In this document: positions 1-64,000 of the stretch, one piece after another
Layout: every line of letters starts with the position of its first letter
How positions within the stretch are numbered: position 1 is the first letter of the stretch
Source: Nilaparvata lugens
Taxonomy: Eukaryota > Arthropoda > Insecta > Hemiptera > Delphacidae
NCBI RefSeq assembly: GCF_014356525.2
Contig: NC_052512.1
Location: 1,350,797-1,414,796 of the forward strand
DNA length: 64,000 bases
Reading direction: 5' to 3'
Position numbers and translations under genes: made by a program
Notes under the pieces: generated by a model
Told to the model about the DNA's origin: nothing
Databases searched by the model: none
The model's input: the letters and a program-made list of their open reading frames with translations, nothing else

Positions 1-59
1 AATGATAATTCTATTTGTCATTCATTTAATTAGGGATTTTTGGTTTCTGCTAGATTAAA

Positions 60-146
60 GTCAAGAACTATAAACTGAATGATTCAATCTATTCCGTGCT
101 TTAACAATAGCCTTGCAGAGCATAGGTTACCTGCTAGTATATTTAA
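60..146 (+). mobile_element. Helitron-like 3' terminus (CTAGT end)
   Basis: The string CCTTGCAGAGCATAGG followed by TTACCTGCTAGT ends in CTAG at 134-137. Related ends occur at 12552-12578 (plus), 9549-9570 (minus, in the other arm) and, with CTGG instead of CTAG, at 20742-20765. Insect Helitrons and Helentrons characteristically end in CTAG before a T. No hairpin or Rep/helicase gene is visible here, so the class is inferred from the terminus and from its recurrence. Confidence 0.45.
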
Positions 147-483
147 TTATGATTATAATTATTTTAGGTTTATTGATTATTTAGGTTCATTGATTATAAT
201 AGACTAGGCTATTGTATGTATGGTACAAAACAAATAATTCACTCAAAGACAAAAAATTTAGATTAGATTCATTAGATTTTATTTATTATGTATACAACAC
301 TGGTGAACACGCTTGGTGAATAAATAACTACTGTAGATATATAATATTGTTTTATTATTATTGTTTATTATTATCGAGAAGAATCGCTCAGATTCATAGA
401 GAGAAGAATAAAAAGAATCGATTAACTGTAGGTATAATTGCAATTTCCAATAGGCTACAGTTTATCAATAAAGAAGTAATAAT

Positions 484-1890
484 TCAATTTCAATTCCAAT
501 TTATTAAAACACACAAAACAAACAAAATTGCAAAGAATTACAAACCAAAAAAAAATACAATAAAATGTTACAAATATAAAAGAAACCATGGGCTTTGGTT
601 GGGTGTGTTGGAGAAGAGAAAAAAAAGAAAGGAAGACCTAGCCAACTATGGTTTCCTATGTAATAGGCTGGCAAAGATGAGAAGAGAGAAGTGATGAGGA
701 AAAAAGGGAAGGGAGAATGGGGGAAGGAAGAAGAAAAAGAGGAATAGGGATGCAAAATGAAGGTAAGCAAGTCCACTGAAAAATGAAAAAAACAAAGCTG
801 GAGCAAAAATCTTGAGTCTTATATAGGTATCTAAATAGAAGAGGAAATTACTGTATGTCCAGTTTTTTATATCGAGTTTATTTTTCTGCTGATCTTATTG
901 TCCTGAGAGAGTGGATTTGGAATAAGGTTAATTTAGTACCTTGTGAATTAACTGTCTCTTATACATTCAATATTAGGTTATAGGTTACATATTTGTTAGC
1001 AGTGGCCCTTAGATTATAAAATTGAGTGGTAGAGTTCATGTGAGAGGAAAATCTGATCTATATTTCATTAAGTACTCAATTACGGTTTCTATGTATTAAT
1101 TGATGTAACGACATGACCTCAAATTCACTAAAAACCATATCCGTTGGATAGAACTGGGTTTGCTTAATATACTCTTAATTATCAGTTTTGTGCTAAAAAT
1201 AATTCAGCAATATGACAGTTGAAACAGCTCCCCAAAAACTATGCCATAGGTACTGCAAGAATTGACTTGACTAGGCATGATAAGATCATTTTCAGGTGGT
1301 TCTTATTAAGAACTCTGTTAACTTGGTAGAATTTGAAAGATAAATATCTCTTTTTCTACATATGTATTTAATATGAACATCCCATTTAAGGTTTTCATCA
1401 ATTATGATTCCCAAGTACTCAGTATTAGTGACTTTTTTAATGGTGGGACAATCACAATTACCCAAATTTAAATTGCACTGAGAATGGAGGCTCAAATCTT
1501 GATTCTTGTTGGGATGCTTACATCTATTGCAGAGAAAGTTAGTTTAAGTTTTTTCAATATTTAAACATAAGGTATTCTTATCTAACCACTTCTTAATCAA
1601 AAGCATATTATGCTCAGCTATAGTATGAACTTTATTTCATGAATTACCGTGAAAAATAGCTGCAGTATCATCTGAAAAGGATATCACAGTTGAGTTTAGA
1701 AGTATTAAATTTTAAAAGTCATTTAAGTTACATAGAATATGAAAAGGATGGGAGAAAGTACAGTACCTTGAAGAAGACCATAAGAAGTTAGTTACACTAG
1801 ATTGATCATTTATGGTCAGGGACTGGGTTCTATTACTCAGATAGCTTTTGAACAATTTAAGCGAGACTCCTCGGAAACCGTTATACACTT
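484..1890 (-). pseudogene. Non-LTR retrotransposon fragment, C-terminal half of reverse transcriptase
   Basis: Two minus-strand reading pieces are recognisable. The piece at 1712-1900 has the palm motif region with FKSYLSNRTQ, and the piece at 1292-1495 has the thumb-type TEYLGIIIDENLKWDVHI. Frameshifts and stops separate them, and the catalytic YADD box is not preserved in an open frame. The 3' end, near 484, is an imperfect GAAATT/TTGAAT repeat tail typical of LINE 3' ends. The 5' part is missing. The copy at 20640-21770 lacks this segment, which marks it as an insertion into the older repeat. Jockey/CR1-like affinity is an inference. Confidence 0.7.
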
Positions 1891-2296
1891 CGATAGTCAT
1901 TATTCAATAACATTCCTAATTAGCCAGATATAATCGATTGTGAGTATTCAGCTCTTGTTGTTCTATAATGAAATTATTCATTTTAAACTGTCTGTATTGC
2001 TTGAATGAGATTAAGGCATGCTGTCAAGCGAATTATCACTAATTACTTTTTTTGCAATGATAGATAGTAAGTGAGAGTAGTTAAACAAGATTGTGAGAGA
2101 GAAGTACTGTATTGATGTGTGCGCTTGTGTGAGATAGAGGGAAAGTATAGGATTGAGAGAAAAAGACTTTGACAGAGCTTCAGGTACGCGCGCGCGCGAT
2201 ATGTATGAGAGAGAATGAATGAGAGTAATGTTTTAGTCTGGTGTAGACAGAGAAAGATAGTTTATGATCCCCCTCCCGGTGCAGTGATCGTTTAAT
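1891..2296. repeat. GA-rich and CG-alternating repeat shared with 21178-21760
   Basis: TAGTCATTATTCAATAACAT and the following bases recur at 21178. The GAGAGAGAAGTACTGTAT segment and the alternating CG run near 2187 recur in the same order at 21380-21490. No coding capacity is visible. The stretch is present only in the left arm and the 21-kb copy. Confidence 0.7.
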
Positions 2297-3307
2297 GCGA
2301 GCAGAGGGAGCGGAGTTGTGGGGTGATGGACGGCTGGTCCTTATCTAGCTCCAACAGAGTTGATGCGAAACCGGCTGAATGAATTTGTAATCTATGATGG
2401 TAAAATTGGCAACGTTGCTGGCTGCCATAAGTCACCACTCGCTGCCACTTGCTGGGCCATGGGGAACATACAAATATACACGGCTGCCATAAATTTAGGA
2501 GTTGACGGCTGCCATTATTATAGGACAATGGTGTCAATGTTAGCAAACTTTTTGTTTTGATATTATTACAAAAAAGTATATCTCGGACCTAATTCGATGT
2601 TTTAAGACATATACCCATGGAAAAGACATATCTCCACCTCTAAGAGTGCTGCCACACTATGCTTTACAGCGGCGCCACTTGAATAGGAGATGTCTTTTCA
2701 TTATACACCATAAAAACGACATATTACCCCTCCTAATAGTGCTGCCAACCTTTGCTTTAACAGGCGGGATGCCCACTTGATGGGAAGATGTCTTCCCATG
2801 GGAAGATGAAGAGGACTGATCTGCCCAGTTAGTATGCTGTAATTACTTCTCCGTATTTATTTAGAATCTTATTATTTAACTGAGAATAGTTTTTACAAGT
2901 TCAGTACTGTATTTCAGTTGTTATTGTCATGTTGAGACTCACTATCTGACTTTGTGATTAGTTAACATTGTGTTTCGGACTGTGTTCTTTGCGACTCAAC
3001 GATCAGCTGCTTGTTGAATACCGGTATCTTTTGTTTACTCGTGCGGTCGCCTAGCAACTAACCCAATACACTTTGCTTGTAACCAATCAACGATTGAGAC
3101 AATTCAAAGTCTGCAGGCGGATTTGTTTGAATCTCTGTGCTTTCCAATTGCTGTTTTTTATGAAGGTTATTCTTGTTTCACTGAACAATATACATGATAA
3201 CAATATCATTGTTTATCAGCAATATCAACTAATCAATTCTTTTATAACAATTTACATATACACATTTCAAGCTACGATTTTCATTTTCTGCTTTTCTATG
3301 AATAAAT

Positions 3308-3565
3308 ATGATAAAAACAACTACGAGCAAGGGCAACCCAGCGATTCTCGTTGACTCTTTCAAATATCGAAAAGCGGGGCCGGTGTCCACCGGAGATATT
3401 GTTTGGAGATGCTTAGCGAGAAATTGCTGTGCTAGTGTTAGGACGGATGCTGAAATTTTCATGCTTAAAAGTAGAACGAGAACGCATAATCACGAGAAAA
3501 TAGACATGAATAGCCTGCCTCATCCAGAAATTTTAGCGTATCAAATACTCATGATTCGTCTATAA
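3308..3565 (+). pseudogene. LINE ORF1 N-terminal piece: FLYWCH-type zinc finger
   Basis: The 85-codon frame contains the signature F-x-YRK, then G-x-x-x-W-x-C about 13 residues on, a C-x-A step, and a terminal HNH at roughly residues 57-59. This matches the F/Y-W-C-C-H-x-H layout of FLYWCH zinc fingers, which bind DNA or RNA. The frame then ends, and the rest of ORF1 continues in a different frame from 3589, so a frameshift probably separates two parts of one protein. The ATG used here may not be the original start, since leader bases continue upstream. Its role in the element would be nucleic-acid binding in the RNP (inference). Confidence 0.65.
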
Positions 3566-3588
3566 CAAGTAAATCTCCTGAAAATTCT

Positions 3589-4720
3589 TTGAACAGTCTA
3601 CCGGAAAATTTGATGCCATTCGTAGATATATCATCTAAATTAGATAGCGAGCTTTCTGAGTCTTTACATGAGGAGGTTTCTGCTTCAAACGACGGTGTAA
3701 GAGTGATAAAGTCAGCGGCTTTTGAACTGTCAGTGAAAGATTCTTCTTCTGAGTGCTGTCCTCATTTACTGCAGGAAATTTATGAACTTAAAGAGACTCT
3801 TGAAAAGCGTCTAATAGAGTGGGAAGCAGCGGTAGATCGTGCTGCTGACATGGAGACTAGGTTGAATGAGTTTTCAGTTAAATGTAGATGCAGAAAATCG
3901 CGAGTCGACATATCATGCAATACAGTGAATAATTATGTAGCTGAGATAGATTTACCTAAAAGTGTTTCTGTCAATGAAAATGTTTCAACCCTAAAAGAAA
4001 AAATTAAAAATCACAAGTTAGAAATTGAAGGTTTGAGTGATCAAATAAAGAAAATGATGACTACGATAGAAACTCTGGAAGCTGATAATCTCTGTCTATG
4101 GAACACAATAACGGAAAATGCTTCTGCGGCATCAATACTAACTTGGTCCAACCCTAATGTCAAATCGACTTCAAATATGACATATGCTTCAGTAACTAAA
4201 CAAAATAAAGTAATTAAAGGTAATACTGTAAGTTATTCACGTAATAGTGTTTATTTGTGGGCTGATAGTCAGGGTAGAAAAATGAGAGATTTAATTTGGG
4301 AGAGACTGCCGGTTGGCTACTCATGTGAGGCTTACGTTGCGCCAGGAGCAACTTTCGAAATAATTTCGAATGAAATGCTTTCTTGTAGTAGACGTCATAA
4401 TCTGGGTCTGAATGATTGGGTGTTTGTTATAGCGGTACAAATAGTGTGTCGAACAATTTCAAAAAATCGATATTGAAGCTTACATTAGAAAGTTGAGTTA
4501 TTTAGCAAATGAATATGGAAATTGTAATTTGATATTGTCAACTGTTCCTTACAGGTATGATTTAAGTTTCAATTCAACTGAGAATGAAATGATTGATGCG
4601 CTAATAGTGAAATTCGTTCCTTGTGTCATAGGAATAGCATTCATCTAATTGATATATGGTATCTTGAACCTTCCAACTACACAAGCATGGTTTGCATCTG
4701 AAAAAAAGGTAAACAGAGTG
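3589..4720 (+). pseudogene. LINE ORF1 main part: coiled coil plus SGNH-like hydrolase domain
   Basis: The open part (3589-4476, 295 codons) has a heptad-rich helical stretch at about residues 130-170. It is followed by a domain starting near residue 220 with ADSQGRKM and, further on, a PGA step and DWVFVIA. The DS-x-GR, PGA and WV-x-VIA spacing resembles the SGNH/GDSL esterase-like domain seen in ORF1 of some LINEs. At about 4433 a one-base loss shifts the frame. Recognisable SGNH sequence (LSTVPYRYDL) continues in another frame to about 4620, after which no clear homology is seen up to 5078. The protein would be the LINE RNP component, with hydrolase activity unproven. Confidence 0.6.
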
Positions 4721-5078
4721 TGAGTAAAAAATAGCTGCGTTAATTGGCGAGTATGACAGAGAGAAATTATACAGAAATAAGTTAGTAGTCCCTACCAGTA
4801 TTGATCGTGCATTTAGTCCAGAAAAGCTTTCTTCTAGAAGAAAATCCATTGACAGTCAGAATGATATCATACAATCTTTTATAACAATTGATGAAACTTA
4901 GGATCTGAATACGATTCTAATTATGTTGACAATCCTCCTGTTGAACCCAATATGCCAGTTGTTGTGGAGCATTTAAATTAACTCTCATGACAAAGATGCT
5001 TCAAGCATATCTGCTGTAGATTTACAATTAAGGACTGATACCCATGTTAATATTGTTGAAAGAGGGCCTGATAATATT

Positions 5079-5909
5079 ATGATTTCTAATTCTGTTTCTC
5101 ACAATTTCTCATTGGTAACCAGGTATAATGATTATAGCAATGACAAGCTTAATTGTTTTTTCTTGAATATACAAGGCCTATGTAATAAATTCGACTACTT
5201 GTCTCTTATTTGTACTAAATACAATATAAAAGTTCTTACTATAGCTGAGCATTGGATTAATAGTACTGATGTGGATTTTACATATCTGCCTGGTTTTAAA
5301 ACTGCCTCTGTTTTTTGTAGAACAAACCGAGCACGGGGTGGGTCAGCGATTTTTGTTCATGATCAACTGGAATTCAGGGCTCTTGATCATATTAGAGACA
5401 TGTCAATCGAAATGGTATGCGAAGTTTCAGCAATTGAACTTATCAGGGATAAAATAATAATTTTGTCAGTTTATAGACCCTACAATAGAAGTATAAGTTT
5501 TTTTAATGAATTCTAATCGTGTTTTTATAATGTATTAAGTGCTGTTTTTAAAAATGGTTACAGTTTGATCATATGTGGAGATTTCAATGTAAATATTTTA
5601 GGTCATGATTGCTTTAAAAATGATTTATTGAATTTGTTTGAGAGTTTTGGTTTGACTGTTACTATTAATGATATTACTAGACCTGGTCTTGATGGAGTTT
5701 CAAATGGATCATGTATTGATACATTAATACATGTCAATATTTTGACAGATATTCATAATAGTCTATGGTCAACTGAAATCATTCACTCTCTCTTTTCTGA
5801 TCATGAAGGAATTCTGTTTAGACTCAACTTCATAAATAAGGATGTAAAAAGTACTGTAAATAACACTAAGTTTAGATTAATTAATAATGTTAATGTAGAA
5901 TTTTTCTAA
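5079..5909 (+). pseudogene. LINE ORF2 N-terminal: apurinic-like endonuclease
   Basis: Two adjacent frames cover the domain. The first (5079-5516) has NIQGL, IAEHW, GGSAIFV and ILSVYRP. The second (5565-5909) has ICGDFNVNIL and SDHEGI. These are the expected order of endonuclease/exonuclease/phosphatase blocks in LINE ORF2: the catalytic E of AEHW, the D/N of GDFN and the D/H of SDH. A frame change between 5516 and 5565 breaks the ORF. In an intact element this enzyme nicks target DNA to prime reverse transcription. Confidence 0.8.
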
Positions 5910-6004
5910 GTTTTCTGAAATCCATAAATTGGTTGGAGGTGTACTCCGTAACAATTATAATGATAGGTACAATAAATTTTTTGAAATATTCATGAGAGCT
6001 GTGA

Positions 6005-7560
6005 ATGGTTCATTCCAATGGAAAACTTGTAACCCATAATTTCAAGCAAAAAAATGAATGGTATGATAGTAGGCTAAGAGCGTTGAAGGCTAAATGTGAT
6101 GGGCTGTATCATTTATATAAAACCTTAAAAACACCTGAGTTACTCTCCTGCTATAAAGAAACAAAAAGTCATATAGGATTGAAATAAAAAAGACAAGAAT
6201 TTCCTATCACAATAAAATTATAAGTAGCTCTGTTAATAAAAGTAAGGCTTTATGGAGAATTGTAAATAGTCTAACAAATAAGAAATGTAGTAATAGATCT
6301 TCAGTTGATGAGTAAGCTCGGAAGACTTTAATAATTTTCTTTGTAGATTATATTACGCAGCTAAGCAATAATATTCCTGTCAGTATTGAAAGTACAGCTT
6401 ATTATTACAGTAAGTTGGAAAAACCAGGAGTAATTTTTTCTTTCAAGCCAGTAACTGTTGAAAAAGTTTTTCATACAATTTTAAATCTAAGCAACAGTAA
6501 GTGATGGATATTTATGGTCTAAATGCTTCAATTTTGAAGATAGCTGCTGATAAAATAAGTGAGGTTCTGGCTTTTTTATTTAATGAATGCATTATTGCTG
6601 GTTGTATCTATCCTGAAAAGTTGAAAAATGTAAAAGTTTTGCCCATACATAAGAAGGGTTCCAGAAAGGAGAAAAGTAATTTCAGGCCAATTGCAATAGT
6701 ACCTGTTTTCTCTAAAGTGTTTGAGACGTTGATTCATGAACAGATGTCATATTTCTTTGAGACCACAATTTATTTTCTCATAAGCAATTTGTTTCAGGGC
6801 GGGTAGAAGCACAAATGATCCTATTGTTAATGTTGTAAGTGGGGTATTAGCAACATGGAGGCAGGTGATTCTGTAGGTCTAAGGTCATACGATTTTTCAA
6901 GAGCGTTTGACACTATTCAACACGATATTTTGGTGGATAAACTAATTTTCTATGGCTTTACACCAGGTGCAGTCAAACTTATATTATCATATTTGAGTGA
7001 CAGGAATCAGTTTGTCTTTAAAGATGGGGTTCTGTCAAATGGCAGATTATTGGAGTTTGGCGTTCCTCCTCAGGCTCTATATTGGGCCCCATTCTCTTCA
7101 ATATTTATATAAATGATTTACCAATTAATATTGATAGGAACTGTCTGGACGGTTACCTATTTGCTGATGACTTAGGTTTGAAAATAATTGTCCATCCAAA
7201 GATGATCTTGAAAGAGAACGGAATCACAGTTATTGTATTCTAAAGGACTGGTGTGCAGCTAATAATCTGTCTCTTAATAAGATAAAACCTCTGATATAAT
7301 TTTTAATTTTAGAAAGGAGAAGGACACGACGCCTATCAAGTTTCTTGGTGTTATGGTTGATTCTTGTCTATCATGGGAGGCACACATTGATTTCTTGTCT
7401 AGTAAACTTGCTAAAGGCCTTTATATGCTTCGTAGACTATCTGTAACGGTTGATAGGCCTGTGCTGATAAATATATTACGCACACATACAAAGTCTCCTA
7501 TCTTACGGAATAATGCTTTGGGCTAATAGTGTAAGAGCTAATTCAATCTTTGTCCTTCAA
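6005..7560 (+). pseudogene. LINE ORF2 reverse transcriptase, broken in several frames
   Basis: Pieces in order: 6005-6187, a linker after the endonuclease; 6501-6806, with LPIHKKGSRKEKSNFRPIA, RT blocks 1-2; 6855-7112, with YDFSRAFDTI (first catalytic Asp) and SYLSDRNQ; about 7105-7180, encoding INDLP and the FADD catalytic box; and about 7330-7490, with KFLGVMVD and LSWEAHI, the thumb region. At least five frameshifts or stops separate them. The FADD in place of the common YADD is within the range for LINE RTs. The copy cannot encode an active enzyme. Confidence 0.8.
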
Positions 7561-8077
7561 AAAAAAAAGCTATTAGGATTATTTGTAATTTGCCTCTCAA
7601 TGCTCATTGTAAACAGCATTTTATTGAACTAGGCTTACTGACATTGCCATCACTGTATGTTTTTAATATTCTTTGTTATGTACAAAAAAATTGGAAAAAT
7701 ATGACTCAAATAATAATCACCATAACTTAAATACACGAAATAGACATAGACTTAGAATTCCTCAATACAGCCATACCAAATCGCAGAGAAACTGGCATTT
7801 CATGTCAATAAAGCTATACACTCCACACCTGACCAGTTTAAGTTACTCACATATGCACAATTTAAAAATAAAATAAAATATGTGTTGATTAATGAATGTT
7901 TGTATACTGTGAATGATTTCTTTTTGATTAACTGGGTGCAGTTTCTGTAGTAATAGTGATTTATGAATTTATGTATTAAATTTTTATGTATGAATTTTGA
8001 TTTCAAAATGTAATCTGACAAAGTCAATGTATTTCTTGTGAATATTGAATCACCAATAAATTCTATTCTATTCTATT
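7561..8077 (+). other. LINE 3' end with TTCTA repeat tail
   Basis: Residual C-terminal coding similarity (HNLNTRNRHRLRIP at about 7700-7760) is followed by an AT-rich 3' UTR, an AATAAA at about 8055 and three to four TTCTA units. The right arm of the inverted repeat resumes directly after the tail. Confidence 0.7.
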
Positions 8078-9682
8078 CAAGTGGCAGCCGCCTGTAAACC
8101 ATACATGTGGCAGCCACTCTTAGGAGTGGAGTATATGTCATTTTTATGGTGTATAATGTCTTAAAACATCGAATTTAGGACCGAGATCTACTTTTTATTG
8201 TCATAATATCAATAAACAAAAAGTTTGCTAACATTGCACCATTGTCCTATAATAATGGCAGCCGTCAACTTTCCAAATTTATGGCAGCCGTGTATATTTT
8301 TGTATGTTTCCCCATGATGCCCAACAAGTGGCAGCGAGTGGTGACTTATGGCAGCCAGCAACGTTGCCAATTTTACCATCATAGATTACAAATTCATTCA
8401 GCCGGTTTTGCATCAACTCTGTTGGAACTAGATAAGGACCAGCCGTCCATTACCCCACAACTCCGCTCCCTTTGCTATAGCACAAAAACTGATAATTAAA
8501 AGTATATTAAGCAATCCCAGGTTCTATCCAACGGATATGGTTTTTAGTGATTATGAGGTCATGTCTATACATCAATTATACATAAAAACCGTAATTGAGT
8601 ACTTAATAAAATATAGATCAGATTTTCCTCTCACATTGAACTCTACACACAATTTTTATAATCTAAGGGCCACTGCTAACAAATATGTAACCTATAACAC
8701 TAATATTGAATGTATAAGGAGGCAGTTAATTCACATAGGTACTAAAATGATAAACCTTATTCCAAATCACTCTCTCATGGACAATAAGATCAGCAGAAAA
8801 ATTAAACTCGATATAAAAAACTGGACATACAGTAATTTCCTCTTCTATTTAGATACCTATATAAGACTCAAGATTTTTGCTCCAGCTTTGTTTTTTCATT
8901 ATTTTTTTTTTAATTTTTCAGTGGACTTGCTTACCTTCATTTTGCATACCTATTCCTCTGTTTTTCTTCCTTCCCCCATTTCTCCCTTCCCTTTTTTCCT
9001 CATCACTTCTCTCTTCTCATCTTTGCCAGCCTATTACATAGGAAACCATAGTTGGCTAGGTATCTTCCTTTCTTTTTTCTCTTCTCCAACACACCCAACC
9101 ACAAAGCCCATGGTTCTTTTATATTTGTAACATTTTATTGTATTTTATTTGTTTTGTAATTCTTTGCAATTTTGTTTTGTTTTGTGTGTTTTAATAAATT
9201 GGAAATTGAAATTGAATTATTACTTCTTTATTGATAAACTGTAGCCTATTGGAAATTGCAATTATACCTACATTAATCGAATTCTTTTTATTCTTCTCTC
9301 TATGAATCTGAGCGATTCTTCTCGAATAATAATAAACAATAATAATTAAACAATATTATATAAGCTACAGTAGTTATTTTATTCACCAAGCAGTGTTCAC
9401 CAGTGTTGGTATACATAATAAATAAAATCTAATGATCTAATCTAAATTTTTGTCTTTGAGTGAATTATTTTTTGTACCATACATACAATAGCCTAGTCTA
9501 TTATAATCAATAAACCTAAATAATCAATAATCATAAATATAAATAATACTAGCAGGTAACCTATGCTCTGCAAGGCTATTGTTAAAGCACGGGATAGATT
9601 GAATTCAGCTTTATAGTTCTTGACTTTAATCAAGCAGAAACCAAAAATCCCTATTAAAATGAATGACAAATAGAATTATCAT
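8078..9682 (-). repeat. Right arm of the large inverted repeat
   Basis: Reverse-complement match to 1-1195 and 2297-2682. At about 8477 the arm jumps directly between sequences that lie 1.1 kb apart in the left arm, so either this arm suffered an internal deletion or the left arm gained sequence. A Helitron-like CTAG end is at 9549-9552 on the minus strand. The match to base 1 stops at about 9682, where the window's left edge limits comparison. Confidence 0.85.
8478..9220 (+). pseudogene. Non-LTR retrotransposon 3' fragment in the right arm
   Basis: This is the counterpart of the minus-strand fragment at 484-1195. The open stretch 8537-9130 begins with residues typical of the far C-terminus of LINE ORF2 (KYVTYNTN, IGTKMINLIP, KLDIKNW) up to about 8890 and then runs through 3' UTR. 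The element ends near 9216 in imperfect GAAATT units after TTTAATAAATTGG. Only the last part of the polymerase protein remains and no catalytic residues are present. Confidence 0.65.
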
Positions 9683-10980
9683 TGTGATTAGTGCCTCACA
9701 CTTTCAAATTCATCCTCCAACAGAACAAAATAAATAAGCTTTATATTTTGTCAATGATTTCCAAGATTTCAGAGACTTTGTTATCAGAATTTTCAAAGCC
9801 TTGATCAGTATTTATAATTTTTTAAGTATCGACGAATTGCTTTAAATTCAGCCAAATCTTGCTCGAAATTAGTGAAGATTTGTCTATTCTCAACAAATGG
9901 ATTCACAGCGCTTTTATTTGTTTTATTGGAAGGAGTTCAGCATATAAACTATTAAAAATCAAATCGATATGCTTTTGCTGATAAAGAAGAGGCTTTGTAA
10001 TCTAGTCTAGGAGCATCATATTATTTTGTATACGAATAACTTAGCTAGCCTATATCATTGAAACTCATTCTTAATGATGGATGTCATCTGTATTTTACAT
10101 GAAATTTTATTACTGGAGAATAGTTATTTCACTGATGATTTTTATTTTACAAATAATGTGAACAATAAAATTGATTTGATAATAGAACTCATTAAGGTGA
10201 AATATTCAATCAAAAATATTTGCAGAACTCATTTAAATAAGGAGTTTTGTAATAATCTTGAGAGACAACATGATTCCATAATCAAAATATGATATTATAC
10301 ATATTTTCATAATATTTAGAGTAATTACAACGTTAGTAGACAGAACTACTAACTTTGGGGTAATTACTGTATCGGATGGAATAGGAAATGAATGATTGAT
10401 TTGATGCAAAAGAATTGGAACCTCAGTTTATTGAGTTGAATATTATAGCAAGAAAATAAGAATAGATAATAGGTAAAATAATCAATACTCATCAACATTT
10501 TGCAAAACAATGGAAATAGAATAAAGTTAGAAATAAATGTATGAATAGGTGAATACATAAACAAATAAGTAGATTGATAAAAGTATTAAAGTGATTCTAT
10601 TTTAGTAGCCTATTCAGATTCAGATTCTATTACAGTATTTTTCCTGAATTAACAATAGTCTATTACTTGATTCAGCGTTTCAATCAATTTGAATCCCGAA
10701 AATGAGAATACTGTAGTCAATTTGTAAAATAAAATGAATGTCATCAACATTTTGTAAAACAATAGAAATAGAATACTGGTACCGTGAGATAGTATACTGG
10801 AGATAATTATAATGAAACGATATATAATATTTTGGCAAGCTGAGCAAAAAAATAAGGTCAAATGCACCTTTTCGTCATCTTCAAATGAAAAATGAGTTTT
10901 GTGGGTTGTCAAAACTCCCTCTGAAAGGGAAACTACTCAACTTATCCTATCTTTTCGTAAAATAACAATAATCATCCATC
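9683..10980. other. AT-rich stretch without recognisable gene
   Basis: Short open frames here show no family motif. A roughly 35-bp string around CATCAACATTTTGCAAAACAA recurs at about 10495 and 10740. Otherwise I see nothing. Confidence 0.6.
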
Positions 10981-11724
10981 CATCTATTATCTTCTGTACT
11001 ATAATGAAGGAAAGAACTGGATTATACACGTATACAGGTGTAAAGTATAGGAAAATTATGTTTGACGCATTATCACGTCAGAACTGGACTGATTAACTTG
11101 AAATTTTGCATATAGATTCTTGCTTAACCGAGGGTGGTTACAGACCAATTTTAAATTCTTCAAGATTTGATTACATAACGTTTTCAGTTTGTCAAGTTTT
11201 CAATTATTTGTCATGCTTCCAGTTTGTATGGAAGCAGCAGAAGATTTCTCTTAAAAGGGAAATTAGAAGATAGGTATGATTGGGTTCCTTTTCGAATGAT
11301 AAAATAGTATATTTCGCACCTAGGGCCGAAAATGAGACTTTTCTGGCTCGAAATCGGTTTTCAAGTCCGAGGCCGTAGGCCGAGGACTAGAAAAGATTGA
11401 GAGCCGGAAAAACATTTTTGCCCATGGTGAGAACGTAATTTTTCGCCACACGGAAAAATAAACAATATATATATGAGAATAATAATTATTCTCATTGTCT
11501 ATTATAAGCACTTCCGAAAGCAAAAGTGGAAGGTGATAGCTCTAGCAAATCTGAATATCAAGAAATTGTCCAAGTATTTTTATTTTTTATTCTGATTTGT
11601 CTGAATAACCTAAAAGATTATGTTCAATTATGTAGAGGTTGAGTTTATACTTTTATTCTTCCAAATGACAATAAGATGATATTATTATAAATGTTTTAAT
11701 TATTGAATGATAAACACAAATAAT

Positions 11725-11825
11725 GAAAAGTTTTTGATCAGCTGGTTTATCACACTTGAAAAAGTTTTTGATCAGCTGGTTTATAACACTTGAAAAAGTT
11801 TTTGATCAGCTGTTTTAGCACACTT
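11725..11825. repeat. About 38-bp tandem repeat, three units
   Basis: The unit AAGTTTTTGATCAGCTGGTT plus about 18 more bases is repeated three times with minor changes. The core TTTTTGATCAGCTG also occurs singly in the blocks at about 43675 and 49780. Confidence 0.85.
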
Positions 11826-11867
11826 AAAATTCGGCCAATCTGATGTGATCTGAATGTCAATGGAAGT

Positions 11868-12200
11868 TTAGGTTAGAAGTTCTATCCTTCTATGAAAATC
11901 GAATTATTTGAATATTTTATAATATATATCTTATCTGTATTTTATCCATTTAAATAAAATGATAGTATATTATTACAGAATACTTTATTGAATTCTAGAA
12001 GCATAAAATGATTCCGTTTATCCACCATGTTCCGTGATAAACGCTTTACTAGGAGGTTTGAGGTTAGATTCTATTATACTCTGAAAATTGAATTTGAATA
12101 GTTTATAATATCTCATTTGTATTTCATTCATCCAAATAAAATGATAGTATCTTATTGCAAAAACTTTATTCAATTCTAGAAGCATAAACTGATTCCGTTT
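11868..12200. repeat. Tandem duplication of a roughly 150-bp AT-rich unit
   Basis: 11868-12019 and 12054-12200 share GAATTCTAGAAGCATAAA or a close form, AAATAAAATGATAGTAT and the bases between. Nothing coding is visible. Confidence 0.8.
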
Positions 12201-12578
12201 CATAAACTATTTTGTAAACACGTTCACATCAAATCAGAATCAGCTGACTTCAAGGTTATTTTACAGCCCTAGGGCCGTAAAAATTTTACCGGCCTGGTCA
12301 GAAAACAATCACTTTCGGCCTCCATATGACGCACGTAAACCAGCTCATTACATCCAAGTGGGGCGAAAACAGGTTTTCCGTCACACCCAAATTTTTTCCG
12401 CCATTCTCAATCCAACTTTTTTTTTTTAATTGAAAGGTGGTCATACTGATTCACTTGAAATGCAGCATATGAATTCTCAATCAACCAAGGATTCTTATAG
12501 GCCTATTTTGAATTCTTCTAGATTTCATTACGTCAAGTTTGAAGAAAGTCCCTTGTGAAGCACGGGTTACCTGCTAGT

Positions 12579-13100
12579 ATATAATATTACAATAGTTATA
12601 ACTTTAGTATTATCTACCCAAATTTATTTTATTGATATATTGTTGGATTGGAAATATAAAGATTAGATTTTTAATATTGTATGACAAAATATTTTTATTG
12701 TATATATATATTTCGGCGGCGCCCTCAATTTTGCCGCCCTCAGACAAGAATCTTACTTACCTTCCACCAAGACAACGTAGCCCTTAAAACTTAGAGATTA
12801 AGAATTCAAATCTCATCAACAATCGTGAAAATCTTCAATGATAACCTCCGAAAAAATAGAAAAGAGCATATTAAAAAAGTTTGAGTTTCAAACAAATAAC
12901 CAAATAAATACCAGAGAAGAAAAAAACCTATTTAGAGATTAAAATTTATTATGATGTACATAGTCATTGAAAAATACTTGTGAGTTACAAACAGAATCTA
13001 AAATAGACCAATAGAAAGCCTCTGCGAGCGATAATCACCCAATCAACTAAAAGCGCGCCAAAGACTATATGAGCCGGGAAATTCAAAACCGGTGTAGTAT
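12579..13100. other. AT-rich non-coding stretch
   Basis: No gene or clear repeat boundary is seen. A GC-rich imperfect palindrome (GGCGGCGCCC and TTGCCGCCC) lies at about 12715-12745. Confidence 0.55.
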
Positions 13101-13104
13101 GCGC

Positions 13105-13830
13105 AGATCGCCCGCTATGTACAGATGTACCATAGGCGAAAGCATGAGTTAGCACAGTGCAGCTAGTGAAGAGAGAGATAGTCTATGCGGAGATGGACCA
13201 TCGATGACGTCACAGTGTCATACGTCACACGCACAGTCGACTCCCTTCTCATCATCTCTCTCATTCTAGACTGTTGCGCGCGCATTCTCACAAATGCAAT
13301 CAGCATTCACGCACTCGCATTCCCACTTGAAACTTCCAGCTGATTTTTACTGAAAGAAAACCAGTTTTCGCTATGTACAGATGTACCATAGGCGAAAGCA
13401 TGAGTTAGCAGAGTGCAGCTAGTGAAGAGAGAGATAGTCTATGCGGAGATGGACCATCGCTTTACAGACGTCACAGTGTCATACGTCACACGCACAGTCG
13501 ACTCTCTTCTCATTAATCTCTGTTGCGCGCGAATTCTCACAAATGCAATCAGCATTCACGCACTATAGTGAGGTCCACGTTTTAATGGCAGTGTGTGATT
13601 TGCAATGGTGTTGCTATCAACACTTTCTTTATTACAAATAAAATATGATTAACTATTTTCAACAATAATGAACAGTTAAATTCATCAGATAACCTGTATC
13701 AGCTGTTTGGGTGGCAAGGCTGAGATCTGGCAACCCTTTTCTCCTATCTTCCTACACTGCCATTATAACGTGGACCTCACTATAGCATTCTCACTTGAAA
13801 CTTCCAGCTGATTTTTACTGAAATAAAACC
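13105..13830. repeat. Duplicated roughly 260-bp unit with CRE-type palindromes
   Basis: The unit beginning CTATGTACAGATGTACCATA is present at 13114-13370 and again at 13372-13830, where the second copy is interrupted by a MITE (13566-13782). Each unit has ACGTCACAGTGTCATACGTC, and the first has a perfect TGACGTCA at 13205-13212. Part of the unit is related in inverse orientation to 21775-21875. Confidence 0.85.
13566..13782. mobile_element. 217-bp MITE with TA target duplication
   Basis: Terminal inverted repeats TAGTGAGGTCCACG... and ...CGTGGACCTCACTA are near-perfect for about 28 bp. Each end is flanked by TA (13564-13565 and 13783-13784). The uninterrupted first copy of the surrounding unit (around 13310-13325) supplies a near-empty site. 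TA duplication points to the Tc1/mariner superfamily. It has no coding capacity. Confidence 0.9.
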
Positions 13831-14523
13831 AGTTGAAATGAGTACAAACATCTTGTGATGTACCCTCCCCTCTCAACAGCCACCGTTTCATAAAACTAAT
13901 TTTTATTATTATTGTTCTCATTTTCTCATTCCTCCCAGATCTTTTTCTTTCAGCACACAAGTTAGAATAGAATAGAATAGAAATAATGCTTTAATCTTCA
14001 AATTTGCAACATACAATGAATGAGAAAACACACATTTATACGGCTTGATTAAACAATCGTCAGCCGGAAAGTCGGTAAAACCCAATAATACTATTATTAC
14101 ATAAATCAAAGCTATGCAGAATGTTCTTTTAAATAGTGAAACAAAAACAGAAAAAACAACCTTAGAAACAAAATAAATCAGTAATGTTGAATTCAATAAA
14201 GTGAATATTCCATAAATTAGTTTTAATAGTAACCTACATTCTAAACAAAATCCATTAATTCATAAAAAGAAAGCTATACTTTTTATATTATGATAATAAC
14301 TGTCAGCAGTTGGGAAATCATAACATAGAATTAATATTCCCTTTCATTTCGTCTTCCTATGATGTCCTCCTGAGAATATTCGAATACCTATATTGTATTA
14401 TATTATAACACGATACTTCTACCCAACTCAGATTCAATAAATAAGTTTCAATTTATTATACTAAGTTACCAGTTGAACTCTTGTGTAAGTAATCGCCTAT
14501 AACGCCAGGCATCTCTACAGTTT

Positions 14524-14859
14524 TTAGGAGGCCAACCCTACCCAATCTCTTCCATTCATAAAAGAAACGAAATCATCCCTTGATAGCTCCCCAATTCCAA
14601 ACCATTTTCTTCTCCATTCTCTTAAACAAGGACATCGAGCTATGAAATGATAAATATCCTCAATTTCTTTCAGATTACACATGGAGCAAACATAATTCCC
14701 ATCAGCAACCCATGGCTTGTAGTTTAAATGGATCAGTTCACCCCTTGCTTTAAGTATCCACCTCATGACCCACATTTCATAATTATAATTTTTGTCACCC
14801 AGTTCCAAATTGAGAGTTTTGTACCATGTGTGGAAACGCCCATCTTGAGCATCCCGCAA
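14524..14859 (-). pseudogene. LINE ORF2 C-terminal domain with Cys/His knuckle
   Basis: The 111-codon piece carries CSMCNLKEIEDIYHFIARCP, a C-x2-C-x-n-H-x4-C knuckle commonly found at the end of ORF2 in several LINE clades. It is separated from the RT piece ending at 14957 by a frame break. The 3' UTR follows to the tail at about 13970, with no further coding signal in 13990-14520. Confidence 0.75.
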
Positions 14860-14956
14860 AAAATTTCCCTATGCATCTTGTTCAAACCTGTGATTATTCT
14901 TTTAAATGAGTCATCCCAATTAACTTCGTACTCATAATTTATACCAATTTGATTAC

Positions 14957-16480
14957 TTAATTTCTTCCACTCTTTGAACCAGAAACATTCTTTTGAATAA
15001 CTTGTTGAGCCAGGAATTTAGGGAGCCTTTCATCTTTCATTTTCATAACTCTTAGAATATAATTGTAATGGAGTCTAAGGCAATATTCGAATAGAGGTGT
15101 TAGTTGAGTTTCAATAAACAACATATAATTCGGTGTATTTATTGGAAGTGCAAAAATCTTCTTGATGAAAAGGCGCTGCAACTTTTCTACACTATCATAT
15201 TGTCTAAAACCCCACACCTGTGCTCCGTAACACAAGATCGCCCTTGCACAAGCTTTGAACAACTTACATTTGGCTGAAAAATCTACACTACTACTATTTA
15301 AAATACCTTTCCATGCCACATTCAATGCTAATTTTGCCTTGTCTAATTTATCACTCACTTGAGCTTCAAAATTCAAGGTTGGAGTTAGAACTACCCCCAG
15401 ATATTTATACCTGTTGACACACTCTATCTGCTCATTTTTATATGTCCATTTCTCGCTCCTAGCCATTTTTCCCCCGTTCCTGAAAACCATTACTTTTGAC
15501 TTATCTAAATTAGCTCTTAAATTACACCTTCCACAGTAACGCTCTAAATTGTTTATCATGTACTGGAGTCCCACTGGCGAGTCCGAAATCAAAGCTATGT
15601 CATCGGCATACAATAAAACCCTAATCCTCTTACCACCTATTATTTATCCTCCCCCTAATTCATCATGTAAGTCATTCATAAATAGGGAAAAAAGCAACGG
15701 GCTCAACAAACAACCTTGCCTCAAGCCTGACTTCGTTTCAAAACGTTGGGAGAGACCCCCATTGGCAGTACACCATACACTAGAAGTTGTGCCTTCATTC
15801 AATGCCCTCAAAATATTCAATGTCCTTGTTGAGAGACCTAAGAGACTAAGCTTATAAAATAGTGCATTCCTATCAATTGAGTCGAACGCGGCAGAGTAAT
15901 CCACAAAAAAGCAATATAGTCCTACCCCTTTTTTCAGCCAGCCGCAGACTAATGATGGATGTTAGGGCGAATATATTATCAATGGTCGAGTACCCCTTAC
16001 GAAAGCCAGCCTGAAACTCGTTCAAGATTTTATCTTCCTCCACCCAGCAGTTGAGTCTATTAAGAATTAACCCTGCAAATATTTTGAAAAATGTTGATAA
16101 AAACTAATGCCTCTGAAATTAGCTACTACATCGCACTCACCCTTCTTGAAAAGGGGAAAAAATATTGACGACTTAAAGCTATGTGGGACTCTACCTGATG
16201 TAAATATAGAATTGTAGACATTCAGCAATTTGTTTAGAAAGTTATCAGGTGCATTTTTATAATACTCGAATGGGATCTGATCTTCACCAGGCGCTTTATT
16301 ATTTTTTACTAATTTTAAAACTCTACTCAGCTCTTCCCTACTAAAATCTCTATCTAATCTGTTGTCAACTATGTAAGGATCAGCATAGAAATGAGGTAAA
16401 GCTAACATTTCGGGACTCAAGATGTGTTGGAAATAGTTTACCCAGTCTTGAGGAGTTATGGCGTTATTTACAATATTATT
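14957..16480 (-). pseudogene. LINE ORF2 reverse transcriptase domain
   Basis: The minus-strand pieces are 16067-16420, with NNKAPGEDQIPFEYYKN and FKKGE (RT blocks 1-2); 15644-15904, with DYSAAFDSIDR (first catalytic Asp) and SGLRQGCLLSPLLF; and 14957-15613, opening with MYADDIALISDS (the YADD box) and continuing through YKYLGVVLTPTL into the thumb. The gaps between them (15904-16067 and 15613-15644) are frame breaks, not missing domains. All catalytic residues are visible, but the frame is broken, so the copy is dead. Confidence 0.88.
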
Positions 16481-16482
16481 CC

Positions 16483-17515
16483 TTAATTTAATTTATTCAG
16501 TGCTTGCCAAAAGTCCCTAGAGTTTTGTGCGGCAGAAATTGAATTTATTAGAGTCTTCTCATAGCTTTTACGTTTCTCGTAACATATTTTTTTAAATTTA
16601 TTTCTCTCATATAAGTACAATTTTCTAGTGCAATCATTATCGATACGGTGATACAAATTTAAAAGAGATAAAACCTTGCTTCTGGCTTTCCAACACTCAT
16701 TATCAAACCAAGCTTGCTTTCGTTCAAAACTAATTGAACTTTGACCGTTTCCTAGAGCAAGACCCACTTCTCGAATACATTCTGTGAGAGTTTGGCTTGC
16801 CTGATCGACATCATCACTTAATACTACATTATTAACTCTACTAGCTATCTTATCTTTATATTTTTCTCCGATAACTTTATTCCAAGCCAATTTCGGCAGT
16901 AACGGTAAACATTGATACTTATCAACTGTTTTCTTACCTACAACTTCGATAGGCAAATGGTCAGAAAAAGCCTGAGGAACTACTTTAAAATCAGCTACAT
17001 AATTTAAATAATCTAAATTAATAGCTGCAATATCATTTACAGAATTGCCCATTGCCCCAACAAACGTCATTTCTCCTTCTAGATCGCCCTTCATTCTTCC
17101 ATTTAATATAATAAATCCCAATTCTGTACACATATCTAAGTATCTACGCCCCCTACTGTTAACTATAGTATCTTTTGAACTTCTTCCACTACTTAACCCA
17201 CTATACACAGTCCGACCTACATAACTAGACATTTTCTGTTCTTTACCGATTCAAACGTTTTTATCTCCTATCACTAGAATCCCTCATCTGAGTTTTGCAG
17301 CAATACATTGTTCATCTCTTGAAAATCTCTTTCCCAGTTATTACAGTTGATATACAGGCAATACATTTAGGAAAACAGAATTATCTAATTTTATAACAAT
17401 CGCTTTCATATATTATCAATATTTTTAAAATTCAACTTATCTCTGAAATCTGAGGTTTTATTAATACCTAGTAACATACCCCCACTAGCACGACCAAACT
17501 GAGAGCTTTTTTGCG
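16483..17515 (-). pseudogene. LINE ORF2 endonuclease, C-terminal two thirds
   Basis: The open piece 16483-17232 contains GFIILNGR, the region around NSVNDIAAINLDYLNY, and SDHLPIEV with the terminal catalytic Asp-His. Upstream, two further minus-strand pieces (about 17235-17400 and 17400-17515) add FGRASGGMLLGI, the block preceding the endonuclease core. The N-terminus with the first catalytic residues is missing, consistent with 5' truncation at about 17515. Confidence 0.75.
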
Positions 17516-17525
17516 CATAACACCA

Positions 17526-17725
17526 GATCGGTGGGGAAGGGTTGTAGGTAACCAGGTCACTTGCCGCCCCCAGGGAAAGGGTATTCCAGAAAAATTTAAT
17601 AGAAATCGATGGAACAAAACTTCAGCTATCATGTGATACCACTTTCAATTTTGGGCTCAATAATCACGCCGTCAGCGGGGTGGAAGGGTTGTAGGTAACC
17701 AGGTCACTTGCCGCCCCTTCAGGGA
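17526..17725. repeat. Two copies of a roughly 45-bp GC-rich motif
   Basis: GAAGGGTTGTAGGTAACCAG and the following GTCACTTGCCGCCCC occur at about 17533-17570 and 17683-17722, about 150 bp apart. The function is unknown. Confidence 0.8.
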
Positions 17726-17799
17726 AGGTGTTTTTCAAAAAAATGTGAAACTAGGTATGAAGGTATGAAGAAACTCGTCAAAAATATGATACAGTACCA

Positions 17800-18512
17800 A
17801 GTTCTGAAAAGCTAAAATATCATTGAATAATCATTTTTTAAGAAAAATAAAATGAAAACTTGAAAATCAGTTTAATGTCCAGGTCAGAAGGTTGGATATT
17901 ATTCAATTCTGATTATGATCTAACATAAAATTGGTGAAATTCTTATAACTATGTTAGTTTTGAATAGATTGATTTGAAACTCCATGGGTGTGTTAATTGT
18001 ATGAAGGGAAACGTTCATGATTTTTTGTAGAATTTCCCTACGTTCCCTTCTCCGTCCCAAACCAAAAAAACATGGTAGTTCTGATGCTACATGCGAGAAA
18101 ATTCAAAAGTCGCGCTATTCTGAGCTTCCTCTTTGCTTCGCGGCAAGGAACAAGATTGGATTAAATCGCCCGCGGAACAACACTATTGGTCTACTCAGAA
18201 GCGCGACTTTTGAATCCTCTCTCATATACCATCAGAACTACCATAATATGTTTTCGGTTTAGGAGTGAGGATGGGACGTAGGAAAATTCTACAAAAAATC
18301 ATGAACGATTCCCTTCATACTATTAACACACACATGAAGTTTCAAATCAATCTTTCAAAACTAACAAAGTCATAAGAACTTCTCCAATTTGTTGTTAGTT
18401 TATAATCAAAATTGAATAATAACCAACTTTCCGACCTGGACATTTAACTAATTTTTGAGTTCTCATTTCATTTATGTTGAAAAATGAACATTATAATTTT
18501 ATGATGTTAACT
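17800..18512. mobile_element. Foldback (long inverted repeat) element
   Basis: An arm from about 17800-18120 is the diverged reverse complement of about 18195-18512. For example, GTCCAGGTCAGAAGGTTGG pairs with CCAACTTTCCGACCTGGAC, and CATGATTTTTTGTAGAATTT pairs with AAATTCTACAAAAAATCATG. The centre is about 75 bp. It looks like a foldback MITE. The target duplication is not clear and there is no transposase. Confidence 0.8.
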
Positions 18513-18679
18513 CATAGGGCCTATAGCAGACTGGGGTTACATCATGTCACGTCGCGTGTCGTCGCAATATGTGACCAGCCTAGAAGTTAGGTTTCAAATC
18601 TTGTGTTTTTATAAAGTTTATAAATTGATAAGTGTATAACTTTACCAGGTTTCAGAAATCTACAACCCCTCTTTCTATA

Positions 18680-18843
18680 GGTGCGTACAGACTTACGCGC
18701 CACAAACACGCGTATTTCGCTTTTCATCAGCTCTATATCTTCTGCATTTGTACAGAAACAGTAAAATACAGATATAATAGGCATAATATTAGCTGATGAA
18801 AAGAGAAATACGCGTGTTCGTGGCGCATAAGCCTGTACGCACC
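18680..18843. mobile_element. 164-bp MITE with 53-bp terminal inverted repeats
   Basis: GGTGCGTACAGACTTACGCG... at the left pairs with ...CGCATAAGCCTGTACGCACC at the right, and the similarity continues inward to AGCTGATGAAAAG. I could not identify a convincing target duplication. Superfamily unassigned; hAT-like is possible. Confidence 0.75.
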
Positions 18844-18849
18844 TTCACA

Positions 18850-20440
18850 ATGAACAGTTCTCACTCTTGAATGTTCCCCTGTCAAGAATAACTTATGCTG
18901 CATACCTGAGATAACTGATATATGTATGATGTAGCTCACCTTAATATAATATAGCCATGAATTATAAAATCTGATTCACAAATAAGGTCCATATTGTTCT
19001 TACGTGACTGTGTTTTGATATAAATTGTATTTGGTGAATACCAACCTATGTAGGTAATCATTAGCCTAATTATTGAATATTTAATATTTCACTTCTGGCC
19101 CCTCCCACAGCAATACATAAATCCTGGCTATGTCTTCAACCCTCAACTGACAATAAGAGTAAAGAAAAAGAAAAAATAGAATTGAATCGTTTTCAACTGT
19201 TGCAATTATTTCACAGAAACTTGAATTTATATTGTTTTATTTTTTCCAATAAAAAAATTTTATTTTTATGTTACAAAGACTGAAAGCTCAGAAGCTTAGG
19301 CGTGGATAATATCGTACAGGACGACTGTTCTGGAGACTTTTTTTAATATACGATTTTTCTGGCGATTTGAGCCCTGAATAATTTGTACTGCAAACTAAAA
19401 TATTATAATTGATATTATTGATTCACAGCCAAGTATAGATATTCAGTTGTAATAAACCAGTGTGTACGGTTAGTGGTTTTGGGTACGAATTAAAATGGCT
19501 GGTGCATTGAAAAAGGAGCTTAATGTGGATTATTCATGATATTAGATTATGGTGATGAGTACAGTAGTAAACGTTTTATTTGTTCTTATTACCATTTTTC
19601 ATAATGGGGTTTATTCATAATAATAGTTTGATTATCTGTTTCCCAAAACTGTCTAGTCCTCAGTGAACCTATACACAGTACTACTAAATTTCAAAATGTT
19701 CTGCTCATTGATTTTCGAAAAAAGCTTAGAAAACGTAGAAATAGTGACAATCACTGAACACTAATGAATGATCAGTTTTCAGGAATAACCATTTTCAACT
19801 ACAATATGGGAGAAAATATTTTGATGGGAATTCCCCTACATAATCCAGATGCATTGGAATCCTGGTGATAGTTTGTTCATAATATACTGAAAATATGTAT
19901 TGATCTCTAATGAATTTTCTACAAGCTCAGTTTTTACCAAATAAATTTTTCAAATTGAAGATCTTGTAAAGTTAATACAATCAGAATCCCGTGAAAACTG
20001 TGCTATACAAAATTCATAGTTTATAATAACATTTTTCCAAATTTTGGACGCATTTTTGAATGCGTTTTATTGAAAAGACTATGCTTGTACAAAGTTAAAG
20101 CTTCACAACATATTCTGACAACGTGAAGTTTGAAGTTCTTTTCAATTTTTCTAAAATATTTCGACACCTGTGCACTACAAGTTCACAGAGCGTTAGGAAG
20201 CCTGTACCTTTGGTGTTATTTTGTAGCATCAATATATTCAATATAAAGCATGATAATATCATTCTAGAATGATGTTTAAAAATGCATATAGAACATTGAT
20301 AAACAGAAAATAGACGATAAATAAATGAATGAATTTATTTCTAGTTAAAAAATATCATAACATCCAGTAGAAATTAATTCATTAAGAAAGATATAGTAAT
20401 AGTAATTCTATAATATTATAAAGTATAGATTTGGCTAACA
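18850..20440. other. AT-rich stretch without recognisable gene
   Basis: No open frame with family motifs is seen, nor any clear repeat or RNA gene. A 14-codon frame starting at about 19494 is the only start-codon context of note and is too short to call. Confidence 0.5.
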
Positions 20441-20454
20441 CACATATGGGATGG

Positions 20455-21880
20455 GAAATTCGCGAATGAGGCATTCGCGTGAGAACTACTCAACTGATTC
20501 ACTTGAAATTTTGTACGATAATTCTTGATTTACTGAGGAAGATTATATTTTATGCCTACCTACATCATGTTTGTTAATTAATGAGTAATAAAAACAAATT
20601 CATTTATTCTGTGATACAAAGAGGATGAAAGAGCCAATCGAATCGTTTTATTATTGATTGTCAATATTTACAATTAAATATGTTCAATATCAAAACCTAA
20701 ATTCAATCTGAACCACTATTCAGTGCTTTAAAAATACCCTTGCGGAGTATGGTTTAACTGCTGGTATTATTTATATTTATGATTATAATTATTCTATGAG
20801 TCTAGTTCAAGCAGCATAATTATTCAAGGTTTATTGGTGATAATAAACTGGACTTCTGTATATGGCACAAAAAAACTGAAATCCATTCGAAGACAAAAAT
20901 TTAGATTCTATCATTTTAGATTATTTTGGATTATATTTATTATGTATTCCAACGCTGGTGAACAGTGAGTAAATAAAATAACTGTTGTAGCTTATAATAT
21001 TGTATACTTATTATTAAATAGTATAATAATATATAAAAATAATATTGTTTAATTATTATTCTAGAAGAATCGCAAAGCGTAGATTTGTAGAGAGAAGAAT
21101 AAAAAGAATTTGATTTATGTAGGTACTGAAATTCCAATTTCCAATACAGTTTATCAATATAGATGTAATAACGACATGATAGTCATTATTCAATAACATT
21201 CCTAATTAGCCAGATATAATCGATTATATCTGTATAATCAGTATTTACTCACTGTTCACCAGCGTTGGAACACATAATAAATATAAGCTCTTGTTCTATA
21301 ATGAAAGTTGTTCTATAAAAAAAATTATTTATTTATGTCAAGTGAATAGTAAGGGAGAGTAGGTGAACAAGAGTGTGAGAGAGAAGTACTGTATAGACGT
21401 GTGTGCTTGTGTGAGAAAGAAGGAATGTATAGGATTGATTGAAGATACATTGACAGAGCATCAGGTACGCGCGCGCGCGCGCGCGGAATTATTATTTTTT
21501 CCTTATAATATTACTATTGTGTATGGTGTTCTATGAGAGAGAACGAGGGAGAGTGAATGTCGAGAGAGAATGATTGTACTGAGCGAGCAGTGGGAGGGGA
21601 GCACGTGTGTGAGAAAGAGGGAATGTATATGATTGAGAGGAAGAAACTTTGACAGAGCAAAGTCTTCTATGAGAGAGAATGAGTGAGAGTGAGGTTTGAG
21701 CATGGTGTCGAGAGAGAAAAAGGGTATCGAGCAAGCGGGGGGAGCGGAGTTGTGGGGAGAGAAATACCCCTCAATGACGTCATAGTTTCGATAGGATAGG
21801 TGTGACGTCATTTACGCGTGACGTCATTCATGGGCGTTCTGTACATAGTGGGCGATCTCCGCATACGACACAAAGTACAA
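20455..21880 (+). repeat. Third copy of the left-arm repeat, lacking the LINE insertion
   Basis: 20640-21170 follows bases about 10-480, and 21178-21770 follows bases about 1900-2310, so this copy skips the LINE fragment found at 484-1890. It ends with a further segment (21775-21875) bearing three TGACGTCA palindromes, related in inverse orientation to 13090-13220. An alternating CG run is at 21468-21486. GA-rich repeats occur twice internally (21360-21470 and 21600-21720). Confidence 0.75.
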
Positions 21881-22350
21881 TAAATTCCGTGTAAACAACA
21901 TAGATGTTGGACACAATTGGAACTACTCATACCATTTTTATCAAAAAGTGATTATTCAATGATATTTTGGAATTTCTGAACGCAGGATTATGTTTCTAGA
22001 GAGTTCCTTCATACATTTAACATATCAGTTAAGTTTTAAATCTCACAGTTCTTCCGTAATTAACACTTATATTTTATACACGCGTATATTATTGACAATG
22101 ATATATACGCTTTCAAGATGTATAATTTGAAAACTTCTATTTTAATTTACTACATGAATCAATAATATTTCAGTGGATTCATGAATATTTCATTGTTTAG
22201 GTATTTGCCTTACTTTTATTCAATAATTTGAGAATAGTAAGAGGGTCTTACTTAATATTACGACTTACTGCATTCGACTAATTATTTTATTATAAACTAT
22301 TACTTACTTTCTTGTGAAGTCAATCAATGCAATGAACACCCAGCATTTTC
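21881..22350. other. AT-rich non-coding stretch
   Basis: I see no gene, RNA or clear repeat here. Confidence 0.5.
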
Positions 22351-22354
22351 ACTG

Positions 22355-22925
22355 TGGTGTGGAAGGAGGAGAAGTAGGTGGAGGAGTAGGGTGAGGAGGA
22401 GGAGAAGTAGATGCAGGAGGAGTAGGTGGAGGAGGAGAAGGAGAGGATGAGGAGGTGAAGGAGGATTAGGTGGGGGAGGAGGAGTAGGTGGAAGAGGAAG
22501 AGGAGGAGGAGGAGTAGGTGGAAGAGGAAGAGGAGGAGGAGGAGGAGAAGGTGTAGGAGAAAGGGGATGAGGTGGAGGAGTAGTGGAGGAGGAGGAATAG
22601 TTGGAGGAGGAGAAAGAGAAGGGTGAGGAGGAGGAGGAGGAGTAAGCGTGAGAGAGGAGGAGTAGGTGGTGGAGGAGGAGTAGGTGGAAGAGGAAGAGGA
22701 GGAGGAGGAGTAGGTGGAAGAGGAAGAGGAGGAGGAGGAGGAGAAGGTGTAGGAGAAGGGGATGAGGTGGAGGAGTAGTGGAGGAGGAGGAATAGTTGGA
22801 GGAGGAGAAGAGAAGGGTGAGGAGGAGGAGGAGGAGTAAGCGTGAGAGAGGAGGAGTAGGTGGTGGAGGAGAGGAGGAGGAGGAGGGGGAGGAGGAGGAG
22901 GAGGAGGAGGAGGAGGAGGAGGCTT
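22355..22925. repeat. GGA-rich purine minisatellite
   Basis: About 570 bp are almost entirely G and A on the plus strand, with GGAGGA units and interspersed TAGGTGGAAGAGG. A roughly 190-bp higher-order unit is repeated at 22477-22665 and 22675-22860. The long open frames on the minus strand (Pro/Ser/Leu-rich) are by-products of the composition. An assembly gap lies 290 bp downstream. Confidence 0.9.
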
Positions 22926-23217
22926 GAGTTACTATTCATCTCAAGTTTATAAACACTTCAAAGACTTCGTATGGAATTTAATTCTTTAAATGTATATTTA
23001 GAGTATGGATACTTCATACTCGAATTCAGAGCATCGCGGACCACTCTTTGGAAACCACTGATCTAGATAAATATGCAGAAAGATAGATTTAAAAGATAAA
23101 TCATAATGAAGATGGAAATAAAGAAAAAGTTAATTCCCAATAATTAGAAAATCGATATGATGTATATAAGTGGAATAAAGAGGAGTGAAAGTTATCATTA
23201 GAAAAGAGATTTGTAGA

Positions 23218-23317
23218 NNNNNNNNNNNNNNNNNNNNNNNNNNNNNNNNNNNNNNNNNNNNNNNNNNNNNNNNNNNNNNNNNNNNNNNNNNNNNNNNNNN
23301 NNNNNNNNNNNNNNNNN
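23218..23317. other. Assembly gap (100 N)
   Basis: Exactly 100 N, probably a placeholder of arbitrary length. Continuity across it is unproven. Confidence 0.99.
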
Positions 23318-24190
23318 TTTTAGGGAACTTATTTACCCATTATCCATCTTGATCGTCTTCGTATTGTAATCTTGAAAGTTTGTATTATTATACAGTCTTC
23401 AAATTCTGAAATATTTAAAAATAAATGGTTCAATTTAGAACATGCTGAAATTTAATCTTATGTATAAATTCTTCTGTATAATAATAAAACTTCAAAATTG
23501 AAAGTATTAATGAATTGTGTTGCATATATATGAGATGTTCAATATAAATGAAAGTTAACTTGAATAATGTTTTCATTAAACGTATTGTCATATCATTAAT
23601 TGAAATGAATTAAAGGTTAAAATTTCTCTAAAGTTTTTGTAATTGATGTCTTTTTCTAAATTAAAAAAAAAACTGTTTGTTCTATAAATTTTGATATGAT
23701 TGATTATCATTCAAAATGGATGCTGGAGTGTATGTAGAATTTTTAGTGGGGTTTGTTGATTAGAAATTTGCTGGTAAGTCATTGTTTTTTGAGATGGAAA
23801 CCCATTATTGCCTAAAGAAGGAATAACAGAGGTTATGACTTAGAGAGGCAGTAATGAGATAATATTTTTTTGTGTTGATTACTTATGTTGATTGCCATAG
23901 ATGCAAAATAATGATTAATAATGTTGATTGCCATAGATGCAGATGATTACTTATGAATATTGATTGCCTTTGAAGCAAAATATTATTGATGTTTTGAATG
24001 ATTTCTTTTTTTTTATTGATAGTAAAGTTTTGTCATGAAATGTAGTTTGTGTTAAGAACATTGAAAAGTCGAAATAAACTATAGTATCCGATAAACGATG
24101 ATTAATAATATTAAATATTTTGCTTTTTATACAATATTTGAACAAAAAATGAAAATGAAAATTTATAAATGTGTCCACATAAATAATATT
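23318..24190. other. AT-rich stretch with short tandem motif
   Basis: No gene is seen. A roughly 35-50 bp unit around TTGATTGCCATAGATGCA is repeated three times at about 23885-23985. Confidence 0.55.
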
Positions 24191-25642
24191 GAAACCCTGA
24201 ATGATAAATCTGTGCCAAGCACTCTTTTTTATTCAGGCCTTTTCCCAAGTTATAATAGTAAATTTAATACGCAATAGACTAGAGCCATTATTGTAAGTGA
24301 GTTAGCGAAATAAATTATTTTCTCTCTCTATTATGAACGGCCATGACTTCGAGTTTCCCATGATAGATATTTAAAAATTGTGGCTCCGAGTCATCAAGGA
24401 ATGTAGATTATGGAATTATCTCTAAAAACTTAGCCTTCCTGTCGCGACATAAAGTGCGATAAGTTGGAAAACAGCAAGCATTGAAATTATAACAAACTAC
24501 CGATTTTGCAGTTACTATTTGGTTCAAAGGCTCTAGAAGCCACGCGACGATTGGTCAAATTGATTCCCTTCACCCAATAGGAGACCTGTTTCTAAATACA
24601 GTAGTGGGGGGATTCCCCAGTCGCGAGACCAGATTACGTTTCGGAGGACACTTTGCTAGGAGCACTACGAGAGTAAAGATGTAGTCACTATGTTTCCCCC
24701 TTTTTGGGCAGGTTTACAAGTTTATTTCATTAGTTAATGTAGGAGCTAGTTTTATTTTTATTGAAGTTTAAATTTTCTAGTAGTGCCATGTCCTGAAAAG
24801 TTTAATTGTGTTTCTTCATCATGTACGAATAATTGTTTCTTCAAATAACCGCTAAGGTACGTAAAATAAGGTTAAAATATAATTTAGGGAATTTAATTGA
24901 TTGAAACTTCCATAAGAGTATTGAATTAATCAAACCTGTTATTTTTCAAGTTAATAATATTGATTGAGAATAATCCTTTCGATTTTATTAGTGATGGAAG
25001 ATAATTATAATTTTTTTTTCTAAAGAAGTATAGAAAGTTTTCAGTTATGTTACATTTGATTTATTGTTTCTGGAAATATATTATCGTAGAGTATTGCTGA
25101 AAGTCAGGAAGATAGCCTTTAAATTGGAATGAAATTTTTAAGATTATGATCATATTGAGTTTATGACATTTTATAATTTATATTTTTCAGACTCTGTTTT
25201 CTTATGTCATTAGGCTTTCGAATGATTTAGTAAATTTTTTATGATAGAAATCTTAATAGACGAAGAAGAAAGTTTTTCTTTCCAGGAAATTAATATTAAT
25301 GAATGTTCAAATTTTAATACAATTTAATTATTTTCTATGTGTCTACTAATTTTATTTAATTAAAGGTAAAAACTATCTACAAGATGAATCTTATATAGGG
25401 CAAACATTATTTTTACCTTGAAGTGAAGTTTTCAATATTTTTTTCTTTTATTGTGTTATAAAGTGTCTTGTTTTGTTTTGTGATAAATTCATAATTCTAG
25501 TTGATACTCGTTTTTGGACTTGTATTTGTAGGTAAATCAAATCATAAACTCTGGACTGTTCATTTTAAATGAAGGTTCTGAGCAGTTTTGGGCGAATGCC
25601 CGTTATTTACACTTGGATTGCGTCCTAAAGTTCATAAATAAT
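24191..25642 (+). repeat. 1.45-kb direct repeat, copy 1
   Basis: Starts GAAACCCTGAATGATAAATC and ends TTCATAAATAAT. It matches 27176-28630 with only scattered substitutions and single-base indels, so the duplication is recent. The left flank also reads CATAAATAAT (24178-24187), like the repeat end. No open frame of note. It could be a segmental duplication of a promoter region or the LTR pair of a gutted element; I see no primer-binding site at its 3' side. Confidence 0.9.
24500..24862 (+). promoter_or_regulatory. Promoter/first-exon-like segment in direct repeat 1
   Basis: Two CCAAT-type boxes (inverted GATTGGTC at about 24550 and CCCAATAGG at about 24573) precede a GC-richer stretch. About 280 bp downstream is GCTAAG followed by GTACGT, a consensus-like splice donor with the boundary at 24856/24857. 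The same arrangement occurs in copy 2, with its donor at 27841/27842. No TATA box or coding start is evident. This is an inference from composition and motifs only. Confidence 0.3.
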
Positions 25643-26105
25643 TTTCATATACAGAACATTGCAAAAACTTAAAATTAAAATATTTTCCATTTAAAAATCG
25701 ATTATAATATTATCATTGGTGTTACCAGCAAAACTAAGTAGTTTGAGCAATGGCAACGAGTAATCAGTCAGCTATAATTAGTGGCTTGAGATTCAGTCGA
25801 AAATAGAAAAAATATAATAAAGAAAAAAGAAACATATGGAATGTATGAAAAACTAGAAAAAAAATTTCAATCCGGAAAGAAGAAGTACTAAGAGTGAAAT
25901 ACTAAGAGAGCAGAAAAACTAGAATGAATTCATAATAATTTAAAAACTCAAAAGAAAAAGTGATGATTCATGTAATTATTAATCTACAATTCACTGTACA
26001 TATGTAATCCATTTAGTAACATAATGTAATTCATCTGTAGCATATATGCAATTCAATTCAAAATCAAAGAGAGATTTTAGAAAAACCAAACAATACAGTA
26101 CACAT
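25643..26105. other. Non-coding spacer between repeats
   Basis: I see no gene or recognisable repeat. Confidence 0.5.
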
Positions 26106-26930
26106 GACACTGTAATATTACATTTTTTCTCGATTAAATTTGATTCTTCAATTCGAGATCTATAAAACTTGATAGTAAATATCAGAGTAATCTATATGCG
26201 GACAACTTTTTAACTGAGAATTTATCATAAATAATTGTGTTGCACATTCAATGCTATCACCGAAACTGAGTTAACAGAATTAACAGATGAATAGATCATT
26301 ATAAATATAGAGGATATATGAATTTAAAATAACCGTTTCGAAATAAAGTTTTATTGAGAACAAATGTAAAATGTAAATTCTAAACTTGTAATTTATAATT
26401 TTTTGGAATTTAATATCGGTGGTGTGTTCATAACGTCAACACTGGTTTAGAGGTGGGACTTTGCTCTGTACTTGTTAGGCCTTCTCTCTAAAAAATGGTG
26501 GCTGGCTATGTGTTCTAATTTTGTGCTCTCTGAATATTTTTCTGTTAAAGTAAAATTTTTAATGTTTTGAATTGAGTTTTGAACAGTTTTTATGGTGTTC
26601 TAATTTTGTATTATTTGTTTTGTGTGTCTACAAGCCTATAGCCATTGTTTTTCAACTATATAAATGGATAAGTATTTAGCTTTTAATGATGCTAGATGTT
26701 AAAGTGTGTAAGGTATTGTTTTATGGATTTGTGTTGTATATTGCCAAAATTCCTCTGAAGATTATAAGTTGGTTTGCTCTGAAAGCTGGATTTCTCATTC
26801 ATGAGCAATAGATCCATTCATAATATATCAAGAATCTACCATTTTGGAGCCGATAACTCCCTTTAGGTTAACAGGTGAAAAATGCTATCCAACCTATTTA
26901 GGAAAAAATGGTAGCACGCCAAATGGTACA
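26106..26930 (+). repeat. Repeat shared with 48680-49490
   Basis: The two segments match along their length (TTACATTTTTTCTCGATTAA through GGTTAACAGGTGAAAAATGC). This copy breaks off at about 26925, just inside the exon-like RLTGEKCY coding segment that continues in the 43-kb and 49-kb copies. The new sequence then begins GGTACACCCTGGTGTGGGAC. Confidence 0.85.
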
Positions 26931-27091
26931 CCCTGGTGTGGGACTCAAACTACAAAATATATCCCTGGTTATAAGAAATTATTGGTAGGATAGATATCTT
27001 GATAGATTGTGAATGGGAGATGCTGCTGAGTGGGAAATCAGTTCGAGAAAGTTCAGGTTCTAATGAGTAAATACTTTTTACGCAGTAGCAA

Positions 27092-27184
27092 GATGGAGAA
27101 CAATAAAAATAATGAAGTTTTATTCAGTGAAAATATTCAAAACTTAGATGAAGAATCTCAAGACTTAGACCCTGAGAAACCCTG
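27092..27184 (+). CDS. Short ORF of unknown function running into direct repeat 2
   Basis: A 30-codon frame starting MENNKNNEVLFSENIQ is rich in Asn, Glu and Asp and stops just inside the second 1.45-kb repeat. It may be the remnant of a longer N-terminus truncated by the repeat junction. No family recognised, and it may not be expressed. Confidence 0.2.
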
Positions 27185-28630
27185 AATGATAAATCTGTGC
27201 CGAGCACTCTTTTTAATTCAGGCCTTTTCCCAAGTTATAATAGTAAATTTTCATACGCAATAGACTAGAGCCATTATTGTAAGTGAGTTAGCGAAATAAA
27301 TTATTTTCTCTCTCTATTATGAACGGCCATGACTTCGAGTTTCCCATGATAGATATCTAAAAATTGTGGCTCCGAGTCGTCGAGGAATGTAGATTATGGA
27401 ATTATCTCTAAAACTTAGCCTTCCTGTCACAACATAAAGTGCGATAAGTTGGAAAACAGCAAGCATTGAAATTATAACAAACTACCGATTTTGCAGTTAC
27501 TATTTGGTCCAAAGGCTCTAGAAGCCACGCGACGATTGGTCAAATTGATTCCCTTCACCCAATAGGAGACCTGTTTCTAAATACAGTAGTGGGGGGATTC
27601 CCCAGTCGCGAGACCAGATTACGTTTCGGAGGACACTTTGCTAGGAGCACTACAAGAGTAAAGATGTAGTCACTATGTTTCCCCCTTTTTGGGCAGGTTT
27701 ACAAGTTTATTTCATTAGTTAATGTAGGAGCTAGTTTTATTTTTATTAAAGTTTAAATTTTCTAGTAGTGCCATGTCCTGAAAAGTTTAATTGTGTTTCT
27801 TCATCATGTACGAATAATTGTTTCTTCAAATAACTGCTAAGGTACGTAAAATAAGGTTAAAATATAATTTAGGGAATTTAATTGATTGAAACTTCCATAA
27901 GAGTATTGAATTAATCAAACCTGTTATTTTTCAAGTTAATAATATTGATTGAGAATAATCCTTTCGATTTTATTAGTGATGGAAGATAATTATAAATTTT
28001 TTTCTAAAGAAGTATAGAAAGTTTTCAGTTACGTTACATTTGAGTTATTGTTTCTGGAAATATATTATCGTAGAGTATTGCTGGAAGTCAGGAAGATAGC
28101 CTTTAAATTGGAATGAAATTTTTAAGATTATGATCATATTGAGTTTATGACATTTTATAATTTATATTTTTCAGACTCTGTTTTCTTATGTCATTAAGGC
28201 TTTCGAATGATTTAGTAAATTTTTTATGATAGAAATCTTAATAGACGAAGAAGAAAGTTTTTCTTTTCCAGGAAATTAATATTAATGAATGTTCAAATTT
28301 TAATACAATTTAAATTATTTTCTATGTGTCTACTAATTTTATTTAATTAAAGGTAAAAACTATCTACAAGATGAATCTTATATAGGGCAAACATTATTTT
28401 TACCTTAAAGTGAAGTTTTCAATATTTTTTTCTTTTATTGTGTTATAAAGTGTCTTGTTTTGTTTTGTGATAAAATTCATAATTCTAGTTGATACTCGTT
28501 TTTGGACTTGTATTTGTAGGTAAATCAAATCATAAACTCTGGACTGCTCATTTTAATTTAAGGTTCTGAGCAGTTTTGGGCGAATGCCCGATATTTACAC
28601 TTGGATTGCGTCCTAAAGTTCATAAATAAT
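27176..28630 (+). repeat. 1.45-kb direct repeat, copy 2
   Basis: Near-identical to 24191-25642, including the CCAAT-type boxes and the GCTAAG/GTACGT donor-like site (27841/27842). The flanking bases differ on both sides. Confidence 0.9.
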
Positions 28631-29116
28631 AAATAAAATAAATGTTGGCTAGCGCACAAGTTTCCAACAATACTAGCTGAGCTACTATATGAAAAATTAT
28701 ATTTGATTTCGCAAACCAAACGAAAAATATCATATAAGTTAGCATCATTTCAATCTGAATTATTCCTTTTCTAAGAGTATTATATCAATTTATATAAAAG
28801 TTAACATCATAATTAATGAAGTATTCATTTTCTAAAAGCATTATATTAATTTATTACGGCTGTTTTCATAAATGTTGCATTGTATATTAATGACACTCTG
28901 GCAAGTAAATTTGTTTTAAATCTGTCAAATTTTGAGAATGAAATCAGAACATCAAGATAAAATCTAAATTAAATAACAGAATAAACTCCTGTTTTAGCTT
29001 TTGATGAATTGTAGGAAGAGTTAGAAATTAATGCTGTAATACATTTATTTACAGCGGTTCATGTGTGTTCCCAAACCAACTTCTTGTACTACCACCCCTT
29101 TGGTTCCGCAGCTTTA
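28631..29116. other. AT-rich flank of the Gypsy element
   Basis: No gene can be supported. TTATTTACAG followed by a GC-richer 60-bp stretch (29055-29116) resembles a splice acceptor and the start of an exon cut by the Gypsy LTR, but there is nothing to confirm it. Confidence 0.35.
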
Positions 29117-30320
29117 TGTTCTCAGTAGATTTTCGCCCACACCTTTCTCTATCAGAGTTCCCAGTATCGCTTTGGGCCGGCTAAACTCAGTCGGCGACTG
29201 GGGAGGGCCGCGGCAGGTGACGGGAGTCTTGGTGGGGCGTCCGTCAACCACCCTCGTTTGAGTTGGGGGTTGAAACAGGGTTTTGAGTGTTTTGGAGAAA
29301 TGTTTCCCTCTTTTAGGAAAGAGGGGCCGTGCATTCGCACTGCCAAACAGGGTTGGTCACGGAATGAAGGGAATAGGAACCTTGCGGTGCCAGACGCGAG
29401 AAAGGGCTTCGTGTTGGGACTAAGTCTTAGTCCTTGGGCACCGGGTGTCTTCCCGGGGTCCGGGTTGGTCGCGGAGCTCTGGTAAAGGCCTTCCCTGGCC
29501 TTCCCAGAGGTCCTCTTTCGGTTCCGCACTGGATTAGTGCGCTGCGGCGGCTCGCGCTCTGGACTTTCCTAAGTCCCACTTGCCGGACACCAGCTGTCCT
29601 CCTGGGGTCCGGATCGGTCGCGGAGTCGCGAAAAAGGTTTTTCCAGACCTTCCTCAAGGTCCTTTCTCGATTCCGCACTGGATTGGTGCGCTGCGGCGGC
29701 TCGCGCTCTGGACTTCCCTAAGTCCTACTTGCCGGGCACCAGCTGTCCTCCTGGGGTCCGGATCGGTCGCGGAGTCGCGGGAAAGGTTTTCCCACATCTT
29801 TCCAGAGGTCCTCTTGCGCCTCGATGTTCCACTGGTGGTCTACCAATGGGGAGTCAGGTTTTGACCAAACCTGACGTGTCGCCGTTGGTCGAAACTGGTA
29901 GCCCGTCGTCTAAACGGGTTAAATGTCATTCAGCACTCGCCCAAACGGGTGTTGAGCAATGGAGTTCACTGTGTTTGAGACTAATCGTCTTTAGCCTCAA
30001 CACAACTCCCGGTCGCTGAAGAAATCGGAGTTCACTTCAGTACAAGACGTACTGTGACGTTGCTAGCTGCTCGCTGCTTCCTTCTCACCTCACTCGACCG
30101 ATCGCCCTGGCTCTCCGAACTCGACTGCCTCCTGCTAGCCTTTCTCGAGCCTCCCTCAGTGACCGAGAGGGAGGGGAGAGAGGATGCGCAGCACCGCTGA
30201 GTGGTAGGCCAGTGGCTGGCTTGAACGTTGACCCCTTAGATTCTATCAAAGATAGCCGAGCGTCAAATAAATGAGCCCTAAATTCAATTCCTTCCTCTAG
30301 TTACGATATACATTGTAACA
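29117..30320 (-). repeat. 3' LTR of the Gypsy element
   Basis: On the sense (minus) strand it starts TGTTACAATGTATAT and ends near CTACTGAGAACA. It contains three tandem units of about 148 bp (about 29420-29815), each with TCCTGGGGTCCGGATCGGTC or a close form and a CGCACTGGATTAGTGCG-type hairpin. One copy of the minisatellite core (CCGTGCATTCGCACTG) is at about 29327. Confidence 0.88.
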
Positions 30321-30587
30321 CACTGTTCCTACTAAGTGAAGGGGGGGAAAAGAGAGGAGGAGGAGAGGGGGGGGTGAGGATGGAAGGGGTAAATGGCAGA
30401 CAGAATGTTCCAATGCCTGAGTACATTCTGCCGCCTCTCCGCCGGTCATCATAGACCGAACACAAACTGGGCGCCAGGTTGACTCCTTGCCAACCGGTGG
30501 TGGTGCATCGGCACCATCCGAAGAAATGAGCAAGCTAACTGGCCAGATCCTAGGCCTAGCTCCAGAGAAGATCTTAAAGATCTGCCC

Positions 30588-32745
30588 CGTGCTTTCGCAC
30601 TGCATTGAAACGCCGTGTTTGCACACTGCAAGAGACCGCCGTGCTTCCGCACTGCAATGGGGGACGCCGTGTTTGCACACTGCAAGAGACCGCCGTGCTT
30701 CCGCACTGCAATGGGGGACGCCGTGCTTTCGCACTGCAAAGAAGGGCCGTGCTTTCACACTGCAAAAAAAAAAGGACGCGGTGCTTTCGCTCTGCAAAAA
30801 GGATGCCGTGCTTCCGCACTGCTGGGACGCCGTGCTTCTGCACTGCAAGGGGGTGCGCCGTGCTTTCGCACTTCAAAAATAAGGACGCTGTGCTTTCGCA
30901 CTGCAAAAGGGATGCCGTGCTTTCGCACTTCAAAAATAAGGACGCTGTGCTTTCGCACTGCAAAAGGGATGCCGTGCTTCCGCACTGCCAGGAAACGCCA
31001 TGCTTTCGCATCGCAAAAAGGACGCTGTGCTCCCGCACTGCAGAGTTGCCGTGATTCCACACTGCCGAGGACGCCGTGCTTCCGCACTGCAGATGAGAGT
31101 CGCGGTGCTCTCGCACTGCCAGGAGGGGAGGGTAACACAAAATAGAAAAAGAAACGAGGTGAACAACACCTCAGACCGGTTCTGAGAACCTGAGTAGCAT
31201 TGCAAGGGAACGCCGTGCTTCCGCACTGCAATGAGACGCCGTGCTGTCGCACTGCTAAAATGAGGACGCGGTGCTTTCGCACTGCAAAAAGGATGCCGTG
31301 CTTTCGCACTGCCCGGGGCGCCGTGCTTCCACACTGCCAGGGAACGCCATGCTTTCGCATCGCAAAAAGGACGCCGTGCTCCCGCACTGCAGAGTTGCTG
31401 TGTTTCCACACTGCCAAGGACGACGTGCTTCCGCACTGCAGATGAGAGTCACGGTGCTCTCGCACTGCAAAAAAAAGGACGCGGTGCTTTCGCACTGCCG
31501 AGTCGCCATGCTTCCACACTGCCCTGGACGCCGTGCTTCCGCAATGCAGGTGAGAGCGCAGTGCTTTCGCACTGCCGGGGAATCGCCGTGTCACACTTGC
31601 AGGACACTGCCGGGAAGTGTTGTGCTTCGCACTGTACATAAATGGACGCCGTGCTTTCGCACTGCCGAGTTGCCATGTTTCCACACTGCCCAGGATGCCG
31701 TGCTTCCGCACTGCAGGTAAGAGTCGCGGTGCTCTCGTACTGCCGGGAGGGATGGGTAACACAGAGCACAGGAAATACACAAAACACAAAAACACAAAAA
31801 ACACAAAAACACAGGAACACAAAAACACAGAAACATATCGCCAGGCTTTCGCCCTGCAGGCCGTGCTTGCACACTGTGTGCCGTGCTTGCGCACTGCGAG
31901 CCGTGCTCGTGCACTGGGTGCCGTGTTTTCACACTGCAGCGGTGTTCCCACACCGCGAAGGTGTGCGTCCGCGTAATGACAATCCAGACACTCACTGACC
32001 GATGTGTCATGCTTGCGCACGACATTCGGACGAGCTCGCAATCTGGCTGCAGTGTTCCCACACTGCTCTGGTCAAGCTCGTGCACTACCTTTGCTGGGCT
32101 TTTGCCCTGCGGGCCGGGCTTTCGCCCTGCGTGCCGTGCTTGCGCACTGCGTGCCGTGCTTGCGCACTGCGTGCTGTGTTTTCACACTGCCGCGGTGTTT
32201 CCACACCGCAAAGGTGTGCGTCCGCGTAATGACAATCCAGACACTCACTGACTGATGTGTTGTGCTTGCGCACGACGTTCGGACGAGCTCGCAATCTGGC
32301 TGCAGTGTTCCCATACTGCTTTGGTCAAGCTTGTGCACTACCTTCGCCGGGCTTTCGCCCTGCATGCCGTGCTTGCTCACTGCGTGCCGTGCTTGCGCAC
32401 TGCGTGCCGTGCTTGCGCACTGCGTGCTGTGCTTGCGCACTGCGTGCCATGCTTGCGCACTGCGTGCCGTGCTTGCGCACTGCGTGTGCCGGGCTTGCGC
32501 CCCGCGTGGCCGTGCTCTCGCACTGCCTAGCTTCGCTGTGCTTGCGCACTGCATGTGCCGGGCTTTCACCCTGCATGGCCGTGCTCTCGCACCGCCTCAC
32601 TTCGCCGTGCTTGCGCACTGCAGGTGACGGTCTTGCGCCCTGCATGGCCGTGCTCTCGCACCGCCTAGCTTCGCCGTGCTTGCGCACTGCATGTGCCGGG
32701 CTTTCGCCCTGCATGGCCGTGCTCTCGCACTGCCTAGTCGCCATG
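30588..32745 (-). repeat. GNRA-hairpin minisatellite in the Gypsy 3' region
   Basis: Roughly 70-80 units built round GCCGTGCTTTCGCACTGC on the plus strand. Read as sense RNA each gives GUGC-GAAA-GCAC, a 4-bp stem with a GNRA tetraloop, often extended past an A.G mismatch by two more pairs. Loop variants remain mostly GNRA (GAAA, GCAA, GGAA, GAGA, GGGA). Stem variants are mostly compensated: AUGC/GCAU, GUGU/ACAC and GGGC/GCCC. Spacers range from 2 to over 20 bp. Higher-order repeats are seen at 31929-32120 versus 32169-32370. Long open frames across it on both strands are by-products of repetition. Confidence 0.92.
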
Positions 32746-32754
32746 GTTGCTTAC

Positions 32755-33936
32755 TTACGGCTTGACCCAAGCCCGTCGCCCGTCAGGGAGGCGCAATCGG
32801 ATCCTCGGGCGCCCGGCGCGAGGGCGCTTTCCGGGGCGGAAGGACTGGTGTGTGACCTTCCTCACTGTAGGCCGATCTCCAATCGTGATGAGGGCAAGGC
32901 CTCGTCCGCAGTCGGTGGTGGACAGGCGAACTGCCGGTGGTAACGAGGTGTTCTCCTCTTCGTCCTCGGAGGAAAGTTCGAGGACCTCGGATTCATCAGG
33001 GCGGACGGAAGTGGCGGGACGGGGAGGTGTCAACGGCTGGCTGCTGGTGACAGGAAAGCAACTGGAACTTTCTGGATGCTCACGAGGTTCTGTGGAGGCT
33101 GCTCCCCAAGCCTCAGTGAGTCCCCTCTCTTGTATCCAACATGGAGTAGGGAGAGTCGGGGTCGCGGACCTTGTTGCGTCGAAAGGAGGGGTCGCAGGTC
33201 GGACGGCTTCCTCAGGGGTTCCGTAGGCCGGCGAGATTGAGAAGCCCTCACCTCCTCCTTCGAGCAAGGCGTCTTCATCCTCCGTGGGGACCTCTGGGAT
33301 TTCCATGGGAGTGTCAGCGATGGTGGAGGTCGATGGCACTGGAGTCCCGGCCCCAACCGGACTGGAAAGAGGTTGGGGAGCGGGCTGGGTCACCGTGAAT
33401 ACTATGTTGCCGTCGCGGCTCGTTTGCAGAGCAGGAAACTTTTCGAACAACTCCCTGGAGGCAGCCTCTACCAAGCTGTCTACCGGCGGAGTTCGCTGCT
33501 GGAGGAGCCGGAGCAGCTGTTGACCGATGATGCGTTCTGATTGCCATCGGGTGAGGCCTTCCCGGTTGTGCTGGTAACACTGCACATCCCATCCAGTGAT
33601 GAGGCGTAGTCTCTTCACTTGACAGAACTTGGCCATGATTGCGTGGATGGCCTCATAATCATCCATCGAGGTCTTGTGACCGGGGTCCAAGATGGTGGTG
33701 GTGGCCTCCTTCCGGTTTACTACGGCAAGGGCAATACCTCCCCCCCGAATCAGAGGAAACCCGAGGAGGGTGTCCCTCTTCAAATTCCCCAGTACGTCCC
33801 GTAGTCCTTCTGGGGTACGATTCGCATGTCGAGTGCGCAGTGCTTGGAAAGGCGTAAACCTTGCCTTCTCAGTTAGAGACAGCTGCTCCATCTCCCGTAA
33901 CACCTGGTCTGTGAAAGAGGCCCGGAAAGACAGCAT
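32755..33936 (-). CDS. Gypsy ORF3 of unknown function
   Basis: An intact 393-codon frame lies between integrase and the 3' LTR, the env position, but it has no signal peptide or membrane segment. Residues 1-165 look globular and helix-rich (for example KTSMDDYEAIHAIMAKFCQV at about 88-107). Residues 180-290 are Pro/Thr/Ser-rich and probably disordered. Near residue 325 EVLELSSEDEEEN resembles a SUMO-interacting motif (hydrophobic core followed by acidic residues). The C-terminus is strongly basic (RPGKRPRAGRPRIRLRLP), resembling a nuclear or nucleic-acid-binding tail. It is the only long intact frame of the element, while gag-pol has stops. I do not recognise the family; a gag-like or accessory protein is possible. 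Confidence 0.6.
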   Translation of the reverse strand: MLSFRASFTDQVLREMEQLSLTEKARFTPFQALRTRHANRTPEGLRDVLGNLKRDTLLGFPLIRGGGIALAVVNRKEATTTILDPGHKTSMDDYEAIHAIMAKFCQVKRLRLITGWDVQCYQHNREGLTRWQSERIIGQQLLRLLQQRTPPVDSLVEAASRELFEKFPALQTSRDGNIVFTVTQPAPQPLSSPVGAGTPVPSTSTIADTPMEIPEVPTEDEDALLEGGGEGFSISPAYGTPEEAVRPATPPFDATRSATPTLPTPCWIQERGLTEAWGAASTEPREHPESSSCFPVTSSQPLTPPRPATSVRPDESEVLELSSEDEEENTSLPPAVRLSTTDCGRGLALITIGDRPTVRKVTHQSFRPGKRPRAGRPRIRLRLPDGRRAWVKP

Positions 33937-35654
33937 TTTCTCTTTGAAGAATTGGTTGATGAGAAAATTCGCAGAAGTAGATAGGGAGGAAGGTAATAAG
34001 TGACGATAAGTGATGTTGAAGAAGAGAAGTCAAGGATGACGTTGACAAAGTTTGGAGGAGAATAAAACACAAGTCCAAAAACTCAAGAAAAAGCACCAAA
34101 AAAAAATGAACTAGAAAACGAAGACGCTATTTGAAGAAGAGTTGATGAGAGAAATAAAGATGAAAATCACAAAGTCCACTCGTAATAAAATTGCTCCACT
34201 ATAGCCTGTAACTAGATGTTGTCTACTCGGTAGCTCACAACAGACTGACCGAGTGAAGTTTGAGAAGCATCCATAAACGGGGAAAAACAGGAATAAACGG
34301 GAACTATTAGATTGAATAAAGTGAAAAACAATGCAGGATCGGACAAGAATAATCTGTTTAGTAGACAAAATAAATTGATTATTTTATCTTATCGCTAAGC
34401 GTCGACCGCTCAACAGGCATGTAGCACTGAAATTCAGATTCAACTGGCAGAACTGTATAATAGGAAAAATGCTGTTTCCCGATGCCAATTCTTATATGAG
34501 AAGATGACAAAGTCTTTTCTCATAAAATTCCTTACTAGAATTGTTTTATTGAAGATAGAAATATAGCCACAGAAAATGTCTACAAGCACGGGCCATGGGA
34601 AACTCGGACCTGTCTACTGAACGTGACTAAATCACAATTAAAACAGTAGCACAATAAAGCATAGGCTACTGTAATACCAATACAGCTCCAGTGTCTTTCA
34701 AAACGAGATGAAATTGAGCGAGTTGAAATAATGAAGATTTTATTTCAGTAAAACCATTTTCTGGTCATTTTCATTTTCAATAAAATATTGGAGCAAAATT
34801 GATCAAAATTTGAAACCAACAAGAACGATTGTAGTGCACTATGACTCACAATCACAAGCAACTTATTCAAATACCATGAATAATCGGTTGCAATCACATG
34901 CAACTTATTCAAATACCATGAACAATCGGTTGCCCAATCACACGCAACTTATTCAAATACCATGAATAATCGGTTGCAACATAATATACTTCTATCCACA
35001 GAAAAAATAACTCCTGTTATTTTCTGTATCATAATTCACTAATTACCACAGACCCAAGCAATTATCGCCGGCTTTATTTTATGATCAAAATAAAATATTT
35101 AATCCATAACCTCATGGACAAATAATATTATTCAGAAAAATCTGACAATTAATCTCCTCCAATGTTAATTATCGTTAAACAGTTCACAGATTGTGAACGA
35201 CAACATGAAAAATGAAATAATGCAAATTCCATCTCTTTGACCCGTGCTTGGTAAGGGGAATTGGATTACGAGCTCTGAGACAATAAGATGGCGATATTGT
35301 TGGAGACGAAAATAAAAGCAACAATAATTTTTCGACTTAAAAGAAAAAGCCCAGAAACTGCTTATCTGTTTAATTGAACTAGAATGGTTGGGTTGCCACT
35401 CAGCTCAATTTTGACTCTGTTTAAACAGGACCATTTACTCGAAAGAAAATTGTTATGAATGCTACCTTTAAATATAGGCCTTATGTCTACATATTTCTCT
35501 GAATTGAGACATAATTATTTCATGCTCCAATATCAGGCTAGTTTCAACTATTCCAATGCTATCAATTATCTCAAACCCCATAATCAAGCGGGCTATACTT
35601 CAAAATGTATTTTCCTCCAAATTTTGGTGTTATATCTCCTTCTGGTCACTCACC
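33937..35654 (-). other. Non-coding stretch between integrase and ORF3
   Basis: About 1.7 kb with no supported gene. It contains a threefold tandem repeat of about 48 bp (34850-34995). Its base composition is AT-rich, unlike the GC-richer coding part. Confidence 0.6.
34850..34995. repeat. About 48-bp tandem repeat, three units
   Basis: Units contain CAACTTATTCAAATACCATG followed by AATAATCGGTTGC or AACAATCGGTTGC. Confidence 0.9.
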
Positions 35655-38600
35655 TTACTGCTGCTGTTGAATTACTCTTCCTCGATACTCCATCAGCCGA
35701 GTGGGCAGCGACACCCGGCTTACTCGATTCCTCCTGCCGTCACTGCTCTCCTCCACACTGGCTCCTCCATCATTGTCCTCTCGGCCGTCGCGGGCGGCTC
35801 GCATTCCGCTGCCGTCCTCTCCATCTTCCTCCTCTTCCTCCTCGGGAAGGGGCAGCAAGATTTTTATATCCTTCACGTGAACAGTCAGCATTTTACCAGC
35901 AGCTCCTTTCAGCAACACCACAGAAGCGCTCAACATTTTCTCTACCTCATAAGGCCCAGAAAATTTTGGAGCTAGCTTAGCCGCAAACTGATTCACTCCA
36001 GACGAGAGATGATAATCCCTCTTGTAGATCAACTGGCCCGTCCTTAGTTCCAGTGGTCTTCGCCTAAGATTATAATACCTCCTGGTATTATTATAGGCCT
36101 CGTTTAGGTTATCTAAAACAAGCTTCTGTGCACGCTTCAGTACTTGCAACCTCCTCAGCTGGGCTGCTCGACTCGTGCCTCCATCCTCCTGTCAAGGATC
36201 GTCTTCCTCCTCACCACAAGCATCTCCTGGTGCTCTCAACTCTCTTCCGAAGTTGAGGAAGGCAGGAGTATACTTAGTGCCTACATGTACTGCTGTATTC
36301 ATGGCGAAACAGAATTCCTCCACATAGCGATCCCAATCCGCATGGTGCTCGCCCACATAGAGCTGTATCATAGTCTTCATGACTCTATTAACCCTCTCCG
36401 TAGGGTTGCAGCTCGGTGTGTAGGGTGGGGTGTAGAATAATGTGATGCCGTTCTCCTTACAGTATGACTTAAAAAGCCTACTTGTATACTGTGTTCCATT
36501 ATCACATATGAGCAGCTTCGGCACCCCAAATTTGGTGGCGACTAGCTCCCTCAAAGCTCGCGCTACGGCATTGCTGTCTGCCTGAGCTAGCGGCCGAGCT
36601 TCCATCCACTTCGTGAACTGGTCCTGAAATACCACCAGGTATTTATTCCCTCTTTTCGAGCGAGGTAACGGACCTACAATATCGGTGCTAACAGTCTCCC
36701 AGGGTCGCACCACCTTCCTCTGGCTGTTCATCTGTCCGTATGGAGGCCGCTGCTCCACCTTATGCCTCATGCACGTCTCACAGCGCCTCACATACTTCGC
36801 GACGTCCGCATACAAGCCTGGCCAATAGTAGCGACAGGCTACCCGGTGATAAGTCCGGAATACTCCTTGATGGCCCGCTGTCGGGGCATCGTGGCTCTGC
36901 TGAAGTATCTCCCTCCTAGCACCTCTCGGAACACATAGCTTCCAGCCATCACTCTCCGGCGCATCAGGAAGTTGTTGACGGGCCCATATGTGTCGATACA
37001 ACGCCTCACCCCTTACCATATAGTCGGGGTATTTCTGTGGATGATGGAGTAGATTGTTCTTCATCCTCCTTATCCATCGGTCGTCTTCCATGACGATGGC
37101 GGCTACTGCTCCTGTGGGCTCCTCCTGACCTTCCTGTGGACTTGCCAGCATGTCGCCTCCTGGCAATGCTCGTGAGAGAGCATCCGGGACCACGTTTAGC
37201 TTCCCTCTTTGATACTTGATGACCAAGTTGTATTGCTGCATCTCTAAGGCCCACCTTGCTAGACTTCCTGTTGGGTTAGGGATAGCTCTAAGCCACTTTA
37301 GAGCCTGGTGATCTGTAATCACTGTAGTCTCATACCCCTCTATATACGGCTTGAATTTTCTCAGGGCGAAAATCACAGCCAGGCACTCCTTTTCGGTGGT
37401 AGAATACCTCAGCTCGGCCCCCTTAAGCCCTCTGCTTGCGTAGGTGATGACCTTCTCCTCTCCATCGACCTCCTGAGTAAGCACAGACCCTAGTCCATAC
37501 TCAGAGGCATCTGTCTGGAGCGTGAACGGTAGTTCAAAGTGAGGATATGTGAGCACTGGAGATCTAGTGAGAGCCCCCTTTATCTCCTGGAAAGCTCTCT
37601 CCTCTTCTGGTCCCCAGTGCCACTTCACTCCTACCTTCAGCAACCGGTGAGGAGGGGTTGCCAGGTCCGAAAAATTCGGGACAAACCTCCTATACCAGGA
37701 CGCCAACCCCAGAAAACTCCGGAGCATCCTGAGCCGCTGCGGAGTTGGGAACTCGTTTACCGCTCTCACCGTCTCAGGATCAGTCCTGAGTCCTTGTTCC
37801 GTCACTATGTGTCCCAGGTAGCGTAGCTCTCGCTTCAAGAACTGGCATTTCTCTTGATTGATTATCAAGCCAGCTTCTCTCAGCCTACTGAACACTCTAG
37901 CTAGGTTCAGCATGTGAGCCTCCATCGTTTCTCCTAGAACGATGACGTCGTCTAGGTAAGCAAAAGCACAAGGCTCCAATTCCGGCCCAATTACTCGGTC
38001 TAGGAGGCGCTGAAATGTAGCTCCAGCCGAGTGTAGACCAAAGGGCATCATCCGGAACTGGAACAGCCCTCTTCCAGGAACCGTAAACGCTGTAAGCTGC
38101 TTACTCTGCTCCTCCAACGGTACTTGCCAGTAACCACTCTTCAAGTCGATTGAAGAAATGTACTTGGCATTCCTCAATCTATCCAAAATACCTGTCATAT
38201 TCGGCAATGGATATGCATCTCATTCAGTGAGTGCATTAATCTGCCAGAAATCGATGCAAAACCGCATCTTTCCATTAGCCTTCTTCACCAAGACGATTGG
38301 TGAACTCCACGGGCTACTGCTCGGCTCAATGACCCGCTGATCGAGCATACTGTCCACCTCCTCGTTTATCACCGCTTGCATAAGTGGGTTGCGAGGATAC
38401 GGACATTGTCGGAACGGCTCAGCTCCTTCCTTCAGCCTGATTCTATGAACCAGGAGGTGAGTCGCACCTGGTACATCTCTGAATTTTATCAGCTCCGTCT
38501 CCAGGAATTTCTCGAACTCCTCCCTTTCTGAAGCAACTGCTGCCACCTGTCCCACTAAAGCCGGAGGTAATATCATCCTCCTCTGCCTCAAGTCGAGTTT

Positions 38601-38681
38601 TGCTTGAATCGCTCTTAAATGACTTAATCCCAAAATCATCTCGGATTCTAACTCGTTGATCACTGCCACTCTCCAGTAGAC
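35655..38681 (-). pseudogene. pol: Gypsy pol: reverse transcriptase, RNase H and integrase
   Basis: One reading frame continues from gag, interrupted by TGA at 38220-38222 and TGA at 36192-36194. The first piece (38669-38220) holds the end of protease 2 and the start of RT (SSPWSSPIVLVKKANGKMRF). The second (38207-36192, 671 codons) has MMPFGLHSAGATFQ, the YLDD catalytic box at residues 84-87, RNase H (TDASEYGLGSVLTQ), the integrase H2C2 finger ending CETCMRHK, and the DDE core in STDIVGPLP, CDNGTQYTS and NPTERVNR. The last piece (36149-35655) is the integrase C-terminus with an acidic EEEEEEDGED run. All catalytic residues are present and only the stops break it. Both stops here could be CGA-to-TGA changes. 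Confidence 0.9.
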
Positions 38682-39293
38682 TCATCTACTACACACCTCG
38701 GCAGTCAGCTTCAGCTCCTCCACTACGGGAAGCTTTTCTCCAGTCACCAAGATCGGTTGATGACTAATCGGTTTCACCTGGCAATCGCCAGACTCCTTCA
38801 GTCGTCTTGCTGCCTCCCTCGAGACATAGGACGACTCGGCCCCGGTGTGGACCAGTGCATTCAGCCAGACATCCCGGACACGTATTAGCATGAAGACGCG
38901 TGTCTCCTGAGGCTGTGGACACCTTCCTTGCCTCTCTATCGCGGCTGCACCGGATTTCACCTCTCTTCCTCTGGCCTTCGCAGCTTTCTGGGTGGTTGTA
39001 GCACTCTTCTCCCTGGGTTGAGGCTCCCACTCCACCGTGCGTGCGCGGGTGTCCATTTTCACCCTGTGCTTCTGCAGGAACTGCATGCCGAATAAAAATT
39101 CGGGGGATAATCCTTCCATGATTGTCATCACTGTGGGAAGAATTTCCTGGCCGACTTTCAGGTTGATCTCCACCTTTCCATATAGCCGCGCCGCGGTTCC
39201 ATTCGCCAGAATCACGCCTCTCTCCGTCGGAGTTCTCCTTGCACATCCGGCTGCCTCTAAGCTTGCAAATGTTGCCAAGCTTAAGTAGTTGGA
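38682..39293 (-). pseudogene. Gypsy tandem retropepsin-like domains
   Basis: Two aspartic-protease-like domains follow each other. The first begins inside the end of gag at ALLDTGA (codon 520-523 of that frame, just before a TAG at 39294-39296) and closes with EFLFGMQFLQKH. The second begins near LNALVHTGAESSYVSREA, where His replaces the expected catalytic Asp. It closes across a TGA (38682-38684) with EMILGLSHLRA, the usual ILG-x-x-x-L step. A stretch rich in Arg, Lys and Gln links them. Retropepsins normally act as homodimers of one domain. A tandem pair, one without its catalytic Asp, is unusual and could form a pseudo-dimer (inference). Confidence 0.7.
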
Positions 39294-40865
39294 CTAAGCT
39301 CCTGTATCGAGTAGTGCTCGATACTGGTGGCCAGCTACCTCGACTGTGGTATACAGTCTGTTGTCGAACTGCGACTCCGGTTCCAGTTGGAGCTGGTTCC
39401 TAGTTCTCACCACTGCGGCTTTGTCTGTCGCCCTCTTCTGATCCTTCTCACAGGTGCAACTGGGACGAGGTTTCCTACAGCCCATGCAGAGAGAAATCTC
39501 AGGGCATTCCGACCTCCAGTGACCCGCTTTCTTGCAATGCCAGCAGGTAGGTCCTACTGGAGTCGACTCCACTCGCCATTGTGAAGTTGTAGGCTCTGGC
39601 TCGAGGCGCGCTTTCACAGGTTTACGAACCTCTTCCTGTTTCACAGTCCTCTGCTTCTGCTGAGCACTTTTCTCCTCCGATTTTATCCTCTCATACTGCC
39701 TGGCCAGCCTGAGTAGATCATCCACCGAATAGACTTCAGCTTCCCTGATGTACAACTTGTACCGGGGTAGAAGATTCTTGTACAGCCTCTGAAGCTGGTG
39801 GTTGATTGAAAAATCTCCTCTTCTTCTCATGAGAGTCTGAAGTTCTTCTACGTAGTCGTCGATAGCTTCGCCTTCACGCTGCCGTCGACCCAGGATTTGA
39901 GCATCCAGGTCTTCATCGTAGGTTGCTGGATAATAACGAGACCGAAAGTCCCTTACAAAATCGTTCCAATGATGCCAGAACCCTCTTTGGTTCTGCATCC
40001 ATAAGGAACACCTTCCTGCTAGCATTTCTGGTAGCGCCGGGAACAACTGCTCCCCTGTCAGCCCATAGGCTTGTTGTAACTCCTCGAGACGCTCTAGAAA
40101 GCTAGGAGCGTCTCCGTGGCCATCATATGACAACCTCCATCCTCGCACTTTATCACACACCGTCCCTGGGTCCATAAATGGTGTATGATGGGCTGCAGCT
40201 CGGATCGGTGAGTGTGGTGCCTGTTGTGGCCTGTACTGGTGAGCCGACGACTCCTCTGGTCTCACTAATGCAGGTCTCGCATGATACAGTGGGCCAGCTT
40301 CCACATGCGCTGACATTGACCTCGGTGGCGCTGGATGTATCACAGTCTCTTCAGCGGGAGGTAGCGGTAGCATCGTGAGGCATCGCTGCCGCTGCTCCGT
40401 TAACACTCTCCGCAACTCGGAACAGGTGCCGTCTGTGGGCACCGAGTCCAGGAGTAATTCGACCGCGTCTCTGCTCCGCAATCGATACACCCATGAATGG
40501 CATGATTCGCCATCGGAGGCTGGTGACGCCTCCTCGGGCAGCTTTCCAAGTCTAGAAGACTCCTGATGATCCTCCTCTACAGGAGGCCACAGAGACGTTG
40601 CTCCTTCCGCCTCGTGGTAGCTTGTGCTAGCTCCATTGCTAGCCTGGTTCAGGTTGCTGGCTTCCTCTGCTGTCTTCCTGTGATGGTCCACAAGAACCTT
40701 CCTTAGCTCCGCCATTGTACCTGTTGTAGGTAGCCCTGCTGATGCTGCTAGATCCACTGCTTCTTTCCGGTGGAGTTTGTAAATCCAGGACACTCCTGGA
40801 TCGCTGCTATCCTCTCGCGCCTCTTGGTCTTCTCCGGTGCAACTACATTTCTCCTCTGCACTCAT
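39294..40865 (-). CDS. gag: Gypsy gag polyprotein
   Basis: 523 codons, ending at a TAG that lies in frame with the protease. Residues 26-63 and 124-160 are two related copies of a short helical SAP-like motif (each SW-x-Y-x-L, then an ELR-x-VL step). Residues from about 230 to 400 form a retrotransposon capsid domain (PSFLERLEELQQAYGL, WNDFVRDFRSRYYPATYDED). A CCHC zinc knuckle, CWHCKKAGHWRSEC, occupies 441-454 and a second Cys cluster follows. The last residues are ALLDTGA, the active-site loop of protease 1. Gag would package RNA and form the particle. The ATG at 40865 lies 26 bp downstream of the primer-binding site, which supports this start. Confidence 0.85.
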   Translation of the reverse strand: MSAEEKCSCTGEDQEAREDSSDPGVSWIYKLHRKEAVDLAASAGLPTTGTMAELRKVLVDHHRKTAEEASNLNQASNGASTSYHEAEGATSLWPPVEEDHQESSRLGKLPEEASPASDGESCHSWVYRLRSRDAVELLLDSVPTDGTCSELRRVLTEQRQRCLTMLPLPPAEETVIHPAPPRSMSAHVEAGPLYHARPALVRPEESSAHQYRPQQAPHSPIRAAAHHTPFMDPGTVCDKVRGWRLSYDGHGDAPSFLERLEELQQAYGLTGEQLFPALPEMLAGRCSLWMQNQRGFWHHWNDFVRDFRSRYYPATYDEDLDAQILGRRQREGEAIDDYVEELQTLMRRRGDFSINHQLQRLYKNLLPRYKLYIREAEVYSVDDLLRLARQYERIKSEEKSAQQKQRTVKQEEVRKPVKARLEPEPTTSQWRVESTPVGPTCWHCKKAGHWRSECPEISLCMGCRKPRPSCTCEKDQKRATDKAAVVRTRNQLQLEPESQFDNRLYTTVEVAGHQYRALLDTGA

Positions 40866-40890
40866 TGCTGCTTTTCTCCTCCTGCCTTGG

Positions 40891-40908
40891 GCCCCACGTT
40901 GGGCGCCA
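40891..40908 (-). promoter_or_regulatory. Primer-binding site for tRNA-Lys
   Basis: The sense strand reads TGGCGCCCAACGTGGGGC. The plus strand therefore spells GCCCCACGTTGGGCG plus CCA, the 3' end of insect tRNA-Lys(CTT) as I know it from Drosophila. It begins immediately after the 5' LTR. It is not itself a tRNA gene, since no cloverleaf is present. Confidence 0.85.
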
Positions 40909-42238
40909 ATCTTCTGAGTAGATTTTCGCCCACACCTTTCTCTATCAGAGTTCCCAGTGTTGCTCTGGGCCGGCTAAACTCAGTCAGCGACTGAGGAGGG
41001 CCGCGGCAGGGGACGGGAGTCTTGGTGGGGCGTCCGTCAACCACCCTCGTTCGAGTTGGGGGTTGAAACAGGGTTTTGAGTGTTTTGGAGAAATGTTTCC
41101 CTCTTTTAGGAAAGAGGGGCCGTGCTTTCGCACTGCCAAACAGGGTTGGTCGCGGAATGAAGGGAATAGGAACCTTGCTGTGCCAGACGCGAGAAAGGGC
41201 TTCGTGTCGGGACTAAGTCTTAGTCCTTGGGCACTGGGTGTCTTCCCGGGGTCCAGGTTGGTCGCAGAGCTCTGGTAAAGGCCTTCCCTGGCCTTCCCAG
41301 AGGTCCTCTTTTGGTTCCTCACTGGATTAGTGCGCTGCGGCGGCTAGCGCTCTGGACTTTCCTAAGTCCTACTTGCCGGGCACCAGCTGTCCTCCTGGGG
41401 TCCGGATCGGTCGCGGAGTTGCGGGAAAGGTTTTTCCACACCTTCCTTGAGGTCCTTTCTCGATTCCGCACTGGATTAGTGCGCTGCGGCGGCTCGCGCT
41501 CTGGACTTTCCTAAGTCCTACTTGCCGGGCACCAGCTGTCCTCCTGGGGTCCGGATCGGTCGCGGAGTCGCGGGAAAGGTTTTTCCACACCTTCCCAGAG
41601 GTCCTTTCCCGATTCCGCACTGGACTAGTGCACTGCGGCGGCTCGCGCTCTGGACTTTCCTAAGTCCTACTTGCCGGGCACCAGCTGTCCTCCTGGGGTC
41701 CAGATCGGTCGCGGAGTCGCGGGAAAGGTTTTTCCACACCTTTCCAGAGGTCCTCTTGCGCCTTGATGTTCCACTGGTGGTCTACCAATGGGGAGTCAGG
41801 TTTCGACCAAACCTGGTAGCCCGTCGTCTAAACGGGTTGAATGTCGTTCAGCACTCGCCCAAACGGGTGTTGAGCAATGGAGTTCATCGTGTTTGAGACT
41901 AATCGTCTTTAGCCTCAACACAACTCCCGGTCGCTGAAGAAATCGGAGTTCACTTCAGTACAAGACGTACTGTGACGTTGCTAGCTGCTCGCTGCTTCCT
42001 TCTCACCTCACTCGACCGCTCGCCCTGGCTCTCCGAACTCGACTGCCTCCTGCTAGCCTTTCTCGAGCCTCCCTCAGTGACCGAGAGGGAGGGGAGAGAG
42101 GATGCGCAGCACCGCTGAGCGGTAGGCCAGTGGCTGGCTTGAACGTTGACCCCTTAGATTCTATCAAAGATAGCCGAGCGTCAAATAAATGAGCCCTAAA
42201 CTCAATTCCTTTCTCTAGTTACAATATACATCGTGACA
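40909..42238 (-). repeat. 5' LTR of the Gypsy element
   Basis: On the sense strand it begins near TGTCACGATGTATATTG (an alternative start 8 bp earlier, TGTTACATTG, is possible) and ends near CTACTCAGAAGA, directly before the primer site. It has four roughly 148-bp tandem units (about 41216-41755) against three in the 3' LTR. It lacks about 25 bp present in the other LTR near 29865-29900. One minisatellite core, CCGTGCTTTCGCACTGC, is at about 41120. Confidence 0.88.
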
Positions 42239-43326
42239 ATGTAACACCGCTTCAAGACACCCATTCAGACAACAGGTCTAGGGACGTAAGAGGACGCCGC
42301 CGTCAAGCCAAATTCAACCGGTAAAAGCTCACCGCCAAAAACAAGGTACTGTAGCCCCGACGATAAAGCAACGTACAGACCAACGAAAGTGCAGTGTAGT
42401 GGAACAAAGGTTCATTTGAGAATGTCAATCAAAAGTGGGGATTCAAAATTATTATGAAATGGGCTATATGGGTTACTATCAACAAAACTTGGGTTCAACG
42501 GGCTTTTCTTTCTTGAGTAATTTTATGTTGAAATTAACTTGTTATTTGATGACTGATATTGTTTGGTTTTGTGATGTATTGCTATCTAAAAGGGGATAGT
42601 AATGCGCCCCCGAATCAGATGAAGAATGTCAACAAAGTAACATGAAATTGTTGTTTCTGTTGTTCGATTTTAGTTGCCAATGTTTATTGAAGCTGTTTGT
42701 ATTTTTCAATTATTTCAAATTGTAGTGTTATTCTATAGTATAAACCTATTAATCAGGCATGGCAAGATTAATTAATTGAAGTTTTCTTGACTCTAGCCCG
42801 TTCACCTGCATGAATTAGGTATAGACTCAGGTATTTTCTAGATGTGTCGGCCTATTTCTAAATTCTAAATTCTATTCAAAATTATCTTCTTTATCACCTT
42901 TAAAAAGGTCAGGCACACAACTGCGCCACTGCTGCTGAATGTTTAGCGAAAGGCACACAAATCATAAATGTGAAATATTATACTAAATGATAATGAAATG
43001 CAGATATATTGTATTATGAAATGATTGTGAATAGAAGACCAATTGTCTGAAATTATTGAAATATGTATTGAAATTTTTTTTGTTGTGATGATCTGATGTT
43101 TTTTACAATTTTGATAATGATACAGAGTGTTATGAAATTTATGTATCATGTATTTGTTTATGTTCTAAATTTTGAAGAATGGATTAAATTTTGTTATTTG
43201 AACAGTGAATAAATGGAAATGAAATTATTTTTTTTATTAAAATTCTGTAATTGATGTCTCCATTGAGTTTGAGTAAATTTCACAATTTATGTATTGCTGA
43301 CTGTATAATAAGATGTTAACTTATTT
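42239..43326. other. AT-rich stretch without recognisable gene
   Basis: I see no supported gene, RNA or repeat boundary. The first 170 bp are GC-richer than the rest. Confidence 0.5.
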
Positions 43327-43496
43327 TAGGTTAACAGGTGAAAAATGCTATCCAACCTATTTAGGAAAAAATGGTAGCACGCCAACACAAAAAATAAAAC
43401 TTAAACTCAGAGAGAGAAAATTAATCTGGGAGTATAGCCCTACTAATAATAAATTCAGAGGAACTGAGAAAGACAGTATATGTATATCAAATTAAA
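43327..43496 (+). CDS. Exon-like segment encoding RLTGEKCY...DSICISN
   Basis: About 55 codons, starting after TTATTTTAG and opening with RLTGEKCYPTYLGKNG, then a basic stretch (KIKLKLRERKLIWEYSP), then a stop. The same segment is at 49433-49600 with conservative differences and, truncated, at 26868-26930. Sequence upstream of the TTAG differs between the 43-kb and 49-kb copies, so the match begins at a splice-acceptor-like position. It may be the last exon of a repeated gene or of a transposon protein. I do not recognise the family. Confidence 0.4.
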
Positions 43497-44117
43497 ATAT
43501 TCTAGGTATGATAGGTATTTTTTTTTTTATTCTGAATTGTCTAAATAACCTAAAAGATGATGCTCAATTATGTGGGAGGTTGAGTTGATACTTTTTTATT
43601 CTTCCAAATGACAATAAGATGATATAATTATAAATGTTTTAATTATTGAATAATGAACACAAATAATGCAAAGTTTTTTGATCAGCTGTTTTTTGATCAC
43701 CTTTCTTAGTTCCATCTCCATGTTAGCGGCTGGAAAGGGTACTCTTTCCGGCCTAGGCCGGAAAGAAACCTGTTCTGACGTCAGATGAGAGTCGTCTGCA
43801 AACAATTTATTTCAGATCTACGTAGTGACTGGAAAACAGCTGCTTTCTATGCAGTGTGGCGAAAAAGTAGTTCATTCATGAAATTGCATTCAGTGAACTG
43901 AGAGTTTCACTCCCCTCTGAACTATGGAATTATTTTTTGGGGTGATTCTAGCAGTGTAGTGGAGGGTGTTTAGTGGGCATTGAGGGTGATGATAGGGGAG
44001 TCAACCCGAACTAGCTGTAGGCCCTACTTCAGAAAACTTGGAATCCTTCCACTCCCTAGTCTATATATTCTGGAAACAATCTGCTTTTTAAAAAATCTGG
44101 TGTGGCGCACTCACACA

Positions 44118-44774
44118 ACTTTCCTTGCCATTATGAAAATTGATCACCAGACGCTAGTGTTTCCGCGCATCTCAAGTCTACTACTATTCAAAGATCTGAG
44201 CCAGCTGGTGACAGGACAATAACGCTGGAAACACACGAGGTCTGCTATCTCTTCATAGTGAATGATTAAAATAGAATCAACAGTTGTCAACAGTTAGCAA
44301 TTGAAATAATCACATTTTCTCGAATTTCGAGCTTATTTCCAATTTTAGGTGAAAATGTTAATGAACATTAATTGTAGAGATTCTCATGCTCAATCTTTTC
44401 CACTCGGAATTTTTTGTTCAAATTGTATCTGAAGCCTGATAATTGGGAATCTAAAATCAAACTTTGCATAGATGAGGCGGAGCTCCTGAAATTTTAACAG
44501 TTATAGGACTTGTGGCAGTTGATAGAGCTTATCAATGACTTCTTTAGGTATTAATTTTATCAAAATCGTTGGAGCCATTTTCGAGAAAATCGCGAAAAAC
44601 CCTGTTTTTGACAACATTTTCACTATTTTAGCCGCCATCTTGAATCGCATTGGATCGAAATTGTTCGTGTCAGATACTTATAGTGTATGGACCTTGAGTT
44701 CCAAATTCCAAGTTATTCCATTAATTGGGAGATGAGATATCGTGTACACAGACGCAAATACACTCATACACACA

Positions 44775-44815
<41 letters not shown>

Positions 44816-44848
44816 ACACAACACACACACACACACACACACACACCA

Positions 44849-44890
<42 letters not shown>

Positions 44891-44951
44891 CACACACACA
44901 CACAACACACACACACACACCACACACACACACACCACACACACACACACA

Positions 44952-44989
<38 letters not shown>

Positions 44990-45135
44990 ACATACACACA
45001 TACAGACCAATACCCAAAAACCACTTTTTTGGACTCAGGGGACCTTGAAACTTATAGAAATTTACAAATTGGGGTACCTTAATTTTTTTCGGAAAGCAAT
45101 ACTTTCCTTACCTATGGTTATAGGGCAAGGAAAGT
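44118..45135 (+). mobile_element. About 1-kb repeat with short inverted ends and (CA)n, copy 1
   Basis: The ends ACTTTCCTTGCC and GGCAAGGAAAGT are perfect 12-bp inverted repeats. Further copies are at 47433-48360 and 50078-50946. An imperfect (CA)n tract (44766-45003) sits about 130 bp from the right end. Copies 1 and 2 share another 30 bp upstream (TCTGGTGTGGCGCACTCACA), so the true left end may lie further out. There is no coding frame; long frames in the CA tract are composition artefacts. Confidence 0.65.
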
Positions 45136-45269
45136 GAAAAACACATAAATGAATTTGATACAGGAGAAACATCCCACCAATATTCAACCAGATACAGAAA
45201 TAATTTGAGAGATGATGCACACCGAAGTACTATGTATGAGCGAGGGGTAAGGAGTTCAGGTATCCGGAT

Positions 45270-45560
45270 GTACAACTTAATGGGCCATATGAATAAAGTT
45301 GAGCATTTGCTTATACTTCTAGAACAAGGAGCACTTGCTCCATTTTCTATGAATAAACGTGAGCAAAACCTTTTGCTCATGCTCATCAAAAAAATAGTTT
45401 GAGCATTTACTCAAAAGTAAAAGCTTTTGCTCAAAATTGTATGAATAAACTAGAGCATTTGCTCAACTTTTGAAGCAAATGCTTCAAATAAGGTGAGTCT
45501 AGTCTAGAGCAGCTTATCACCTTTTGCTCATAGTAAAATGGCTCAACTAATTCGTTTGAG
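45270..45560. repeat. Cluster of GAGCAAA/TTTGCTC inverted words
   Basis: GAGCATTTGCT, TTTTGCTCA and related words occur about a dozen times in both orientations and could form several alternative hairpins. The same cluster is at 51100-51360. Confidence 0.75.
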
Positions 45561-45569
45561 GAAGAGGAA

Positions 45570-45850
45570 ACTATACCAGATACGATAACAACCAATAGTT
45601 GAGAACTATAAAACTCTTTTCAGATTCAAACATGATATATATCACCATTATCCCTACAAAAGGATGAATACAAAAGATAGCTGATATAAAGATAGCCATC
45701 ACAAAATAAGAAATAAGCATTTAAACTATACCAGATACGATAACAGCCAATAGTTGAGAACTATAAAACTCTTTTTAGATTCAACCATGATATATATCAC
45801 CATTATCCCTACAAAAGAATAAATACAAAGAATATGCTGAAGATTATTAT
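45570..45850. repeat. About 155-bp tandem duplication
   Basis: ACTATACCAGATACGATAAC through ACCATTATCCCTACAAAA is present twice (from 45570 and from 45725) and twice again in block copy 2 (from 51375 and 51530). Confidence 0.9.
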
Positions 45851-46605
45851 AGAGATGACATTTTTTCACGCTATTATTTCAAAATTCTAAACTCAACTAA
45901 CCTAAAACTTTATTCATATTAGAAAACCGAGGAGACGACGCAAACACAATTGGTGCCCCCTACTTGCATATTTAGCGCTTCCGTGAGCTATAAAAAAAAT
46001 TAAGGCTACAAAAGCGAATCAGCTGATGAAAAATCTTTAAAATACGTTAGCATTTGCTCCAGAGTTCAGGAGCATAAGGTAAGAGTATAGTGAAAATTAT
46101 GAAAACAGCTGAATATTTCTTCCACAAGATTAATTTGACAGTAGGTGTCTTTGGGGATCCTATTTGCAATGAAAAATTACTCTGTCACTTCAACATCTTT
46201 GTCACTTATGTACATGAATCCAAACTCATTTTTTCAAATGAGAGGGTGTCATATAAATGATACATGATTTCGATACAGATATCCGCACATTGATATCTCA
46301 ACCCGTATCAGTTTGTTGGTGTAAAAGTTTCAAATTATGTTGTATATCAACCAGCTGAAATCATTTGTCAGCGCATTAAGGTCTGTCTGTTTGATAGCTT
46401 CTAAATAGCCTCAGCTGAGGTTATAAATGAATGAATGGGAAAACTGTTGTAATTGCATGCAATGAATTCTTTAGCTGACTAAATGATAAACAACACAATT
46501 TTTTCTCATGTACTTTCAATGTTATTTGTTATATCCTGAAAAAGGACTAAGGATGTTCCAAGAATACGTGTTCAAAATTTGAAGCTGATTGATCTATTTT
46601 TTCTA

Positions 46606-47407
46606 AAGTTATTGTAGATCATAGAAACATACGGACTTTGGCCTTCCGTAAGAAAAAAGTGAAAACTAGCTAATGCTCGTTCAATGGAGCTCGATATTAT
46701 ACAGATAGTGAAGCAGGAATTTGAATTGAGAAACAGTCTATGAAGGCAATATAAGAGTAGTAGGAACAGTATGAAAACTTGTAGTACCCTTTATTATTTA
46801 AAATATTACAACGACTCAAATAATAAAGTTTTCATATTGTTCTTATTAATTTTGTAAGAAAGGTATCTCATTCAAGTGAAATGTTTTTAAGAGTATAAGC
46901 TATGTTCACAAATCATTCTATTTTTTTCAATTACGAAAAAAGACGATCTAATCGTTTCAGTATTTTGATAGTGCTACTAGAAAGATTAAACACAATAATA
47001 ATCACTAACATCTTTTTAGATATTATTTTATTTCCGACACAACTAGTTTCGGGTTCCTGTATCTGATATATGTTTGTAGAGTTGTTGAAGCCCTCATCTT
47101 CATATTAATTCTATCCTGAATATTTTATAAAAATCCATAGTTGTCCACTCTGACCGTACGGTGATCAGAGTGACTCTCCTCAGGTTGCGGTACCCGGTTC
47201 CTACTAGAAGCTTCTCGCTCACCAATTCTATCCAAGGTCTCATTCGGCTGCTGGATACGGCTAGTTGCACTATTGCCTAAATCTTCATACATCCAAACTT
47301 GGGTCGTAGAACTCGAAATGCTGTGAATTTAGTACACGCACAGGAAAATCAGCAGCAAGGAGATATATCATTCAATTTCCCAGCAAGCTGCATTCAACTA
47401 TATATAA
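46606..47407. other. Non-coding spacer
   Basis: No gene or repeat recognised. Confidence 0.5.
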
Positions 47408-47432
47408 GAATCTGGTGTGGCGCACTCACACA

Positions 47433-48360
<928 letters not shown>

Positions 48361-48486
48361 AAAAATACAAACTGCTGAACAACTAACTAAGCACATATTG
48401 GAAGTCCATATTGAGATTTATTATGTAAATATTGATTGTTGTATAATTTTCATAAAAATATAGTGCATCAGATCAATCTAGGGCTA

Positions 48487-48657
48487 AGCACACCTGATGA
48501 GGCGTGGCTTGGTGATAAAAGTGTTGATCTTTGGTGAATGCCTTAACACACCGTTCCATGCCATGCCCGATACAGTGTGTGTTACCTCTTCCATTCAAAC
48601 CAATAAGCAAGAAGCACCTTGATGTAGAATGCCGCATAGCGCCTCCTCAGGTGTGCA
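48487..48657. mobile_element. Possible small MITE
   Basis: AGCACACCTGATGAGGCG at the left pairs with CGCCTCCTCAGGTGTGCA at the right (16 of 18 positions inverted). The length is about 171 bp. There is no clear target duplication and no coding frame. Confidence 0.4.
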
Positions 48658-48679
48658 TCCAGCTAAAGTTTTTCATGAG

Positions 48680-49432
48680 ATGTGTAATATTACATTTTTT
48701 CTCGATTAAAATCTAATCTTCAATTTGAGATCTATAAAACTTGATAGTAAATATCAGAGTAATCGATATGCGGACAACTTTTAACTGAGAATTTATCATA
48801 AATAATTGTGTTGCACATTCCATGGTATCATCGAAACTGGGTTAACAGAATAACAGATAAATAGATCATTATTAATATAGAGGATAAATAAATTTAAAAT
48901 AACAGTTTCGAAATAAAGTTTTATTAAGAACAAATGTAAAATGTAAATTCTAAACTTGTAATTTATAATTTTTTGGAATTTAATATCGGTGACGTGTTCA
49001 TAAAGTCATCACTGGTTTGAGGTGTGGCTTTGCTCTGGACTTGTTAGGCCTTCTCTCTAAAAAATGGTGGCTGGCTATGTGTTCTAATTTTGTGCTCTCT
49101 GAATATTTTTCTGTTTAAGTAAAATTTTCAATGTTTTGAATTGAGTTTTGAACAGTTTTATGGTGTTCTAATTTTGTATAATCTGTTTTGTGTGTCTACA
49201 AGCCTATAGCCATTGTTTTTCAACTATATAATTGGATAAGTATTCAGCTTTTAATGATGCTAGATGTTTAAGTGTGTAAGATATTGTTTTATGGATTTGT
49301 GTTGTATATTGCCAAAATTCTTCTGAAGATTATAAGTTGGTTTGCTCTGAAAACTGGATTTCTCATTCATAAGCAATAGATCCATTCATAATTTATCAAG
49401 AATCTACCATTTTGGAGCCGATAACTTCCTTT
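48680..49432 (+). repeat. Repeat shared with 26106-26873
   Basis: Collinear with the 26-kb copy and joins directly to the exon-like segment at 49433. In this copy and at 26 kb the upstream part and the exon-like segment are contiguous, whereas at 43 kb the upstream part is different. Confidence 0.85.
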
Positions 49433-49600
49433 AGGTTAACAGGTGAAAAATGCTATTCAACCTATTTAGGAAAAAATGGTAGCATGCCAACACAAAAAAT
49501 AAAACTCAAACTCAGAGAGAGGAAATTAATCTGGGAGTATAGCCCTACTAATGATAAATTCAGAGGACTTGAGGAAGACAGTATATGTACATCGAATTAA
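49433..49600 (+). CDS. Exon-like segment, second full copy
   Basis: Encodes RLTGEKCYSTYLGKNGSMPT and continues to DSICTSN and a stop. It differs from the 43-kb copy at a handful of residues while keeping the frame, which suggests either recent duplication or past selection. Family not recognised. Confidence 0.4.
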   Translation, partial: RLTGEKCYSTYLGKNGSMPTQKIKLKLRERKLIWEYSPTNDKFRGLEEDSICTSN

Positions 49601-50077
49601 AATATTCTAGGTATGATAAGTATTTTCTCTCTTATTCTGAATTGTCTAAATAACCTAAAAGATGATGTTCAATTATGTGGGAGGTTGAGTTGATACATTT
49701 TTATTCTTCCAAGTGACAATAAGATGATATAATTATAAATGTTTTAATTATTGAATAATGAACACAAATAATGCAAAGTTTTTTGATCAGCTGTTTTTTG
49801 ATCACCTTTCTTAGTTCCAACTCCATGTTAGCGGCTGGAAAGGGTACTTTTTCCGGCCTAGGCCGGAAAGAAACCTGTTCTGACGTCAAATGAGAGTCGT
49901 CTGCAAACAATGTATTTCAGATCTACGTAGTAACTGGAAAACAGCTGCTTTCTGTACAGTGTGGCGAAAAAGTAGTTCATTCATGAAATTGCATTCAGTG
50001 AACTGAGAGTTTCAATCCCCTCTGAACTATGAAATTATTTTTTGGGGTGATTCTGGCAGTGTAGTGGAGGTGTCACA

Positions 50078-50721
50078 ACTTTCCTTGCCATTATGAAAAT
50101 TGATCACCAGACACTAGTGTTCCCACGCATCTCAAGTCTACTACTATTCAAAGATCTGAGCCAGCTGGTGACAGGACAATAACGCTGGAAACACACGAGG
50201 TCTGCTATCTCTTCATAGTGAATGATCAAATAGAATCAACAGTTGTCAACAGTTAGCAATTGAAATAATCACATTTTCTCGAATTTCGAGCTTATTTTCA
50301 ATTTTAGGTGAAAATGTTAAGAAACATTAATTGTAGAGATTCTCATGCTCAATCTTTTACTCGAAATTTTTCGTTCAAATTGTATCTGAAGCCTGATAAT
50401 TGGGAATCTAAAATCAAACTTTGCATAGATGGGGCAGAGCTCCTGAAATTTTTACATTTAAAGGACTTGTGGCAGTTGATAGAGCTTATCAATGACTTCT
50501 TTAGGTATAAATTTTATCAAAATCGTTGGAGACATTTTCGAGAAAATCGCGAAAAACCCTGTTTTTGACAACATTCCCACTATTTTAGCCGCCATCTTGA
50601 ATTGCATTGGATCGAAATTGTTCGTGTCGGATACTTATAGTGTAAGGACCTTAAGTTCTAAATTCCAAGTTATTCCATTATTTGGGAAATGAGATATCAT
50701 GTACACAGACGCACATACACT

Positions 50722-50815
<94 letters not shown>

Positions 50816-50946
50816 GACCAATACCCAAAAACCACTTTTTTGGACTCAGGGGTCCTTGAAACGTATAGAAATTCACAAATTGGGGCACCTTAATTTTTTT
50901 CGGAAAGCAATACTTTCCTTACCTATGGTTATAGGGCAAGGAAAGT
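50078..50946 (+). mobile_element. About 1-kb repeat with short inverted ends and (CA)n, copy 3
   Basis: Homologous to 44118-45135, with a shorter (CA)n tract (about 50723-50813). It sits inside block copy 2, at the position matching copy 1 in block copy 1. Confidence 0.65.
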
Positions 50947-51850
50947 AAAAAACACATAAATGAATTTGATACAGGAGAAACATCTCACCAATATTCAACC
51001 AGATACAGAAATAATTTGAGAGATGATGCACACCGAAGTACTATGTATGAGTGAGGGGTAAGGAGTTCAGGTATCCGGATGTACAACTTCCATATAAATA
51101 AAGTTGAGCATTTGCTTATACTTCTAAAATAAGGAGCATTTGCTTCATTTTCTATGAATAAACATAAGCAAAACCTTTTGCTCATGCTCATCAAAAAAAT
51201 AGTTTGAGCATTTACTCAAAAGTAAAAGCTTTTGCTCAAAATTGTATGAATAAACTAGAGCATTTGCTCAACTTTTGAAGCAAATACTTCAAATAAGGTG
51301 AGTCTAGTCTAGAGCAGCTTATCACCTTTTGCTCATAGTAAAATGGCTCAACTAATTCGTTTGAGGAAGAGGAAACTATACCAGATACGATAACAACCAA
51401 TAGTTGAGAACTATAAAACTCTTTTCAGATTCAGACATGATATATATCACCATTATCCCTACAAAAGGATGAATACAAAAGATAGCTGATATAAAGATAG
51501 TCATCACAAAAAAAGAAATAAGCATTTAAACTATACCAGATACGATAACAACCAATAGTTGAGAACTATAAAACTCTTTTCAGATTCAACCATGATATAT
51601 ATCACCATTATCCCTACAAAAGAATAAATACAAAGAATATGCTGAAGATTATTATAGAGATGACATTTTTTCACGCTATTACTTCAAAATTCTAAACTCA
51701 ACTAACCTAAAACTTTATTCATATTAGAAAACAGAGGAGACGACGCAAACACAATTGGTGCCCCCTACTTGCAAATTTAGCGCTTCCGTGAGCTATAAAA
51801 AAAAAATTAAGGCTACAAAAGCGAATCAGCTGATGGAAAATCTTTAAAAT

Positions 51851-54328
51851 TGTCACAAAGTGAATTTTTGTGACAGATGGAGAGCCGTCAACTAATGCAT
51901 AATTTAGCGAATTTATTCTGTTTTAGAATAGGAATAGGATCGACTTCCAGATATATTTTGTTAGATTTGCAGTTGTGTACATGCACATTATCACCATCGC
52001 CGTCAACCCCTTTAAATCATCAGCAGCGGATTCATCTAACCAGATATTTCCAGATCTTGTTTACCACTCTAAGCGGCTACCGAGTCGGGTTGGTATCGCT
52101 CTTCATGAAATTTCTGGAATAGAAATATTGTTACCGGCCTAATCTACTATATGAATTAGTATCATTGTCATCATTTGCTGCACCCTTAGCATCAGGAGCA
52201 GCTGAGTCAAAACCCCGTCACATGACCAGTGGCGTGATCGTCTTTTCAGACTCTCATTGGTCAGGAAGCTCTTTTCCCCCGGCCTCCTAATTTTCAGCGA
52301 CCCGGTGCAGCTCCAAGAAGACCAGGGAGAAAGCAGTTGTTCGGTGGTTGAGCGTGAGATCGGGTCGCGAATCTCCTCTCCTTACGACGTTACCGACACT
52401 AATTATTATTCTATCTTGTGTTAACGTAGAATATTGTAGGTCGAGTTCCGAACAACTCGGAGTTAGAATTCCCTTGTGGGTTTTTCTTTCTTGTCAGCTA
52501 TTTTTTTTCCCGAATTCGTATCACTGGGGGTGAACGAATTATTCTTGGTTTTGAAACCTGTAAGGGATCTCAAGTTTGAGCTACAAACAGTTGAGTGGGG
52601 AAATTTAGCTAGGCTCTTAAGCAAATTATTTTTGAGGGCTTAATTCTTAAGTCTCGACTCTGTCGCTTCACGACGTTTAAGTTTAGTGCGGGAATTGGTT
52701 TGCTATTCTCCGTATTTAATTCTGCAGTGATTCAGGTAACTGTATGTTAGGACTGGTCACTTGTGTGCATTTCCTCTTCTGTAATAAGGTAATCTCAGTT
52801 TTTAGGGGTGTATTTTCCTTATTAATTTTCATACTATAGAGTGGCCCTGTATTTTAAATTCGCTTAGCAGTTTCTGACTTGCTGTAATTCCAAGTAGGAA
52901 AAGTCCAATCCTTTTCCTAGAGAACTCAGGTGCAGCTTGAGTTCGTCCTTGTCGAAGTTTCTAGACTGCGACGTCCATTCTCTTTCTTTCTCTTCACTTT
53001 CCCTATTCTAAAATCCTTCTAGCTCTCAGGTACAGCTTGAGGACTTCCTCGCCGAAGTTTCTAGACTGCGGCATCCTTTCTCTTAATTCTTCCTGTGTTA
53101 AAATCCTTCCTGATCTCAGTTCCAGATTCGAGATCGTCCTAGTCGCGGGTTTTCAGACCCGCGAATCCTTTCTAAAATTCTTAGAAACCTGTCTTCTTTA
53201 ATAGCAGATATTATTTGCTGGTTTTCCCTGTGGAAAATTCACGAATTTTCCCGTGATCTCAGTTGCAAATTAGAGATCGATCTTGTGGTAGTCCTTGGAC
53301 TGGCAATTACTTGGAAAAGTCTATTGAAATCTTTTCCTGAATTAGGAGTCTCTGACTCGATATTTTCCTTGTGGAAAATCCTGGAAAAATCCTTTCCTAC
53401 CCTGACATCGACAGACTGTTGTCTTCCCGATATTATTCTACAGACTGTGTCTGTGAAAAATCTTTTCTATCCTCTCATAATAGTCGACATACTGACTATT
53501 AATTTGAAAGCGTTTCGGACGATAGAGAGTGATTCCCATACCCTTAAGGGCAGTCACAGATTGGCCCTTAATAACCGGCGCGCAGTCATCAGATTAGCGC
53601 GGAAATCCTGTTTAGCAGTTTCAGAATTGCTGAAAATCCTTTCGCAGCTGCAGGCTCGCGATTCAGAAATCCGACACCCGAAACCTTATCCTCTAAACTT
53701 TAATTACCACATAATTGAAATTGATATACTGTATTTAGCTAGCAGGTCCAGCTTGCTGAGAGCTAGAGCGCAATTCTCAGATTGCGAATTATTGAGCAGA
53801 TATTTATTTGCTGTAGAGAATAATAATCTTATTATTGATTCTCTGTTCCCTATACCCTATACCGTATACCTCATACCCTGCACCCTATTCTCTATAGCTC
53901 TCACCTTAAACCCCATTGAAAACCTACATCCCGGGCTTGCAGGTACAGCTTGCTCGCCGTCAATTCGCAGTTGGTTCAGATTGCGTACTACCTTTATAAA
54001 TAGAATTATTGGTAGGGATCTGATAGTCAGATCTGTCTCCTTGTGTAGGGTTATCTTAATATCCCTTAAAACCCACCCTGTACTCCAAAGGCCGAGGGGC
54101 CGAATCGGCCAATAACGCCACGGGCAAACACTCTTCCCCTGAAAGTAAAAATCTCGCGAAAGAAGCAGAGGGTAAAGAATCAGGATAGAGGGAGAAGTGT
54201 AGGTCCGGTATCTCCACCTGTCAGTACGGCTACTGACCCCGACCCATACCCGACTGTAGCTAGTCCGCGTTGTAGCAATACTTCGCAATTATTAGGAAAC
54301 CTAGAGGGTGGAATAGGTCATTACTAAT
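51851..54328 (+). mobile_element. 2.48-kb insertion flanked by AAAAT, possible solo LTR
   Basis: Comparison with the uninterrupted block (46035-46050) shows a clean insertion. AAAAT is at 51846-51850 and again at 54329-54333. It begins TGTCACAAAGTGAATTTTTG and TGACA follows, forming a terminal hairpin. A GC-richer leader-like region follows (52240-52480), then diverged tandem units of about 100 bp (52920-53300) containing CTCAGGTGCAGCTTGAG or related words. No polymerase or transposase frame is seen. The 5-bp duplication and TG start fit an LTR, but the right end does not show CA, so the class is open. Confidence 0.5.
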
Positions 54329-54884
54329 AAAATATGTGAGCATTTGCTCCAGAGTTCAGGAGCATAAGGTAAGAGTATAGTGAAAATTATGAAAACAGCT
54401 GAATATTTCTTCCACAAGATTAATTTGACAGTAGGTGTCTTTGGGGATCCTATTTGAAATGAAAAATTACTCTGTCACTTCAACATCTTTGTCACTTATG
54501 TACATGAATCCAAACTCATTTTTTCAAATGAGAGGGTGTCATATAAATGATACATGATTTCGATACAGATATCCACACATTGATATCTCAACCCCGTATC
54601 AGTTTGTTGGTGTGAAAGTTTCAAATTATGTTGTATATCAATCAGCTGAAATCATTTGTCAGCGCATTAAGGTCTGTCTGTTTGATAGCTTCTAAATAGC
54701 CTCAGCTGAGGTTATAAATGAATGAATGGGAAAACTGTTGTAATTGCATGCAATGAATTCTTTAGCTGACTAAATGATAAACAACACATTTTTTTCTCAT
54801 GTACTTTCAATGTTATTTGTTATATCCTGAAAAAGGACGAAGGATGTTCCAAGAATACGTGTTCAAAATTTGAAGCTGATTGAT

Positions 54885-55265
54885 AGTAGGGGTAAAGTGA
54901 GACTTCTGAAGAAAAGCTGGAGAAAAGCTGCCTCAAAGCTGGCTCAAAGCTGGCTCAAATCTACCCCAAAGCTGATTCTTTGTTCTAACCTTGCCCAATT
55001 CAATGTAATCTGAACAAACTTAACCTAGCCATACCCCTAATCTCACATTAAATCTCAAATGAAGATCCTCATTCCCACTTTTTTGGAAAAAAAAACTAGA
55101 TCCAGCTTTTTTTTTATTTCTTGAATAACTAAGAAACCGTTAATTTTACAGAAAAATTACAAGAATAACTTTTTCCAGTAAATCAATTACGAATCCATTG
55201 ACACCCCATTTGTCAAGATTGAACAGAAAATGAGGATCAGTTCTCATCCATAATAAAAATAGATC
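54885..55265 (+). repeat. Polinton left terminal region
   Basis: Starts AGTAGGGGTAAAGTG. Imperfect tandem GGCTCAAAGCT units follow within 100 bp. No gene. The matching inverted repeat should be outside the window on the right. Confidence 0.65.
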
Positions 55266-55529
55266 ATGAGTATTGACAAATTTGGTCGATATTTGCATGA
55301 TAGAAATAATAATGATATTAATGTTGATATTAAAAATTTGATTCAGATTTTTTTCTATGTTCTACAAATCATACCATTAGCTACACCCCATATTCCAAAC
55401 ATCAATCTCAATAATGAAAAAGAGTGGAAGTATATGACTGATTCAAACTTGATCCAACAATTCTCACTCTCTTCTGGAATCTCTTTTAAAGAATGGTATG
55501 AAGAAAATGTAATAAATATAGAAGAATAG
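55266..55529 (+). CDS. Polinton small ORF family, member 1
   Basis: An intact 87-codon frame starting MSIDKFGRYL. It has a central helical stretch (DIKNLIQIFFYVLQI) and a C-terminal half with W, F and charged residues ending FKEWYEENVINIEE. Two further members with the same opening lie at 58206 (interrupted) and 61813 (truncated by a stop). No signal peptide or obvious enzyme motif is seen. It is the first gene after the left terminus, directly before integrase. A structural or regulatory role is possible; I do not recognise the family. Confidence 0.6.
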   Translation: MSIDKFGRYLHDRNNNDINVDIKNLIQIFFYVLQIIPLATPHIPNINLNNEKEWKYMTDSNLIQQFSLSSGISFKEWYEENVINIEE

Positions 55530-55579
55530 ATTATCTCCCACCCCACCTGGATACCTCAACTTCGTATATTTAAAAAGGA

Positions 55580-56509
55580 ATGTCCACAAGAGAGAAACTT
55601 GCACATGAGCTACATGGTAGAGTCAGACATAATTTCCTCACACGTCACACTGAAATAAAAGGTCTAACAGATTTATATCAAGCTGATATTGTTGACATGT
55701 CCAACTATAGCACATTAAATGAGAACTTTAGATACATACTAACTGTGATTAACTGTTTCAGTAAATTTGCATTTGCAATACCAATGAAAACTAAAACTGG
55801 AAAGGAGGTGGCAGCAGCATTGAAACCAATACTCAAAAAACATAAGATTATCAATTTTCAAACTGATGCAGGTGAAGAGTTCTACAACACAACTGTTCAG
55901 AATCTCTTCAAAACATATAAGATCAACCATTACAGTACATATAGTGATAAGAAAGCTGCAATTTGTGAATGTTTCAACAGAACTCTTAAAGAGAATATGT
56001 TCCGTGAATTCACTATACAGGATAATCATAAATGGTTGGAACTGTTACCAAAACTTATCTCAAAATATAACAACACGACACATCATAGCATTAATACGAA
56101 ACCAATTGATGTGAATAAAGAAAATGAAAAATATGTACCAATGAATTTAGATAAAAGTGCACAATGTGAAATTGGCAATCAAAGTAAACCAAAATATAGA
56201 ATTGGTGATAAGGTACGCATAAGTCGATACAAATCAATATTTGAGAAAGGTTATCTCCTAAACTGGACAAATGAGATTTCCACCATACAAAATGTTCTCC
56301 CCACTAAACCCTTTACCTATAGATTGAAAGATATAAACAATGAAATTATCAAGGGTACATTCTATGAATATGAAATGAATAAAACAAAATATCCAGATAT
56401 ATTCCTCATTGAAAAAGTATTAAAGAAAAAGGGTAGTAAATTGTATGTTAAATGGCTTGGATTCGATAAATCTTATAATTCATGGGTTGAAGGTGATGAT
56501 ATAACATAA
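55580..56509 (+). CDS. Polinton integrase with C-terminal chromodomain
   Basis: An intact frame of 309 codons, close to the usual core length for retroviral-like Polinton integrases. The DDE triad is visible: D36 in LYQADIVDM, D96 in FQTDAGEEF, and E130 in AAICECFNRTLKEN. A beta-rich C-terminal domain (KYRIGDKVRIS at about 205-215) is followed by a chromodomain at 274-309, with FLIEKVLKKKGSKLYVKWLG and a YNSWV aromatic cage residue. It catalyses insertion of the element; the chromodomain may steer it to methylated histones (known for chromointegrases, inferred here). This is the best preserved Polinton gene in the window. Confidence 0.92.
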   Translation: MSTREKLAHELHGRVRHNFLTRHTEIKGLTDLYQADIVDMSNYSTLNENFRYILTVINCFSKFAFAIPMKTKTGKEVAAALKPILKKHKIINFQTDAGEEFYNTTVQNLFKTYKINHYSTYSDKKAAICECFNRTLKENMFREFTIQDNHKWLELLPKLISKYNNTTHHSINTKPIDVNKENEKYVPMNLDKSAQCEIGNQSKPKYRIGDKVRISRYKSIFEKGYLLNWTNEISTIQNVLPTKPFTYRLKDINNEIIKGTFYEYEMNKTKYPDIFLIEKVLKKKGSKLYVKWLGFDKSYNSWVEGDDIT

Positions 56510-56523
56510 TATAATAAAAAAAT

Positions 56524-57174
56524 ATGCTGAAATTGAAACAACATCAATCAAAACTACCTGTCATGAATTTTGATAAATTCCTTACTAAGAAGAATATCAA
56601 TTATCACAGACACAGCGAACTTTTACCAAATTCCATATGATGTATTGTTTGTGGTCCAAGTAATTCTTGGAAAACAAATACAGTATTCAATTTACTATTT
56701 GCACAGAATGTTGTCAAGTACCAACTTCTAAAGCAGATTATGATACAAATACCTGAAATTGACTTCAACATGTATCAAGATAATGATGGAATACCACACT
56801 CAAATGATGCACACCCAAATTCAGTTATGATTTTTGATGATATTTGTATGGAAAATCAACAGAATATCCGCAACTATTTCAGTATGGGTAGACATAATGA
56901 TATTGATTGTTTCTACACTTCTCAAACTTATTCCAGTATACCCAAGCAGTTAATTCGTGATAACACAAACTTGATTGTTCTATTTAAACAAGATAATCAT
57001 AATTTAACACACATATATTTTGATCATATTTATCCTGATATGAATAAGAGAGAATTTGAAGAAATGTGTGCTCAATCTTGGAGAAAAAATAATAACACAT
57101 TTCTAGTCATAAACAAAGAGTGTACTAGAAGTAATGGTAGATATAGAATTGGTTTTGATAAATTTATACAGTAA
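56524..57174 (+). pseudogene. Polinton packaging ATPase (A32/FtsK-HerA type), one stop
   Basis: The frame from ATG 56524 is broken once, by TGA at 56638-56640, just before the P-loop. The P-loop reads CGPSNSWKTN, where the Gly normally preceding Lys is Trp, so ATP binding would be lost even without the stop. Walker B is SVMIFDDIC, followed by FYTSQTYSSIPKQLIRDNTN, the sensor/arginine region typical of these genome-packaging ATPases. The frame ends at 57174, and the next gene starts 8 bases on (57182). Confidence 0.85.
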
Positions 57175-57181
57175 TATAAAA

Positions 57182-58179
57182 ATGTATAGGAAAGATTTAA
57201 AAGAGTTGAGTGCACTCAAGAAAAATATTAAACAACTGCGTGATTCAATACTCCAGAAGCACCATCAATTATCAGGTGATGTAGCAAGTGAGGAGGAAAA
57301 CTTTCAAAAACAATTCAAACCTATTACAGAATCATTGAAACAGTTGAAACAACCTTTTCTAGAAGCAACTATTAAAAAGGAAAAAGAAGAATTAAAACAA
57401 GAAAAAGAAGAAGAATTAGATGATGAAGAATTAGGAGATGAAGAAGAAAATAGAGTAGATGATGATAATGATGGAGAAGTATCAGTAGAAGAAGAATCAA
57501 ATAAAGACATGGTTTAAAAAATATATTTGATACAAGTCTCCAAAGACTAAAATCATCTGCACATAGGCGCAGTGTATCTACTTATATAGACAATTTCATG
57601 AGATCAACAAAAAGAGGTAATATATATGGTGTTCACTTCAACCCCGATATTGATGAGTGGCAAATTGGTGATAAAGTAGTCAAATTTGAAAATAATGATA
57701 TTATAATTGATAACCAACATCCACTTACTCTCACACATGGTCTATTGGAATTACTTTTCAAAGCAGTACCAGATACATTCATTTATGGTAGGAAAGATTT
57801 AAAAACCTATTAATGAATACTTGAAATAACTAGAGTTCATCTTGATAGTTTGGGACGTGTTAAAAGGAATCATGGGTATAAATACACAAGTATAATCAAA
57901 AATTCATTTCCTCCAAAGTTATCTAAGAAGAAACCTATCTCTGGTAGAGGAGGAATGCATGTGGAAGGAGTAGAAGAAGATATGCAAATTGAATTAACAA
58001 AGAGAAAAAGGAAAAAGAATTATGTCTATTGGGATGATCCAAATGAATTTATTGAGAGATTAGAGTTCTTAGTAAATTCTAAACTAGCAGGACACACTGG
58101 ACACAATTCTGAAATTGCATCTATTATTGAAGAGTTACATGAAATTGGAATAATTATAGGTGGAAATTTAGTATTATAG
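57182..58179 (+). pseudogene. Polinton DUF8207-type protein, broken into three pieces
   Basis: The N-terminal piece 57182-57517 is a coiled coil (RKDLKELSALKKNIKQLRDS) followed by a strongly acidic Glu/Asp run. After a frame change, 57598-57813 gives GVHFNPDIDEWQIGDKVV and LTLTHGLLELLF. After TAA-TGA, 57850-58179 gives RNHGYKYTSIIKN and YVYWDDPNEFIERLEFLV, ending in GHNSEIASIIEELHEIGIII. The last block is the conserved part of the DUF8207 family common in Polinton-bearing insect genomes. Its function is unknown. The ATG at 57182 is preferred because an upstream ATG lies inside the ATPase gene. Confidence 0.75.
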
Positions 58180-58205
58180 AAAAAATATATAACTGTTCTT
58201 GTGCA

Positions 58206-58338
58206 ATGTCTATTGATAAATTTGGTCGATATTAGCATGATAGTAATATTAATGATATTAATATTGAAATTAAAAATTTAATTCAGAATTTTATAAGGAT
58301 TATACAATACATACCATTAGCTGCTCATAATATACCAG
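58206..58338 (+). pseudogene. Polinton small ORF family, member 2, 5' part
   Basis: Opens MSIDKFGRY like member 1, has a TAG at codon 10, and is cut at 58338 by the Pao insertion. The 3' part resumes at 61649 in the same reading phase and ends at 61797, so the gene was continuous before the insertion. Function unknown. Confidence 0.75.
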
Positions 58339-59087
58339 TGGATAGCCCAAATTACAAACGAGAGCAGAGGACTGTCGATAAATTTAAAGAGCAAATATTG
58401 AATGATAATATGCTAGAATAAAGAGAGCAATAATTAATAGATTGAATGTAGTAAGTAATATTTTCAGCATTAAATTTATACCAGAAGTGATTTATTTGGT
58501 TACTCACCAGCAAGTAGTTTTCTTCAAATACTAAATACCAACTTACTCCAGGAATTGGAATTAGGTTTGTGGCAGGACAAGACGGAGTCGGGAAAAGGTG
58601 TTGGCTTCTCTTGTACATCTGCTACCCCTATCCGACATATGTTAATTCTGGCATCAATTCAATTACTGATCAGTCCAAAAATTGCTTGGAAGATAACTTT
58701 ACTATATTGACTATTACTTTACACTGCTGTACAATTCTAAGTCCGATCGCACTAGTTGAATATTTCAACATATATATTCACAAATAACAAGGAAAAACTG
58801 TACTTTTCCCCAACTTGGGACAGTTAATATATCGATAATAATTTCAACACAACGACGAACGTGTAAAATTTAATTTCAACGGCAACAATCGGAAAAACAG
58901 CCACGATCCTGTTTTTTCGCCGTTCGACACGAGCTGGAGACTTCAAGTGACGCTTATGCGATAGAAATCTAAATACTAACTCATCCGCTAGGGTGCAGCA
59001 GCTGCCGGCCTCGCCACTCCAACTACCGCGAGACTTAAAACTAATTTAAAACTAGACTTAATCTAAATACGCTAAAGGGCGTCACCA
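58339..59087 (-). repeat. Pao 3' LTR
   Basis: 749 bp with TG...CA ends on the sense strand. The segment 58970-59087 is nearly identical to 61527-61643 (CGCAGCAGCTGCCGGCCTCG differs from the other copy by one base), which identifies the partial 5' LTR. Confidence 0.88.
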
Positions 59088-59100
59088 TTCCCCCCACCCT
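59088..59100 (-). promoter_or_regulatory. Pao polypurine tract
   Basis: The sense strand reads GGGTGGGGGGAA immediately before the TGGTGACG start of the 3' LTR, the expected place for plus-strand priming. Confidence 0.8.
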
Positions 59101-59219
59101 GAAACGTAGTTTTCAGCCACGACTTTGGCCAAAACTAGACAAAACAAAACAAACCGAAAGAAAATAAGACGACAAAGGAAAAATGCAAAAAAAAAAAGAA
59201 AACGAACAATAATTCTTAT

Positions 59220-59946
59220 CCTAAGAATTATTGTGTGGGCAATGGAAACAATTTGGTGGCAGGACGTTTGAAACGACCAGTAGCTAAACGTACTACTGCC
59301 ACACGTATGACACCATCGCTCCAGGAAACACTTCCTCAATGATTCCTAGAGGCCACTTCAATGGGGGTAGATTAGGCTGATCCACTATCACAACCGTTCC
59401 AACAGTGAGAGGAGGTGATGACTTGGACCACTTTCCACGTACTTGTTATTCATGGAGATACTCCTTTCTCCACCTATTCCAAAACGATTGAACAAGCTGG
59501 TCGATGAGTTCGTAACGAGTGAGACGATTGATGGGAATGTCGGTCACATCCTTCATTGGAAAAGCCGTCAACGGTGTCAACTTCAAAAAATGAGCCGGAG
59601 TTAAGGCGAGAGGTTTGTTTGGATCCTCGCTCAAAGGGCACAATGGCTGAGAGTTCAACACCGCCTCCACTTGAACCAACGCAGTATTCATCTCCTCATA
59701 GGTCAATAGTTGATCGCCAATCACTTTTATCAAATGTGACTTGACCGATTTTATGTTGGCCTCCCAAATTCCACCGAAATTTGGGGAAGCAGCGGGAATG
59801 AATTTCCAATCCACTCGATAATCAGCCAGCTCATTAGTAATTGTATTTTGAAACTCCGATGAATCGACAAGAAGGGTGATGAAAGGATCACTCTTAGGCA
59901 AGACAATAGGGTGACAGCTGTCAAAATCCATGTCTGAGTTCGGCAA
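59220..59946 (-). pseudogene. Pao integrase fragment
   Basis: The open piece 59446-59946 starts near HPIVLPKSDPF and then moves directly to WKFIPAASPNFGGIWEANIK and ALVQVEAVLNSQPLCPL. The zinc finger and the first catalytic Asp residues expected between these blocks are absent, so an internal deletion removed the front of the integrase. Downstream, after a stop, LPPLKWPLGIIEEVFPGAMV and, in another frame, VRLATGRFKRPATKL are the C-terminal domain. Not functional. Confidence 0.8.
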
Positions 59947-59958
59947 ACGACCACCAAC

Positions 59959-61515
59959 TCAAATTAACTCCTTGTCTATAAACGGTGACAAACGCTGAAA
60001 TTTGGGGGCACAATCTTCACCCTTTTTTAGTTGAACAAGCTCACGTGAAAAATGAATTCTCTGTACGACTCTACACAAATATCTCTCCGCCACATCGAAT
60101 TCCAGTTCACCTGCTTTCGGCAATATTCGCACTGCCTTCAATACTAGTATCATGATACGAAGCAAACGTTGATAGTCAGAGCATTTCTCAATCAAATTAT
60201 ATATTACATTATCTGAAACACTTTCAGATTGAACAACTGTGACAACATTTGAAGATTTCATTTCAGGTGGACACTCTATTTCTTCAATTTCAAATTTTAC
60301 AGGCCAGTGATTTTCCTTCATAGTCAACCAGTGGGGTCCTGTCCACCATGTCTCGTGATTAATGAGATCCATTGGTTTAAGACCACGCGATAAACAAACT
60401 GTGGGATTTTCCTCACCAGAAACATGCATCCAACAATCGATGCATGAGTTTTGAATTTTCGAGACTCGATTAGCCACGAACGTTTGCCCACGCGACGGCG
60501 AACCTCTTATCCAATGGAGAACAACAGTTGAGTCCGACAAAGCGACAACTCGGACGATTTTACAACAAAGTTCGAGGACAGAGAGGGTAGCTTCAAGTAG
60601 ATTGACTAGGAGAAGAGCAGCGCACAATTCCAATCTTGGTATTGATAGAGTTTTACTCGGTGCAACCTTTGATTTTCCACACAGCAGCGTTACTGTTGAA
60701 GAACTACCATCTTCTTCCTGTGATTTCAAATAGATCACAGCTCCATAGCCAGACTGACTTGCATCACAAAAACAAATTAATGTAATCTTGGAACCAACAA
60801 ATACTCCTAAGTGACGAGGAATGGACAAATTCGACAAAGATTGAAATTCTGTTTGACATATCTCCCACTGAGATGCAATAGAATCAGGTGGTTTTTCATC
60901 ACAATCTGAACCAATACGCCATAATTCTTTTATAAGACATTTCAAAAACAACGTGAGAGGAGCCACTAGTCCTAGAGGATCATAGATTCGCGCCACAGCG
61001 GATAATATATTCCGTTTTGTGGCAATAGAGTGACCCTGTGAGACGAAAAAACGAAACGAATCGGAAAATGGTTGCCACTCTAGACCTAATATGGCTAATG
61101 AATTTTCGATATTGAATTCTTAGGACAACAAGGATCTTTCACTATGATTGAGACTTGTCATCAGCTCCTCCGAATTTGACGCAAACTTAGTCAATTCAAA
61201 TCCACCAGCTTTAAACAGCTCTTTGGCCTGACTACACAATTTTTTCGCGTCACTTACAGAAGGGACAGACGTTACCAAATCGTCCATGAACATATCTGTA
61301 GGAATGCGAGCTTTAGCATCTGGGAAATTATCGCCTCCCCTCTCAACCAACTCATGGATAGTTCTCAAAGCCAAGTACGGAGAGGAAGTGATACCAAATA
61401 CGACACAATTTATTTCATAGGTTTCAACAGGATCGTCTACCGAAAATCTCCATAACACCCGCTGAAATTCACAGCAAGATTCACTCACAAATATTTGACG
61501 ATACATCTGTTTCAA
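59959..61515 (-). pseudogene. Pao reverse transcriptase and RNase H
   Basis: 61515-61120 carries FGITSSPYLALRTIHEL and the RT catalytic DD in MFMDDLVTS, then GGFELTKFASN. After a TAA (61120-61122) the same frame goes on to 60996-59959 with ARIYDPLGLVAPL, the RNase H opening FCDASQSGYGAVIY, and SKTLSIPRLELCAALL. The order and wording are characteristic of the BEL/Pao superfamily. A TGA at 59959-59961 separates it from the integrase piece. The RT N-terminus is missing. Confidence 0.88.
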
Positions 61516-61648
61516 ATCACCTGTCTAAATACTAACTTATCCGCTAGGGCGCAGCAGCTGCCGGCCTCGCCACTCCAACTACCGCGAGACTTAAAACTAA
61601 TTTAAAACTAGACTTAATCTAAATACGCTAAAGGGCGTCACCAACCAG

Positions 61649-61797
61649 AAATTGATCTTAATAAGAATGATCAATATAAAGCAATGTCAAATCCACAATT
61701 ATTATCAAAGTATGAAAAGTATTCTGCTGAAAGAGTACAACCCTGGTTCTTCGGAGCTTGGTTTGATGAAAAATTCATATATAAACATGAAGTTTAA
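61649..61797 (+). pseudogene. Polinton small ORF family, member 2, 3' part
   Basis: The continuation of the gene cut at 58338. It reads in the phase set by the 5' part, shares NPQLLSKYEKYS-type spacing with members 1 and 3, and ends FDEKFIYKHEV and a stop. Member 3 starts 16 bases later. Confidence 0.75.
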
Positions 61798-61812
61798 TAC
61801 TATATTAAAAAC

Positions 61813-62095
61813 ATGAGTATTGATAAATTTGGATGCCATTTGAGTAGAAAAAAAACTAGAAATCAAGAGACTGAAGAATTAATTAATATATTACAAAATA
61901 TAGTTAGTTTGGCAAAAAAAATTGATTCATATTATCTACCACAGAATGTTGATCTCAATGATAGGAGACAATGGAATAATTTAACTGATCCAAACTTACT
62001 CTAACAATTCTCACCCTCTTCTAAAAATAAATTCAAATTTTGGTATGAAAACAACATGATTGTAAGAAAAATGTACTGTATGTGTGGGTGAGTAC
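61813..62095 (+). pseudogene. Polinton small ORF family, member 3, truncated by a stop
   Basis: Opens MSIDKFGCHL and has NVDLNDRRQWNNLTDPNLL matching the C-terminal half of member 1. A TAA follows (62002-62004), after which similarity continues in frame (QFSPSSKNKFKFWYENN), so the original protein was about as long as member 1. Confidence 0.7.
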
Positions 62096-62340
62096 ACCTA
62101 GAAAAAAATTGTAGGTTTGGTTAACCAGACCCAGTAATTTTTTACTATAATAAAAATAATAACTGGTATGGAGAGTTTAGAAAAGACACAAGCTTTTAAT
62201 GGTAAATGTCTCCTATATAGATGGAAAAAATAGATACTACAGATCCAGATACAATATTTCAAAAAATGAAACCAATTGTACTTGATATATGTTTAGGAGA
62301 AGCTTAAAAATTTAATTATAATATAAAATGGTATGTTGCT
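62096..62340. other. Degraded stretch in the Polinton
   Basis: No intact frame. Short pieces (for example around 62225-62300) probably belong to the following polymerase-like gene but are broken by stops. Confidence 0.4.
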
Positions 62341-62583
62341 CTCAAATTGAAGCTGAAGAAATTAGTTGGAGATTATGAAATGAATAGTTCACCAACCTTT
62401 CATGGAAGAACACGAACAATTCTACAAATTCAAGATAATATAAATGAATTTAATAATCAATGGCTTGAGATTAAAGCTAATATGTGGAAGAAAATAGATA
62501 GATTTATACAGCATGGAAGTGGATGGGTAATTGAATCAGTTGAATCTTCTGATTTGAATATTGTAGGATATTATTCCATTTAG
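62341..62583 (+). pseudogene. Polymerase-N-terminus-like Polinton fragment
   Basis: About 78 codons with KLKLKKLVGDYEMNSSPTF, RTRTILQIQDNINEF and the signature RFIQHGSGWVIESVE. The GSGW block with a preceding long helix occurs in front of the type-B polymerase in many insect Polintons. Here it ends at TAG and no polymerase motif follows; the next gene is the PLA2-like protein. It may be a broken copy of that N-terminal region or a separate small gene. Confidence 0.5.
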
Positions 62584-62619
62584 GAGGATAGTTGATGAGA
62601 AAAAATATATATAATAAAA

Positions 62620-63162
62620 ATGATGAAGAAGAAAAATATTGGTGTTGGAAAAAACATATTCTTGAAAAAGCTTAAGAAAAAATTAGGATCTGGTATAATT
62701 GGTAGTGTATTGAACAAAGCAATTGACTTCCTACCTGTTGAGCTTCATATCCCCGGCTACAATTTTTGTGGGCCCGGCACCAAACTTGAGAAAAGATTGA
62801 AAAGAGGAGATAAAGGAATAAATAAATTGGATGAAGCATGTTGAGCACATGATATTGCATACAATGACCCTAATCAGAATAGAATGGATGCTGATAGAAA
62901 GCTAGCTGCACTTGCTTGGGAGAGACTGAAATCTCCTGATGCAGGTTTAGGTGAATGCTCTGCAGCATATCTTGTTACAAATCTATTGAATGCTAAAACT
63001 AAATTTGGTGGTGGACTATTCTTGAAGCCATACAAAGGTTGTGGAATTAAGAAATTGAAGAGAAAAAATAATAGAAAGAATACTCAAAAAAGAAGTGAAG
63101 AAATAGGAAAAACATTAAGGAAAATCTCAAAAAAACACCATTCTCGAATATTGAAATCATAA
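62620..63162 (+). pseudogene. Polinton PLA2-like virion protein, one stop
   Basis: The first piece (62620-62844) ends with YNFCGPGTKLEKRLKRGDKG and NKLDEAC. After an in-frame TGA (62842-62844) comes AHDIAYNDPN and then DADRKLAALAWERLKSPDAG. The G-P-G-T calcium-loop-like step and the H-D-x-A-Y catalytic His-Asp are the core of the parvovirus-VP1/Polinton phospholipase A2-like domain. The basic Lys/Arg C-terminus (KKLKRKNNRKNTQKR) suggests DNA or capsid binding. Its virion role is known for related proteins and inferred here. Confidence 0.82.
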
Positions 63163-63536
63163 ACAATGCAAAGAAACTCAATATACCCCTTCGTGGTGTC
63201 TATATGAGAGATAATCTACCAGAAACACCATACAAAGATTTAGAAATTGGTGTAATAAATTTAGATGGAGAAAGTGGGATTGGGAGTCATTGGACTTGTT
63301 ATATCAAACATAAAAATGTTTGTGAGTATTTTGATAGTTTTGGAAATTTATCACCACCACTAGAATTAATAGATTATATGAAAGGCGTGAGAATATGTTA
63401 CAACTATAAGAAATATCAAGAAATAAATAATAACTCAATAGTATGTGGTCATTTATGTCTATTATGGCTTTATAAAAAATATATCATAAATAATCATGTT
63501 TACACTAACAGCAAATCAGAAGCCATTGGTTTGTGA
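63129..63536 (+). CDS. Polinton adenain-like cysteine protease
   Basis: The first in-frame ATG is 63204, but protease-like sequence (NNAKKLNIPLRGVYMRDNL) extends upstream in the same frame to about 63129, overlapping the previous gene, so the true start is unclear. Visible catalytic positions are His in GIGSHWTCYIKH, Asp in CEYFDSFGNL, Gln in KKYQEINNN and Cys in VCGHLCLLWLYKK. This H-D-Q-C order is that of adenovirus-type maturation proteases, which cleave capsid precursors. It overlaps the next gene by 41 bases. Confidence 0.82.
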   Translation, partial: KKTPFSNIEIINNAKKLNIPLRGVYMRDNLPETPYKDLEIGVINLDGESGIGSHWTCYIKHKNVCEYFDSFGNLSPPLELIDYMKGVRICYNYKKYQEINNNSIVCGHLCLLWLYKKYIINNHVYTNSKSEAIGL

Positions 63537-64000
63537 AATTTTTCCACCAGTTGATTTAGATGATTCTAGCAACTATGAAGTAGGACTAGTGAATTTATAC
63601 ACATACAATACAATTCCAAATATTGAAACCAATATTAATGATAAATCTATTTATAATAAACAACAGGTACAAATACCTGAGGGATCATATGAATTGGAAG
63701 ATATTCTAACTTATATAAGAGATAAACTCAATCTTACAAGCAATCAATTGAAAATTGAAGCAAATAATAATACATTACAATGTGAGTTGTATGCAGACAA
63801 AGAAATTGATCTCAGTATGTCTGATAGTATTGGTCCAATTCTTGGTTTTCAACACACAAAGTTATCAGCAAATGAATGGCATATATCTATAAAACCAGTT
63901 CATATTATGCGTATAAATAGTATTCGTGTTGAATGTAATATTGTTCAAGGATCCTATAATAATGGGAATGAGGGACATACATTATATGAATTCTATACAA
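63496..64000 (+). CDS. Polinton minor capsid (penton-like) protein, partial
   Basis: Open from ATG 63496 to the window edge (168 codons, no stop). Near the start it has EIFPPVDLDDSSNYEVGLVN, then YELEDILTYIRDKL, SIGPILGF, ISIKPVHIM and IVQGSYNNGNEGHTLYEF. This pattern matches the single-jelly-roll minor capsid protein encoded next to the protease in Polintons. It would form the vertex of the virus-like particle (known for the family). The C-terminus is outside the window. Confidence 0.75.
   Translation, partial: MFTLTANQKPLVCEIFPPVDLDDSSNYEVGLVNLYTYNTIPNIETNINDKSIYNKQQVQIPEGSYELEDILTYIRDKLNLTSNQLKIEANNNTLQCELYADKEIDLSMSDSIGPILGFQHTKLSANEWHISIKPVHIMRINSIRVECNIVQGSYNNGNEGHTLYEFYT

What the first reader, a model, noticed from the sequence alone, without database searches (positions are those of the whole stretch)
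30588..32745. Minisatellite that encodes dozens of GNRA-tetraloop hairpins in the retrotransposon's sense RNA
Seen: nearly all of the 70-80 units read, on the Gypsy sense strand, as a 4-bp stem closed by four bases fitting G-N-R-A (GAAA, GCAA, GGAA, GAGA, GGGA). Stems vary but usually stay paired: GUGC/GCAC, AUGC/GCAU (31007, 31352), GUGU/ACAC (30626, 31399, 31925), GGGC/GCCC (32105, 32350, 32490) and GCGGUGU/ACACCGC (31938). On the opposite strand the loops would not be GNRA, so the pattern is oriented. A few units break it (GACA, AGAA, ACGA loops). Inference: selection or a copying mechanism maintains an RNA fold, perhaps for packaging, dimerisation, stability or protein binding.
Basis: partly seen in the sequence, partly recalled or inferred. 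Interest (0 to 1): 0.88.

Follow-up and report, generated by a model that had tools for sequence, protein, structure and literature searches.

The report
Conserved hairpin array in planthopper retrotransposons
A family of jumping genes in a planthopper genome carries dozens of copies of a tiny folded hairpin near its tail, and comparison of many copies suggests that natural selection keeps the hairpins intact, probably as a tag on the element's own RNA.

Summary
The window array (30587-32740, minus strand) holds 74 hairpin units: 68 of 74 GNRA, 287 of 296 stem pairs formed, loops GNRA only on the sense strand. The host is Nilaparvata lugens (COX1 100%). The array is a regular part of a Ty3/gypsy family: 38 of 38 fetched array loci give 3326 units, and 20 of 20 further copies chosen by a flanking block carry it. 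In five young copies (LTR divergence 0-1.2%) stems pair in 1830 of 1840 cells and 452 of 460 loops are GNRA; three older copies are less intact. Across 49 array ends spacers and loop base 2 vary freely, stems little, loop base 4 never (0 of 342). Covariation exists but traces to few ancestral unit types; constraint is the stronger evidence. The hairpin also sits once in each LTR, and a gag-carrying sister family without detectable RT, integrase core or ORF3 keeps the array. Best reading: a selected cis-acting hairpin array, most likely acting in genomic RNA, perhaps as a multivalent Gag-binding packaging tag. Function, and RNA versus DNA, are untested.

The parts
30587..32740 (-). hairpin array, 74 units in this copy; unit 5'-GCA-[4 nt]-GNRA-[4 nt complementary]-N-GC-3'
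31845..32735 (-). 5' (upstream) part of the array: short spacers, periods of about 20 and 69 nt, a 253-bp duplication, units incl. GGGC/GCCC
30587..31747 (-). 3' part of the array: pyrimidine-rich spacers, periods of about 24-30 nt, higher-order repeats of about 108 nt
41119..41138 (-). single copy of the same hairpin in the 5' LTR, about 210 nt before the PBS
   Evidence: (33 bits)
29326..29345 (-). the same hairpin in the 3' LTR (loop changed to GAAT in this copy)
   Evidence: (25 bits)
30331..30586 (-). post-array block, 81-96% identical between copies; PBS-like TGGCGCCCA in 25 of 31 copies; ends in a pyrimidine tract and TTAG (3' splice-site-like)
29117..30320 (-). 3' LTR (ends read by eye)
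40910..42246 (-). 5' LTR (ends read by eye); 24 of 788 compared sites differ from the 3' LTR
40891..40908 (-). primer-binding site TGGCGCCCAACGTGGGGC (tRNA-Lys type by recall)
   Evidence: read; tRNA assignment recalled
39294..40865 (-). gag with CCHC zinc knuckle
   Evidence: PF03732, PF00098
36192..39278 (-). protease, RT, RNase H, integrase core; in this copy the frame is interrupted by in-frame stops (dead copy)
35655..36149 (-). integrase C-terminal tail (weak match, below the family's cut-off)
   Evidence: PF24626, E 0.015
33950..35650 (-). AT-rich stretch that begins with GTGAGT right after the pol stop; intron-like by eye
   Evidence: read
32755..33936 (-). ORF3, 393 aa, no Pfam match, no homologue found; no similarity to it upstream of the array in the gag-carrying sister family
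32750..32758 (-). GTAAGTAAG (5' splice-site-like) overlapping the ORF3 stop codon; GTAAGT or GTGAGT at this place in 16 of 16 other ORF3 copies that the script could read

Best explanation
The array is a functional cis-acting element of a Ty3/gypsy retrotransposon family, built of about 20-140 tandem copies of an 18-nt hairpin (GC clamp, unpaired A, 4-bp stem, GNRA loop). Shown: it is present in every sampled copy, oriented, near-perfect in the young copies examined and less so in older ones, shared with the LTR, and shared with a sister family in which no RT, integrase core or ORF3 was found. Inferred: it acts in the sense genomic RNA (about 0.75). Most likely mechanism (inferred, about 0.4): many like, weak binding sites give avidity for the element's own Gag zinc-knuckle domain, so that full-length RNA is recognised and packaged; the LTR copy supplies one site in the 5' leader. 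Unit number changes by slippage or strand transfer between repeats, which selection tolerates because the unit matters, not the count.
For: Young copies (5, LTR K 0-0.012): pairs 1830/1840, GNRA 452/460, loop G1 457/460, A4 460/460, while loop base 2 is A 227, C 116, G 114, T 3. Intact units 93-98% in these, 75-82% in three copies at K 0.021-0.031. Cores shared by at least 6 of 38 loci are intact in 29/38, private cores in 22/156 (Fisher 7e-13 after leaving out one root). 49 array ends, non-CpG columns: stems 60/2046 minor cells (54 of them, by my addition, at the one position that changes with its partner), spacers 380/2433, loop base 2 88/292, loop base 4 0/342. Fully paired young units 450/460 against a mean of 293 with re-dealt 3' arms (maximum 313 in 2000). 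85 distinct young units: 42 double-changed cells against 10.8, 0/500 shuffles (but see against). LTR hairpin: stem and loop unchanged in 17 of 18 LTRs, although the 120-nt piece around it is 89-100% identical. The diverged copy L167 (LTR 78-81%, ORF3 end 75%) keeps array and LTR hairpin. Sister family: 6 of 6 examined upstream stretches show LTR and gag similarity and none to RT, RNase H, integrase or ORF3 DNA, yet lead into the array; Pfam finds Gag, zinc knuckle and protease and no RT or integrase in the 949-aa frame of L172. 11,282 exact units in 1.085 Gb, reversed control 0.
Against: No binding, structure-probing or expression data. Global folds do not favour the hairpins. No Rfam match. 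Double changes are few events: T-A closing pairs travel with their own loops and spacers as unit types. In one search the two measures least prone to relatedness did not exceed the shuffles (pairs with a change on both sides 4 against 3.5; further pair types 9 against 8.9). Units are shuffled between copies, so the 49 array ends are not strictly orthologous and spacer diversity is partly between unit types. Age and family are confounded: the five young copies are all gag-carrying sister copies, the three older ones all have ORF3; the age trend over 8 copies has P 0.09. Among one-step non-CpG changes, shared and private ones do not differ once common intact cores are set aside (P 1.0). Copies were found with element sequence as bait, so array-less relatives are under-sampled. 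Published Ty1/Ty3 work places many cis signals at the 5' end (PMC4974528, PMC11381356, passages).
Confidence: 0.5

Rival explanations
1. Ordinary minisatellite: a palindromic unit born in the LTR was amplified by slippage; hairpins are inherited from few ancestral types and nothing selects them.
For: Higher-order repeats and duplications; few stem types; by my arithmetic, CpG decay at the LTR-calibrated rate (13/114 sites between the LTRs) predicts about 4 changes per CpG position in 74 units, close to the 5-7 seen; one-step non-CpG changes do not differ between shared and private cores (P 1.0).
Against: Spacers and loop base 2 diversified widely while stems and loop base 4 did not; near-perfect young copies; array present in all sampled copies and in both families.
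Confidence: 0.12
2. A copying bias, not selection, keeps the stems: template switching within the hairpin or conversion between units during DNA or reverse-transcriptase synthesis restores complementarity.
For: Template switching can create and maintain hairpins with double changes (PMC8794818, passages); T-A units are swapped in as whole units.
Against: It does not protect loop bases: loop bases 1 and 4 are nearly fixed although base 1 lies in a CpG and base 2 is free. Loop inversion, a known by-product (PMC8794818, PMC8604942, passages), was not seen: no TNYC loop among 460 young units; 15 of 3326 units in 38 loci have one, all in L136 and L161, which hold inverted array pieces.
Confidence: 0.13
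3. The selected form is single-stranded DNA: GNNA/GC mini-hairpins in the cDNA block or pause synthesis, protect ends, or drive strand transfer.
For: GNNA loops on at least two G-C pairs make unusually stable, nuclease-resistant DNA hairpins (PMC4686876, passages); orientation is the same for sense RNA and plus-strand DNA; pyrimidines at loop 3 do occur (11 of 292 cells).
Against: 103 of 460 young units have T-A or T-G closing pairs and so lack the double GC closure; loop 3 is A or G in 455 of 460.
Confidence: 0.12
4. An RNA element for nuclear export or for keeping the RNA unspliced: the array lies between a conserved 5' splice-site-like motif after the last stop codon and a 3' splice-site-like motif before the LTR, so that only unspliced genomic RNA carries it.
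For: GTAAGT or GTGAGT at the last stop in 16 of 16 readable ORF3 copies and GTAAG(A/T) just after the stop in 6 of 6 sister copies; pyrimidine tract followed by AG before the LTR in 29 of the 30 copies that reach the LTR.
Against: No processed copy: one junction pattern had 0 matches, a second had 2 (control 1), of which the one cut out is unrelated. Splicing itself was not tested.
Confidence: 0.13

Closest known systems
Tandem repeats in the 3' untranslated region of plant Tat/Ogre Ty3/gypsy elements (PMC7004042)
   Same: Tandem array between the last coding region and the 3' LTR of a Ty3/gypsy element, with variable copy number
   Different: There the region is called hypervariable in monomer sequence and length, and the words hairpin, palindrome and stem-loop do not occur in the main text; here one 18-nt hairpin unit is shared across copies, two families and the LTR
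Retroviral and Ty packaging signals (HIV-1 leader hairpins; Ty1/Ty3)
   Same: Short stem-loops, some with GNRA-type tetraloops, bound by Gag zinc knuckles (PMC7599994, passages)
   Different: Those are single, different hairpins near the 5' end; here dozens of like hairpins at the 3' end plus one in the LTR; binding untested
Extraordinarily stable GNA/GNNA DNA mini-hairpins (PMC4686876)
   Same: Same loop rule on the sense DNA strand
   Different: Many units here have T-A closing pairs; loop 3 is nearly always a purine in young copies
Constitutive transport elements between env and 3' LTR of some retroviruses (recalled)
   Same: Position in the genome
   Different: No Rfam match of any kind in 29000-42400; direct comparison not made

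Membership tests
Ty3/gypsy LTR retrotransposon | LTRs, PBS, gag, then protease-RT-RNase H-integrase in this order | tested here: met
Tat/Ogre-type 3' UTR tandem repeats | array lies between last ORF and 3' LTR | tested here: met
Tat/Ogre-type 3' UTR tandem repeats | monomer sequence hypervariable between elements | tested here: not met
   same unit in 38 of 38 fetched loci, incl. a copy with 78-81% LTR identity
Tat/Ogre-type 3' UTR tandem repeats | membership of the plant Tat lineage | not tested
   no phylogeny made; host is an insect
GNRA tetraloop hairpin | G-N-R-A loop on a paired stem in one strand only | tested here: met
GNRA tetraloop hairpin | hairpin forms in the RNA | not testable with these tools
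   prediction mixed: 26/74 global, 46/74 local
Gag packaging signal | bound by Gag/NC and needed for RNA incorporation | not testable with these tools
   only indirect: zinc knuckle present, array kept by the gag-carrying sister family
DNA GNNA mini-hairpin | GNNA loop closed by at least two G-C pairs | tested here: inconclusive
   loop met; closing pair C-G in 357 of 460 young units
Known Rfam RNA family | match at E<=1 | tested here: not met
   none of 4227 families in 29000-42400

The most novel reading that the evidence does not exclude
A retrotransposon marks its unspliced genomic RNA with a self-renewing barcode of dozens of like GNRA hairpins, placed in a region that splicing would remove, so that Gag collects only full-length RNA by avidity; a gag-carrying family that lost polymerase and integrase survives because it carries the same barcode and shares particles with the full family.
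Probability: 0.18. Interest if true: 0.88.

Novelty: new variant of a known kind. Interest (0 to 1): 0.7.

Why it matters
Packaging signals of LTR retrotransposons are poorly defined, even in yeast Ty3 (PMC11381356, passages). A natural array of dozens of like hairpins, kept by selection and shared by a full-length and a polymerase-less family, would be a ready-made test of avidity-based RNA selection, and would show that a 'minisatellite' inside a transposon can be a functional element rather than junk. The constraint test used here (young versus older insertions; spacer versus stem; free loop base 2 versus fixed loop base 4) can be applied to other transposon-borne repeats.

Tried and rejected
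ORF3 homologues: none among 7996 scored candidates. Coding function of the array: long open frames exist in several frames on both strands, but unit periods vary (20 to 30 nt) and are not multiples of three; rejected. Processed (spliced) copies; the second match was not looked at. Comparisons of duplicated segments inside the window were too few to separate stem from spacer rates. The R-scape-like test on the window alone depends on the tree: second stem pair paired 71 of 74 against 37.9 by null (0 of 400) on a tree without stem columns, P 0.035 on the tree with them; first and third pairs not significant on either. The one-step table (P 1.0) and two measures do not support selection. Never answered: a genome count of the 3' end motif, the pol-to-ORF3 junction and a genome count of the unspliced donor.

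Literature: ten searches; as far as the listed titles and abstract starts show, no paper describes such an array or this element. Of seven papers passages were read, of none the whole text.

Full report
What was claimed and what is there. This is correct. Exact 4-bp Watson-Crick hairpins with 4-nt loops number 59 on the minus strand, 53 with GNRA; on the plus strand 59, none with GNRA. The core with up to one mismatch occurs 53 times in the window, always on the minus strand (50 in the array, 2 in the LTRs, 1 in pol), against 0.53 by chance. Scored by sequence, not by structure, the array has 74 units, 68 of 74 with GNRA, 287 of 296 stem pairs standard (one search lists 77 candidates at a looser cut-off, the first of them false).

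The element. The array belongs to a Ty3/gypsy element on the minus strand: 5' LTR about 42246-40910, a PBS TGGCGCCCAACGTGGGGC, gag with zinc knuckle, protease, RT, RNase H and integrase, an AT-rich stretch that starts with GTGAGT directly after the pol stop, a 393-aa ORF3 without Pfam match or homologue, the array, a block of about 256 bp, and the 3' LTR. The gag-pol frame of this copy is broken by in-frame stops; it is a dead copy. Its LTRs differ at 24 of 788 sites, 13 of 114 in CpG context and 11 of 674 elsewhere. One more copy of the hairpin lies in each LTR, in the 5' LTR about 210 nt upstream of the PBS, i.e. in the 5' leader of genomic RNA if transcription starts upstream of it (inferred).

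Host. A search of the window's own genome (1.085 Gb) found COX1; read with the invertebrate mitochondrial code it is 100% identical to Nilaparvata lugens records.

Other copies. The array query gave 179 matches, 40 of 599 candidates being scored. 38 loci were fetched; 38 of 38 hold the array, 22 to 144 units each (22 in a contig-end fragment), 3326 units together (some counts include the LTR copy). The exact 18-nt pattern occurs 11,282 times in the genome, the reversed control never. To avoid choosing copies by the array, the block next to the LTR was searched (40 of 351 candidates scored) and the 250 nt upstream were read in 20 of the copies not seen before: 20 of 20 carry the array, 180 units, 715 of 720 stem pairs, 166 of 180 GNRA, loop base 1 G in 169 and base 4 A in 180 of 180.

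A second family. 19 of 38 array loci have the window's ORF3 end upstream, 19 do not (some of the latter start near a contig end). For six of those 19 about 9.5 kb upstream were fetched. All six show a 5' LTR of the same kind (85-96% identity in the longest stretches), a leader and gag at 69-78% nucleotide identity, and no DNA similarity (E 1e-8, 60 nt or more) to the RT, RNase H, integrase or ORF3 pieces. Pfam was run on frames of two of them: the 949-aa frame of L172 holds Gag, zinc knuckle and protease and no RT or integrase; a 322-aa frame of L175 has protease remnants and a weak further zinc-knuckle match. So a gag-carrying family without detectable polymerase or integrase core keeps the array, and in those of the six where it was reached the post-array block and LTR as well. 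A non-autonomous element is expected to keep what it needs in cis; this is the main functional hint.

Young and older copies. LTR divergence could be computed for five sister copies (0, 0.45, 0.61, 1.14 and 1.18%; 339-669 sites; the sixth pair lacked data) and for L162 and L158 (4 of 189 and 10 of 375 sites), besides the window (3.05%). Fully intact units: 95.4, 98.4, 92.9, 97.3 and 97.6% in the five young copies; 75.2, 75.0 and 82.4% in the older three (Spearman -0.64, P 0.09, n = 8). The young copies are all of the sister family and the older three all have ORF3, so age and family are confounded. In the 460 young units: pairs 459, 452, 459 and 460 of 460 at the four stem positions (7 of the 10 failures are a T-T pair, mostly one decayed unit type); loop base 1 G 457, base 4 A 460, base 3 A or G 455; base 2 A 227, C 116, G 114, T 3. 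All eight GNRA loops occur. Stems: GTGC/GCAC 274, GTGT/ACAC 87, GGGC/GCCC 48, ATGC/GCAT 13, GTGC/GCTT 6, the rest G-U variants and singletons.

Selection or history? (i) Constraint: in 49 array ends (7 units, non-CpG columns) minor alleles fill 60 of 2046 stem cells, 54 of these by my addition at the one position that changes together with its partner; spacers 380 of 2433; loop base 2 88 of 292; loop base 3 15 of 292; loop base 4 0 of 342; outer clamp 6 of 485 and 3 of 293; the unpaired A 1 of 340; permutation stem against spacer 0 of 20000. Columns in CpG context were kept apart: loop base 1 19 of 341, one loop-2 column 11 of 49, one loop-3 column 21 of 49, closing stem base 70 of 341. (ii) Sharing: 12-nt cores present in at least 6 of 38 loci are intact in 29 of 38 cases, private cores in 22 of 156; 6 of the 9 non-intact common cores have the CpG change of loop base 1. 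15 units with inverted loops, from L136 and L161, were dropped before this count. (iii) Pairing is within units: in 248 young neighbour pairs with different 5' arms both own stems pair in 232, the 3' arm with the next 5' arm in 93. Against: covariation is historically shallow. In the 49 array ends T-A closing pairs come with their own loops (GCAA, GCGA) and upstream spacer (GGTCTCTT) and C-G pairs mostly with GAAA or GGAA and other spacers: whole units have been exchanged, so the 5 observed against 37.6 expected unpaired closing cells reflect few original events, and the ends are not strictly orthologous. On 85 distinct young units, cells paired (94.7% against 86.9%), double-changed cells (42 against 10.8) and the covariation score exceed all 500 shuffles, but the number of pairs with a double change (4 against 3.5) and of further pair types (9 against 8.9), the measures least prone to relatedness, do not. 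The one-step comparison shows no difference between shared and private changes once intact common cores are set aside. My conclusion rests on (i) with the young-copy result, not on covariation counts.

RNA or DNA? Sense RNA and plus-strand DNA would fold alike. GNNA loops on at least two G-C pairs give unusually stable DNA hairpins (PMC4686876, passages). The closing pairs other than C-G (103 of 460 units) and the purine at loop 3 in young copies fit RNA GNRA better, but GACA and GATA units exist. I put RNA at about 0.75 (judgement).

Copying bias? Template switching makes and maintains hairpins and sometimes inverts loops (PMC8794818, PMC8604942, passages). It could explain the paired double changes but not the fixed loop bases, and no inverted loop was seen in young copies.

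Mechanism. The element encodes Gag with a zinc knuckle, the class of domain that reads short stem-loops in retroviruses (PMC7599994, passages). For Ty3 the packaging sequences are not precisely defined and UTRs and POL are involved (PMC4974528, PMC11381356, passages). A multivalent array at the 3' end plus one unit in the LTR, kept by a gag-carrying family without polymerase, fits a Gag-recognition tag. Alternatives are nuclear export, keeping RNA unspliced, dimerisation through neighbouring arms, or a host protein. A 5' splice-site-like motif follows the last stop codon in both families (16 of 16 and 6 of 6 read) and a pyrimidine tract with AG precedes the LTR (29 of 30), so the array may lie in an intron; two joined-junction patterns found no convincing processed copy.

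Relation to known things. Tandem repeats in the 3' UTR are known from plant Tat/Ogre elements and thought to arise by abnormal strand transfer (PMC7004042, passages); those are called hypervariable and the main text does not mention hairpins. Ten full-text searches of the held PMC papers listed no description of a conserved hairpin array in an LTR element. I rate it a new variant of a known kind: a cis-acting retroelement motif in tandem-array form.

Noticed in passing
30331-30586: Post-array block holds TGGCGCCCA, matching the start of the PBS (40891-40908), in 25 of 31 copies; recalls the 5'-3' bipartite PBS of Ty3. By eye no polypurine tract on the sense strand next to the 3' LTR, a C-rich pyrimidine tract instead.
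   Followed up: partly
29439-29814 and 41292-41754: 149-bp tandem repeats inside the LTRs; L175 shows many more repeat hits than the other five stretches.
   Followed up: no
L171-L176: Sister family with gag (6 of 6 by DNA), zinc knuckle and protease (Pfam in L172), a weak further zinc-knuckle match in L175, an integrase-tail-like end by eye, an AT-rich stretch, then the array; no RT or integrase core found.
   Followed up: partly
L136, L161: Pieces of the array lie in inverted orientation (17 and 11 reverse units).
   Followed up: no
L138, L165: Two post-array blocks with LTR starts within one stretch, i.e. tandem or duplicated 3' ends.
   Followed up: no
array units, loop position 2: T is rare at loop base 2 (3 of 460 young units, 64 of 3326 in all) although GNRA allows it; unexplained.
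   Followed up: no
G000:C9, C15, C6870: Five equally scoring full-length COX1 matches, four of them on chromosome-sized contigs (recent mitochondrial insertions or assembly joins).
   Followed up: no
55574-57517 and 63099-63536: Frames that look by eye like Maverick/Polinton integrase, packaging ATPase and protease; 59446-61524 look like BEL/Pao pol (not tested).
   Followed up: no
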